Of a stretch of DNA of 45,151 nucleotides, positions 1-45,151 are shown in pieces. Under the pieces are notes generated by a model. That model saw only the letters and a list, made by a program, of their open reading frames with translations, had not been told where the DNA came from and did not search any database. The stretch is from Plantimonas leprariae (lineage in GTDB: Bacteria; Pseudomonadota; Alphaproteobacteria; Rhizobiales; Rhizobiaceae): NCBI RefSeq assembly GCF_008802405.1, contig NZ_VZDO01000026.1:1-45151 (forward strand). Direction: 5' to 3'. Position 1 is the first letter of the stretch. Every line of letters begins with the position of its first letter. A program made the translations under genes and the position numbers.

Positions 1-1
1 C

Positions 2-397
2 CTCGCCAACACCATCCTCGGCAACGGCGCCGCGAACACCATCGCAGGCGGCGGCGGCAACGATACGCTCAAGGGTTACGCGGGTGCGGACACCTTCGTC
101 TTCAATACGCTGCTCGACGCGAAGCAGAACGTCGACACGATCGCGGATTTCGCCGTCGGCCAGGATCGCATCGCGCTGGACGGCGCCATCTTCCGGGCGC
201 TGGATCTCGGCAGCCTGAAGGCGTCCGACTTCGTCATCGGCAAGCTCGCCGCGACGGCCGACCAGAACGTCATCTACGACAGCGGCACCGGCAAGCTGTT
301 CTACGACGCCGACGGGGCCGGAGGCGCCGCGCAGGTCCAGTTCGCAAGCCTTTCCCCCGGGCTCAAGCTCGCCGCGGACAGTTTCATCATCCTGTAG
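2..397 (+). CDS. RTX/hemolysin-type calcium-binding protein, C-terminal part
   Basis: The frame is open from the window edge to a TAG stop, so only the last 131 residues are visible. The visible start carries one RTX-like nonapeptide stretch (NTIAGGGGNDTLKGYAGADTF, split here as NTIAGGGGNDTL then KGYAGADTF), which fits the GGxGxDxLx calcium-binding repeat. It is followed by the IxDFxxGxDRIxLD block common in C-terminal secretion regions of type I-secreted RTX proteins, and the chain ends in a hydrophobic FIIL. Known for the family: such proteins leave the cell uncleaved through an ABC/MFP/TolC exporter and fold on binding calcium outside. The catalytic or adhesive part lies outside the window, so whether this is a protease, lipase, adhesin or other protein cannot be said. 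No exporter genes are in view. Confidence 0.85.
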   Translation, partial: LANTILGNGAANTIAGGGGNDTLKGYAGADTFVFNTLLDAKQNVDTIADFAVGQDRIALDGAIFRALDLGSLKASDFVIGKLAATADQNVIYDSGTGKLFYDADGAGGAAQVQFASLSPGLKLAADSFIIL

Positions 398-472
398 GAG
401 GCAGCCTGCGCGAAGGAGCGCCGACGCTCATTCCCGAACCGCGGCAGCCGACGATACCTTGCAGGCACGGAT

Positions 473-492
473 GGACCGAACCGGTTTGGTCC
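473..492. repeat. 20-bp near-perfect palindrome
   Basis: The two 10-base arms (GGACCGAACC and GGTTTGGTCC) are complementary except for one pair and have no loop. A loopless palindrome of this length resembles an operator for a dimeric repressor of TetR or MarR type more than a terminator. No regulator gene is adjacent in the window, so the role is open. Confidence 0.4.
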
Positions 493-595
493 CGAACCCG
501 CTGCGAGCGATGATGGCGAAGACACTGGCAGGGCGACGCAACTGATCGGCGCTTGTTCGGTTTGGCCGTGCAGCAGATGAAGTCGTGGACTTGCC

Positions 596-637
596 AGGGT
601 TGGAGCATCGGCGATTATTCGTCGGCGCTCCAACCCT
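596..637. repeat. 11-bp perfect inverted repeat (stem-loop)
   Basis: The arms AGGGTTGGAGC (596-606) and GCTCCAACCCT (627-637) are perfectly complementary, with a 20-base spacer. No T-run follows on either strand, so it is not a standard intrinsic terminator. It could be an RNA hairpin in the leader of the downstream monooxygenase or a remnant of a mobile-element end. Confidence 0.45.
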
Positions 638-839
638 CGAACGGTGAGCCGGCGGCTTTCACGGCAACTGCGCCGCAAAGCTGGCGTACCGTTTTCGACC
701 CTTCTTCGTCGTTCGAGCGTTATCCAAGAGGTCCTGAAAGAGGCCGTTCGCACGAGGTTGGCGAGTTCGCTGTCGACCGAGACGCCGGGATCGGGCGGTG
801 GCGCGGCATCTGCTCATTCGGGCAACGGAGGATGCCGCG

Positions 840-2366
840 ATGTCCGATCCGCAGGTTTTGATCGTCGGCGCCGGGCCGACAGGCCTCGTTCTGGCCCTCC
901 GCCTCGCCCGGCACGGCATCCCGTTCCACATCGTCGCGAAGGCGGCCGGTCCGGGCGAAGCATCGCGTGCTATGGTCGTCCATGCCCGGACTCTGGAGTT
1001 TTACGCGCAGATGGGTTTCGCGGACGAGGTCGTCGCGAAGGGCATCCGCATGGAGCGGGCGCGTTTCCACGAGGGAACGCGCGAACTCGCGATGCTCTCG
1101 TTCAAGGACGTCGGCACGGGCATGAGCCCCTACCCCTTCGTGCTCTGCTACCCGCAGGACGATCACGAGCGGTTCCTGGCGGAGCGGCTGCGGGGCTTCG
1201 GCGCCGCGATCGAGTGGGACACGGAACTGATCTCGCTCGAACAGGACGGCGAGCGCGTCAGAGTCGTGCTCCGGCGCGACGGACGGGAGGAGGCGGTCGA
1301 GGTCCCGTATCTCTGCGGCTGCGACGGCGCGCATACCGCGACGCGCCGGGAGCTCGGCTTCGACTTTCCGGGCGGCACCTACGATCAACTCTTCTTCGTC
1401 GCCGACGTCGCGATCGACGGTCCGTTCCAGACGGACCTCCACATGCACCTCGGCGAGCGCAGCCTCGTCCTGATGCTGCCCGTCCGTTCCAGCGGCATGC
1501 AGCGGCTGATCGGCGTCGTGCCGCCGATGCTGAGCGGACGGAACGATTTCGGTTTCGACGACGTGCGCCCCTATGCCGAGGACCTGCTCGGCATCCGCGT
1601 CGCGACCGTGAACTGGTTCTCGACCTATCGCGTCCACCACCGCGTCGCCGCGCACTTCCGCTCGAACCGGGTGTTCATCGCGGGCGACGCCGGCCATCTC
1701 CACAGTCCGGCCGGCGGCCAGGGCATGAATACCGGCATCGGCGACGCGGTGAACCTGTCATGGAAGCTGGCGCACCTCGTGCAGGGCCGGATCTCGCCCG
1801 ATATCCTCGATACCTTCGAAGCCGAGCGTATAGTGTTCGCCCGCAAGCTAGTGGAGACCACTGACCGCGCCTTTCAGGGCATGGTCGGCGAGGGATGGAC
1901 GAGCCGCGTCTTGCGCGACTGGATCATGCCGCACCTGATGCCGGTCGCGACGCACCTGCCGGCGGTCCGGCGGGCGCTGTTCGCGACCCTGTCGCAGACC
2001 CGCATCGCCTACCGCGACAGCGCGATCAGCGAAGGCAAAGTCGGAGGCGTCTCCGGCGGCGACCGCCTGCCATGGACCGGCGACAACTACGCCTCGCTGG
2101 ACGGCAGGGACTGGGGCCTGCACGTCTACGGCGAGCCGTCGCGGGAAGTCGAGACTGCCGCCGCGGCGCACGACATCGTGGTCCGCGCCTATCCATGGGA
2201 AGAGGCGGCAGAGCGAAGCGGCTTCAAGCGCGACGCGCTGTACCTCGTGCGACCCGACGGACACGTCGCGCTGGCGAACGCCGAACAGGATGCCACCGTT
2301 CTCGACCGCTTTGCGGAGCGCTGGCAGATCGGCAGCCCGTCCGCGTTCGAGGGACAGGGAGCATAG
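840..2366 (+). CDS. FAD-dependent aromatic-ring-type monooxygenase (PheA/TfdB-like)
   Basis: A 508-residue class A flavoprotein hydroxylase. It begins with a Rossmann FAD-binding fold (VLIVGAGPTGL, GxGxxG near residues 9-14). It carries the second FAD contact as AGDAGHLHSPAGGQGMNTG near residues 280-298. The C-terminal part is the thioredoxin-like extension typical of phenol-hydroxylase/MhpA relatives. These enzymes use NAD(P)H and O2 to hydroxylate aromatic or polyketide-like rings in the cytoplasm. The start at 840 is chosen because GGAGG sits just upstream (about 831) and the FAD motif follows almost at once; an in-frame start at 798 would add 14 residues with no ribosome site. It stands alone with no ring-cleavage genes nearby, so the substrate is unknown. 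Confidence 0.85.
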   Translation: MSDPQVLIVGAGPTGLVLALRLARHGIPFHIVAKAAGPGEASRAMVVHARTLEFYAQMGFADEVVAKGIRMERARFHEGTRELAMLSFKDVGTGMSPYPFVLCYPQDDHERFLAERLRGFGAAIEWDTELISLEQDGERVRVVLRRDGREEAVEVPYLCGCDGAHTATRRELGFDFPGGTYDQLFFVADVAIDGPFQTDLHMHLGERSLVLMLPVRSSGMQRLIGVVPPMLSGRNDFGFDDVRPYAEDLLGIRVATVNWFSTYRVHHRVAAHFRSNRVFIAGDAGHLHSPAGGQGMNTGIGDAVNLSWKLAHLVQGRISPDILDTFEAERIVFARKLVETTDRAFQGMVGEGWTSRVLRDWIMPHLMPVATHLPAVRRALFATLSQTRIAYRDSAISEGKVGGVSGGDRLPWTGDNYASLDGRDWGLHVYGEPSREVETAAAAHDIVVRAYPWEEAAERSGFKRDALYLVRPDGHVALANAEQDATVLDRFAERWQIGSPSAFEGQGA

Positions 2367-2651
2367 AGCCGCGATCGCGGCAGGCACAACCATCGCCACG
2401 CGCGGTCCGCTTCCCCGCTCGCTCTGCCGAAACCCGACGGCCGGCAACCACGCAGTCGCTTCGGCTACCGACCCGACCCGGTCGCTGAGACGGCGCGGCG
2501 GTCGACCCGGGAGCGGACGTTTGGACCTCGCCCCGTTCCGGCGTTCGTTAAAGGTTGATGGCGAGCGACCGGCAGATTGTGTCTTCGACTTTTGCCGGAT
2601 CGCAAGGTGGGGAATGTTACCGCAATCGGCGTGCCGAAGGAGCGCCGCACG

Positions 2652-4034
2652 ATGCTCGACCTCGTTGATCGCACAAAACCTCCTGCGCAGAGCTTGCGCC
2701 TATCCGAGTTGCTCGGCGCTCTGAGCTATGCGCTGGACCTTACCGAGGGCCAGCCGCTCGGCCACTGCGTGCGAACGGCCTGGATCGCGCTGGCGATCGG
2801 GCGTCGTCTTGGTCTGCCCGAGATGCAGCTCTGGGAGCTGTATTATACGGCGATGCTGAAGGACCTCGGTTGCTCCAGCAACGCGGCGCGCATCTGCGAG
2901 TTGTACCTCGCCGACGATATCGGCTTCAAACGGGACTTCAAGACGCTCGGCACCAGTCTGCCGAAGGTGCTCGGCTTCGTCGTCTCGCACACCGGCAAGC
3001 GTTCCAGGCTCGGCGAGCGGCTGCGTGCTATCCTGCACATCGTCCAGAGCGGCGCCGAGATAGTCGACGACCTGATCGAAACGCGCTGCCATCGCGGAGC
3101 CGCCATCGCCGCCCGGCTGCGGTTTCCCGAACCCGTCTGCCAAGGCATACGGTCGCTCGACGAGCACTGGAACGGCGAGGGGCGCCCGGACCGGCTCGCG
3201 GGCACCGCGGTGCCGCTCTACGCGCGGATCGCCCTCGTGGCGCAAGTCGCGGACGTGTTCCACGCTGCGGTCGGCCGCAAGGCCGCGATCGCCGAGATCC
3301 GCGCCCGTTGCGGGACATGGTTCGATCCCAATGTGACAGCCAACTTCGAGGCCGTTGCGGCGACGGACGACTTCTGGAGCACGCTCGCCTCGCCCGAAAT
3401 CGGCGATGTCGTCTTCGCACTCGAGCCGGCCCGCAGCCTGATCGTCCCAGACGAGGATTATCTCGACGACATCGCGGTCGCCTTCGCACAGATCATCGAC
3501 TCCAAGAGCCCGTTCACGGCAGGTCACTCGGAACGCGTCGCGACCTATGCCGACATGATCGCGAACGCCTTGGGCTACACGATGGAGCGGCGGCGTTGGC
3601 TGCGCCGGGCGGCGCTTCTCCACGACATCGGCAAGCTCGGCGTGTCGAACGCCGTGCTCGACAAACCGGGTGGCCTCGACGACGATGAGTGGCGGGAAAT
3701 CCGCAGCCACGCGGCAAAGAGCGAAAGCATCCTATCGCGCGTCCCGGCTTTCGCCGAGTTGGCGAGGATCGGCGGGGCGCACCACGAACGCCTCGACGGA
3801 AAAGGCTACCCGCTCGGGCTGGCCGGCGACGCGATCGATCGGGATACCCGCATCGTATCGGTGGCCGATGTCTTCGATGCGTTGACGGCCGACCGCCCGT
3901 ATCGCGCTGCCATGCCGACCGCCGAGGCGCTGGCAATCATGCAACGAGACGTCGGATCCGCCTTCGATCCACTCTGTTTCGCGGCGCTGGCCGATGCCGT
4001 GGGTGCCGCGGAAGCCGATTTAAGGGCTGCCTGA
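2652..4034 (+). CDS. HD-GYP domain phosphodiesterase with a degenerate N-terminal HD domain
   Basis: 460 residues. The C-terminal half has the full HD-GYP signature: GHSERV at 291-296, HD at 324-325 in LLHDIGK, HH at 377-378 and DGKGYP at 382-387, then DVFDALTADRPYR. Such domains hydrolyse cyclic di-GMP to GMP at a di- or tri-iron centre. The N-terminal half looks like a second, decayed copy: GHCVRTA at 37-43, LKDLG where HDIG is expected (70-72), and EHWNGEGRP (171-179) where HHE..DGxGYP is expected. I infer that it is non-catalytic and perhaps a dimerisation or sensory module. There is no membrane segment or receiver domain. The start at 2652 has AAGGAGCG upstream; an in-frame start at 2577 is less likely. 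The ligand-sensing partner is not apparent. Confidence 0.85.
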   Translation: MLDLVDRTKPPAQSLRLSELLGALSYALDLTEGQPLGHCVRTAWIALAIGRRLGLPEMQLWELYYTAMLKDLGCSSNAARICELYLADDIGFKRDFKTLGTSLPKVLGFVVSHTGKRSRLGERLRAILHIVQSGAEIVDDLIETRCHRGAAIAARLRFPEPVCQGIRSLDEHWNGEGRPDRLAGTAVPLYARIALVAQVADVFHAAVGRKAAIAEIRARCGTWFDPNVTANFEAVAATDDFWSTLASPEIGDVVFALEPARSLIVPDEDYLDDIAVAFAQIIDSKSPFTAGHSERVATYADMIANALGYTMERRRWLRRAALLHDIGKLGVSNAVLDKPGGLDDDEWREIRSHAAKSESILSRVPAFAELARIGGAHHERLDGKGYPLGLAGDAIDRDTRIVSVADVFDALTADRPYRAAMPTAEALAIMQRDVGSAFDPLCFAALADAVGAAEADLRAA

Positions 4035-4241
4035 CGAAAAGGGTTTTTCGGGCGCGTATGCTGCCATTTCGTCAACGGAGCGGCCGACTTGGCGCACCTG
4101 TCGCCCGGAAGCGGATCGGCAGCTCCCGACCGGAGTCGGCCATTCAACGTAATGTTCGGCGATCCCAAAAGCCGTCATTGTAGCGGATGAACCAGCCGTC
4201 CTTTCAACTCGGAGGAGCCATCGGCTGGATGCCTGATCCGC

Positions 4242-5126
4242 TCATCTGGGCAGATCATAGGTTCGCAGGATCGTGCGGATCCTAGCGTCCTGGGCGGGGT
4301 CGGGCAGAAGCGCGGGCTGGCGGCTCGCGCCGACCGTCGGGTCCATGAGGTAGAGGGCGCGCTTCACGAGCGCCGGCGGATAGCCGAGCGCATAGAGGTC
4401 CTTGCGGAAGTCGCCGAAGATGCCCTGCTGGCGCGCCGCCTCCGCCTCGTCGCTCGCGTTGAAGGCGGCAACGATGCCGGCGAGCACTTTCGGCATCACG
4501 TTGCCGAGCCCGGAGATGCAGCCCGCCGCGCCGTTCCGGAGCGACCAGTGCACGAGATGGTCGGGGCCGGAATAGACGGCGAAGCCCGGGCTCTCGCGCC
4601 CGACACCGAGATAGGCCTCCAGCGTATCCTGCGCACCGCCGGAATCCTTGATGCCGGCGATGTTGCCGTGCCGGCTGAGCGTCCTCGCGGTCTCCGGCTC
4701 GATATGGTTCTGGGTCCGCGCCGGAATGTCGTAGAGGTAGACCGGCGTTCGGACCGCGTCCGCGACAGCCGAGAAATGGCGGATCAATCCGTCCTGCGTC
4801 GCCTGAATGAAGAAGGGCGTGATGACGGCGATGCCGTCGACGCCGATCCGGTCGAACTCGCGCGCAAGCATGAGCGTCTCGAAGGTCGCGGGCATGCCGG
4901 CATTGACGATGACGCGGGCGCGTCCCGCCGCCTCGTCCACCACGGCTTGCGTGAGCCGCACCTTTTCCGCGAAGGTCAGCGCCGTGAAGTCGCCGTTGGT
5001 GCCAGCGCACATGATGTTGTTGCCGGCCTCCACCTGGCGGCGTACCTGTGCCCGCGTCGCTTCGAGATCGAGCGTCTCGTCGTCGCGAAAGCAGGTGACG
5101 AGAGCGACGAAGGCTTGGGCTGGCAT
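4242..5126 (-). CDS. Dihydrodipicolinate synthase/N-acetylneuraminate lyase family protein
   Basis: 294 residues, the usual length for this class I (Schiff-base) aldolase/dehydratase TIM-barrel family. The Schiff-base lysine is K160 in AGIKDSGG and the catalytic tyrosine is Y132 in YLYDIPART. The carboxylate-binding loop reads GTNGDF (42-47) rather than the GTTGE of true DapA, arguing against a lysine-biosynthesis role. Family members condense or cleave pyruvate with an aldehyde, or dehydrate keto-deoxy sugar acids. It is the last gene of a tight leftward operon (kinase, PdxA2, iron alcohol dehydrogenase, this gene; 20-base gap before it). I infer a retro-aldol cleavage giving pyruvate plus an aldehyde that neighbours process. 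The start has GGAG upstream. The exact substrate cannot be read from the sequence. Confidence 0.85.
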   Translation of the reverse strand: MPAQAFVALVTCFRDDETLDLEATRAQVRRQVEAGNNIMCAGTNGDFTALTFAEKVRLTQAVVDEAAGRARVIVNAGMPATFETLMLAREFDRIGVDGIAVITPFFIQATQDGLIRHFSAVADAVRTPVYLYDIPARTQNHIEPETARTLSRHGNIAGIKDSGGAQDTLEAYLGVGRESPGFAVYSGPDHLVHWSLRNGAAGCISGLGNVMPKVLAGIVAAFNASDEAEAARQQGIFGDFRKDLYALGYPPALVKRALYLMDPTVGASRQPALLPDPAQDARIRTILRTYDLPR

Positions 5127-5146
5127 CGGGAACTCCGTTTCGGCGC

Positions 5147-6301
5147 TCAGTAGGCGGCTTCGTAGATCGCGAGGATCTCGGCCTCGCTGATCGGGCGTGG
5201 ATTGTTGTCGAGGAGTCGGCGGATCGCGTGCGCTTCCCGCGCCATCGCGCCTAGATCCTCGCGCGGCACCTGGAGCGCCGACAGGCGCATCTCGCAGCCG
5301 AGGTCGGCGCAGTAACGATGGGCGGCCTCCAGCACCTCGCCCTCGTTCCGCCCGGCGCGAAGGCCGAGCGCTTCGAGGACGGCCGCGGTCTTCTCCGGCG
5401 CTGCCGGTGCGTTGAAGGCGAGCGTGTGGGGGAAGACGAGAGCGTTCGCCGCGCCGTGCGCGACGTGGTGCCGTGTGCCGAGCGGATAGGCGACGGCGTG
5501 GCCGGAGGTCGTGTTCACCGGTCCGAGGCAGAAGCCGCCGTATAGCGAAGCGAGGCTCAAGCCCGCGCGCGATTCGACGTCGGAGCCGTCGCGGATGGCG
5601 CGCGAGAGGTAACGGCCGACGAGCCGCGTGCCTTCGAGCGCGTACATATCGATGAGCGGATGGGCTTTCCGGCTCGTGAAGGCCTCCACGCAATGCGCCA
5701 TGGCATCGACGCCGCTGGCGGCGGTGACGGCGGGCGGCAGGCTCAGCGTCAGGTCGGGATCGACGATCGCGATGTCGGCCAGCATGTGGACGCTCTGGAC
5801 GGCGAGCTTGTTCTGAGAGGCGGGATCGGTGACGAGCGCGCGCGTGCCCGCTTCGCTGCCCGTGCCGGCGGTGGTCGGTACCTGCATCAGCCGGGCACGG
5901 CGGCCGGCGACCTTCTCGGCGCCGACGACGTCGGCGATGCGCTGACCGCTGCCTGCGAGCGCGGCGACGAGCTTGGCAATATCCATGGCCGAGCCGCCGC
6001 CGAAACCGATCACGAGATCGGGCTCGACCTCCTCGGCCCTCCGGATCGCGGCTTCGAGGTTCGGCACGTCCGGCTCGGGCCGCACCTCGCCGAAGACGGC
6101 GACCTCGCCGGGCAGGCCCAGCGCGTCGATCCGCCCCGCGTTGAAGGCATCGGCGACGACGAGGATGCGCCGGCAGTTCTCCGCCTTGGCGAAGCGCGCG
6201 GCGGCGCGCAGCGCGCCGGAGCCGAACTCGACGATGCGCGGCCGGATGATCGAGATCGGCGCCGCGAGGCTTGGCGCGAGCAGGGAGGATGGGACGTTCA
6301 T
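5147..6301 (-). CDS. Iron-containing alcohol dehydrogenase (group III)
   Basis: 384 residues. The N-terminal NAD(P)-binding half carries GGGSAMD at 101-107. The C-terminal helical half carries the metal ligands: D199 and H203 in GVDAMAHCVEA, H268 in SGHAVAYPLG and H282 in VAHGAANAL, as in Fe-dependent dehydrogenases such as lactaldehyde reductase and maleylacetate reductase. It interconverts an aldehyde or ketone and an alcohol with NAD(P)H. It starts 13 bases after pdxA2 ends and ends 20 bases before the DapA-family gene begins, so it is surely co-transcribed. I infer it reduces or oxidises the short aldehyde released by the lyase or a related intermediate. An in-frame upstream extension to 6409 runs into pdxA2 and is rejected; the chosen start has GGAG 10 bases upstream. 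Confidence 0.87.
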   Translation of the reverse strand: MNVPSSLLAPSLAAPISIIRPRIVEFGSGALRAAARFAKAENCRRILVVADAFNAGRIDALGLPGEVAVFGEVRPEPDVPNLEAAIRRAEEVEPDLVIGFGGGSAMDIAKLVAALAGSGQRIADVVGAEKVAGRRARLMQVPTTAGTGSEAGTRALVTDPASQNKLAVQSVHMLADIAIVDPDLTLSLPPAVTAASGVDAMAHCVEAFTSRKAHPLIDMYALEGTRLVGRYLSRAIRDGSDVESRAGLSLASLYGGFCLGPVNTTSGHAVAYPLGTRHHVAHGAANALVFPHTLAFNAPAAPEKTAAVLEALGLRAGRNEGEVLEAAHRYCADLGCEMRLSALQVPREDLGAMAREAHAIRRLLDNNPRPISEAEILAIYEAAY

Positions 6302-6314
6302 GAGAGGTCTCCCG

Positions 6315-7343
6315 TCAGGCCGCCGCGCGGGCGCTCGCCAGCCGCTCGGCATAGTCGATGGCCTCGACGAGGCTGAGTTCGTTGGCGATGCCCTTGCCGG
6401 CGATGTCAAAGGCGGTGCCGTGATCGACCGAGGTGCGCACGATCGGTAGGCCGAGCGTGATGTTGACGCCGGACAGCGCGTCCCAGGTACCGGTCGCGGG
6501 GTTCACGTTGAAGCCGAGGAGCTTCACCGGGATGTGCCCCTGGTCGTGGTACATGGCGATCACGGCGTCGTACTGGCCAGCCCTGAGCTTCACGAACACC
6601 GTGTCGCCCGGCACCGGGCCGACGACGTCGAGCCCGTCGGCGACGGCGGCGGCGATGGTGGGCGCGGACACCTCGTCGTCCTGGCGCCCGAAGAGTCCGC
6701 CTTCGCCGGCATGCGGGTTGAGGGCCGCGACCGCGATGCGCCGGCGCCCAAGCCCGAGTCGCCCGAGTGCGTCGTTCGTGCGGTCGATGACGAAGCGCAG
6801 ACGCTCCGGTGTCAGTCGCGCCGGCACGTCCTGGAGCGCGACATGGGTGGTGAGATGGCTGACGCGCATGTTGTCGTGGGCGAGCATCATCACCGAGCCG
6901 CGCGCGCCGGTGAGTTCGGCGAGCATCTCGGTATGGCCAGCGTAATGGTAGCCCGCCTTATTCAGGGCTTCCTTGTTGAGCGGCGCGGTGACGATGCCCC
7001 CGATGCGCCCCGCCTCGGCCAGCCGCACGCCGCGCTTGACGGCGAGATAGGCGAAGCGGCCGGCATCGGCCGACAGGACGCCCGGCCGGATCGGCTCGCC
7101 TTCGGGGCCGGCCTGGAGGCAGGCGAGATGCGGCCATTCCCGATCGTCCGCCCCGACTTCCGGAAGCTCGACGTCGAGCTTCAGCGCGTCGCGCGCGGCG
7201 AGGAGCGAGGGGTTCGAGCCGATCACGAGGAGGCGGAGGTCGCCGCGGTCGAGCCGATCCTTCAGGCGAGCGCAGGCCTTGACGATGATCTCCGGCCCGA
7301 CGCCCGCCGGATCGCCCATGGTGATGGCGAGATGCGGCATCAT
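6315..7343 (-). CDS. pdxA2: PdxA2-type four-carbon acid-sugar phosphate dehydrogenase
   Basis: 342 residues, PdxA fold. It starts with LAITMGDPAGVGPEI and has the metal-binding histidines H167 (TTHVAL), H211 (NPHAGEGG) and H266 (YHDQGH). The YHDQGHIPVKL form and the pairing with a DUF1537 kinase mark it as PdxA2 rather than the pyridoxine enzyme. Known PdxA2 enzymes oxidise D-threonate 4-phosphate or D-erythronate 4-phosphate with NAD+, and the product decarboxylates to dihydroxyacetone phosphate. The start codon overlaps the stop of the kinase gene (ATGATG: start at 7343 or 7340, stop TGA at 7342-7340), so translation is coupled. Which stereoisomer is used is not visible. A role in vitamin B6 synthesis is a less likely alternative, because no B6 genes are near. 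Confidence 0.88.
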   Translation of the reverse strand: MMPHLAITMGDPAGVGPEIIVKACARLKDRLDRGDLRLLVIGSNPSLLAARDALKLDVELPEVGADDREWPHLACLQAGPEGEPIRPGVLSADAGRFAYLAVKRGVRLAEAGRIGGIVTAPLNKEALNKAGYHYAGHTEMLAELTGARGSVMMLAHDNMRVSHLTTHVALQDVPARLTPERLRFVIDRTNDALGRLGLGRRRIAVAALNPHAGEGGLFGRQDDEVSAPTIAAAVADGLDVVGPVPGDTVFVKLRAGQYDAVIAMYHDQGHIPVKLLGFNVNPATGTWDALSGVNITLGLPIVRTSVDHGTAFDIAGKGIANELSLVEAIDYAERLASARAAA

Positions 7344-8443
7344 GCTTGGATTCCCTGGCTGGCGGGCGCGACAAGGTCGCGCAGGAAGTCGACGCTCCCG
7401 AAGGCGCCGGATTTTGAGACGACGGCGGTGCCGTCCCAGCGCCCGCCCTTCAGGACGGAGCGCGGCACGCCCGGCACGACCTCGCCCGTGACGTTGAGGC
7501 CTCCCGCGCCGAGCGCGTCGCAAAGGCGTCTCAGCGTCTCGCCGCCCGCGACGAGGAGCGTTCCGGGCGGGGCCAGCCGCCCTGCGAGCGCGGCGAAGGC
7601 GGCGCCGATATGATCGGCGGCGGGTCCGCGTCCCGTTCCCGGCGGCACGGACACCGTGAGGAAGACCGCGCCGCGCTCGCGGAGGAGACGTTCGATGCAT
7701 CCGGCCTCGGCTTCGACGTCGTGGACGATCTCGTGCCAGTCGACCACGCGCTTGAGCTGGCCGCGCATCACCTCGTGATCGGTGCCGAACAGCCCGAGGA
7801 TAGTGGAAGGGAGCGGCTGCGGCGACGGACGCGCCGTTCCTGCGTGCCGGCGGGCGATGGCGGCCGCCAGGCCGCCGCTCCCGACCCAGACGACGTCCGC
7901 GGGTACGGGCGTCGACGCGATCCGATCTAGATCGGCGTCGGTCTCGGCGTCGAAGAGGGTGATGCCGGGGCACGGCGCCTCGCCTGGTGCGGCGCGGTGG
8001 ACAAGGTGACCGGTGGCTTCGAGGCGGGCGCCGAGATCGGCGTCGGTCGGGCGCCATTCGCCGCTGGGAGCGCGGACCATCTGCCGCCCGGCGCGCGTCG
8101 CGCGGTTCTGTGCGGGAAAGGCGGGGGCGAGGACGCAGAACTCCGGCCGGAGGACGTCGAGGATCGCGCCGATCTCTTCCGCCTCTCGGCCGCGCAGGAG
8201 GCTGTCGATCTTCTTGTAGCGGATCGCGGTTCCGGCGGAGCCGAGGAGAGGCGCGAGATCGCGCAGCCTCGCCGTCGCCTCGGCGGGTTCGGTTTCTCGC
8301 GTGCCGCTGTCATAGGCGAGGCTGCCTTGAGCGGCAGGAACATGACACCAGCGCACGGGAACCGGCGCGTCCGGCGAGGCGAAGGCGGCCGCGCTGTCGA
8401 GCGCGCCCGTCAGGTCGTCCGCGATGAGCCGCAGCGCCGTCAT
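7340..8443 (-). CDS. Four-carbon acid-sugar kinase family protein (DUF1537; DtnK/DenK-like)
   Basis: 367 residues. The N-terminal domain begins LRLIADDLTGALDSAAAFA, with the two aspartates of the substrate domain. KKIDSLLRG (about 75) replaces the more common KKxDSTLRG. The C-terminal ATP-binding domain has GGETLRRL and VVSKSGAFG near the end, matching the GGDT and KxGxFG motifs of the family. It is shorter than the common 400-430 residues. Known members phosphorylate D-threonate, D-erythronate or 3-oxo-tetronates at O4. It is the first gene of a four-gene operon with pdxA2, and a probable operator/promoter lies about 100 bases upstream (8541-8555). The predicted job is to make the 4-phosphate that PdxA2 then oxidises. 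GAGGTG lies upstream of the ATG. Confidence 0.88.
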   Translation of the reverse strand: MTALRLIADDLTGALDSAAAFASPDAPVPVRWCHVPAAQGSLAYDSGTRETEPAEATARLRDLAPLLGSAGTAIRYKKIDSLLRGREAEEIGAILDVLRPEFCVLAPAFPAQNRATRAGRQMVRAPSGEWRPTDADLGARLEATGHLVHRAAPGEAPCPGITLFDAETDADLDRIASTPVPADVVWVGSGGLAAAIARRHAGTARPSPQPLPSTILGLFGTDHEVMRGQLKRVVDWHEIVHDVEAEAGCIERLLRERGAVFLTVSVPPGTGRGPAADHIGAAFAALAGRLAPPGTLLVAGGETLRRLCDALGAGGLNVTGEVVPGVPRSVLKGGRWDGTAVVSKSGAFGSVDFLRDLVAPASQGIQA

Positions 8444-8540
8444 GCGGGTTTCCGCACCTCCCGATGAATTACGGATGAACCGGCGGTTGCTGAAGCCGGA
8501 CCGCCATTCCTATCGGGTAGCTAACAGATTACGGAAAAAC

Positions 8541-8555
8541 CTGTCAACATGTTAA
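8541..8555 (-). promoter_or_regulatory. Candidate operator/-35 of the kinase operon
   Basis: On the minus strand the site reads TTAACATGTTGACAG. It matches 12 of 15 bases of the perfect inverted repeat TTGTCATGTTGACAA found before the ABC importer (10723-10737). It contains TTGACA (8547-8542), a good -35 hexamer for the kinase gene. No strong -10 is seen at 16-18 bases spacing. It lies between the regulator stop and the kinase start, so it may be bound by the adjacent GntR-family regulator. Confidence 0.55.
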
Positions 8556-8570
8556 ATAGCGTTTGATCGT

Positions 8571-9329
8571 CTATAGTGAGAGATCGAGGAGCCGGCCTTC
8601 GAACAGGCGCTGGAGCGAGCCTTCCAGATGGCTTCGCATGCGCGCGGCCGCGACCTGCGAGTCGCGAGCGCGGATCGCGTCGAGGATGCCGCGATGCTCC
8701 TCGAAGACGCGCTGGAGGCCAGGGCTCGGCCCGAGAAGGGCCAGGCCGTGCAGCTTCATGCCGACGGCGATGTGCTCCCTCAGCGCGTGCAGCGCCGACA
8801 GGTGATAGTGGTTGTTGGCGGCCTGCGCCACGGCGACGTGGAAGGCGAAATCGGCGTCCTCGCGGTGCCGCTGCTGGCGCGTGGCGTCGTCGAGGAGCGC
8901 GAGCGCGGCCTCGATCCGACTGAGCGCCTCGTCGTTGCGGCGAAGCGCGGCGTGCGCCGCCGCGTCCGGCTCGATGGTCAGGCGGAACTCGTAGCAGCGC
9001 TGGATGTCCGCGATGGTCTCCACCGGCGCGAAGCCGAGATTCTGCGCGGGCGCGGGCGGGCGGGACACGCGCGCGAAGGAGCCGGCGCCGCGTCGGGAAT
9101 AGATCAGCCCTTCGCCGCGCAGGCGTTCCAGGGCTTCCCGCACGATCGGGCGCGACACGTCGAAATTCGCAGCGAGGTCGTACTCGCCGGGCAGCTTCTC
9201 GTCCGACCCATAGGCGCCGGAGAGGATGCGCTCCTTGAGCGCCTCGTAGACCCGTTCCGACAAGGGGCCGGGGCGCGCCGCGGGCGCCCGCGAGGGCTCC
9301 ATGTCCGTTTCGTTCGCGCCTGCCTTCAT
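8571..9329 (-). CDS. GntR-family regulator, FadR/FCD subfamily
   Basis: 252 residues. The N-terminal winged helix-turn-helix spans about residues 20-90 and includes LSERVYEALKERILSGAYG, LPGEYDLAANFDVSRPIVREALERL and the wing GLIYSRRGAGSF. The C-terminal FCD ligand domain (about 105-245) carries the usual metal ligands: D and H in DADFAFHVAVA, H in EEHRGILDAI and H in MRSHLEG. FCD regulators commonly sense sugar acids or other carboxylates and repress adjacent catabolic genes. It lies between the sialidase-like gene and the kinase operon on the same strand. Related 15-bp sites near 8541, 10627 and 10723 are its likely targets. The start at 9329 has AAGGAAA upstream; an in-frame start at 9398 is less supported. 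Confidence 0.88.
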   Translation of the reverse strand: MKAGANETDMEPSRAPAARPGPLSERVYEALKERILSGAYGSDEKLPGEYDLAANFDVSRPIVREALERLRGEGLIYSRRGAGSFARVSRPPAPAQNLGFAPVETIADIQRCYEFRLTIEPDAAAHAALRRNDEALSRIEAALALLDDATRQQRHREDADFAFHVAVAQAANNHYHLSALHALREHIAVGMKLHGLALLGPSPGLQRVFEEHRGILDAIRARDSQVAAARMRSHLEGSLQRLFEGRLLDLSL

Positions 9330-9407
9330 GGGCTTTCCTTCGCTGCGACCGCGAACACGATGACAGGAACGGCAGCCCTTGCGAAGCGCACCCTCCACCT
9401 CGCGCCG

Positions 9408-10577
9408 CTAGCCCTGTGCATCGAGCCAGCCGGGCGAGAGGCGCACGTGGCGGATGGCCCGGCGCTTGTAGGTGAAGGCGAGGTGCAGCGCGCCGTCCGG
9501 AGCCTCCGCGAGCACGGGATAGGAAAGCTCCTGGTTGCGCCCGTCCTCCGAATTGTTCGACAGGCAGGTTCCGGCCGAGTCCTCGATGACGTGGCGCTCT
9601 AGGAAGGTGCGGCCGCCGTCCGCGGACAGGCAGAGCGCCAGCGGTGCGCGGGGAACGCCCCACACCGGCGCGCAGCCGCCGGTGGCGTCCTCGCGCGCGG
9701 CGTCCTCGCCGAGCTCGTCGTAGAGCGACTGGCGGCGGTCGGGCGAGGTCGCGGCGGAGGACGGATTGCAGATGAGGGCGACGCGCCCGTCCCGCAACCG
9801 GATCGCGCCGATCGAGGAGTTGTTGTTGGGAACGTCGGTCGGCTCGGGCGCCTCCCACGTGCGTCCGCCGTCCCGGCTTTCTGAACGATACACGAAGTCG
9901 GCCTGACGGCGGCGAAAGAACGCGGCCATCCTCTCGCCGTCGAGCGGCACGATCGTCATGTGGACGCAGCCGATCGAACCCGGCACCTCGAAAAGTCGCC
10001 ACGTCCGGCCGTCGTCTTCGCTCACCGCGACGCCCGCCGTGTCGTGGCTGCCCGTCCAGCGCCGCCCCGGCGGCGCGATGCAGCGGAACACGGGCAGCAT
10101 CCAGGTGCCATCGTCGCGAACCACGATCGGCGCCCGGACGAAGGTGCCGCGCGGCAGGTCGAGGATGGCCGCCTCGCCCCCTTCGATCATGCCGCCCGCG
10201 AGGTTCACCGAGCGCCGGCGCAGGAGGCAATCCTCCTGATTGCCGGAAACTTGGGCCGTGTGGAGCAGCACAAGATCGCCGCCCGGCGCACGGAAAAGCA
10301 CCGGGTTCTGCTCCGAGCGGTCCGGGTCGTCGCTCAGCCGCACGGCATCGCTCCAGCGTTCCGCGCCCGGATCGAGCTTCGCGACATGGATGGAGACATC
10401 GGACTTGCCCTCCAGCGTACCGCCGAACCAAGCGCAAAGGAGCGTGCCGTCGGGCTCGAGATGAAGGAAGGCTGCATGGTTCTGGACCATCGGCGAAGCG
10501 AGAAGAGCGGCTTCTCCTCCCGATCCGTTCGCTTGGAGACGTCCGGTCATCCGTGTCGCAATATCTTCGAGCACCAT
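9408..10577 (-). CDS. Sialidase-like Asp-box (BNR) beta-propeller protein, no signal peptide
   Basis: 389 residues from the chosen start. Three Asp-boxes are clear: SEDDGRTW at 186-193, SRDGGRTW at 234-241 and SADGGRTF at 318-325, the signature of six-bladed sialidase-type propellers. RAPIVVRDDGTWMLPVF (148-164) and an arginine-rich tail are also sialidase-like. There is no signal peptide or membrane anchor, so it probably works in the cytoplasm. Known relatives include GH33 sialidases and uncharacterised enzymes often annotated exo-alpha-sialidase. In this cluster I infer it acts on the imported compound (glycosidase, lyase or isomerase), but the chemistry is unknown. The start at 10577 has GGAGG 8 bases upstream; in-frame ATG and GTG codons farther up (to 10622) lack one. 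Confidence 0.78.
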   Translation of the reverse strand: MVLEDIATRMTGRLQANGSGGEAALLASPMVQNHAAFLHLEPDGTLLCAWFGGTLEGKSDVSIHVAKLDPGAERWSDAVRLSDDPDRSEQNPVLFRAPGGDLVLLHTAQVSGNQEDCLLRRRSVNLAGGMIEGGEAAILDLPRGTFVRAPIVVRDDGTWMLPVFRCIAPPGRRWTGSHDTAGVAVSEDDGRTWRLFEVPGSIGCVHMTIVPLDGERMAAFFRRRQADFVYRSESRDGGRTWEAPEPTDVPNNNSSIGAIRLRDGRVALICNPSSAATSPDRRQSLYDELGEDAAREDATGGCAPVWGVPRAPLALCLSADGGRTFLERHVIEDSAGTCLSNNSEDGRNQELSYPVLAEAPDGALHLAFTYKRRAIRHVRLSPGWLDAQG

Positions 10578-10626
10578 CGCACCAGCCTCCGTCTCCAGCA
10601 TCCGAGAAGAGGAGCCGGACACTTGG

Positions 10627-10641
10627 ATGTCAAGTTGTAAA
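10627..10641. promoter_or_regulatory. Weak third copy of the candidate operator
   Basis: The plus strand reads ATGTCAAGTTGTAAA, matching 10 of 15 bases of the reverse complement of the site at 10723-10737. On the minus strand TTGACA (10633-10628) could be the -35 for the sialidase-like gene, about 50 bases upstream of its start. No good -10 is visible. Confidence 0.35.
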
Positions 10642-10722
10642 TCAACAAAACTCGCTTCTTTGCGCCGGAAACCGATATGAAAGCAGTGTGCAAGGAGGCA
10701 AGGCGAGTTCGTCCGCCAGATT

Positions 10723-10759
10723 TGTCATGTTGACAACTCGTTGCACTGGGAACATGTTC
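10723..10759 (+). promoter_or_regulatory. Promoter with perfect 6-3-6 inverted repeat, ABC importer operon
   Basis: TTGTCA-TGT-TGACAA (10723-10737) is a perfect inverted repeat. It overlaps a consensus -35 TTGACA (10731-10736); 17 bases later CATGTT (10754-10759) is a partial -10. The site lies about 110 bases before the solute-binding-protein start. An operator over the -35 fits repression by the GntR/FCD regulator. A 12/15 match precedes the kinase operon. Confidence 0.6.
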
Positions 10760-10868
10760 TGGCCCCATCGAGGGCGCGGCGCGTCGCGTACAGGCGGCGC
10801 GACGCTGTCGTCCTCGCAAGAGCGAGGGCTGCGAGAGCCCTCGCAGGGCGACGGTTTGGGAGGATCGG

Positions 10869-12374
10869 ATGACGAGCTTGAAATTCCTGACGGCCGCGCT
10901 GCTGGCGGCGGCCGGTACCACCCCGGCGCTGGCGCAGGCGAAAAGCGACGTGACGGTCGTTCTCGGTGAGGAACTCGATCTCGTCGAGCCTTGCATGGCG
11001 ACCCGCTCCAACATCGGCCGCGTGATCCTCGAAAACATTTCCGAGACGCTGACGGAACTCGACTCGAAGAACGGCGGCAAGGTCTCGCCGCGACTGGCCG
11101 AAAGCTGGGCGGATCAGGGCAACGGCACCTGGCGCTTCAAGCTTCGCCAGAACGTCAAGTTCTCCGATGGCACCGCCTTCGACGCCGAGGACGTGAAGCA
11201 CTCGCTGGAGCGCGCCACGAGCCCGAAGATCTCGTGCGAACTGTCGCGCTATTTCGGCGACACCAAGCTGACGGCCACCGCTGTCGACGCCACGACCCTC
11301 GACGTCAAGGCCGAGCCGCCGCAGCCGATCCTGCCGCTTCTGATGTCGGTGCTGACGATCGTGCCGAGCGAAACGCCGATCGAGTTCACGCGCACGCCCG
11401 TCGGCACGGGACCCTTCGTCCTGTCGAACTGGACGCCGGGTCAGAGCATCGTGCTCGACCGTCGCGACGACTACTGGGGAACCAAGCCGGCGGTCACGAA
11501 GGCGACCTACGTCTTCCGCACCGATTCGGCCGTGCGCGCCGCGATGGTGCAGGCGGGCGAGGCCGATCTCGCGCCCTCGATCTCGCAGCTCGACGCGACG
11601 AACCCGAAGACCGACTTCTCCTATCCGAACTCCGAGACGATGTACCTGCGCGTCGACACGGCGATCCCGCCGATGAACGACAAGCGCGTGCGCCAAGCTC
11701 TCAACATGGCGATCGACCGCACAGCCTTCATCGGCTCGCTCCTGCCGGAAGGCACCGAGCCGGCCGTCGCCATCGTGCCGCCGACGACGCTCGGCTGGAA
11801 CAAGGACATTAAGGTCCCGGCCTACGACGTCGAGGGCGCGAAGAAGCTGCTGGCCGAGGCGAAAGCCGACGGCGTGCCGGTGGACACGCCGATCGAGCTG
11901 ATCGGGCGCAACAACAACTATCCGAACGCGACGGAGGTGAACGAGGCGATCCAGGCGCAGCTCCAGGACGCCGGCTTCACGGTGAACCTCAAGATGCTCG
12001 ACGTCGCCGAGCAGGAGAAGCTTTATTCCAAGCCCTATCTCGAAGGGCGCCCGCCGCAGCTCCTTTCCGTGCTCCACGACAATGCCAAGGGCGATCCCGT
12101 CTTCTCGGCCTTCTTCAAGTACGATTCGAAGGGCCGCCAGTCAGGCATCTCGGACCCGAAGGTGGACGACCTCATCGCCCGCGCCAGCGCCGCCACCGGC
12201 GAGGAGCGCGCCAAGCTCTGGTCGGAGCTCTTCACCTATGTCCACGACGACGTGGTGGCCGACGTGCTTCTCTTCCACATGGTCGGCTTCGCGCGCGTCG
12301 CCGAGCGGCTCGACTTCAAGCCGACGATCGCCACCAACTCGCAGCTTCAGCTCTCCGAAATCGGCCTGAAGTGA
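10869..12374 (+). CDS. ABC transporter solute-binding protein, family 5 (dipeptide/oligopeptide type)
   Basis: 501 residues with a Sec signal peptide (about residues 1-23, hydrophobic LTAALLAAAGTTPALAQA, cleavage after ALA or AQA). The mature part is a cluster C binding protein: YNN-like start VVLGEELDLVEP, RLAESWADQGNGTWRFKLRQNVKFSDGTAFDAEDVKHSLERA near 75-120, and RVRQALNMAIDR near 275. It binds its ligand in the periplasm and delivers it to the two permeases encoded next. Family 5 proteins carry peptides but also nickel, oligosaccharides, opines and plant sugar-acid compounds. Here the divergent sugar-acid genes argue for a sugar-acid-containing ligand. GGGAGG lies 5 bases before the ATG. 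Confidence 0.9.
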   Translation: MTSLKFLTAALLAAAGTTPALAQAKSDVTVVLGEELDLVEPCMATRSNIGRVILENISETLTELDSKNGGKVSPRLAESWADQGNGTWRFKLRQNVKFSDGTAFDAEDVKHSLERATSPKISCELSRYFGDTKLTATAVDATTLDVKAEPPQPILPLLMSVLTIVPSETPIEFTRTPVGTGPFVLSNWTPGQSIVLDRRDDYWGTKPAVTKATYVFRTDSAVRAAMVQAGEADLAPSISQLDATNPKTDFSYPNSETMYLRVDTAIPPMNDKRVRQALNMAIDRTAFIGSLLPEGTEPAVAIVPPTTLGWNKDIKVPAYDVEGAKKLLAEAKADGVPVDTPIELIGRNNNYPNATEVNEAIQAQLQDAGFTVNLKMLDVAEQEKLYSKPYLEGRPPQLLSVLHDNAKGDPVFSAFFKYDSKGRQSGISDPKVDDLIARASAATGEERAKLWSELFTYVHDDVVADVLLFHMVGFARVAERLDFKPTIATNSQLQLSEIGLK

Positions 12375-12381
12375 TGCCAAA

Positions 12382-12406
12382 CGCCGGGCGGTTTCGCCGC
12401 CCGGCG
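12382..12406 (+). other. Intercistronic GC-rich hairpin between binding protein and permease
   Basis: A perfect 10-bp stem (CGCCGGGCGG at 12382-12391 with CCGCCCGGCG at 12397-12406) and a 5-base loop TTTCG lie just after the binding-protein stop. No T-run follows. Known from other importers: such hairpins protect the binding-protein mRNA and lower permease output, giving excess binding protein. That role is inferred here. Confidence 0.65.
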
Positions 12407-12430
12407 CCTCGATCATCGGGAGGCGACTTG

Positions 12431-13345
12431 ATGTTCCGCTTCGTGCGCAAGAGGCTCACCGCCAGCCTCGTCTCGCTCGTCGGCCTCGTGGTGCTCGTGT
12501 TCTTCCTGACGCGGCTGACGGGCGATCCGACCGACCTCTTCCTGCCGATCGACGCGACACAGGCGATGCGCGACCAGTTCCGCGCGATCCACGGGCTGAA
12601 CGATCCGCTCGTCGTCCAGTTCGGGCGCTACGTCTGGGACCTCCTGCATCTCGATTTCGGCGAATCCATCCGCCGCGCCCGGCCGGCGATCGACGTGGTA
12701 CTCGAAGCTTTCGTCTGGACCTTCCAACTCGCCGTGATCACCATGACGCTCGTCGCGGTCTTCGCGACCGTCATGGGATCGCTGACCGCCTTCTTCGTCG
12801 GGCGCCTGTTCGACCGCGTCGTCACCTTCGTCTCGCTGGTCGGCGCGTCGGCGCCGGATTTCTGGATCGCGATCGTCGCGATCGTCCTCTTCTCGATCCA
12901 TCTCGGGCTCCTGCCGACGTCGGGCACGGGCGGCTGGCAGTTCTGGGTGCTGCCCGTTGCCGTCCTCTTCATCCGGCCCTTCGGCCTCATCGTGCAGGTG
13001 GTACGCGGCTCGATGATCTCGGCGCTCGCCGCGCCTTACGTGAAGACGGCGCGGGCGAAAGGCGTGAAGGCGCGGCCCATCGTCTTCGTCCACGCGCTGC
13101 GCAACGCCATGCTGCCCGTCATCACCGTGATGGGCGACCAGGCGGCGGCGCTTCTGAACGGCGCCGTCGTGGTGGAAACGATCTTCGGCTTCCCCGGCGT
13201 CGGCAAGCTGATGATCGACGCCATCCTCCAGCGCGATTTCAACGTCATCCTCGCCTCGATCATGGTGACGGCGATCGCGATCTTCGTGATGAACCTCCTG
13301 ATCGACCTCGCCTATCTCCTGCTCGATCCCCGGATCAGGGCTTGA
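12431..13345 (+). CDS. ABC transporter permease (DppB/OppB-like)
   Basis: 304 residues of inner-membrane permease. The first transmembrane segment is at about residues 10-30 (LVSLVGLVVLVFFLTRLTGDP), followed by five more. The coupling EAA-type loop is near 205-240 (YVKTARAKGVKARPIVFVHALRNAMLPV), and the chain ends in DLAYLLLDPRIRA, typical of DppB. The start at 12431 follows GGGAGG; a longer in-frame start at 12371 overlaps the binding-protein stop and is less likely. It forms a heterodimer with the next product to make the translocation channel. Confidence 0.92.
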   Translation: MFRFVRKRLTASLVSLVGLVVLVFFLTRLTGDPTDLFLPIDATQAMRDQFRAIHGLNDPLVVQFGRYVWDLLHLDFGESIRRARPAIDVVLEAFVWTFQLAVITMTLVAVFATVMGSLTAFFVGRLFDRVVTFVSLVGASAPDFWIAIVAIVLFSIHLGLLPTSGTGGWQFWVLPVAVLFIRPFGLIVQVVRGSMISALAAPYVKTARAKGVKARPIVFVHALRNAMLPVITVMGDQAAALLNGAVVVETIFGFPGVGKLMIDAILQRDFNVILASIMVTAIAIFVMNLLIDLAYLLLDPRIRA

Positions 13346-13350
13346 AACCG

Positions 13351-14274
13351 ATGTCCGTTCTATCCTCGCCCGCACCCGTTGTCGCTGAAGAGAAGCCCGC
13401 CGCGCTTCGCCTCCTCGCCATGCTCTGGCGCGACAAGGTGGCGCTCGTCGCCGCGATCTTCCTCGTTCTCGTCGTTCTTTGCGCGATCCTCGGGCCGCAT
13501 TTCCTGGAAGCCGCCGCGACGAAGCAGAACTTGCGCGGTCGCAACATGGCGCCGTTCTCGCTTTCCCAGGGCTGGCTCTTCGTGCTCGGCGCCGACCAGC
13601 TCGGTCGCTCGCTTCTGGCGCGCATCGTCGTCGCCGCGCAGAGCACGATGCTGGTCGCGGCCGGGGCCGTCGTCTGCTCGGCCATCATCGGCACCGTGCT
13701 CGGCCTCCTTGCCGGCTACGGCGGCAAGCGGACCGGCGAGGCGATCGCGCGGCTCGGCGACGTGATCATGTCCTTTCCCTCGCTGCTTCTCGCGGTGATC
13801 GTGCTCTACGTCCTGTCGCCGTCGGTCGGGAACCTCGTGATCGTCCTCGCGATCACCCGCATCCCCGTTTATCTGCGCACCGCGCGCGCCGAGATCCTCG
13901 AAGTGCGCGAGCGCATGTTCGTGCAGGCGGCGAAAGTCATGGGCGCGAGCCACGGGCGCATCATGTTCCGCCACATCCTGCCGGTCGTCGCCCCGACGCT
14001 CCTCACCATCGCGACGCTCGACTTCGCCTTCGTGATGCTGGCGGAAAGCTCGCTCTCCTTTCTCGGCATCGGCATCCAGCCGCCGGACATCACCTGGGGC
14101 CTGATGGTGGCGCAGGGGCGCCCCTACCTCTCGAACGCCTGGTGGCTTTCGTTCTGGCCGGGCCTCGCGATCATCCTCACCACCATGTCGCTGAACCTTC
14201 TGTCCGGCTGGATGCGCATCGCGCTCGACCCCGTGCAGCGCTGGCGGCTGGAAGGAACCAGGAAGAATGGCTGA
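13351..14274 (+). CDS. ABC transporter permease (DppC/OppC-like)
   Basis: 307 residues. It has the DppC-type cytoplasmic N-terminus, a first membrane segment at about 35-52 (LVAAIFLVLVVLCAILGP), the periplasmic loop with LGADQLGRSLLARI, and the EAA loop RTARAEILEVRERMFVQAAKVMGASHGRIMFRHILP near 170-205. ESSLSFLGIGIQPPDITWGLMVAQGR near the end is diagnostic of DppC/OppC. The ATG at 13351 lies 5 bases after the previous stop; a TTG at 13342 overlapping that stop is an alternative start. It overlaps the ATPase gene by 8 bases, so the genes are co-translated. Confidence 0.92.
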   Translation: MSVLSSPAPVVAEEKPAALRLLAMLWRDKVALVAAIFLVLVVLCAILGPHFLEAAATKQNLRGRNMAPFSLSQGWLFVLGADQLGRSLLARIVVAAQSTMLVAAGAVVCSAIIGTVLGLLAGYGGKRTGEAIARLGDVIMSFPSLLLAVIVLYVLSPSVGNLVIVLAITRIPVYLRTARAEILEVRERMFVQAAKVMGASHGRIMFRHILPVVAPTLLTIATLDFAFVMLAESSLSFLGIGIQPPDITWGLMVAQGRPYLSNAWWLSFWPGLAIILTTMSLNLLSGWMRIALDPVQRWRLEGTRKNG

Positions 14275-15895
14275 CGCGCTTCTGGAAGTGATCGACCTCG
14301 CCGTCACCTTCCATACGGCGAACGGGCCCGTGCAGGCGGTGAAGGGCATCAGCTACCGGCTCGGCCGGGGCGAAACGCTGGCGGTGCTCGGCGAGTCCGG
14401 CTCCGGCAAGTCGGTCTCGGCCTCCGCCATCATGAACCTTCTCGACATGCCGCCGGCGGAGATCGTGCGCGGGCGCATCCTCTACGAAGGGCGCGATCTC
14501 CTGACCCTTAACCACGAGGAACGGCGGCAGATCAACGGGCGCAAGATCGCGATGGTCTTCCAGGACCCGCTCAGCCACCTGAACCCCGTTTATCCGGTCG
14601 GCTGGCAGATCGCCGAGACGATGACGGCGCACGGCCGCCCGAAGCGGGAAGCCGAGGCCCGTGCGCTGGAACTCGTCCGCCGCGTCGGCATCCCCGAGCC
14701 CGAGACGGCTCTCGCCAAGTATCCGCACGAGTTCTCCGGCGGGCAGCGTCAGCGCCTGATGATCGCGATGGCGCTGGCGCTGAAGCCCGACATCCTCATC
14801 GCCGACGAGCCGACGACGGCGCTCGACGTCACCGTGCAGGCGGAAATCCTCCAGCTTCTGGAGGAGCTTCAGGCCGAGACCGGCATGGGCCTCCTCCTCA
14901 TCACGCACGATCTCGGCGTCGTGGCGGAAGTCGCCGACCGCGTCGTCGTGATGAACGGCGGCGAGATCGTCGAGGAGGGCGAGGCCGGCGAGGTCTACCG
15001 CAACCCGAAGCACCCCTATACGAAGAAGCTCATCGACGCCGCGCCCGGCAAGGGCGAGATGCGGCGGCCCGAGGGCGCCAACGAGCCGCTCCTGAAGGTG
15101 CGGAACGTTTCCAAGCTCTACGGCAACTTCGCCGGGTTGAGGGAGGCGAGCTTCGACCTCCAGCCCGGCGAGACGCTCGCGATCGTCGGCGAAAGCGGCT
15201 CGGGCAAGTCGACGCTCGCCAAGGTGCTGATGCGGCTGGAGGAGGCCAATTCCGGCACCGCGCACTACAAGGGCCGCGATCTTCTGGCCATGACCCCGCG
15301 CGAGACCGCCTCGATCCGGCGCGAGATCCAGATGGTGTTCCAGGATCCGACGCAGTCCCTGAACCCGCGCATGACGGTCTTCGACCTCGTCTCGGAGGCC
15401 TGGGTGATCCATCCGTCCGTCCTGCCCCGGCTACGCTGGCGCGAGCGCGTGGGCGAGCTTCTGGCGGAGGTCGGCCTCGCGCCCGAGCACATGCGCCGTT
15501 ATCCGCACCAGTTCTCCGGCGGGCAGCGCCAGCGCATCGCGATCGCGCGGGCGCTGGCGCTGGAGCCCGACCTCATCGTCTGCGACGAGGCGGTCTCGGC
15601 GCTCGACGTGTCGGTGCAGGCGCAGGTGATCGCGCTTCTCGAGCGCCTGCAGCGCGAGCACGGGATCGCCTTCGTGTTCATCGCGCACGATCTCGCGCTG
15701 GTGCGCGACTTCGCCGACCACGTGCTGGTGATGAAGGGCGGGCACATCGTCGAACAGGGCACGGTGCGCCAGGTGTTCGAGACCCCGCGCGAGGACTACA
15801 CGCGCGCGCTTCTCGCCGCCGGCCTCGACGCCGACCCTAAACAGCAAGCCGAGCGACGCCGCTTGCGGCAGGAGGGGCTCGCGGCGGCGCAATAG
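14267..15895 (+). CDS. ABC transporter ATP-binding protein, fused tandem ATPase (DppD-DppF type)
   Basis: 542 residues with two complete ATPase domains in one chain. Domain 1: Walker A GESGSGKS near 43-50, signature FSGGQRQRL near 157, Walker B ILIADEPTTALD. Domain 2: Walker A GESGSGKST near 308, signature FSGGQRQRI near 416, Walker B LIVCDEAVSALD. Both have the H-loop (LLITHDLGVV; FIAHDLALV). This GsiA-like fusion powers the importer alone, where many systems use two proteins. It is the last intact gene of the rightward operon; a decayed gene with a good ribosome site follows at once. Confidence 0.93.
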   Translation: MADALLEVIDLAVTFHTANGPVQAVKGISYRLGRGETLAVLGESGSGKSVSASAIMNLLDMPPAEIVRGRILYEGRDLLTLNHEERRQINGRKIAMVFQDPLSHLNPVYPVGWQIAETMTAHGRPKREAEARALELVRRVGIPEPETALAKYPHEFSGGQRQRLMIAMALALKPDILIADEPTTALDVTVQAEILQLLEELQAETGMGLLLITHDLGVVAEVADRVVVMNGGEIVEEGEAGEVYRNPKHPYTKKLIDAAPGKGEMRRPEGANEPLLKVRNVSKLYGNFAGLREASFDLQPGETLAIVGESGSGKSTLAKVLMRLEEANSGTAHYKGRDLLAMTPRETASIRREIQMVFQDPTQSLNPRMTVFDLVSEAWVIHPSVLPRLRWRERVGELLAEVGLAPEHMRRYPHQFSGGQRQRIAIARALALEPDLIVCDEAVSALDVSVQAQVIALLERLQREHGIAFVFIAHDLALVRDFADHVLVMKGGHIVEQGTVRQVFETPREDYTRALLAAGLDADPKQQAERRRLRQEGLAAAQ

Positions 15896-15933
15896 CCGGA
15901 ACGGAAGGAGGATGCCCGTGCGCATCGTGGAGG

Positions 15934-16002
15934 TCGCTGCCGGGCATCGGCTTCGAAGGGAAGGCGGACCTCATCCGCGTCTTGCGCAGCCTGGAAGTGT
16001 AG
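15934..16002 (+). pseudogene. 3' remnant of a probable enolase-superfamily dehydratase
   Basis: This frame encodes SLPGIGFEGKADLIRVLRSLEV and a TAG stop. It resembles the C-terminal end (PGIGFE.K..L..VLR.L) of mandelate-racemase/sugar-acid dehydratase-like enolase-superfamily proteins. Just upstream, an ATG at 15912 has a strong AAGGAGG ribosome site and opens MPVRIVEV in a different frame. The simplest reading is a gene that once followed the ATPase in the importer operon and lost its middle, leaving the start and the last 22 codons. The family call rests on a short stretch and is tentative. No other gene is visible between 15896 and 16127. Confidence 0.4.
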
Positions 16003-16127
16003 GAGGCGGCTGCCAACCGTCGGCTTCCCCTATCCGATCACCCGAAAGCTGCCGGTTCGCAAACCACCCTGCCCGGCAGATCGGATGTCCTTGGTACGAA
16101 CCTTCCGTGCCGTGTTCATGCCGCAGA

Positions 16128-16307
16128 TCATGACCCAACGCTCGCCCAGACGACGACCCGGTCGAACAGCTTCACGTCGTGCCCTTCCTGCGACGCCGCG
16201 ACCGCTGCGCTCGTCGCCGACTGCGGCAGGTTCAGAGCCTTCGCGGCTTCCGTCATGTGCTCGCGCTCGGCGACGGCGACGAAGACGCGGAGCTGCTCGA
16301 GGGTCAT
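16128..16307 (-). pseudogene. Truncated LysR-family regulator (N-terminal fragment)
   Basis: From the ATG at 16307 the frame reads MTLEQLRVFVAVAEREHMTEAA, then KALNLPQSATSAAVAA and VKLFDRV. This is the LysR DNA-binding helix-turn-helix through its usual KLFDRV end. After that the similarity stops and the frame closes after about eight unrelated residues, giving 59 codons instead of about 300. The ligand-binding domain is missing and not found nearby. It is divergent from the frameshifted sulfite oxidase, a common arrangement for a regulator and its target. It is clearly a broken gene. Confidence 0.7.
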
Positions 16308-16362
16308 TGATGCCGAAGCGAGAGCGTCGCGCGTTAGGCACTCGTCAGCAGGGAAACGAACG

Positions 16363-17447
16363 ATGGACGCCGTCGAGCGCGCCAAGCAAAACCTCCGCCT
16401 TCATGCCGCCGAGCCGCTGAACGGCGAGCCGCCACCGGACCGGCTGGCGGCGTTCGTCACGTCGCAGCGCGACTTCTACGTCCGCTGCCACGGCGCAATC
16501 CCGGACCTGGACGACGATCATTCGGTCGAGATCGCTGGCCACGTCGAGCGACCGGGGTCGATCGGCGTCGCGGACTTCAAGGCCTCGTTCCCGGAGCACC
16601 GGGTCACCGCCGTCCTCCAGTGCGCCGGCAACCGCCGATCCGAGTTACAGGTGGTGGCGAAGACGACGGGCGATCCGTGGGGCGTCGGGGCGATCGGCTG
16701 CGCCGAATGGACGGGCGTCAGGCTCGCCGACATACTGCGATCCGTTGGCTTTGAGGAGGCGAAGGCGCGCTTCGTCGCATTCCGCGGCGCCGACGAAGTC
16801 GAGGTCGAGGGACACCATGCGCCGTTCGAGATCTCGATCGCGATCGAGAAGGCGATGCATCCCGACACGCTCCTCGCCTTCGCGATGAACGGCGAGCCGC
16901 TTCTGCCCGAGCACGGTGCGCCGCTACGCCTCGTCGTGCCGGGGTACGCCGGCGTGCGCTCGGCCAAATGGCTGACGCGGATCGAGGTGCGGCACCGCCC
17001 GTCCGAGGCACCGATGCAAGCGATGGACTACAAGCTGTTTCCGCCCTTTGTCGCAAAGGAGGAAGCGGACTGGTCGACCGGCTTGCCCATCGAGGCGATG
17101 CCGCTGAACTCGGCGATCACGACGCCGGACCTCGCCAAGCCGCTGCCGAGCGGCAAGCTTCGGCTGACCGGCTACGCCGTCGCCTACGGTCGGACGGTTG
17201 CGCGAGTAGACATCTCGATCAATGGTGGTCGCTCGTGGCAGGCGGCGGCGATCGATCGGCCAGCGGCCGGCCCGTGGGCTGGGCGCAGTGGGCGGCCGAC
17301 ATCGAGCTCACGCCTGGCCGGCACGAGATCTGCGCGCGCGCCGTGGACGCGGCCGGCCAGACCCAGCCCGCCCGACCAGACGACTGCTGGAACTTCGCCG
17401 GGTACCTGTCGACGGCGTGGCACCGGACGACCGTCACGGTGGAATAG
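16363..17447 (+). pseudogene. Sulfite oxidase-type molybdopterin enzyme, frameshifted
   Basis: The N-terminal part (about 305 residues) is a clear molybdenum-cofactor domain. Its Mo-ligating cysteine is C87 in VLQCAGNRRSE, followed by GAIGCAEWTGVRLADIL, and then the start of the Mo-co dimerisation domain (LTGYAVAYGRTVARVDISINGGRSW). At about 17279 the frame breaks: the expected ending (WAQWAADIELTPGRHEICARA..., through WNFAGYL to TVTVE and TAG at 17445) continues in the neighbouring frame, as if one base were lost in TGGGCTGGGCG. As written the protein would end at 17475 with an unrelated tail. There is no heme domain or signal peptide, so it is like the plant-type cytosolic enzyme. A sequencing error is a real alternative to a true mutation. 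Confidence 0.8.
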
Positions 17448-17799
17448 ACCGTCGAGGACAGATCGCAGTAGATAAAGGTCCGCTTCCCGCTCGATCCCTC
17501 CGAAAGCAGACTGGAAGCCTTCCACCCTATCCGGCTGTTCAGACTGGTTCCCATTCGGGCCGTTAGCGGACCGTCTGCTATCGAGCGGTGAATGCAGGAA
17601 GCTGCCCTTCTGCATGCGCTCCATCCTCGCCGTTGCGGCGCGTCTGACAGACGTTCCGAACGCGGATCTACCTGTTCGTCGCGGAGCTCTCAGATCTCGT
17701 CGCGCCGGCCGCTGTCTTTCTCCGTCGATTTTCGCCGACCTCATTCGTCGTAATGACGGAGGAATGAGTTCTTTTCTGCGAACCGGACGGGAGATGACG
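17448..17799. other. Intergenic region, no gene seen
   Basis: I see no convincing gene in these 352 bases. A small inverted repeat, CTCATTC at 17740-17746 with GAATGAG at 17762-17768, encloses a shorter GTC/GAC stem. It lies 32 bases before the YCII-like gene, where it may mark the leader of that transcript. Confidence 0.4.
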
Positions 17800-18222
17800 A
17801 TGCGCGTGATGGTTTTGGTGAAGGCGACAGCTGATTCGGAAGCGGGCGCGATGCCCGAGACTGGGATGTTTGAAGCGATGGGCCGCTTTAATGAGGAGCT
17901 CGTGAATGCCGGCGTGCTCCTAGCCGCCGATGGGCTGAAGCCATCCTCCGCCGGCAAGCGCGTCGCCTTCGATGGTGCGTCGCGCACCGTGATCGACGGA
18001 CCGTTCGCCGCGACGCGTGAACTCGTGGCCGGCTTCTGGCTTTGGGAGGTGCGCGACATGGCCGAGGCGGTGGAGTGGGTGAAGCGTTGCCCGAACCCGA
18101 TGCCGGGCCCGAGCGAGATCGAGATCCGTCCGCTGTACGAGATGGCGGACTTCGGCGAGGCGATGACGCCTGAACTTCGCGAACAGGAGCAGCGGCAGTC
18201 GGACCGGCTAGCGGGACGCTGA
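17800..18222 (+). CDS. YCII-related (DGPF domain) protein
   Basis: 140 residues. It begins MRVMVLVKATADSEAGAMP and holds DGPFAATRELVAGFWLWEV (about 67-85) and PNPMPGPSEIEIRPLYE, the usual DGPF/YCII-like block. These are small cytoplasmic ferredoxin-like-fold proteins related to YciI. Many are encoded beside ECF sigma factors and their biochemical role is poorly known. No sigma gene is adjacent here. The start at 17800 has GGGAG 8 bases upstream; an ATG at 17794 overlaps that ribosome site, and the long in-frame extension to 17614 looks non-coding. Confidence 0.82.
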   Translation: MRVMVLVKATADSEAGAMPETGMFEAMGRFNEELVNAGVLLAADGLKPSSAGKRVAFDGASRTVIDGPFAATRELVAGFWLWEVRDMAEAVEWVKRCPNPMPGPSEIEIRPLYEMADFGEAMTPELREQEQRQSDRLAGR

Positions 18223-18366
18223 TGCAGGAGGTCCCTTTCTAGCCATCCTCTAAATGCTTTGATCGGCGCAGGGCGGAACACGACGCCCTTTGAATGCCCA
18301 ACGTTCCAACCCTAGCGTAGGCACGGTTCGGGATCAGGCTCGGCCCGGCCGAGGTGGGAGAATGGC

Positions 18367-19809
18367 ATGGCGAGCACCGCGACACGTGAGGAGACCATCG
18401 AGAGCCTGATACCGGCGCGCATGGACCGGCTGCCGTGGGCGCGCTTCCATTGGATGGTGGTGGTCGGTCTCGGGGTCAGCTGGGTCCTCGACGGCATAGA
18501 GATTCAGCTCGTCTCGGCCTCCGGCTTCAAGGACACGCTCGGCATGTCGACCGAACAGGTCGGCTTCACCGGCACGATCTACCTGATCGGACAGGTCGTC
18601 GGCGCCCTCGTGTTCGGCCGCCTGACCGACCGCTGGGGACGGCGGACGCTGTTCATCGTGACGCTCGCCATCTACCTCGTCGGCTCCGGTGTCGCCGGCC
18701 TCGCCTTCGCGCCCTGGTTCCTCTACGTCTGGCGCTTCGTCGCCGGGCTCGGCATCGGCGGCGAGTACACCGCGATCAATTCCGCGATCGACGAGCTGAT
18801 CCCGGCGAAGTACCGCGGCCGCGTCGACATCGCCGTCAACGGCACCTACTGGGGCGGCGCGATGATCGGCGCCGTGGGCAGCTTCTTCCTGCTCGATCCC
18901 GACCTCGTGCCGACGAACCTCGGCTGGCGGCTCGCCTTCCTCATCGGGCCCGTGCTCGGCCTCGCCATCATCTTCATCCGCCGGCACATCCCCGAAAGTC
19001 CGCGGTGGATGGTGACGCACGGTCGGCGCGAGGAGGCGGAGCGGATCGTCGACGAGATCGAGGCCGAAGTTGCCGGGCAGGGCTTCGATCTCCCGCCCGT
19101 CGACGCAGGCAAGGCGATCAAGCTGAAGCCGAAGGAGTCGGTGCCGTTCGCCAAGCTGATTGACGTGTTCTTCCGTCAGTACCCGTCGCGGACGTTTCTC
19201 GGCGTCAGCATGATGGTGACGCAATCCTTTCTCTACAACGCGATCTTCTTCACCTACGCGCTGGTGCTCCAGAACTTCTACGGGCTCGATGCCTCGCAAG
19301 CCGCCCTCTACTTCTTTCCCTTCGCCATCGGCAACCTCGCCGGACCGCTCGTGCTCGGTCACCTCTTCGACACGATCGGCCGGCGCCGAATGATCTTCGC
19401 GACATACATGCTCGCCGGCGTGACGCTGCTCGTGTCCGCCTGGCTTTTCCGAGAGGGCGCGCTGACGGCCGGCACGCACACCGCCTTTTGGTGCGTCGCG
19501 TTCTTCTTCGCCTCCGCAGGCGCGTCCTCGGCCTACCTCACGGTCAGCGAGATCTTTCCGCTGGAGGTGCGCGGTCAGGCGATCAGCTACTTCTTCGCCG
19601 TCGCGCAGATTGTCGGCGCGGCGGGACCGTTCATCTTCGGCAGCCTCGTCGGCGACGGCAGCGCCCGCGGTCCCCTGTTTCTCGGCTACGTCGTCGGATC
19701 GCTGGTGATGATGCTCGGCGGCGGCATCGCGCTGGTCTGCGGCGTCGATGCGGAAGGCAAAGGTCTCGAGGACGTCGCGCAGCCTGTCAGCTCGGCGACC
19801 GCCGCCTGA
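18367..19809 (+). CDS. MFS transporter, metabolite:H+ symporter/sugar-porter type
   Basis: 480 residues with 12 predicted membrane helices. Family marks: DGIEIQLVS in helix 1, GRLTDRWGRRTLF (loop 2-3 motif, about 84-96), RFVAGLGIGGEYTAINSAIDELIPAKYRG (helix 4 to loop 4-5), PESPRWMVTHGR after helix 6 and HLFDTIGRRRMIF between helices 8 and 9. It resembles NiaP/AAHS-like carriers of small organic acids, aromatic acids or sugars driven by the proton gradient. It stands alone, with no catabolic genes touching it, so the substrate is unknown. GGTGGGAG precedes the ATG. Confidence 0.88.
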   Translation: MASTATREETIESLIPARMDRLPWARFHWMVVVGLGVSWVLDGIEIQLVSASGFKDTLGMSTEQVGFTGTIYLIGQVVGALVFGRLTDRWGRRTLFIVTLAIYLVGSGVAGLAFAPWFLYVWRFVAGLGIGGEYTAINSAIDELIPAKYRGRVDIAVNGTYWGGAMIGAVGSFFLLDPDLVPTNLGWRLAFLIGPVLGLAIIFIRRHIPESPRWMVTHGRREEAERIVDEIEAEVAGQGFDLPPVDAGKAIKLKPKESVPFAKLIDVFFRQYPSRTFLGVSMMVTQSFLYNAIFFTYALVLQNFYGLDASQAALYFFPFAIGNLAGPLVLGHLFDTIGRRRMIFATYMLAGVTLLVSAWLFREGALTAGTHTAFWCVAFFFASAGASSAYLTVSEIFPLEVRGQAISYFFAVAQIVGAAGPFIFGSLVGDGSARGPLFLGYVVGSLVMMLGGGIALVCGVDAEGKGLEDVAQPVSSATAA

Positions 19810-20015
19810 GAAGCGACACCACCGGAGCCGGCGCGTAAGGCGGGAATGTTGGTGGAGGGTGCAAGGCGAAGCAAAGGCCGTCCGTGGTGCGAAAACGTCC
19901 GTCGCGACCGGATTGGCGACAGAGGGTCTGCTTGTAGTCAGAAGGCGAGCGAAAGCGGACATTCGTATTGCGCCCTGATCAAGCGCATACTTCGCGCCAA
20001 GCTGTCACTCCTGAG

Positions 20016-20053
20016 CCATGGCCATCTTGGCCTTTTGGGCCACGGGCCCATGG
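20016..20053. terminator. Nested inverted repeats downstream of the ABC-F gene
   Basis: CCATGG at 20016-20021 and 20048-20053 flank an inner stem TGGCC/GGCCA (20028-20032, 20038-20042) with loop TTTTG. It lies 37 bases beyond the end of the ABC-F gene and between convergent genes, so it may end transcripts from either side. There is no long T-run, so the call is weak. Confidence 0.35.
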
Positions 20054-20089
20054 TTTCCGTTCGTCGCCGACGACCTTGCGTGAGGAGGC

Positions 20090-21712
20090 TTAGTTCCGCA
20101 GTCCCGGCGCTTCCTGGCCCGTGCGCTCGACATATTCGGCATAGCCGCCGCCATAAAGATGCGGGCCTTCGGGCGTCAGTTCCAGCACGCGATTGGACAG
20201 CGCCGCCAGGAAATGCCGGTCGTGGCTGACGAACAGCATGGCGCCTTCGAACCGCGACAGCGCCTCGACCAGCATCTGCTTGGTGGCGATGTCGAGATGG
20301 TTGGTCGGCTCGTCGAGGACGAGGAAGTTCGGCGGATCGAACAGCATCCGGGCCATGACCAGCCGCGCCTTCTCGCCGCCCGACAGGACGCGGCACTTCT
20401 TGTCGATCTCGTCGCCGGAAAAGCCGAAGCAGCCGGCGAGCGCGCGTAAAGAGGCTTGGCCCGCCTGCGGAAAGCTGTCTTCCAGCGACTGCAGCACGGT
20501 GCGCTCGCCGTCGAGCAGTTCCATCGAATGCTGGGCGAAATAGCCCATCTTGACGCTCGGCCCCCGCGTCACCGTCCCGGCGTCGGGCTCCGAGGCGCCG
20601 GCGATCAGCTTCAGCAGCGTCGACTTGCCCGCGCCGTTCACACCCATGACGCACCAGCGTTCGCGCCGGCGCACCTGGAAGTCGAGCGCGTCGTAGATGG
20701 TGCGGTCACCATACCGCTTGTGGACGCCCTTGACGGTGGCCACGTCCTCGCCTGAGCGCGGCGCCGGCTGGAACTCGAAGCGCACCGTCTGCTGGCGCTT
20801 AGGGGGCTCGACGCGCTCGATCTTGTCGAGCTTCTTTACGCGGCTCTGCACCTGCGCGGCATGGCTGGCGCGCGCCTTGAAGCGCTCGATGAAGGCGACT
20901 TCCTTCGCCAGCATCGCCTGCTGGCGCTCGAACTGCGCCTGCTGCTGCACCTCGGCTATGGCGCGCTGCTGGCGGTAGAACTCGTAAGTGCCCGAGTACG
21001 AGGTCAGCGCGCCGCCGTCGATCTCGATGATCTTCGTCACGATGCGGTTCATGAACTCGCGATCGTGCGACGTCATCAGCACGGCGCCGTCGAAGCCCTT
21101 GAGGAAGCCCTCGAGCCAGATCAGACTTTCGAGATCGAGATGGTTCGAGGGCTCATCGAGGAGCATGAGGTCGGGGCGCATCAGCAGAATCTTCGCCAGC
21201 GCCACCCGCATCTTCCAGCCGCCCGACAGCTTGGCCACGTCGCCGTCCATCATCGCTTGGCTGAAGCCGAGGCCGTCCAGCACTTCGCGGGCGCGCCCGT
21301 CCAGCGCGTAGCCGTCGAGTTCGTCGAAGCGGCCCTGTACTTCGCCGTAGCGGGCGATGATCTCGTCCATCTCGTCGGCTCGGGTCGGATCGGCCATCGC
21401 CGCTTCCAGCTCCGCCATCTCGGCTGCCAGCGCGCTGACCGGTCCGACGCCGTCCATCACCTCGGCCACCGCGCTGCGGCCCGCCATGTCGCCGACATCC
21501 TGGCTGAAGTAGCCGACCCGCACGCAGCGATCGACCGAGACCTGGCCCTCGTCCGGCAGTTCCTCGCCGGTGATCATGCGGAATAGCGTCGTCTTGCCTG
21601 CACCGTTGGGGCCGACAAGACCGATCTTCTCGCCGCGCTGGAGTGCCGCCGACGCCTCGATGAAGATGATCTGCTTGCCGTTCTGCTTGCCGATGCTCTC
21701 AAGGCGGATCAT
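20090..21712 (-). CDS. ABC-F family ATPase (ribosome-associated)
   Basis: 540 residues with two ATPase domains and no membrane segments. Domain 1: Walker A GPNGAGKTT near 34, signature LSGGWKMRVALA near 164, Walker B LLLDEPSNHLDLES. The charged linker (about 255-310) includes QQQAQFERQQAMLAKEVAFIERFKARASHAAQVQSRVKKLDKIE-type sequence, the P-site tRNA interaction motif region. Domain 2: Walker A GVNGAGKST, signature LSGGEKARLVMA, Walker B LVLDEPTNHLD. It is close to YbiT/EttA-type factors. These bind the ribosomal E site and tune translation or relieve stalling. Resistance-type function is possible but the form is that of a core gene. Confidence 0.92.
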   Translation of the reverse strand: MIRLESIGKQNGKQIIFIEASAALQRGEKIGLVGPNGAGKTTLFRMITGEELPDEGQVSVDRCVRVGYFSQDVGDMAGRSAVAEVMDGVGPVSALAAEMAELEAAMADPTRADEMDEIIARYGEVQGRFDELDGYALDGRAREVLDGLGFSQAMMDGDVAKLSGGWKMRVALAKILLMRPDLMLLDEPSNHLDLESLIWLEGFLKGFDGAVLMTSHDREFMNRIVTKIIEIDGGALTSYSGTYEFYRQQRAIAEVQQQAQFERQQAMLAKEVAFIERFKARASHAAQVQSRVKKLDKIERVEPPKRQQTVRFEFQPAPRSGEDVATVKGVHKRYGDRTIYDALDFQVRRRERWCVMGVNGAGKSTLLKLIAGASEPDAGTVTRGPSVKMGYFAQHSMELLDGERTVLQSLEDSFPQAGQASLRALAGCFGFSGDEIDKKCRVLSGGEKARLVMARMLFDPPNFLVLDEPTNHLDIATKQMLVEALSRFEGAMLFVSHDRHFLAALSNRVLELTPEGPHLYGGGYAEYVERTGQEAPGLRN

Positions 21713-21885
21713 GCGGGAAACCTAAGTCGGCGCGAGGCGGGAGCCGCCTCAGACCATTCCGACTGCCACCGCGCAAGGGTCTGCGTGTCCCATCTTCAGT
21801 AAGCCCCAACTCACGACCGACCGCGACGATGTGGACGCGGCTCTCGAAGTTGCACCACATGGAGGCCCTCGGTAGAGCGGCATGC

Positions 21886-22707
21886 ATGCGCACTGTCACA
21901 TATGCGATCGGGGACATTCACGGCCGCCTCGATCTCCTGGAAGATCTGCTCGCCCAGGTCGAGAACGACGCCCAGGCCCGTGGCGGAAATGCCAAGATCG
22001 TCTTTACTGGTGACTATGTCGACCGCGGTGCAGACTCTCGCGGGGTTGTTGAGCGGCTGATGGCAGGTCCGACACGTTCGCAGGACCAATTCGTCTGCTT
22101 GCGCGGCAACCACGACGATCTTTTCGTCCGAGCCGTCACGCCGGGCCATGGGCTACCGGACTGGGCATGGCTCCTCTACTGGCACACCGTCGTCAGCTAC
22201 GGGCTCGACCGCGAAACAGCCAGCGGTCTCGATCCGACGCTCGGTCGCCATGCGAGATATCTTGCGGCCCTTCCCCTGACGCACGACGACGGCACACATC
22301 TCTTCGTGCATGCAGGTATCCGGCCGGGCGTACCGCTCGAACGCCAATCCGAAGAAGACCTCTTGTGGATCCGGCATGAGTTCCTTGACTACGACGGGCC
22401 GTTGCCGCGCCGGGTGGTGCACGGCCACACGATCGTCGGCGATAGGCCCGTTCTCACCGCGAACCGCATCTCCATCGACACCGGCGCATTCCAATCGGGC
22501 ATTCTGACGGCGGCGGTGTTCGATGGCTCGGAGGTCGGCTTCCTGCAAGCGGTCGGGGCGCCGGACCGTAGCGCCATCGTGCGGGAATTCGAGGTGCGGG
22601 CGACCGTGCGCGGGCGTGTGGTGTCGCCGACTGAACGGCGGGCGCAGTCCGATTACCTGACCGGCCGCATTGATCTGGCGGAACTGCAGCAGCTCAGCGG
22701 CGAATGA
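21886..22707 (+). CDS. PPP-family serine/threonine phosphatase (metallophosphoesterase)
   Basis: 273 residues from the chosen start. It has the PPP signature in order: GDIHGR (about 8-13), GDYVDRG (about 44-50) and RGNHDD (about 75-80), then HAGIRPG near 144 and HGHT near 184. These supply the two-metal site. Bacterial relatives such as PrpA/PrpB or ApaH-like enzymes remove phosphate from proteins or cleave dinucleotide polyphosphates. The C-terminal 80 residues are variable. The ATG at 21886 places the catalytic motif eight residues in, as usual, but its ribosome site is weak; in-frame ATGs at 21859 and 21829 are alternatives. The adjacent tRNA-linked island remnant leaves open whether this gene came with it. 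Confidence 0.85.
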   Translation: MRTVTYAIGDIHGRLDLLEDLLAQVENDAQARGGNAKIVFTGDYVDRGADSRGVVERLMAGPTRSQDQFVCLRGNHDDLFVRAVTPGHGLPDWAWLLYWHTVVSYGLDRETASGLDPTLGRHARYLAALPLTHDDGTHLFVHAGIRPGVPLERQSEEDLLWIRHEFLDYDGPLPRRVVHGHTIVGDRPVLTANRISIDTGAFQSGILTAAVFDGSEVGFLQAVGAPDRSAIVREFEVRATVRGRVVSPTERRAQSDYLTGRIDLAELQQLSGE

Positions 22708-23268
22708 TCCGAGCGCGGCCGACAAGTGAATGGGAAATGGAAGCCCCGCGCTTGTCTGCACACGTAGCGTCGTTCGAATGTACGTACTGATCCACTGAAC
22801 TCAGGGCATTCAAAGAGTTGTCACACTGACACACGCCCTTTAGGGCCGAAAGAGGTCGAACAGCTTTCGGGCATCCGATACCAAAAAGCTGCCGTTCGAT
22901 TCTTGCTCCGCCAGTGACGCCTGTGCTTCCCCATACATCCAGTTAGCGGCGGTCTGCAGAAAGGGTTCACAAGGGGATCCGTCGACGGCGTTTCAGCCAA
23001 GTAGGCTTGCCTCTCCCGGCAATCGAAGCTAGCTCTTGCAGCGCAGCCGCTCGGCGCGTGCTGCCGTAGGCGTTACCGTCATCCAACGCGTCCTTGGTCG
23101 AGGGGATCCCAGCAGGGAGGTCTCGGCGCGAAAGGCGCAACCGGGATGCCACCATCCTCCTGCTTCGCAGGTCTACCTCTGTTGTTGACGTCCGTTTCGG
23201 CGCTGCTCGCATGCCTCGCGATGCTGGTTGTCCGCTCGGGAGCCGCTGCGGCGGCGATGGGGCAGGGT
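22708..23268. other. Gene-poor left flank of the IS, remnant DNA
   Basis: 561 bases with no convincing gene. Open frames here lack coding character. A 7-bp inverted repeat CCGAAAG/CTTTCGG brackets 11 bases near 22850-22876. It does not encode the missing catalytic half of the integrase that the IS cuts on its other side, so DNA has been lost at this junction. Confidence 0.5.
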
Positions 23269-23295
23269 TGAACCGCGCCGGGTTTTCCGGAGGCT
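23269..23295 (+). repeat. Left terminal inverted repeat of the IS
   Basis: 27 bases starting TGAACCGCGCCGGG and ending GGAGGCT. It matches the right end at 25 of 27 positions. Confidence 0.85.
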
Positions 23296-23309
23296 GATTG
23301 GTTTGGGTT

Positions 23310-24538
<1,229 letters not shown>

Positions 24539-24561
24539 GGCTCCATTCTCTCAAAAACTGG

Positions 24562-24588
24562 AGCCTCCAGAAAGCCCGGCGCGGTTCA
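24562..24588 (-). repeat. Right terminal inverted repeat of the IS
   Basis: Read on the minus strand it starts TGAACCGCGCCGGG, with two differences from the left end (positions 15 and 20). Integrase sequence begins directly after it. Confidence 0.85.
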
Positions 24589-25706
24589 CAGCGCTTCGCT
24601 GCCGCCGTCTGCGGCAGTTCCTTCGGTCCAGGGACATAGGCAAGGGCGGCGGCAAGGATCGCGCGAGCTTCGGCATCGGTGAAGCCTTTTGGGCGCGTCT
24701 GCTGTTTTCGGCCGATCTTGATCGACAACCCGGCCGCCGGGTTCATTGGCAGCTTGTGGTTCATCACCGCCCAGCCAAAGAGCGTCTTCAAAGCCGACAG
24801 GTCGCTGTCCTTGACGGTCTTGGCGCTTGGCACCTTGCCGGTGCGCGGTGAGGGCGTGCTGAGGCGATGGTCCTTGAAGGCAACGACATCGTGAGGCGTC
24901 ACGCGGGTCGCCTCGTCGTGCTTGAGGAAGGCAATGAAGCCCCGCACCGTGTTGCGATAGCTTTCGTGCGTGCTCGGCTTGCGGCCGGACGCCTGCGCCT
25001 CCCGCCACCAAGCCTCGAAGAGGTCGTTCATGGAGAGGGCGGACGAGGCCGTAGCGCTTCGGCCGTTCGCACGGCGCGAAGCTGATTGCGCTCGAACGTC
25101 GGCCAGTACCACCTCCCGCGACGACGGTTCGCCGACGATCTCCGGCACCGGTTCGGGGGCAATGACGCCTGCGGATAGCTCGATCAGCGTCTGACTCGCC
25201 CGCTGGAAGGCGGCGGCGATAGCTTTCGCGAGCTTGAGACGGCTTTCGTCGTCGATCTGCAGCCCGTGGTGTGCGAGGCAGTTATCCGCCTGGACATAGC
25301 AAAGCCGGCGCATGGCTCGGATCAGCACCTCGTCCGCGTCGACCTCCGTCATCGTTGGCGTTTCGGAGGTCAGTTGCTTCGACCAGAGCACCCGATAGAG
25401 CTTTGGGTGCCATGCGAACTGCTGGCTCGGCTCGTCCGCGTGCATACGAAGCCAAGTGTCATGCGCCTGAGCAGCGAGGGCATGGCATTCTCGTTCGGTG
25501 AGGGCACGCGTCCCAGCTCGAAGGTTCGCCCAGCGCGCCTCGACCTCGGCGGATACCTTCGCGTAACGAACGCGGGCTTCGGCCGGGTCCTTCGTGCCCA
25601 GCGTCAGCCGCTCCTCCCACTTGCCGACAATCGCACGAAGGTCGTTCGGCACAACGCGCCGAAACCAAAACATACCGGTCTTAGGATGTGGCCAGGGTTG
25701 CGCCAT
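24589..25706 (-). pseudogene. Tyrosine integrase (DUF6538 N-terminus) truncated by the IS
   Basis: About 372 residues remain. The N-terminus MAQPWPHPKTGMFWFRRVVPNDLR is the DUF6538-type arm-binding start. A SAM-like core-binding domain follows (SMNDLFEAWWREAQASGRKPSTHESYRNTVRGF), then the first part of the catalytic domain (KTLFGWAVMNHKLPMNPAAGL). Sequence homologous to the family stops at TAAAKR, where the IS end begins; the R...HxxR...Y catalytic residues are lost. It lies 97 bases from the 3' end of tRNA-Leu and points away from it, the classic layout of an element integrated in a tRNA gene. The ATG at 25706 is preferred over a TTG at 25718. Confidence 0.85.
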
Positions 25707-25803
25707 TCTCAGAGCCAATTGTACCGCCCAGTTGTACCACTCGGGCCGTCATAAGCTACTGTTTTGGCTTATCTCTATGGCTTTCCTGACAAATCAGGAG
25801 AAT

Positions 25804-25888
25804 TGGTGCCCAGGAAAGGACTCGAACCTTCACGCCTCGCGGCACACGGACCTGAACCGTGCGCGTCTACCAATTCCGCCACCTGGGC
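25804..25888 (-). tRNA. tRNA-Leu (anticodon CAG)
   Basis: The minus strand folds as a class II tRNA. The acceptor stem is GCCCAGG/CCTGGGC, and the D-arm includes GGCGGAATTGGTAGACGC. The anticodon stem CACGG/CCGTG has loop TTCAGGT (anticodon CAG). There is a long variable arm TGCCGCGAGGCGT and a T-arm with GGTTCGAGTCC, and CCA is encoded (25804-25806). It is 85 bases with CCA. Its 3' end faces the integrase remnant and is the probable attachment site. Confidence 0.95.
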
Positions 25889-25900
25889 TCGGGCCGGAGC

Positions 25901-25927
25901 ATTATGGGCTGCGGCCCGGCCTGTCAA
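25901..25927 (-). promoter_or_regulatory. Probable tRNA-Leu promoter
   Basis: On the minus strand a consensus TTGACA (25927-25922) is followed after 15 bases by CATAAT (25906-25901), 5 of 6 to the -10 consensus. This ends 12 bases before the tRNA 5' end. The spacing is short but the hexamers are good. Confidence 0.55.
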
Positions 25928-26124
25928 TCGGCCGTGATCGCGAAACCGTCGCGCCTTTCGCAAGCACCGCCTCGTCCCTTCGCACGCCGATCCGAACGGG
26001 CCGGACTGCCGCAGGCCGTCGCGCCGCCCCTTCCCGCAGACAGGGCGGGACGCTATGACCGCTGGAACGTTTCCAAGCGTCCGGGGCGCGGCTCCCGGAC
26101 GAAAGCAGGCAGGACGGCAAGCGG

Positions 26125-27126
26125 ATGGCGGTCGATCTCAACCAGACGGTCACGGTGTTCGGCGGCTCGGGCTTCATCGGCCGCTACGTCGCGCGGGCGC
26201 TCGCCCGGCGCGGCCACCGCGTGCGCATCGCCTGCCGCCGCCCCGACCTCGCCTACCATGTCCAGGTCGCCGGCAACATGGGTCAGGTCATGCCGGTGCA
26301 GGCGAACCTGCGCTACCGCTGGACGATCGACCGCGCGATCGAGGGGGCGGACCACGTCGTCAATCTCGTCGGCGTCCTGTCGGAGGCCGGCAAGCAGACC
26401 TTCTCCGCGCTGCAGGCAAGAGGCGCGGGCGCGGTCGCGGAAGCGACGGCCGCCGCCGGCGCGAAGCTCACGCACGTCTCGGCGATCGGCGCGGACGCGG
26501 AGTCCGACTCGGCCTATGCGCGCTCCAAGGCCGAAGGCGAGCGTCTCGTCGGGGAGCACGTGCCGGGCGCCTGGACGCTCCGGCCCTCGATCGTGTTCGG
26601 GCCGGAAGACAAGTTCTTCAACCGCTTCGCCGACATGGCGAAGCTCGCGCCGGTCCTGCCGCTTCTCGGCGGCGGGCATACGCGCTTCCAGCCGGTCTAC
26701 GTCAACGACGTGGCGGAGGCGATCGCGATGACCGTCGACGGGACGGTCCTGGGCGGGCGTACTTACGAGCTCGGCGGCCCGGAGGTCCTCACCTTCCGCG
26801 AGATGATGGAGATCATGCTCGGCGTCGTGGAGCGCCGGCGGCGCTTCCTCTCGATCCCGTTCGGCCTCGCGAACCGGGTGGCGGAACTCACCGAATGGCT
26901 GCCCGCCGCGCCGCTCACCGTCGATCAGGTCAAGCAGCTCCGGCGCGACAACGTCGTGTCGGAAGCGGCGGTCCGGGAAGGGCGCACGCTCCAGGCCTTC
27001 GGGATCAACCCGGAATCCGTCGGCGCGGTCCTGCCGACCTACCTCGTCCGCTTCCGGCCGCAGGGCCAGTTCACCAAGCCGGATCCGCAGGCCGGCGGGC
27101 TGAAGCGCGAGGGCGAAGCCGCCTGA
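26125..27126 (+). CDS. Complex I NDUFA9-family NAD(P)-binding protein (atypical SDR)
   Basis: 333 residues. The Rossmann start is TVFGGSGFIGRYVARAL (GGSGFIG at 13-19). Y131 and K135 stand in the YxxxK position (SAYARSKAEGE), followed by WTLRPSIVFGPEDKFFNRFADMAKL, which is diagnostic of the NDUFA9-like group. Mitochondrial NDUFA9 is an accessory subunit of complex I that binds NADPH; in alphaproteobacteria the homologue probably has a similar or quinone-related role. It is convergent with uppP 19 bases away. Confidence 0.9.
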   Translation: MAVDLNQTVTVFGGSGFIGRYVARALARRGHRVRIACRRPDLAYHVQVAGNMGQVMPVQANLRYRWTIDRAIEGADHVVNLVGVLSEAGKQTFSALQARGAGAVAEATAAAGAKLTHVSAIGADAESDSAYARSKAEGERLVGEHVPGAWTLRPSIVFGPEDKFFNRFADMAKLAPVLPLLGGGHTRFQPVYVNDVAEAIAMTVDGTVLGGRTYELGGPEVLTFREMMEIMLGVVERRRRFLSIPFGLANRVAELTEWLPAAPLTVDQVKQLRRDNVVSEAAVREGRTLQAFGINPESVGAVLPTYLVRFRPQGQFTKPDPQAGGLKREGEAA

Positions 27127-27145
27127 ATCCCGGGGAAAGCTGCCG

Positions 27146-27952
27146 TCAGCCGACGAGAAGCAATCCCAAGAGCCCGACCACGCCGACGGAGATGCGCCAC
27201 CAGGCGAAGGGCGCGAAGCCGTGGCGCGACACGAATTCGAGCAGGAAGCGAACCACGAACACCGCGGCGACGAAGCTCGTCACGAAGCCGATCGCGATGA
27301 GGCCGGCATCCGAGGCGGTGAGCGCGTTGCGGTTCTTCCAGAGGTCGAGCGCGAAGGCGCCCGCCATGGTCGGCATGGCGAGGAAGAACGAGAATTCGGC
27401 CGCCGAGCGCTTGTCGGTGCCCATCAGCAGCGCGCCGGCGATGGTCGCGCCGGAGCGCGAGGTGCCGGGAATCATCGCCAGGCACTGGAACAGCCCGATC
27501 TTGAACGCCAGCGGCAGCGAATAGTCCATGAGGCGCGTGTAGCGCGGCTCCTTCGGCATGCGGTCGATCAGCAGCAGGATGATCCCGCCGACGATGAGCG
27601 CGACGCAGATCACCGTCGGCGTCTCGAACAGGACGCCCTTGATGAAGTCGTGGAGAGCCGCGCCGATCACCGCGGCCGGCAGGAAGGCGACGAGGACGGC
27701 GAAGACGAAGCGCCGGCTCTCCGGCACGGTCGGGAAGGTCCGCGCGAGCTCGACGAGGCGCTTGGCGTAGACCGACAGGACGGCCAGCACCGCGCCGAGC
27801 TGGATCAGCACCGGAAAGGCGTCGCCAGCCGGATGAAAGCCGAGGAAGTGCCCGGCGAGGATGAGATGGCCGGTGGAGGAAACGGGGATGAACTCGGTCA
27901 GCCCTTCGAGGAGGCCGAGGATCACGGCGTTGAACACCGATACGAAGTCCAT
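27146..27952 (-). CDS. uppP: Undecaprenyl-diphosphatase UppP (BacA)
   Basis: 268 residues of integral membrane enzyme. The two catalytic regions are present: [20 protein letters not shown] (about 12-31) and [19 protein letters not shown] (about 157-175), with about eight hydrophobic segments. It recycles the lipid carrier for peptidoglycan and O-antigen synthesis by removing phosphate from undecaprenyl diphosphate on the periplasmic face. Overproduction gives bacitracin resistance in other species. An in-frame extension upstream to 28288 is non-coding in character; the ATG at 27952 begins at the first conserved segment. Confidence 0.95.
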
Positions 27953-28286
27953 GCGTAACCTTCCCCGAGCGCCTTCGGCGCTGAGGTCGGCGCCCTGAGA
28001 GCGGGCTTTGCCGGTTTGGAAGGCGAGCGTCAACCGCCCGGCCGGGCCGCCGAAGCCGCTTCCGGCTCCCCGTCCGACGCCCGAGGACTTGCGCGGCGGC
28101 GAGGGCCTGCTATTTCCGCGGCAAGCGCCGTCGAGCTTCCCGGACGGCGAAACGCCCTGCCGGCGTCTGCTCGCGGTTGCGCAAGGATTTGCGTTTTCGC
28201 AAGGACTCGCCGGCATCCTCTGACCCATGGCGCGTTTCCCCGCGCCGAGCTTGCGACCTGCCGCGTATGGGTTTTCCCGCTCTTCC
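27953..28286. other. Divergent intergenic region between uppP and the GST gene
   Basis: 334 bases that must carry both promoters. A direct repeat GCAAGGA occurs at 28181-28187 and 28199-28205, with TGCG/CGCA halves between. I cannot place hexamers with confidence and see no gene. Confidence 0.4.
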
Positions 28287-28979
28287 ATGCTGAGGCTCCA
28301 CCATCACCCGATGTCGGCGGCCTCGCGCTTCGTCCGGCTCGTGCTCGGCGAGTACGGCGAGCGGCCGGACTTCCAGGAGGAACGCCCCTGGGAGCGGCGG
28401 CGGGAGTTCATCGCGCTGAATCCGGCCGCGACGCTGCCCGTCCTGATCGAGGACAGCGGCCCGCCGGTGGTGGGCGGCACGGTGATCGCCGAATATCTCG
28501 ACGAGACGCGCGGCGTCTTCCAGCGCGACAAGCGCCTGCTCGCCGAGAAGCCGGCCGAGCGCGCCGAGGTGCGCCGCCTCGTCGAATGGTTCCTGGTCAA
28601 GCTCGAGAACGAGGTGACGCGCTATCTCGTGCGCGAGCGCGTCTTCAAGCAGGAGATGCGGGCGGAGGAGGGTGGCGGGCCGCCGGACGCCTCCGCGATC
28701 CGCGCCGCGCGCGCCAACCTGAAGCACCACATGCGCTATGTCGGCTGGCTGGCGGAAAGCCGCAACTGGCTGTCGGGCGACCGCCTGTCCTATGCCGATC
28801 TCGCGGCGGCGGGCGCCCTCTCGATCCTCGACTATCTCGGCGAGATCGCCTGGGACCAGGAGCCGCTCGCCAAGGAATGGTACCTGCGCGTCAAGTCGCG
28901 CCCCTCGTTCCGGCCGCTGCTCGCCGAGCGGGTGCGGGGCCTCGCGCCCGTGTCGCACTACGCCGACCTCGACTTCTGA
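28287..28979 (+). CDS. Glutathione S-transferase family protein
   Basis: 230 residues. The thioredoxin-like N-terminal domain starts [24 protein letters not shown] and holds the cis-proline region [12 protein letters not shown] (about 44-55) and [11 protein letters not shown]. The helical C-terminal domain includes [21 protein letters not shown], the N-capping region of the GST fold. It probably conjugates or reduces electrophiles with glutathione in the cytoplasm. The ATG at 28287 matches the usual first residues of the family but lacks a clear ribosome site; 28227 is an in-frame alternative. It is followed 29 bases later by queG, a neighbour pair common in Rhizobiales. Confidence 0.85.
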
Positions 28980-29008
28980 GCGGGGCGGAAACCGCCTATA
29001 TCCGGCGC

Positions 29009-30172
29009 ATGAGCGATCCGGACTCCCTCCGACGTTTCATCGAGGCTGACGCCCGCCGGCTCGGCTTCGACGCCGTCGGCATCGCGCGCGCCGTCAAGGA
29101 CGCGCTGGCGGCCGGCCGGCTGGACGAGTTCGTCGACAAGGGTCGGCACGGCACGATGGGCTGGCTGCCGGACACCGCCGCCCGCCGCCGCTCGCTCCAC
29201 GCACTCTGGCCGGAGGCGCGCTCGGTGATCGTGCTCGGCCTGAACTACGGGCCGGACGAGGAACCGCTCGCCAACCTCGCGCGACCCGACCGCGGCACGA
29301 TCTCGGTCTACGCCCGCCACCGCGACTACCACGACGTCGTCAAGGGCAAGCTGAAGGAGCTGGCGGGCCGGATGCTCGCCCGCGCCGGCGGCGACCACGC
29401 GGTGAAGGTCTTCGTCGACACCGCCCCGGTGATGGAGAAGCCGCTCGGCCAGGCGGCGGGGCTCGGCTGGCAGGGCAAGCACACCAACCTCGTCAGCCGC
29501 GATTTCGGCTCCTGGCTGTTCCTCGGCTCGATTGTGACGACGCTCGACCTCGGGACCGACGAGGCCGGCCGCGACCTCTGCGGCTCGTGCCGGCGCTGCC
29601 AGGACGCCTGCCCGACGGACGCCTTCCCCGCGCCCTACCAGTTGGACGCCCGGCGCTGCATCTCGTACCTGACGATCGAGACGAAGCGCCCGGTGCCGCG
29701 CGAGCTTCGAGCGATGATGGGCAACCGCATCTACGGCTGCGACGACTGTCTCGCCGTCTGCCCGTGGAACAAGTTCGCGACCGTTGCCCGGGAGGCCAAG
29801 CTCCGGGCGCGCGACGACCTCCGCTCGCCGGCGCTGGCCGACCTGCTTCGCCTCGACGATACCGCCTTCCGCGCGCTGTTCTCGGGCTCGCCGGTGAAGC
29901 GGGTCGGCCGGGCGAAGTTCGTGTCGAACTGCCTCGTCGCCGCCGGCAATTCCGGCGATGCCGCGTTGCTGCCGCTGGTGCGCGCGCTGCTTCGCGACGA
30001 GGCGTCGTCCGTGCGCGGGATGGCCGTCTGGGCGCTCGAACGCCTCGCGCCCGGCGAAGCCGCCGCGCGCCGGGCGGAGGGGCTCGCCGGCGAGACGGAA
30101 GCCGCGGTCCGGGACGAATGGGACGCCGTCGACGCGCCCGCATCCCGGCCGGCGCTGGCAGGAGCATGGTGA
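29009..30172 (+). CDS. queG: Epoxyqueuosine reductase QueG
   Basis: 387 residues. It has the cobalamin-binding N-terminal region ([10 protein letters not shown]), the general acid D137 in [25 protein letters not shown], and two [4Fe-4S] clusters from C191, C194, C197 and C201 ([16 protein letters not shown]) plus C217, C244, C247 and C251 ([10 protein letters not shown] and [13 protein letters not shown]). A HEAT-like tail follows. QueG performs the last step of queuosine synthesis, reducing epoxyqueuosine in tRNAs with GUN anticodons. The ATG at 29009 begins the conserved protein; the much longer in-frame extension upstream overlaps the GST gene. Confidence 0.95.
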
Positions 30173-30174
30173 CG

Positions 30175-31080
30175 ATGCCTGAAGACACCCGAGCCAAGCG
30201 CTTCTTCGTGTTCGGTTGCGGCTATTCCGGCGCCGCCTTCGCCGCGACGCTGGCGGAGGGCGAACTCGCAGGCGTCACGACGCGCTCGGCGGAGAAGGCG
30301 GCGGAGTTCGCGGCCAGGGGCTGGAAGCCGTTCGTTTTCGACGGGACTCGGCCGGGCGAGGGGATCGACGCGGCGCTCGGCTGGACGACGCACCTTCTCG
30401 TCTCGATCGCGCCCGGCGGCGACGGCGACCCTACCTTGCGCTTCTATCGCGACCGCATCGCGCGCGGCATGCCGGAGCTCCGGTGGATCGGCTACCTTTC
30501 CACCGTCGGCGTCTATGGCGACCACGGCGGCGCCTGGGTCAGCGAGGAAACGCCGGTGGCCCCGCGCTCCGAGCGCTCGCGCCAGCGCGTCGACGCCGAG
30601 CGCGCCTGGGAGGCGCTCGGGCTCGAAGCCGGCGTGCCGATGGCGACGCTGCGCCTGTCCGGCATCTATGGGCCGGGGCGCAACGCTTTCGTCAATCTGC
30701 GCGAGGGCAAGGCGAAGCGCCTCCTCAAACCGGGGCAGGTGTTCAACCGCATCCACGTCGCCGACATCGCCGGCGCGATCCGCCACCTCGCCGACCGGAA
30801 CCTCGGCGGCGTCTTCAACGTCACCGACGACGAGCCCGCCCCGCCGCAGGATGTCGTCGAGTTCGCCGCGAAGCTTGCCGGAATCGAGCCGCCGCCTGCC
30901 GCGGAATTTTCACAAACCGAGCTTTCTCCGATGGTTCGGAGCTTCTACGAGGAGAACAAACGCGTCTCGAACGCACGCATGAAGGGTGCGGGCTACACGT
31001 TTTCGTTTCCGACCTATCGCGACGCTCTCCCCTGCCTCGCAGGCGATGCCGCATTCTCGCCATCACCGAATATTTCGTGA
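30175..31080 (+). CDS. NAD-dependent epimerase/dehydratase family protein (YeeZ-like SDR)
   Basis: 301 residues. The nucleotide-binding start FFVFGCGYSGAAFA has GxGxxG. YLSTVGVYGDHGGAWVSEETP (about 108-128) and LRLSGIYGPGRN follow the extended-SDR pattern, with SSTxVYG-like sequence. The usual YxxxK lysine is replaced in RSRQRVDAERAW, so catalysis may differ or be absent. YeeZ homologues are of unknown function. GGAG lies 10 bases before 30175; an ATG at 30166 overlapping the queG stop is an alternative. It is co-transcribed with queG. Confidence 0.8.
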   Translation: MPEDTRAKRFFVFGCGYSGAAFAATLAEGELAGVTTRSAEKAAEFAARGWKPFVFDGTRPGEGIDAALGWTTHLLVSIAPGGDGDPTLRFYRDRIARGMPELRWIGYLSTVGVYGDHGGAWVSEETPVAPRSERSRQRVDAERAWEALGLEAGVPMATLRLSGIYGPGRNAFVNLREGKAKRLLKPGQVFNRIHVADIAGAIRHLADRNLGGVFNVTDDEPAPPQDVVEFAAKLAGIEPPPAAEFSQTELSPMVRSFYEENKRVSNARMKGAGYTFSFPTYRDALPCLAGDAAFSPSPNIS

Positions 31081-31241
31081 TCGTGACGCTTTGTAACGGG
31101 AGGTGATGGAACCCATCGCATTTCGACCCAGCCCGGCCGGCAAAACCTCTCTCACGAGCCGCAGCGGCGACGAGGGGGTTCCGGAGGGGTTCCGGAAAGC
31201 TCGGCCGCTCGCGGACGGACAACCGGACAAGGACCGAGGGG

Positions 31242-31637
31242 TTGAAGACTGCTGCCGCTCTGACAGCCATCGCCATCGCCGCTTCGACGATTTCCATTCC
31301 ACGCATCGCAGACGCTCAAGTCAACGAGATCAAGACCACCTGCGGGGGCGCTTCCTGGTACGCGCTCCATTCCCGCACCGCCTCGGGCGAGCGGATGAAC
31401 CCGGCGGCCATGACCGCCGCGCACAAGACCCTTCCGCTCGGAAGCAAGGTGAAGGTCACCAACCTTCGCAACAACAAGTCGATCGTCGTCACGATCAACG
31501 ACCGCGGTCCCTTCGTGAAGGGTCGCATGATCGACCTGTCCAAGGGCGCGGCCCAGAAGCTCGACTTCATCCATACGGGCACCGCGCGCGTCCAGATCGA
31601 GGCGCCCGGCGGCTCGAACGGCGGCGACTGCGCCTGA
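31242..31637 (+). CDS. RlpA-like double-psi beta-barrel lipoprotein-family protein (no lipobox)
   Basis: 131 residues from a TTG start. AAGGA lies 8 bases upstream and there is no usable ATG before the mature region. A signal peptide covers about residues 1-25 ([20 protein letters not shown], cleavage before QVNE). It has no lipobox cysteine. The RlpA barrel follows: [60 protein letters not shown]. Known RlpA proteins are septal lytic transglycosylases cleaving denuded glycan. This short secreted form lacks the SPOR domain, so septal targeting by SPOR is not expected. Confidence 0.85.
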
Positions 31638-31648
31638 TCCGAAGCGAC

Positions 31649-31677
31649 GAGGGGAAGCGTCGGCGACGCTTCCCCTC
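31649..31677. terminator. Bidirectional terminator hairpin
   Basis: A perfect 13-bp stem (31649-31661 with 31665-31677) and a 3-base loop lie between the convergent rlpA-like and MATE genes. The ends are pyrimidine- and purine-rich (CCCCTC, GAGGGG) without a long T-run. Confidence 0.7.
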
Positions 31678-31686
31678 TCCCGCGTT

Positions 31687-33096
31687 TCAGGCCGGCGTCA
31701 GGCCGAGGCGGACACGCAGCGCGACGCGCCCCGTCATCAGCACAGCCGCGGCGAACAGGCCGGCGGCCAGCCCGATCCAGATGCCGACGCCGCCGACGCC
31801 TAGCTTGAAGGCGAGGACCCAGGCGATCGGCATGCCGATCGCCCAATAGCTCAGCACCGCGATGATCATCGGGGTCCGCGTGTCGGCAAGACCGCGCAGG
31901 ACGCCGCTCGAGACCACCTGCAGGCAGTCCACCATCTGGAAGGCGGCGGCGACGATCACCAGTTGCACGCCGGTCGCCAGCACCGCTGCGGCGGTCGGCG
32001 CGGCAGGGTTCAGGTAGAGGCCGACCAGCGTTGCCGGCATCAGCCAGAACAGGATGCCGCCGAGGAGGCCGGAAGCGCCGGCGAGGCCGATCGCGACGTA
32101 AGCGGCTCGCTCCAGCCCCACCCAGTCGCGGCTGCCGTAGCTGACGCCGACGCGCACCGTCGCGGCCTGGGAAAAGCCGAGCGGGATCATGAAGGCGATC
32201 GAGGCGAGCTGTAGCGCGATGCCATGCGCCGCGAGCGGTACCGTTCCGAGCCATCCCATCATCACCGACGAGGCGGCGAAGAGGCCGACTTCCGCGATGA
32301 TCGTCGTGGAGATCGGCCAGCCGAGCCGCAGGATCTCCAGGAAGGCCGGCCAGTCCGGCCGCCAGATGCGCTGGAAGAAGCGGTAGGGGGCGAGGTCGCG
32401 GGCCGTGCCGCAGTAGAGCAGCATCGCGCCGGCCATGCCTGCGTTGGTGACGGCGGAGGCGAGCGCCGAGCCGTTCAGCCCCAACGCCGGCAGCCCGAGA
32501 TGGCCGAAGATCAGGATGTAGTTCAGGACGCCGTTCACCACCGCACCGCCCGCCGTGACGAGGAGGATAACACTCGTCTTGCCGAGGACGCTGAGCGGCG
32601 TCCGCGCGCCCGCGACGAGAAGCGCCGGGATCATGCCCCATTCGAGGACGCGCATGAACGAGCCGCCGAGGCGGGCGATCTCCGGCGTCTGGCCGAGCGC
32701 GAGGAGGATCGCCTCGAAATGCCAGAGCGCCGGCAGCGACAGGAGGCCGAACAGGGCGACGACCCAGAAGCCCATGCGGGTCGAGCGGCGCACGCCAGTG
32801 CGGTCGCCGCGACCTTCCGCGGCGGCGGCGAGCGGCATCGCTCCTTGCGCGAAGCCGTTGCCGAAGATCCAGACGAGGAAGAAGCCTTGCGTGCAGAGGA
32901 CCGCGGCGGCGAGCTCGGCGGCACCGAGCCGGCCGACCATCACCGTGTCGGTGACGTGGATCGCCATCTGCGCGAGCTGCGCCCCGACGAGCGGCGCGCC
33001 GAGGGCGACCGTCGCCCGCACATGGTCGCTCCACGAGGCGTCCACGCGCGAACGCGGCCCCGAGCCTTCCGTCGTCGCGACGGATGCCCCATCCAT
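31687..33096 (-). CDS. MATE family efflux transporter (NorM-like)
   Basis: 469 residues with about 12 membrane helices. The family pattern is GAPLVGAQLAQMAIHVTDTVMVGRLGAAELAAA (helix 1-2), the charged LSVLGKTSVILLVTAGGAVVNGVLNYILIFG repeat in the middle, and GWPISTTIIAEVGLFAASSVMMGWLGTVPLAAHGIA at the start of the second half. It exports cationic or amphipathic compounds using Na+ or H+. It is a full-length gene with no regulator next to it. Confidence 0.93.
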   Translation of the reverse strand: MDGASVATTEGSGPRSRVDASWSDHVRATVALGAPLVGAQLAQMAIHVTDTVMVGRLGAAELAAAVLCTQGFFLVWIFGNGFAQGAMPLAAAAEGRGDRTGVRRSTRMGFWVVALFGLLSLPALWHFEAILLALGQTPEIARLGGSFMRVLEWGMIPALLVAGARTPLSVLGKTSVILLVTAGGAVVNGVLNYILIFGHLGLPALGLNGSALASAVTNAGMAGAMLLYCGTARDLAPYRFFQRIWRPDWPAFLEILRLGWPISTTIIAEVGLFAASSVMMGWLGTVPLAAHGIALQLASIAFMIPLGFSQAATVRVGVSYGSRDWVGLERAAYVAIGLAGASGLLGGILFWLMPATLVGLYLNPAAPTAAAVLATGVQLVIVAAAFQMVDCLQVVSSGVLRGLADTRTPMIIAVLSYWAIGMPIAWVLAFKLGVGGVGIWIGLAAGLFAAAVLMTGRVALRVRLGLTPA

Positions 33097-33225
33097 GTCC
33101 GATTCCTCCCGTCAGACCGAGTCCGCGCCGAGCGCCGCGTCGTGACCCGTGAGGGTCCCGCGTTATGTCATGCGAAGGCGGCTGTCCACCCGCCGCTCCC
33201 GACCGACGCGAAACGAGGCCGTGCC

Positions 33226-33960
33226 ATGACCATCGATCTCTACTACTGGCCGAGCATCCAGGGACGCGGCGAATTCCCGCGTCTCGTCCTGGAAGCCGCC
33301 GGCGCGGACTACCGCGACATGGCGCGGCTGGACGACGTCGAGGGCGGCGGCATCGACGGCATGATGGCGTTGCTGAAGGGCGTGGAGGGATTTCCCGCGC
33401 CCTTCGCGCCGCCTTTCCTCGTCGACGGCGACATCCTCGTTTCGCAGTCGGCGGCCTCGGCCACCTATGCCGGCGAAAAGTTCGGGCTCGCGCCGGAAGA
33501 CGCCGTCCAGCGCGAATGGGCGAGGGCGATCGCCATCACGACGTCGGACCTCGCGACCGAGGTGCACGACGTCCACCATCCGGTCGGCAACGGGCTCTAC
33601 TTCGAGGACCAGAAGCCGGAAGCGTTGCGCCGCGCGAAGGAGTTTCGCGGCGAGCGGATGCCGAAATTCCTCAAATGGTACGAGCGGCTGATCGAGCGCA
33701 ATCCGGCGAAGACCGGCGTTCTGGTCGGCCGGGAACTCTCCTACGCCGATCTCGGCCTGTTCCAGATCGTGGAGGGCCTGCGCTACGCCTTCCCGAAACG
33801 CATGGCGGCGATCGAGGGCGACTACCCACGCGTCGCCGAACTGGCGCGGCGGGTCGCGACGGAACCGCGCGTCGCGGCCTATCTCGGGAGCCCGCGCCGT
33901 CTCGCCTTCTCGACGGACGGCATCTTCCGCGCCTATCCCGAGCTCGACGGCGAGGCCTGA
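33226..33960 (+). CDS. Glutathione S-transferase family protein (sigma/prostaglandin-type)
   Basis: 244 residues. The N-terminal thioredoxin-like domain reads DLYYWPSIQGRGEFPRLVLEAAGADYRD, with Y5/Y6 as the probable catalytic tyrosine. The cis-proline segment is FAPPFLVDGDILVSQSAASATYAGEKFG, the SQSxA glutathione-contact motif. The C-terminal helical domain has YADLGLFQIVEGLRYAFPKRM. It likely detoxifies electrophiles. GAGG is about 9 bases before the ATG. It is divergent from the MATE gene, so the pair may share a stress function, which is only suggestive. Confidence 0.87.
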   Translation: MTIDLYYWPSIQGRGEFPRLVLEAAGADYRDMARLDDVEGGGIDGMMALLKGVEGFPAPFAPPFLVDGDILVSQSAASATYAGEKFGLAPEDAVQREWARAIAITTSDLATEVHDVHHPVGNGLYFEDQKPEALRRAKEFRGERMPKFLKWYERLIERNPAKTGVLVGRELSYADLGLFQIVEGLRYAFPKRMAAIEGDYPRVAELARRVATEPRVAAYLGSPRRLAFSTDGIFRAYPELDGEA

Positions 33961-33982
33961 ACCCCGCCGCCGCGGCTTCTGC

Positions 33983-34810
33983 CTACTGCGCCATCTGCGA
34001 GGCGAAGAGGGAGAGCGCCTGCTGGTAGACCACGGCGCGGTTCCACTGCGCGAAGACCGGGTAGTTCGGCTCGCCCGGCCCGTAGCCGGCGCCCGCGCGC
34101 CAGCCTTCGGCGCGCAGCAGGTTGGCGGTGGAGGCGAGCACGTCGGCGCGCGAGCGGATCAGGTCGCGCCGGCCGTCGCCGTCGCCGTCGACCGCGTACT
34201 TGACGTAGTTCTTCGCCAGGAACTGCGTCTGGCCGAGCTCGCCCGCCCAGGCGCCGCGCATCTGCGAGGCCGCCATGTCGCCGCGGTCGACGATCTGCAG
34301 CGCCGCCATGAGCTCCTCGGTGAAGAAGTCGGAGCGGCGGCAGTCGTAGGACAGCGTCGCCAGCGACCGGAAGACGTTCATGTTGCCGGAATTCGCGCCG
34401 AAGCCGGTTTCCATGCCCCAGATCGCCGCCAGCACCTCCTTCTGGACGCCGTAGCGCTGCTCGATCCGGTCGAACAGCGCGGCGTTCTGGCGAAGGACGC
34501 TCCGGCCCTTCTGCACGTAAGAAGGCGGGGCACGGCGCGCCATGAACTGGTCGAGCGACAGCTTGAAGCTCTTCTGGTTGCGGTCGAGGCTGACGACCTT
34601 CGTATCGTAGGCGACGTTGCCGAGCGCCGACTGGATCGTGCCGCGCGAGATGCCCTGGCTGGCGGCCTCGGACTTGAAGTCTTCCAGCCAGGCCGGAAAG
34701 CCGCCCGCGTTGTTGCCGCAGGAAGCGGCTGCGGCCGGCGTTGCGGCGAGACCGGCGAGGCCCAAGCCGGCGGCGAGAACGGCGCTGGCGGCCTTGGAGA
34801 GGATGCGCAT
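33983..34810 (-). CDS. Lytic murein transglycosylase, MltB family
   Basis: 275 residues. A signal peptide covers about 1-29 (SAVLAAGLGLAGLAATPAAAA), with no lipobox cysteine directly at the cleavage point. The catalytic glutamate is E134 in AAIWGMETGFGANSG. GELGQTQFLAKNYVKYAVDGDGDGRRDLIRSRADVLASTANLL carries an EF-hand-like calcium loop as in E. coli Slt35. It ends without a peptidoglycan-binding domain. It cleaves the glycan strand to 1,6-anhydro products in the periplasm. The ATG at 34810 is preferred over the preceding TTG. Confidence 0.92.
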   Translation of the reverse strand: MRILSKAASAVLAAGLGLAGLAATPAAAASCGNNAGGFPAWLEDFKSEAASQGISRGTIQSALGNVAYDTKVVSLDRNQKSFKLSLDQFMARRAPPSYVQKGRSVLRQNAALFDRIEQRYGVQKEVLAAIWGMETGFGANSGNMNVFRSLATLSYDCRRSDFFTEELMAALQIVDRGDMAASQMRGAWAGELGQTQFLAKNYVKYAVDGDGDGRRDLIRSRADVLASTANLLRAEGWRAGAGYGPGEPNYPVFAQWNRAVVYQQALSLFASQMAQ

Positions 34811-34974
34811 CAAGCCTTCCTGTGTCGTGAAACGGGGAGTGGCGTCCGGCGGCGGACGGAAGCGAAGATCGATCGAATCGCGACACGCCCGCCGATTCCG
34901 GCGAAGATTAGGCGGGCTTCCTCATCGAAAGGTAAACGCTTCTTCAATGACGCGGGGGTGACTTTTTCGTCACG

Positions 34975-34996
34975 GCTTCCGGCGATGGCCGGAAGC
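34975..34996. repeat. Hairpin in the divergent region before the DMT permease
   Basis: GCTTCCGGC (34975-34983) and GCCGGAAGC (34988-34996) form a perfect 9-bp stem with loop GATG. Just before it GTGAC-TTTTTC-GTCAC makes a smaller hairpin. Both lie between divergent promoters and could be regulatory; no role can be assigned. Confidence 0.4.
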
Positions 34997-35057
34997 GGCT
35001 AAACGGGCGGCGAAACCCATCCTCGATCGCGGCCGCCCCGCCGCGCCGGAGTTTTTC

Positions 35058-35984
35058 TTGTCACTTCCCTCCGCGCGAGCTGCGGCGACCGGACGGCTGT
35101 CCGGCGACCGCCTCGGCATCCTCATGATGCTCGTCGCGATGTTCATGTTCGTCGCCAACGACACGCTCGGCAAGTGGCTGGTCGCGACCTATTCGGTCGG
35201 GCAGATCATGGTGCTGCGCTCGGTCGGGGCGCTTCTCGTGATGACGCCGCTGCTCCTCGGCCGGCCGAAGCGGGAACTCTTCCGCACTGACCGGCCGGTG
35301 ATCCTGACGCTCCGCGTCGTCTTCGCCGCCTTCGAGTCGTCCGCCTTCTACTACGCCACGATCACGCTGCCTCTGTCCGACGTCATCACCTACTGGCTGG
35401 CGGCGCCGATCTACGTCGCGGCGCTGTCGCCGTTCATGCTCGGCGAGCGCGTCGGCTGGCGGCGCTGGACGGCGATCGCGGTCGGCTTCGTCGGAGTGGC
35501 GATCGCGCTCCGCCCGTCCTCCGCCGCGCTGACGCCGGCGGCGCTCGTCTCGCTCGTCGGCTCCTTCGTCTTCTCGCTGACCGTCATCTTCGGGCGGCAG
35601 CTTCGCGGCACGCCCGACACGGCGCTGGTGTTCTGGCAGCTCGTCGCGGCGCTGATCCTCGGCCTTGTCTCGCTGCCCTTCTTCGGCTGGACCCCGCCGG
35701 ATCTGACCGACTACGGCCTCCTCGGCCTCATCGGCGTCGTGTCGACGATCGCGCACGCCTGCGTCAACCGCTCGCTGAAGCTCGGCGAGGCGGCGACCGT
35801 CGCGCCGATGCAGTATACGACGCTGATCTGGGGCGTTCTGTTCGGCTGGATCATCTTCCGCGAGTTGCCCGACGCGGCGGTCGTCGTCGGCGCGGCGATC
35901 ATCATCGGATCCGGCCTGTTCATCGCCTTCCGTCAACGGAAGACGGGAAGCGGGGAGCCGACCGTGGTCGACGCCCCGCAATAG
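35058..35984 (+). CDS. DMT superfamily (EamA) transporter
   Basis: 308 residues with about ten membrane helices in two EamA repeats (about 18-150 and 160-295). Repeat 1 opens MLVAMFMFVANDTLGKWLV and contains LRSVGALLVMTPLLL; repeat 2 includes VAPMQYTTLIWGVLFGWIIFRELPD, the standard second-repeat block. These RhaT/YdcZ-like carriers export amino acids, nucleosides or other metabolites; the substrate is not predictable. It starts with TTG, with GGAG 6 bases upstream. It is convergent with the semialdehyde dehydrogenase gene, with only 9 bases between the ends. Confidence 0.88.
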   Translation: MSLPSARAAATGRLSGDRLGILMMLVAMFMFVANDTLGKWLVATYSVGQIMVLRSVGALLVMTPLLLGRPKRELFRTDRPVILTLRVVFAAFESSAFYYATITLPLSDVITYWLAAPIYVAALSPFMLGERVGWRRWTAIAVGFVGVAIALRPSSAALTPAALVSLVGSFVFSLTVIFGRQLRGTPDTALVFWQLVAALILGLVSLPFFGWTPPDLTDYGLLGLIGVVSTIAHACVNRSLKLGEAATVAPMQYTTLIWGVLFGWIIFRELPDAAVVVGAAIIIGSGLFIAFRQRKTGSGEPTVVDAPQ

Positions 35985-35993
35985 CCGTTCCGG

Positions 35994-37571
35994 TCAGTTC
36001 TGGCCCATCACCCCGTCGACCCGGCGGAAGAGCTTCAGCGGGTTGCCGTCGCGCAGCGCCTCCGGCTGCAGCGCCGCCGGCATGTCCTGGTAGCAGACCG
36101 GCCGCAGGAACCGGTCGATCGCCAGCGAGCCGACCGAGGTCGAGCGCCCGTCCGAGGTCGACGGGAACGGCCCGCCATGCACCATCGCGTGCGCCACCTC
36201 GACGCCGGTGCCGAAGTTGTTGACGAGGAGCCGGCCGGCGACGCGCTCGAGCTTCGGCAGGATCGCCTTCGCCGCCGCGTGGTCCGCCTCGTCGATGTGG
36301 AGCGAGACGGTGAGTTGGCCCTCCAGCGACTCGATCACCTTCGCGACCTCGGCTTCGTCGCGGCAGCGCACGACGAGCGAGGCCGCGCCGAAGATCTCGT
36401 CCTGCAACTCGCGAGCGGCGAGGAAGTCCTCGGCCTTCACCGCGAAGAGCTTCGCCTGCCCGCGCGAGGCGCCGCCGTCCTGGCCTGCCGCGACCTCCGC
36501 GACCGCCGCGTGTCCCGCGACCGCGTCGACACCCTTCCTGTAGGCGTCGAGGATGCCGCGCGTCAGCATCACGGCGGCGGGCATGCCGGACAGCGCTTCC
36601 GCCGCGCCCTTGACGAAGCTGTCGAGGCCTTCGCTTTCGACCGCGATCACGAGGCCGGGATTGGTGCAGAACTGGCCGGCGCCGAGCGTCAACGAGGCAG
36701 CGAAGGCCTTGCCGATCGCCTCGCCGCGGTTCTTCACCGCGCTCGGGAACAGGAAGACCGGGTTGATCGAGCTCATCTCGGCATAGACCGGGATCGGCTG
36801 CTCGCGGCCCGCCGCGATCCGCATCAGCGCGGTGCCGCCGCCACGCGAACCGGTGAAGCCGACCGCCCGGACGCGCCGGTCGGCGACGAGGCCTTGGCCG
36901 ATCTCGCGGCCGGAATCGAACAGGAGCGAGAAGGTGCCTTCCGGCAGGCCACGGTCCTTGACCGCCTTCTGCACGGCGCGGCCGACGAGTTCGGCCGTGC
37001 CGGGATGGGCGGAATGCGCCTTGCCGATCACCGGGCAACCGGCGGCGAGAGCGGAAGCGGTATCGCCGCCCGCGACCGAGAAGGCGAGCGGGAAATTCGA
37101 CGCGCCGAACACCGCGACGGGCCCGAGCGGGATCTTGCGCAGCCGCAGGTCCGGCCGGGGCAGGGGCTTCCTGTCCGGCAATGCCGGATCGAGGCGCAGC
37201 TCCAGGAAGCCGCCGTCGCGCACGACGCCCGCGAAGAGCTTCAACTGGCCGACGGTGCGGCCGCGCTCGCCCTCCACCCGGGCGCGCGGCAGGCCGCTTT
37301 CGGCGCAGCAGCGCTCGACGAGTTCGTCGCCGAGCGCCATGATGTTGTCGGCGATGGCTTCGAGGAAGAGCGCGCGCTCCTCCAGCGAGGTCTCGCGGTA
37401 GGTGTCGAAGGCGGCGTCGGCGAGCGCGCAGGCGCGCTCCAGATCGTCCTTGGTCGCGCCGCCGAAGCTCGGCTGCAGCTTCTCGCCGCTGGCGGCGTCG
37501 AAGCCGAAGATCTCGCCGTTCGCGCCCTTCACGGCCGTCTCGCCGATGAACTGCTGGCCCTGGATGGTCAT
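35994..37571 (-). CDS. 2,5-dioxovalerate (alpha-ketoglutaric semialdehyde) dehydrogenase
   Basis: 525 residues, the longer KGSADH-type aldehyde dehydrogenase. It has [43 protein letters not shown] (cofactor region), [11 protein letters not shown], the general base E in [15 protein letters not shown] and the nucleophile C in [12 protein letters not shown]. It oxidises alpha-ketoglutaric semialdehyde to 2-oxoglutarate with NAD(P)+, the last step of non-phosphorylative pentose and of hexarate or hydroxyproline breakdown. It lies 67 bases downstream of the L-2-keto-3-deoxyarabonate dehydratase gene, whose product is this substrate, so the pathway step is well supported. Confidence 0.92.
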
Positions 37572-37638
37572 GATGGTCTCCTTCGAGCGCTCCCGCGCCC
37601 GCATATAGGTTCGGATGGCGAAAAGCGCGGGTCGCCCG

Positions 37639-38562
37639 TCACTTGCCCCAGCGGAGCGCCACCGGCTCCAGCGGGCGCGCGAGTTCCAAGAGCCCTTCGC
37701 GCGTCGCGGGATGGATCTGGTCCAGCGGATGGCGGACGTGGTCGGAGCCGATCACGCCGCCTTCCATCATCACCGTCTTCGCCGCGCGGAGGCCACACTG
37801 GCGGTTCTCGTAGTTCACCAGCGGCAGGACGCGGGCATAGGCTTCCGCCGCGCCCGCCCGGTCGCCGGCCCGGTGCCGGTCGAAGACGGGCCGCAGCAGG
37901 TCCGGCAGAAGGGCGCTCGACATGGTGCCGGTCGCGCCGGCGTCGAGATCGGCCATCATGGTGATCGCCTCCTCGCCGTCGAACGGGCCGACGATTCGCT
38001 CACCCCCCGCTGCGATCAGCGAGCGGAGTTTGGCCGCCGACTGCGGCATCTCGATCTTGAAGTAGCGCACCAGCGGCACGTCGCTCGCGAGCTTGGCCAG
38101 GAACGGCACGGACAGCGCGACGCCGGACAGCGGCGCGTCCTGCACCATGATCGGGATGTTCGCCGCGTCCGCGACTTCCTTGAAGTGCTCGATCATCAGC
38201 TCTTCGCCCGCCCGGAGGCCCGAGCCGTGATAGGGCGGCATCAGCATCAGCATCGCCGCGCCGAGCTCGGCGGCCTCCCGGCCGCGCGCCGCAGCGATGC
38301 GGGTCGCGAAGTGCGAGCAGGTCACCATCACCGGCACCCGGCCCGCGACGTGCTCCAGCGACAGGTGGGTGAGGAGGCGGCGCTCGTCGTCGGCGAGGAG
38401 GAACTGCTCGGAATAGTTCGCCAGGATGCAGATGCCGTCGACGCCCTGGTCGATCATGCAGTCGAGGACGCGCTTCATGCCCTCCGGATCGAGGTCGCCG
38501 TTGGCGAGGAAGGGCGTCGGGGCGACCGGCCAGAGGCCGGAAAAGGGTTCGGTGAAGGACAT
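37639..38562 (-). CDS. L-2-keto-3-deoxyarabonate dehydratase (DHDPS family)
   Basis: 307 residues, TIM-barrel. The Schiff-base lysine is K169 in [15 protein letters not shown]. The family YNxP tyrosine segment is replaced by MVQDAPLSG (139-147), and the loop before it reads [10 protein letters not shown] where DapA has GTTGE. These features and the adjacent semialdehyde dehydrogenase fit the L-KDA dehydratase of the Azospirillum-type L-arabinose pathway: L-KDA to alpha-ketoglutaric semialdehyde and water. The earlier steps (arabinose dehydrogenase, lactonase, arabonate dehydratase) are not in the window. It sits 96 bases downstream of hisA on the same strand. Confidence 0.82.
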
Positions 38563-38658
38563 GGGAGGCGGCGGTCCGTTGGATGGCGCGTGAGGGTCAG
38601 GCGATTCCCCGCCCGATTAACGGAAGACGCGGGCCAGCGGAACCCGGCGGTGCGCGTT

Positions 38659-39399
38659 TCAGGCGGCTTGTTTCAGGAGCGCGAGCGCCTGGGAGCTGTC
38701 GATCCGCCCGTCGTAGAGCGCGCGGCCCGAGATCGCGCCTTCGAGGATCGCCGCATCGGGGCGGGCAAGCCGCCGGATGTCGTCCATGGAGGCGAGGCCG
38801 CCGGAGGCGATCACCGGAATCGGCACGGCATGCGCCAGTTCGACCGTCGCCTCCCAGTTGATGCCGGCGAGCACGCCGTCGCGGTCGATGTCGGTGTAGA
38901 CGATGGCGGCGACGCCGGCGTCCGCGAAACGTCGTGCCAGATCGAGCGCGGTGAGTTCGGAGGCTTCCGCCCAGCCTTCCACCGCGACGCGCCCGCCGCG
39001 GGCGTCGATGCCGACCGCCACTTGCCCCGGAAAGCGCTTCGCCGCCTCGCGCACCACGGCGGGATCCCGCACCGCGACCGTGCCGAGGATGACGCGCCGG
39101 AGGCCGAGGGAAAGCCAGCGCTCGACGTCGGCGAGCGTGCGGATGCCGCCGCCGAGCTGCACCCGCATGTTGCCGCCGACCGCCGCGATGATCGCCTCCA
39201 CCGCGGGAGCGTTCCGCGCCGCGCCGGCGAAGGCGCCGTCGAGGTCGACGACGTGGAGATGCGTGAAGCCTTGAGCCTCGAAGGCGCGAGCCTGCGCCGC
39301 CGGGTCGGCGTTGTAGACGGTGGCCTGCTCCATGTCGCCGAGCCGCAGGCGCACGCATTCGCCGTTCTTCAGGTCGATCGCGGGATAGAGGATCGGCAT
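38659..39399 (-). CDS. hisA: Phosphoribosylformimino-5-aminoimidazole carboxamide ribotide isomerase
   Basis: 246 residues, TIM-barrel with two half-barrel repeats. The acid D9 in YPAIDLKNG and the second acid in VYTDIDRDG are present, with phosphate loops QLGGGIRT and ASGGLAS. It does the fourth step of histidine synthesis, an Amadori rearrangement of ProFAR. Its start overlaps the hisH stop by one base, so the two are translationally coupled. Confidence 0.95.
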
Positions 39400-40055
39400 C
39401 AGGGCTTCCAGCGCAGGAAGTTCGCGAGAAGCGCCAGGCCGAGGCGCTGGCTCTTCTCGGGGTGGAACTGCGTGCCGGCGCGGTTCTCGCGCGCCACCAT
39501 CGCCGTCACCGCGCCGCCGTAGTCGCAGGTCGCGACGACATCGGCCTCGTCGGCCGGCGTCAAGTGGTAGGAATGGACGAAATAGGCGTGGAGGCCCTCG
39601 TCGCCGGTCGGGATGCCGGCGAGGAGCGGGTGCTCGCGGCGTTTCTCAAGCGTGTTCCAGCCGATCTGCGGAACCTTCAGCGCCGGATCGGCCGGAACGA
39701 TCGGCCCGACGTCGCCGCCGATCCAGCCGAAGCCCTCGGTGATCGTCTTCTCGAGCCCGCGCGTCGACATGAGCTGCATGCCGACGCAGATGCCGAGGAA
39801 CGGCCGGCCCCGGCGCTCCACCGCGTCGCGCAGCGCGTCCGTCATGCCGGGCACGGCGTCGAGACCGGCGCGGCAGTCGGCATAGGCGCCGACGCCGGGC
39901 AGGACGATCCGGTCCGCCGCCGCCACGACCGCCGGGTCGTCGGTGAGGCGGATCTGCGTATCCAGGCCGCTCTCGCGCGCCGAGCGCTCGAAGGCCTTCG
40001 TCGCCGAGCGGAGGTTCCCCGAGCCGTAGTCGATGATCGCGAGCGTCTCGCTCAT
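39399..40055 (-). CDS. hisH: Imidazole glycerol phosphate synthase, glutaminase subunit
   Basis: 218 residues, class I glutamine amidotransferase. The oxyanion strand is [10 protein letters not shown], the nucleophile cysteine is in [11 protein letters not shown] and the H/E pair is in [10 protein letters not shown]. It supplies ammonia from glutamine to HisF. HisF is not encoded next to it in this window. Its ATG overlaps the stop of the DUF2628 gene (ATGA). Confidence 0.95.
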
Positions 40056-40546
40056 GCGTGGGCCTTCCGCGCGAACGGCCACCAGCGGCGGCGCTTCGGC
40101 TCCGGCGCGACCGGCTCGAACGCCCACGGCAGGGCGGCCTCGGAGCGGCCGCTTGCGGTGCGCGCCACGGCATGCCCGGCGAAGTAGAGGATCGCGGCTT
40201 CCGCCGCGTCCTGTGCCTCCACCGCGCCGGCGTCGCGATAACGGCGGCGGAGAAGCCGCCGCGCCCGCCATTCCGGCCCTTCCAGCGCGACGAGGAGGCC
40301 GAGCAGGACGATGAGCGGCACGGCGACGAGCCCCAGCCCCGAGCGGGCGAGATAAAGGAGCCAGCCGCCGAGGAGCAGCACGAGCACGCCTTGCACGACG
40401 AGGCCGTAGCGCAAGAGCCACAGCGGCGCGAACAGGAAGGCCGGAGCCGAGAAGCGGTCGCGCACGAAGACGGCGTCCTCGCTGGCGCCCTCCGTGCGGG
40501 GCGCGCCGGCAGTCCCCGGCGGCTCGAACACCATGAAGCGCGTCAC
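40052..40546 (-). CDS. DUF2628 domain-containing membrane protein
   Basis: 164 residues from a GTG start that overlaps the hisB stop (GTGA). [11 protein letters not shown] opens the protein, then [23 protein letters not shown] (about 32-54) enters the first hydrophobic segment. Two to three segments follow ([44 protein letters not shown]). The C-terminal [10 protein letters not shown] is basic and probably cytoplasmic. DUF2628 is a small inner-membrane family of unknown function. The 4-base overlaps on both sides show it is co-translated with histidine genes, an arrangement known in other Rhizobiales. Confidence 0.88.
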
Positions 40547-41151
40547 GCCAGCATGCCCTTGGTGGAGGGAACGAGGTCCGCTTGCCGCGGATCGATCGCT
40601 ACCGCGTCGCCAAGCACCCGCGCCACCGCCTTGAAGCAGGTCTCGGCGATGTGGTGCGAGTTCAGGCCGTAGAGGTTCTCGATGTGGAGCGTAACGCCGG
40701 CATTCTGCGCCAGCGCCTGGAAGAACTCGCGCACGAGCTCGGTGTCGAAGGTGCCGATCTTCGCCGCCGGGAACTCGGCCCTGAACACGAGGAACGGCCG
40801 GCCCGAGACGTCGATGGCGGCGCGCGTCAGGCACTCGTCCATCGCGAGGTCGAGCGAGGCGTAGCGGCGGATGCCGCGCCGCTCGCCGAGCGCCTGCCGG
40901 ATCGCCTGACCGATCGCGATGCCGGTGTCCTCCACCGCATGGTGGTCGTCGATATGGAGGTCGCCTTCGGTGCGGATCGTCATGTCGATCAGCGAATGGC
41001 GGGCGAGCTGGTCCAGCATATGGTCGAAGAAGCCGACGCCGGTCGCGATCGTCGCGCGGCCCTCACCGTCGAGGTCGACGCGGACGCTGACCTTCGTTTC
41101 CTTCGTCTGCCGTTCGACCGTGGCATCGCGCCGGCCCGCCGTCTCGCCCAT
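40543..41151 (-). CDS. hisB: Imidazoleglycerol-phosphate dehydratase
   Basis: 202 residues, the monofunctional form without the phosphatase domain found in enterobacteria. It has the metal-binding repeats [33 protein letters not shown] and [12 protein letters not shown] (Mn-binding HHxxE motifs). It dehydrates imidazole glycerol phosphate in the sixth histidine step. The ATG at 41151 has AGGATCG upstream. It is the first gene of the leftward run hisB-DUF2628-hisH-hisA and is divergent from hslV. Confidence 0.95.
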
Positions 41152-41293
41152 CTCGATCCTGCTCGTTCGCCGCAGCGTTCCGTTCCGCCGCTGGATTAGA
41201 GCATCGGCGCCCGCGTGGAAACCGCTTCGAACCGATCTTACATGGATCGGGAAGCTGCGGCCCATCGGCCGCTTCCTAAGGATTCCGGCCAAG

Positions 41294-41860
41294 ATGAACT
41301 TCGAGAAGCACGACCCGGCGACGATCTACGGCACCACGATCGTCACGGTGAGGAAGGGCGGCAAGGTGGTGGTGGCGGGCGACGGGCAGGTCTCGCTCGG
41401 CAACACGGTGATGAAGGGCAATGCCCGGAAGGTCCGGCGCATCGGCAAGGATGGACAGGTGCTCGCCGGTTTCGCCGGCGCGACCGCCGACGCCTTCACG
41501 CTCCTGGAGCGGCTGGAGGGCAAGCTGGAGCAGTATCCGGATCAGTTGATGCGTGCTTCCGTCGAGCTTGCCAAGGACTGGCGCACCGACCGCTACCTCC
41601 GGCGGCTGGAGGCGATGATGATCGTCGCCGATGCCCGCGTGACCCTGACGCTCACCGGCAACGGCGACGTCCTCGAGCCGCAGCACGGCGTGATGGCGAT
41701 CGGCTCGGGCGGCAACTACGCGCTGGCCGCGGCGCGGGCGCTCGCCGATACCGACTTTCCCGCCGAGGAGGTGGCCCGCCGCGCGATGAAGATCGCGGCG
41801 GAAATCTGCATCTACACCAACGACAGCGTCGTCCTCGAATCTCTTGACGCCAAGGACTGA
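41294..41860 (+). CDS. hslV: ATP-dependent protease subunit HslV (ClpQ)
   Basis: 188 residues. A 13-residue propeptide precedes the catalytic threonine T14 in [26 protein letters not shown] and D/S support residues and the conserved [21 protein letters not shown] and [14 protein letters not shown] are present. HslV dodecamers need the HslU ATPase to unfold and feed substrates. No hslU follows: the next gene encodes a DUF5872 protein. The start of hslV is divergent from hisB across 142 bases. Confidence 0.95.
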
Positions 41861-41895
41861 ACGCCGCAGCCGCGAGCCCGCATCCTTCCGCGCCT

Positions 41896-41921
41896 CGCCG
41901 TGTTTCACGTGAAACACGGCG
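41896..41921. other. parS: parS centromere site (ParB binding)
   Basis: The core TGTTTCACGTGAAACA (41901-41916) is the textbook bacterial chromosomal parS sequence. It extends five more complementary bases on each side, making a perfect 26-bp palindrome without a loop. Known: ParB loads here, spreads along DNA and recruits ParA and condensin for origin segregation. Sites usually cluster near the replication origin. It sits between hslV and the DUF5872 gene, 16 bases before the latter. Confidence 0.9.
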
Positions 41922-41937
41922 CTCGGGAGACAAGGGC

Positions 41938-42453
41938 ATGGCGGGAACGGCCGAGAAGAGCGATCTGAAGCTCTGGGACAAAGTGAAGGGCGAGGTCACG
42001 AAGGGCGCGAAGGGCGGCAAGCCCGGCCAATGGTCGGCCCGGAAGGCGCAACTCGCGACAGCCGAATACAAGAAGGAAGGCGGCGGCTACGAGGGCAGGA
42101 AGTCGGCCGGCAACCACCTCCACCAGTGGACGGAGGAGGACTGGGGCACGAAGTCCGGCAAGGAGAGTGGGAAGACCGGCGAGCGCTACCTGCCGAAGGA
42201 AGCTCGCGAGCATCTCTCGAAGGACGAATATGCCCGCACCACCGCCAAGAAGCGGGCGGACACGAAGAAGGGCAAGCAGTTCTCCACCCAGCCGGAGGAC
42301 GTGGCGAAGAAGACCGCCCCGCACCGCGAGACGGGCGGCGGGGGAGGCAAGGGCGTCGCGACCAAGGCCGAGCTCTACGCGAAGGCCGCGAAAGAGGGTG
42401 TCGAGGGCCGCTCGAAGATGACGAAGGCCGAACTCGAACGCGCTCTGCGGTAG
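41938..42453 (+). CDS. DUF5872 domain-containing basic protein
   Basis: 171 residues, strongly basic and hydrophilic. The N-terminal DUF5872-like block reads LWDKVKGEVTKGAKGGKPGQWSARKAQLA and continues EYKKEGGGY. The middle is lysine-rich (KKRADTKKGKQF), and the tail (KAELYAKAAKEGVEGRSKMTKAELERAL) looks like a SAP/Rho-N-type nucleic-acid-binding fold. There is no signal or membrane segment. I infer a DNA- or RNA-associated protein of unknown task. The parS palindrome lies just upstream, so ParB spreading could affect its expression. GGAGACAAGGG precedes the ATG. Confidence 0.82.
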   Translation: MAGTAEKSDLKLWDKVKGEVTKGAKGGKPGQWSARKAQLATAEYKKEGGGYEGRKSAGNHLHQWTEEDWGTKSGKESGKTGERYLPKEAREHLSKDEYARTTAKKRADTKKGKQFSTQPEDVAKKTAPHRETGGGGGKGVATKAELYAKAAKEGVEGRSKMTKAELERALR

Positions 42454-42470
42454 CTTAAGGCGAGCGGCAC

Positions 42471-43043
42471 TCAGTCCTTGGCGCGCTCCACGTAGGAACC
42501 GTCCTCGGTCATGATCACGACACGCGTGCCGGCCGAGATGTGCGGCGGCACCGTGGTGCGCACGCCGTTCGACAGGATCGCCGGCTTGTAGGACGAGGAG
42601 GCGGTCTGGCCCTTGGTCACCGGCTCGGTCTCCACCACCTCGAAGGTGACGCGCTGCGGCAGCACCACCGACAGCGGCACGCCGTTGTGCTGCGACAGGT
42701 AGACCGCCATACCTTCCTGCAGATAGGCCGCCTGGTCGCCGAGCACGTCCGGCGGCACCGCCACCTGCTCGTAGGATTCGGGGTTCATGAAGTGGAACCC
42801 CTCGCCGTCGGAATAGAGGAAGGTGTGCTCGCGGTCTTCCACGAAGGCGCGCTCCACCTGCTCGGTGGTGCGGTAGCGGTCCGACACCTTCACGCCATCG
42901 ACGATGCGGCGCATGTCGAGTTGCGTCACCGGCGTGCCCTTGCCGGGATGGATGTTCTCGGCCGACAGAATCACATAGAGCTTGCCATCGTCCCGCTCGA
43001 CGACGTTGCCTTTGCGGAGCGAACTGGCGATCACCTTCACCAC
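42471..43043 (-). CDS. efp: Translation elongation factor P
   Basis: 190 residues in three beta-barrel domains. The modification site is the lysine in [12 protein letters not shown] (K35, or K34 if started one codon later). The C-terminal domain has [17 protein letters not shown] and [16 protein letters not shown] rescues ribosomes stalled at polyproline. The start is GTG; AGGAT lies 9 bases before 43043, so that GTG is preferred over the next one at 43040. It is divergent from epmA, which encodes the enzyme that lysylates it. Confidence 0.95.
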
Positions 43044-43158
43044 GGGCGGATATCCTGAATTATCGTTGGAGGGGGCCTGAAAAACGGCGCTGGCGCCCGC
43101 CCTAGCGCATCTTCGCCGCGACCGCCAGCCGTCGCGCCCGCCGAGCCGGACCCCGATC

Positions 43159-44214
43159 ATGACCAGAGCCTCGCCCTGGTGGACGCCCGCCGTCCACGCC
43201 GACCGCCGCCCTCGGCTTCTCCAGCGCGGCCGCATCCGGACGGCGTTCCGGCGCTGGTTCGAGGACGGCGGCTTCACGGAGATCGAGGCGGCGTGCCTGC
43301 AGGTCTCGCCCGGCAACGAGACGCATCTCGCCGCCTTCGCGACGGAACTCGTCGGGCCGGACGGCGCGCGCTCCCCGCTCTACCTCCATACCTCGCCGGA
43401 ATTCGCGGCGAAGAAGCTGCTGGCGGCGGGCGAAGAGCGCATCTTCTCGCTCGGCCCCGTCTGGCGCAACCGCGAGCGGGGGGTCCTGCATCATCCCGAA
43501 TTCACCATGCTGGAATGGTACCGGACGGGCGAGCCCTACGAGCGGCTGGTGGCGGACTGCGCCGCGCTCGTCGCGCTTGCCGCCGAGACCGCGGGCGCGA
43601 AAACCTTTCGCTTCCGGGACCGGGAGGCCGATCCTTACCGCCCGCCGGAACGACTGACGGTCGCCGAGGCATTCCGCCGCTTCGCCGGCATCGACCTCCT
43701 CGCCACCGTCGACCCGGACGGCGGCACGGACCGCGACGGGCTTCGCGCGGCGCTGGCCGCGGCCGGCATCCGCACCGCGCCGGACGATACGTGGAGCGAT
43801 CTCTTCAGCCGCGTCATGGTGGAGCGGATCGAGCCGCGGCTGGGCGAAGGGCGCGCGACCGTGCTCTGCGAGTATCCCGTGCCGGAAGCGGCGCTCGCCC
43901 GGCCGAAACCGGGCGACGGGCGCGTCGCCGAGCGCTTCGAACTCTATGCCTGCGGCGTCGAGCTCGCCAACGGCTTCGGCGAACTGACCGACGCGGCCGA
44001 GCAGCGCCGCCGCTTCGAGGCCGACATGGACGAGAAGGAACGCATCTACGGGGAGCGCTATCCCGTCGACGAGGATTTCCTCGCCGCCTTGCGGATCATG
44101 CCGGAAGCCGCAGGCATCGCGCTCGGCTTCGACCGCCTCGCGATGCTGGCGACGGGCGCGCGGCGGATCGAGGACGTCCTCTGGACGCCGGTGGCCGGCG
44201 GCGAGGCTTCCTGA
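43159..44214 (+). CDS. epmA: EF-P lysyltransferase EpmA (PoxA/GenX)
   Basis: 351 residues, a class II lysyl-tRNA-synthetase core without an anticodon-binding domain. Motif 2 is [26 protein letters not shown] (about 95-120); motif 3 is [22 protein letters not shown] near the end. It ligates beta-lysine or lysine to EF-P. It is 115 bases from the divergent efp, so they probably share a promoter region. The lysine aminomutase epmB is not in the window. Confidence 0.94.
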
Positions 44215-44282
44215 CGGTGCGTGCCTTCGCGCAGCAACCGGTCGGTGTCCTGGCCGTTGCTGCCGGGAAACGGGATGCCGCC

Positions 44283-44453
44283 ATGACCGACGAGGAAAAG
44301 ATTGCCTACGAGGAGGGCCGGGTCGCGGCGACCAACGCCGAGCCGGAAGCGCGCTGTCCCTACGGGCCGGACGATGCCGGACGCGCCGCCGCCTGGCGCG
44401 CCGGTTACGAATATGTCGAGGCGATCGGCCGCAAGGGCGAGCCGAACGACTGA
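44283..44453 (+). CDS. Small Rmf/CrpP-fold protein
   Basis: 56 residues. It has an acidic start MTDEEKIAYEEGRVAA and the block CPYGPDDAGRAAAWRAGYEY (about 29-48). This matches the Gx..A......CPY......R..W..GY pattern of ribosome modulation factor and the CrpP-like family. Known Rmf silences 70S ribosomes by dimerising them in stationary phase. Here I call the fold only; a ribosome role next to efp/epmA is an inference. It follows epmA by 68 bases. Confidence 0.65.
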   Translation: MTDEEKIAYEEGRVAATNAEPEARCPYGPDDAGRAAAWRAGYEYVEAIGRKGEPND

Positions 44454-44554
44454 GCGCCGGGCGAGGACGGACAGGCTGCGGTCGGAGTGGCGGCGGATAC
44501 CGCGATCCGTTCAGCGCTGGGGGAGTGCGACGTGCTGGGCAGGCCGTTGGCGCC

Positions 44555-44675
44555 GGGCCACTGAACGCCGGCTTCGTTTCTGCCTCCGGCGTCGCCTCGG
44601 GACGACCGGCGCATCGGCGGCCTCCGATGCCCTGTTCGGCATTGGTTCGATCTCGAAGACCTTCGCCGCCGCCTG
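44555..44675 (+). pseudogene. Serine hydrolase (class C beta-lactamase-like) remnant
   Basis: One frame encodes DALFGIGSISKTFAA (about 44626-44670), the SxxK active-site block of beta-lactamase/esterase-type serine hydrolases. The matching upstream sequence (AGFVSASGVASGRPA) lies in a different frame, and no homology continues downstream. It is a short decayed fragment of a gene that would normally be about 400-500 codons. The rest of 44454-44943 has no gene; its AT content rises toward the next start, which suits a promoter. Confidence 0.4.
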
Positions 44676-44943
44676 CGCTCCTCCATATCCGAAAGAAGAC
44701 TCGGCTTCGTCATCATGGAAAACAAGGATTAACCCGGTTTCGGCGAGGTAAAGCCGGCCTTCACTATATTGGACGCGATCGACGGCAAGTCGAAACGAGC
44801 CGAACTGGACGGCAGTACTACACCGTCCATTAAAGAGTTCAGTGTAGCTTTCGGTCATCGCGAGACGAGCCGCCCCGCCGGGCAGCGGAAGGCGGCTGCT
44901 TCGCACGATGGGCTCGACCGCTGTACTGGGGGCAGGAGGCGCA

Positions 44944-45151
44944 GATGACCACCCGCAAGTCGTCACGCAAGGTGGCGACGTTGGAATTACCGTCAGTCTT
45001 GGATGTACGTGCGGCGATGCCGTTGCATGGGTCGTTGGCGGGGTTACGGGGCCGGGCGGTGGAGCTGGACGCTTCGCAGGTGCAGCGGCTGGGCGGGCAG
45101 TGCCTGCAGGTTCTCGTGGCGGCGGCGGCGGCCTGGCGCCTGGACGGGGTG
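44944..45151 (+). CDS. STAS domain protein, probable first gene of a chemotaxis cluster (partial)
   Basis: The first 69 residues are present and the frame runs off the window. It reads TLELPSVLDVRAAMPLHGSL, then GRAVELDASQVQRLGGQCLQVLVAAAAAW. This is the beta-alpha fold of STAS domains, with the conserved D/S site near DASQVQRLGG. In Rhizobiales a very similar protein precedes cheY and cheA. GGAGG lies 6 bases before the ATG. Its function in chemotaxis signalling is not established; the context beyond the window would settle it. Confidence 0.7.

Follow-up and report, generated by a model that had tools for sequence, protein, structure and literature searches.

The window, by which we mean the whole stretch of DNA analysed (45,151 nucleotides), contains ten genes between positions 4242 and 15895, arranged in two divergent arms. 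All ten genes announced in the preliminary description are present, and their Pfam families each score above their own cut-off: DHDPS, Fe-ADH, PdxA, DUF1537 (SBD_N and NBD_C), GntR/FCD and BNR_2, and, for the importer genes, SBP_bac_5, two BPD_transp_1 and a double ABC_tran. The genes and the DNA elements between them are as follows.

4242..5126, minus strand: DapA/NanA-family class I lyase, 294 aa (Pfam DHDPS); proposed 2-keto-3-deoxy-heptarate (Dha) pyruvate-lyase
5147..6301, minus strand: group III iron-containing alcohol dehydrogenase, 384 aa (Pfam Fe-ADH/ADH_Fe_C); proposed C4 aldehyde-acid (D-threuronate) reductase
6315..7343, minus strand: PdxA/PdxA2-family 4-phospho-sugar-acid dehydrogenase/decarboxylase, 342 aa (Pfam PdxA)
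7340..8443, minus strand: short DUF1537 four-carbon acid sugar kinase, 367 aa (SBD_N and NBD_C)
8542..8554, no strand assigned: TGTCAACATGTTA, which lies upstream of DUF1537 and matches the candidate operator a second time, with 2 mismatches
8571..9329, minus strand: FadR/GntR-type regulator, 252 aa (GntR and FCD domains)
9408..10601, minus strand: sialidase-fold BNR_2 beta-propeller, apparently intracellular, 397 aa; proposed entry enzyme
10628..10636, minus strand: AACTTGACA element upstream of the propeller gene, its only occurrence in the window
10722..10736, no strand assigned: candidate GntR operator, an inverted repeat (TTGTCA-TGT-TGACAA) in the interval separating the two divergent operons
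10869..12374, plus strand: ABC importer binding protein, family 5, 501 aa (SBP_bac_5)
12371..13345, plus strand: ABC importer permease B (BPD_transp_1)
13342..14274, plus strand: ABC importer permease C (BPD_transp_1, OppC_N)
14267..15895, plus strand: ABC importer double ATPase (two ABC_tran stretches, oligo_HPY)

The very tight spacing described earlier for both operons holds within the DUF1537-PdxA-ADH-DapA series (a 4-nt overlap, followed by 13 and 20 nt) and within the importer operon, whose genes overlap provided that the listed starts hold, but not in the rest of the left arm, where gaps of 127 nt (DUF1537/GntR) and 78 nt (GntR/BNR) suggest that this arm may comprise two transcription units. 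The best NCBIfam permease matches of permease B begin at residue 21-28, in better agreement with a start at 12431. The genome itself (4.77 Mb) carries 3 DUF1537, 3 PdxA, 8 DHDPS and 4 Fe-ADH copies; given these numbers, the presence of four such families inside 4.2 kb is unlikely to be a chance grouping.

The propeller, lyase, Fe-ADH, PdxA and DUF1537 genes were found together in 62 of the 67 loci with full flanks. That the two operons never occur together elsewhere had been fixed in advance as the outcome speaking against the scheme, and they do co-occur in many genomes. A search for the families in the same order had also been suggested; their co-occurrence was recovered, but the order is reshuffled between lineages. 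Co-occurrence is kept, with differing gene orders, in alpha-, beta- and gammaproteobacteria, and in an order-wide sample the association of Fe-ADH with the propeller across genomes was 27/31 versus 8/265. The gene set is widely conserved and is common in plant-associated bacteria: the module was found in rhizobia, Agrobacterium, Devosia, Paracoccus and Pantoea. Its core consists of four enzymes, the lyase, Fe-ADH, PdxA and DUF1537. The exact set of ten is not required: related clusters lack or replace the propeller, the type of importer, the lyase subfamily or the dehydrogenase, and the core also occurs without the propeller, next to tricarboxylate-type transporters and 2-hydroxyacid dehydrogenases. 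Of 34 regions around propellers that are mostly more distant, only 14 have all five genes together. This figure, the lack of the propeller in some core clusters and the presence of some soil or marine strains among the carriers were counted against the Dha pathway proposed below.

Several C4 acids have known DUF1537 kinases, and phosphorylation by DUF1537 followed by oxidation and decarboxylation to DHAP by PdxA is known chemistry of both families. The best NCBIfam model for the window kinase is D-threonate kinase, at 100.3 bits for a cut-off of 450, and the DUF1537 residues ADDxxGALD, GG and KSGxFG are invariant across 30 aligned rows. The window PdxA passes the general PdxA model TIGR00557 (343.5 vs 290.35 bits) and fails that of D-threonate-4-P dehydrogenase (294.5 vs 583 bits). 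The distance of both window proteins from the D-threonate cut-offs, and the match of this PdxA to the vitamin B6 model, were also counted against the Dha pathway. A function of the gene in vitamin B6 synthesis is disfavoured by the further copies in the genome and by the catabolic context, even though the general model is passed. In a related cluster, L155, both proteins exceed the curated D-threonate cut-offs (kinase 615 bits for 450, D-threonate-4-P dehydrogenase 681 bits for 583), which anchors the D-threonate end steps; this cluster also holds Fe-ADH, DapA, an SSS symporter, the propeller, a DUF386 protein (YhcH-family, sialate-anomerase family) and an SDR. The PdxA proteins of the Pantoea-type clusters L040 and L156 are likewise over the dehydrogenase cut-off. 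Among the other clusters tested, PdxA in L154, L041, L133, L043, L178 and L188 and the kinase in L154, L041, L143, L043 and L178 were below the D-threonate cut-offs, and no NCBIfam model matched the L133 kinase; these results likewise counted against the Dha pathway.

The window lyase is one of the 8 DHDPS-family matches in the genome, among which another gene scores best. It scores 181.7 bits for the DapA equivalog cut-off of 206.15 (TIGR00674) and is therefore unlikely to be the lysine enzyme; the further family copies and the catabolic context also disfavour a function in lysine synthesis. It retains the Schiff-base Lys160 and the active-site Tyr132 and thus belongs with the class I pyruvate lyases of the DapA/NanA superfamily. 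Among the 117 DapA-family rows taken from the loci, 114 have both residues; two of the others are incomplete and one has Gln. Arg137 occupies the position of the DHDPS Arg that presumably contacts the semialdehyde carboxylate. As a general proof of a C4 aldehyde-acid product it is only partial, a second lyase subfamily having no DHDPS-type Arg, an observation that was also counted against the Dha pathway.

The AlphaFold2 model of the propeller (pLDDT 86.7) finds its best Foldseek matches among sialidases (top 1eur, TM 0.74 on target) and has the sialidase beta-propeller fold. In profile alignments to NanC (two profiles) and NanB (sequence only), the invariant His214 falls on the position that we take to be the catalytic Glu of sialidases; a weaker alignment to NanI (8.4 bits) has a gap at the Glu position, with His214 not placed on it. 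Judged by sequence alignment only, the propeller appears to lack the GH33 pairing of a catalytic Glu with a Tyr nucleophile. Assuming the usual sialidase roles for the other compared positions, the profile alignments place Arg230 on the second Arg of the triad and, weakly (5.1 bits), Glu64 on the acid/base Asp of NanB; Tyr361 (nucleophile) and Arg318 (triad) were matched by eye only, and the first triad Arg is apparently replaced by Asn41/His42. The profile of 5mqr, presumably the GH143 Dha hydrolase BT1020, gives a weak match (E 0.0037). More distant BNR proteins (L044, 27% identity; L157, L158, L164 and L165, 29-33%) were left outside the family because the core genes are absent nearby.

The importer is an Opp/Dpp-type ABC system. 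That it adjoins the catabolic operon by chance and carries peptides or metals, as the inclusion of peptide and nickel binders in its binding-protein family might suggest, is very improbable in view of the binding-protein matches around the propeller in 87 of 92 loci, mostly divergent from it, and of a conserved element upstream of the propeller. Of the 92 loci, 84 have this element, AACTTGACA, no more than 400 nt upstream of the propeller match; it occurs in none of 377 random control windows. It is the only conserved element found: no palindrome common to all loci emerged, and the TTGTCA-TGT-TGACAA repeat is not conserved as such in the others. The best NCBIfam match of the regulator is NanR (99 bits for a cut-off of 260).

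We propose, with a probability of about one half, that these genes encode a Dha-type catabolic pathway, in which a C7 sugar diacid is imported and broken down to pyruvate and DHAP. The imported compound would be a sialic-acid-like C7 sugar diacid, for example one found only in a plant pectin. The ABC importer would take it into the cell, where the apparently cytoplasmic propeller may turn a cyclic or conjugated form into free Dha. The lyase, judging from its family, catalytic residues and context, would split Dha into pyruvate and D-threuronate, a C4 aldehyde acid that Fe-ADH would reduce to D-threonate; DUF1537 would then phosphorylate D-threonate and PdxA oxidise and decarboxylate the product to DHAP. 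GntR probably represses the divergent promoters. Reasoning from D-threonate backwards, one expects the lyase to act on a C7 2-keto-3-deoxy diacid, and in a hand derivation of the stereochemistry the removal of pyruvate from Dha, with subsequent reduction of the aldehyde, yields D-threonate. The scheme of the preliminary description is partly supported as a whole: its order of import, propeller, pyruvate lyase, reductase and kinase/PdxA to DHAP agrees with what the comparison of clusters shows and can now be linked to D-threonate and a C7 sugar diacid.

Import of a "larger conjugate", as suggested there, found no support, some related clusters having SSS, TRAP or TTT transporter genes, types that usually carry monomeric acids. 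These transporters are also consistent with a variant that keeps the downstream route. Here the cell would take up a C7 diacid occurring free in plants, for example daucic acid, C7H8O7, which is formally Dha less one water, and the propeller would act inside the cell as a glycal hydratase instead of a glycosidase. We consider this variant rather unlikely: we know of no hydratase in the propeller family, the window importer is of the Opp/Dpp type, and the structure and configuration of daucic acid are assumed. The apparent replacement of the catalytic Glu by an invariant His speaks for it, as do the daucic acid conjugates reported in plants (in carrot, sweet potato and banana; PMC7589261, PMC3499688 and PMC4950323), where m/z 203.02 fits C7H8O7.

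We give no greater credit to another 2-keto-3-deoxy acid or a C4 sugar-acid conjugate (erythronate, L-threonate, a C7 monoacid) as substrate, with the lyase and ADH acting on the other half. The kinase and PdxA of the window and of most other tested clusters fall below the D-threonate cut-offs, and several C4 acids have DUF1537 kinases; against this, L155 has D-threonate equivalogs and Pantoea-type clusters have PdxA equivalogs, and the lyase and ADH stay near the same kinase and PdxA when the propeller is missing. Catabolism of sialic acid, KDN or KDO by an ordinary sialidase and a NanA-like lyase was rejected as highly improbable: despite the sialidase fold, the NanR-like regulator and the DUF386 (YhcH-family) protein of some clusters, pyruvate cleavage of C8/C9 ulosonic acids yields arabinose, mannose or ManNAc, none of which is to our knowledge used by DUF1537/PdxA, the lyase is far below both NanA cut-offs (102 vs 281 and 80 vs 382 bits), and the catalytic Glu is apparently replaced.

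Returning to the Dha pathway, rhamnogalacturonan II is named as the only plant source of Dha to date in PMC12168206. A rhamnogalacturonan-II glycosidase was not recognised by eye among the recurrent neighbours, which was counted against the pathway. No bacterial route for Dha carbon was found in the literature searched, nor any account of the proposed pathway in that on Dha, D-threonate, DUF1537/PdxA2/sialidase and rhizobia, of which part of the matches was covered. Only tentatively, these genes might represent the first C7 sugar diacid catabolic pathway (for Dha of rhamnogalacturonan II, possibly for free plant acids, e.g. daucic acid), modular in that the propeller or NAD/FAD 2-hydroxyacid dehydrogenases would serve as entry enzymes to one lyase-reductase-kinase-PdxA core, with the propeller as a new catalytic type of the sialidase fold, His standing for Glu. 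If true, the module would connect bacteria that live with plants to a rare sugar of pectin or to related acids from plants, and the annotations "exo-alpha-sialidase", "dihydrodipicolinate synthase" and "PdxA" would need correcting. The proposal yields a specific and cheap biochemical prediction.

Among known systems, D-threonate catabolism by a DUF1537 kinase (DtnK) and PdxA2, reportedly described by Zhang et al. in 2016 (a study cited in PMC10079672), shares the last two steps, a related cluster passing both curated models. In the present cluster a dedicated importer, a sialidase-fold enzyme, a pyruvate lyase and a reductase are present in addition, and D-threonate would accordingly be an intermediate and not the imported substrate. 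Sialic acid (nan) operons likewise contain an importer, a sialidase-fold protein, a DapA/NanA-family lyase and a GntR/FCD regulator, as well as the SSS symporter and DUF386 (YhcH-family) protein that are found here in some clusters. However, the aldehyde product would here go to Fe-ADH, DUF1537 and PdxA instead of amino-sugar enzymes, and the propeller apparently stays inside the cell and has an altered active site. YhcH is described in PMC8141875 as an anomerase feeding N-acetylneuraminate aldolase; for the DUF386 protein of L156, N-acetylneuraminate anomerase is the best model, below its cut-off (96 vs 160 bits). The GH143 Dha hydrolase of Bacteroides thetaiotaomicron is also a sialidase-like propeller acting on Dha, five-bladed and with a Tyr-Glu pair according to PMC6811678. 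The window propeller, in contrast, best matches GH33-type sialidases and has His aligned with Glu. The proposed pathway also resembles that of galactarate/glucarate, one carbon shorter, with its aldolase, semialdehyde reductase and kinase. There, 5-keto-4-deoxyglucarate is cleaved to pyruvate and tartronate semialdehyde; that pathway serves a C6 diacid, whereas a C7 diacid would be degraded here, by different enzyme families.

All ten genes were found at 4242-15895 of the window, each scoring above the cut-off for its named Pfam family, in two divergent arms.

Left arm: BNR_2 propeller, GntR/FCD regulator, DUF1537 kinase, PdxA, Fe-ADH, DapA-family lyase
Right arm, divergent: family-5 binding protein, two permeases, double ATPase

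The tight spacing noted in the preliminary description holds (20 nt or less, or overlapping genes) except at the propeller/GntR (78 nt) and GntR/DUF1537 (127 nt) junctions. Since the 4.77-Mb genome as a whole contains 3 matches for DUF1537, 3 for PdxA, 8 for the DHDPS family and 4 for Fe-ADH, chance adjacency of the four enzyme genes is unlikely. Two further gene pairs were observed in the window.

37639-38562 (-): second DHDPS-family protein
35994-37604 (-): adjoining aldehyde dehydrogenase gene
23310-24215 (-): transposase-like integrase-core (rve/HTH_21) gene
24513-25718 (-): DUF6538 protein

In this second DHDPS-family protein and one other paralogue of the genome, Gln occupies the position of the active-site Tyr, which suggests a different reaction; the integrase-core and DUF6538 genes are possibly a mobile element.

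The cluster is a real and widespread catabolic module. A genome scan with the propeller yielded at least 591 relatives, the best 80 of which were retained as loci (L-numbers). All five genes (propeller, lyase, Fe-ADH, PdxA and DUF1537) were present in 62 of the 67 loci whose flanks were complete (21 kb or more) and in 4 of the 13 with shorter flanks, in a set that was picked by propeller similarity, is mutually related and is thus not independent. Some of the five were missing from the full-flank loci L060, L069, L076, L104 and L120; in L060, L069 and L104 a regulator or kinase gene reaches the locus edge. The lyase gene of L035:3738-4839 (S. meliloti RCAM1750) is split over two overlapping ORFs, reflecting either a broken gene or a sequencing error.

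Propeller relatives were also found in 308 of 72,556 plasmid records, mainly rhizobial, 307 of them spanning at least 80% of the query. Partner genes were annotated in 10 of the 12 plasmid neighbourhoods examined: Roseateles XES5 (a record marked UNVERIFIED_ORG), S. meliloti (no annotated lyase at the propeller locus), P. alcaliphilus, Shinella, Ensifer, A. fabrum C58, P. ananatis (no annotated DUF1537 in the stretch), Caballeronia, A. brasilense and Rhizobium Kim5. The Cupriavidus record carries no annotation, and tblastn detected lyase, ADH, kinase and PdxA there; no partner genes were found in the plasmid neighbourhood of the Haladaptatus relative (27% identity). Gene order differs in Azospirillum, Rhizobium Kim5, Caballeronia and Pantoea. 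The proposed co-occurrence of the families is borne out in many genomes; the expected common order is not, as it varies between lineages. These varied orders are a stronger argument for co-occurrence than counts of related loci.

In an independent sample of the order, 38 of 297 genomes had a propeller match (E<=0.001), with at least 41% identity in 32 of them. Close Fe-ADH relatives (E<=1e-90) occurred in 27 of 31 genomes with the propeller versus 8 of 265 without, excluding the window's own genome (Fisher p 5e-27, which ignores kinship of genomes), and lyase relatives (E<=1e-70) in 15/31 versus 5/265. A phylum sample gave propeller matches (E<=1e-10) in 13 of 398 genomes. Regions were fetched around 34 propeller matches and searched with profiles for partner genes; 14 contained all five genes, and in another 13 the propeller was accompanied by two or three of its four partners. 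DUF1537 was the sole core gene beside the propeller in L163, and none was found in the regions L137, L139, L157, L158, L164 and L165, the last four of which hold distant relatives. In the L137 genome the propeller lies next to an SSS symporter, and a complete lyase-ADH-PdxA-DUF1537 core is present on a separate contig (L184). Neither Fe-ADH nor PdxA was found nearby in seven regions (L143-L145, L161-L163 and L166), whose genomes carry close Fe-ADH relatives just beyond the region or elsewhere. No Fe-ADH was found in L138 and L140, where an SDR gene adjoins PdxA.

The eight propeller-less genomes with Fe-ADH (loci L178-L182, L185, L186 and L189) all have a lyase gene within approximately 4 kb of it, and seven also have DUF1537 and PdxA, the eighth being cut by a contig end. 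Best NCBIfam matches, all below cut-off, point to a D-2-hydroxyacid dehydrogenase in the propeller-less cores L178 and L188, an Ldh_2-type dehydrogenase in L178 and a GlcD-like FAD enzyme in L186; L188 and L186 also contain TctA/TctC transporter genes. A D-2-hydroxyacid dehydrogenase-like gene is present in 10 propeller loci (L045, L047, L059, L060, L076, L088, L111, L115, L132 and L154). We infer that the propeller and the 2-hydroxyacid dehydrogenases are alternative entries into one core, the latter forming the 2-keto acid that the propeller would supply in other clusters.

If the class I pyruvate lyase leaves a C4 aldehyde acid, its substrate would be a C7 2-keto-3-deoxy diacid, an identity that stands as a specific prediction. 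Pyruvate cleavage of KDO, KDN or Neu5Ac leaves C5 or C6 sugars. Dha, the C7 diacid sugar of the plant pectin RG-II, is D-lyxo (Fischer projection: C4 left, C5 left, C6 right); as derived by hand, its cut between C3 and C4 gives a D-threo C4 aldehyde acid, which aldehyde reduction converts to D-threonate. The window lyase retains Tyr132, Arg137 and Lys160. The fetched loci gave 117 DapA-family rows, a few of which may not belong to the clusters. Tyr and Lys are both retained in 114 of these rows, and all three residues in 67; in the remaining rows the Arg is replaced by Ile, Val, Leu, Lys, Met, Tyr or Phe, or the alignment has a gap there. In DHDPS this Arg holds the carboxylate of aspartate semialdehyde, likewise a C4 aldehyde acid. 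Arg137 thus fits a C4 aldehyde-acid product, yet is not universal among the lyases.

In L155, where the kinase and PdxA genes lie opposite Fe-ADH - DapA - SSS symporter - propeller - DUF386 - SDR, the DUF1537 protein scores 615 bits (D-threonate kinase cut-off 450) and PdxA 681 bits (D-threonate-4-phosphate dehydrogenase cut-off 583). PdxA of the Pantoea-type L040 and L156 also exceeds its cut-off, and those of L154, L041, L133, L043, L178 and L188 fall below it, as do the kinases of L154, L041, L143, L043 and L178 with respect to theirs; no NCBIfam model matched the L133 kinase under the limit applied. As L155 passes both cut-offs and most others fail, D-threonate is anchored as the C4 acid in one lineage and would be the presumed acid elsewhere. 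A 768-aa fusion of DUF1537 kinase and PdxA (L041:8028-10331, Caballeronia sp. SBC2 plasmid) supports the two acting in sequence. The suggested route from lyase through reductase and kinase/PdxA to DHAP is fairly well supported by comparison. The window's own kinase and PdxA both lie below the D-threonate cut-offs.

Of 92 mutually related loci, 84 carry AACTTGACA upstream of the propeller, whereas none of 377 randomly chosen control windows (400 nt each, largely coding sequence) contains it; nor was it found ahead of GntR in 80 loci. Each of the 84 copies lies on the coding strand, at a median of 51 nt ahead of the match start. The element contains TTGACA and so may have a promoter function besides that of an operator. 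A palindrome, TTGTCATGTTGACAA, also lies at 10722 of the window, with a partial copy at 8542; this palindrome is not conserved as such in the other loci.

The AlphaFold2 model of the propeller (pLDDT 86.7, pTM 0.88) has sialidases as best structural matches. Inspection by eye revealed no evident signal peptide at the propeller N-termini, and the protein is therefore probably a cytoplasmic enzyme acting on an imported compound. In profile alignments with NanC and NanB, the invariant His214 aligns with the catalytic Glu, and Arg230 with the second of the triad arginines. The NanI alignment, which is weaker, gives the same placement for Arg230 and is gapped at the Glu. The positions of Tyr361 and Arg318 were assigned solely by eye. 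With His apparently at the Glu position, the propeller is, judged by its sequence, not a normal sialidase.

In plants, Dha is reported only from RG-II (PMC12168206), whose chains C and D involve Kdo and Dha, chain D being a disaccharide side chain with terminal Araf (PMC12282258). Neither a Dha catabolic pathway nor this gene cluster was described among the open-access literature matches listed, in line with the earlier statement that no named pathway is known to have exactly this gene set, and the module is probably undescribed so far. Among known systems, YhcH is an anomerase supplying the NanA aldolase (PMC8141875). If the substrate is of the Dha type, the propeller may act as a glycosidase or by glycal-hydratase or ring-opening chemistry. 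GH143, a different sialidase-like propeller, hydrolyses Dha by a Tyr-Glu pair (PMC6811678).
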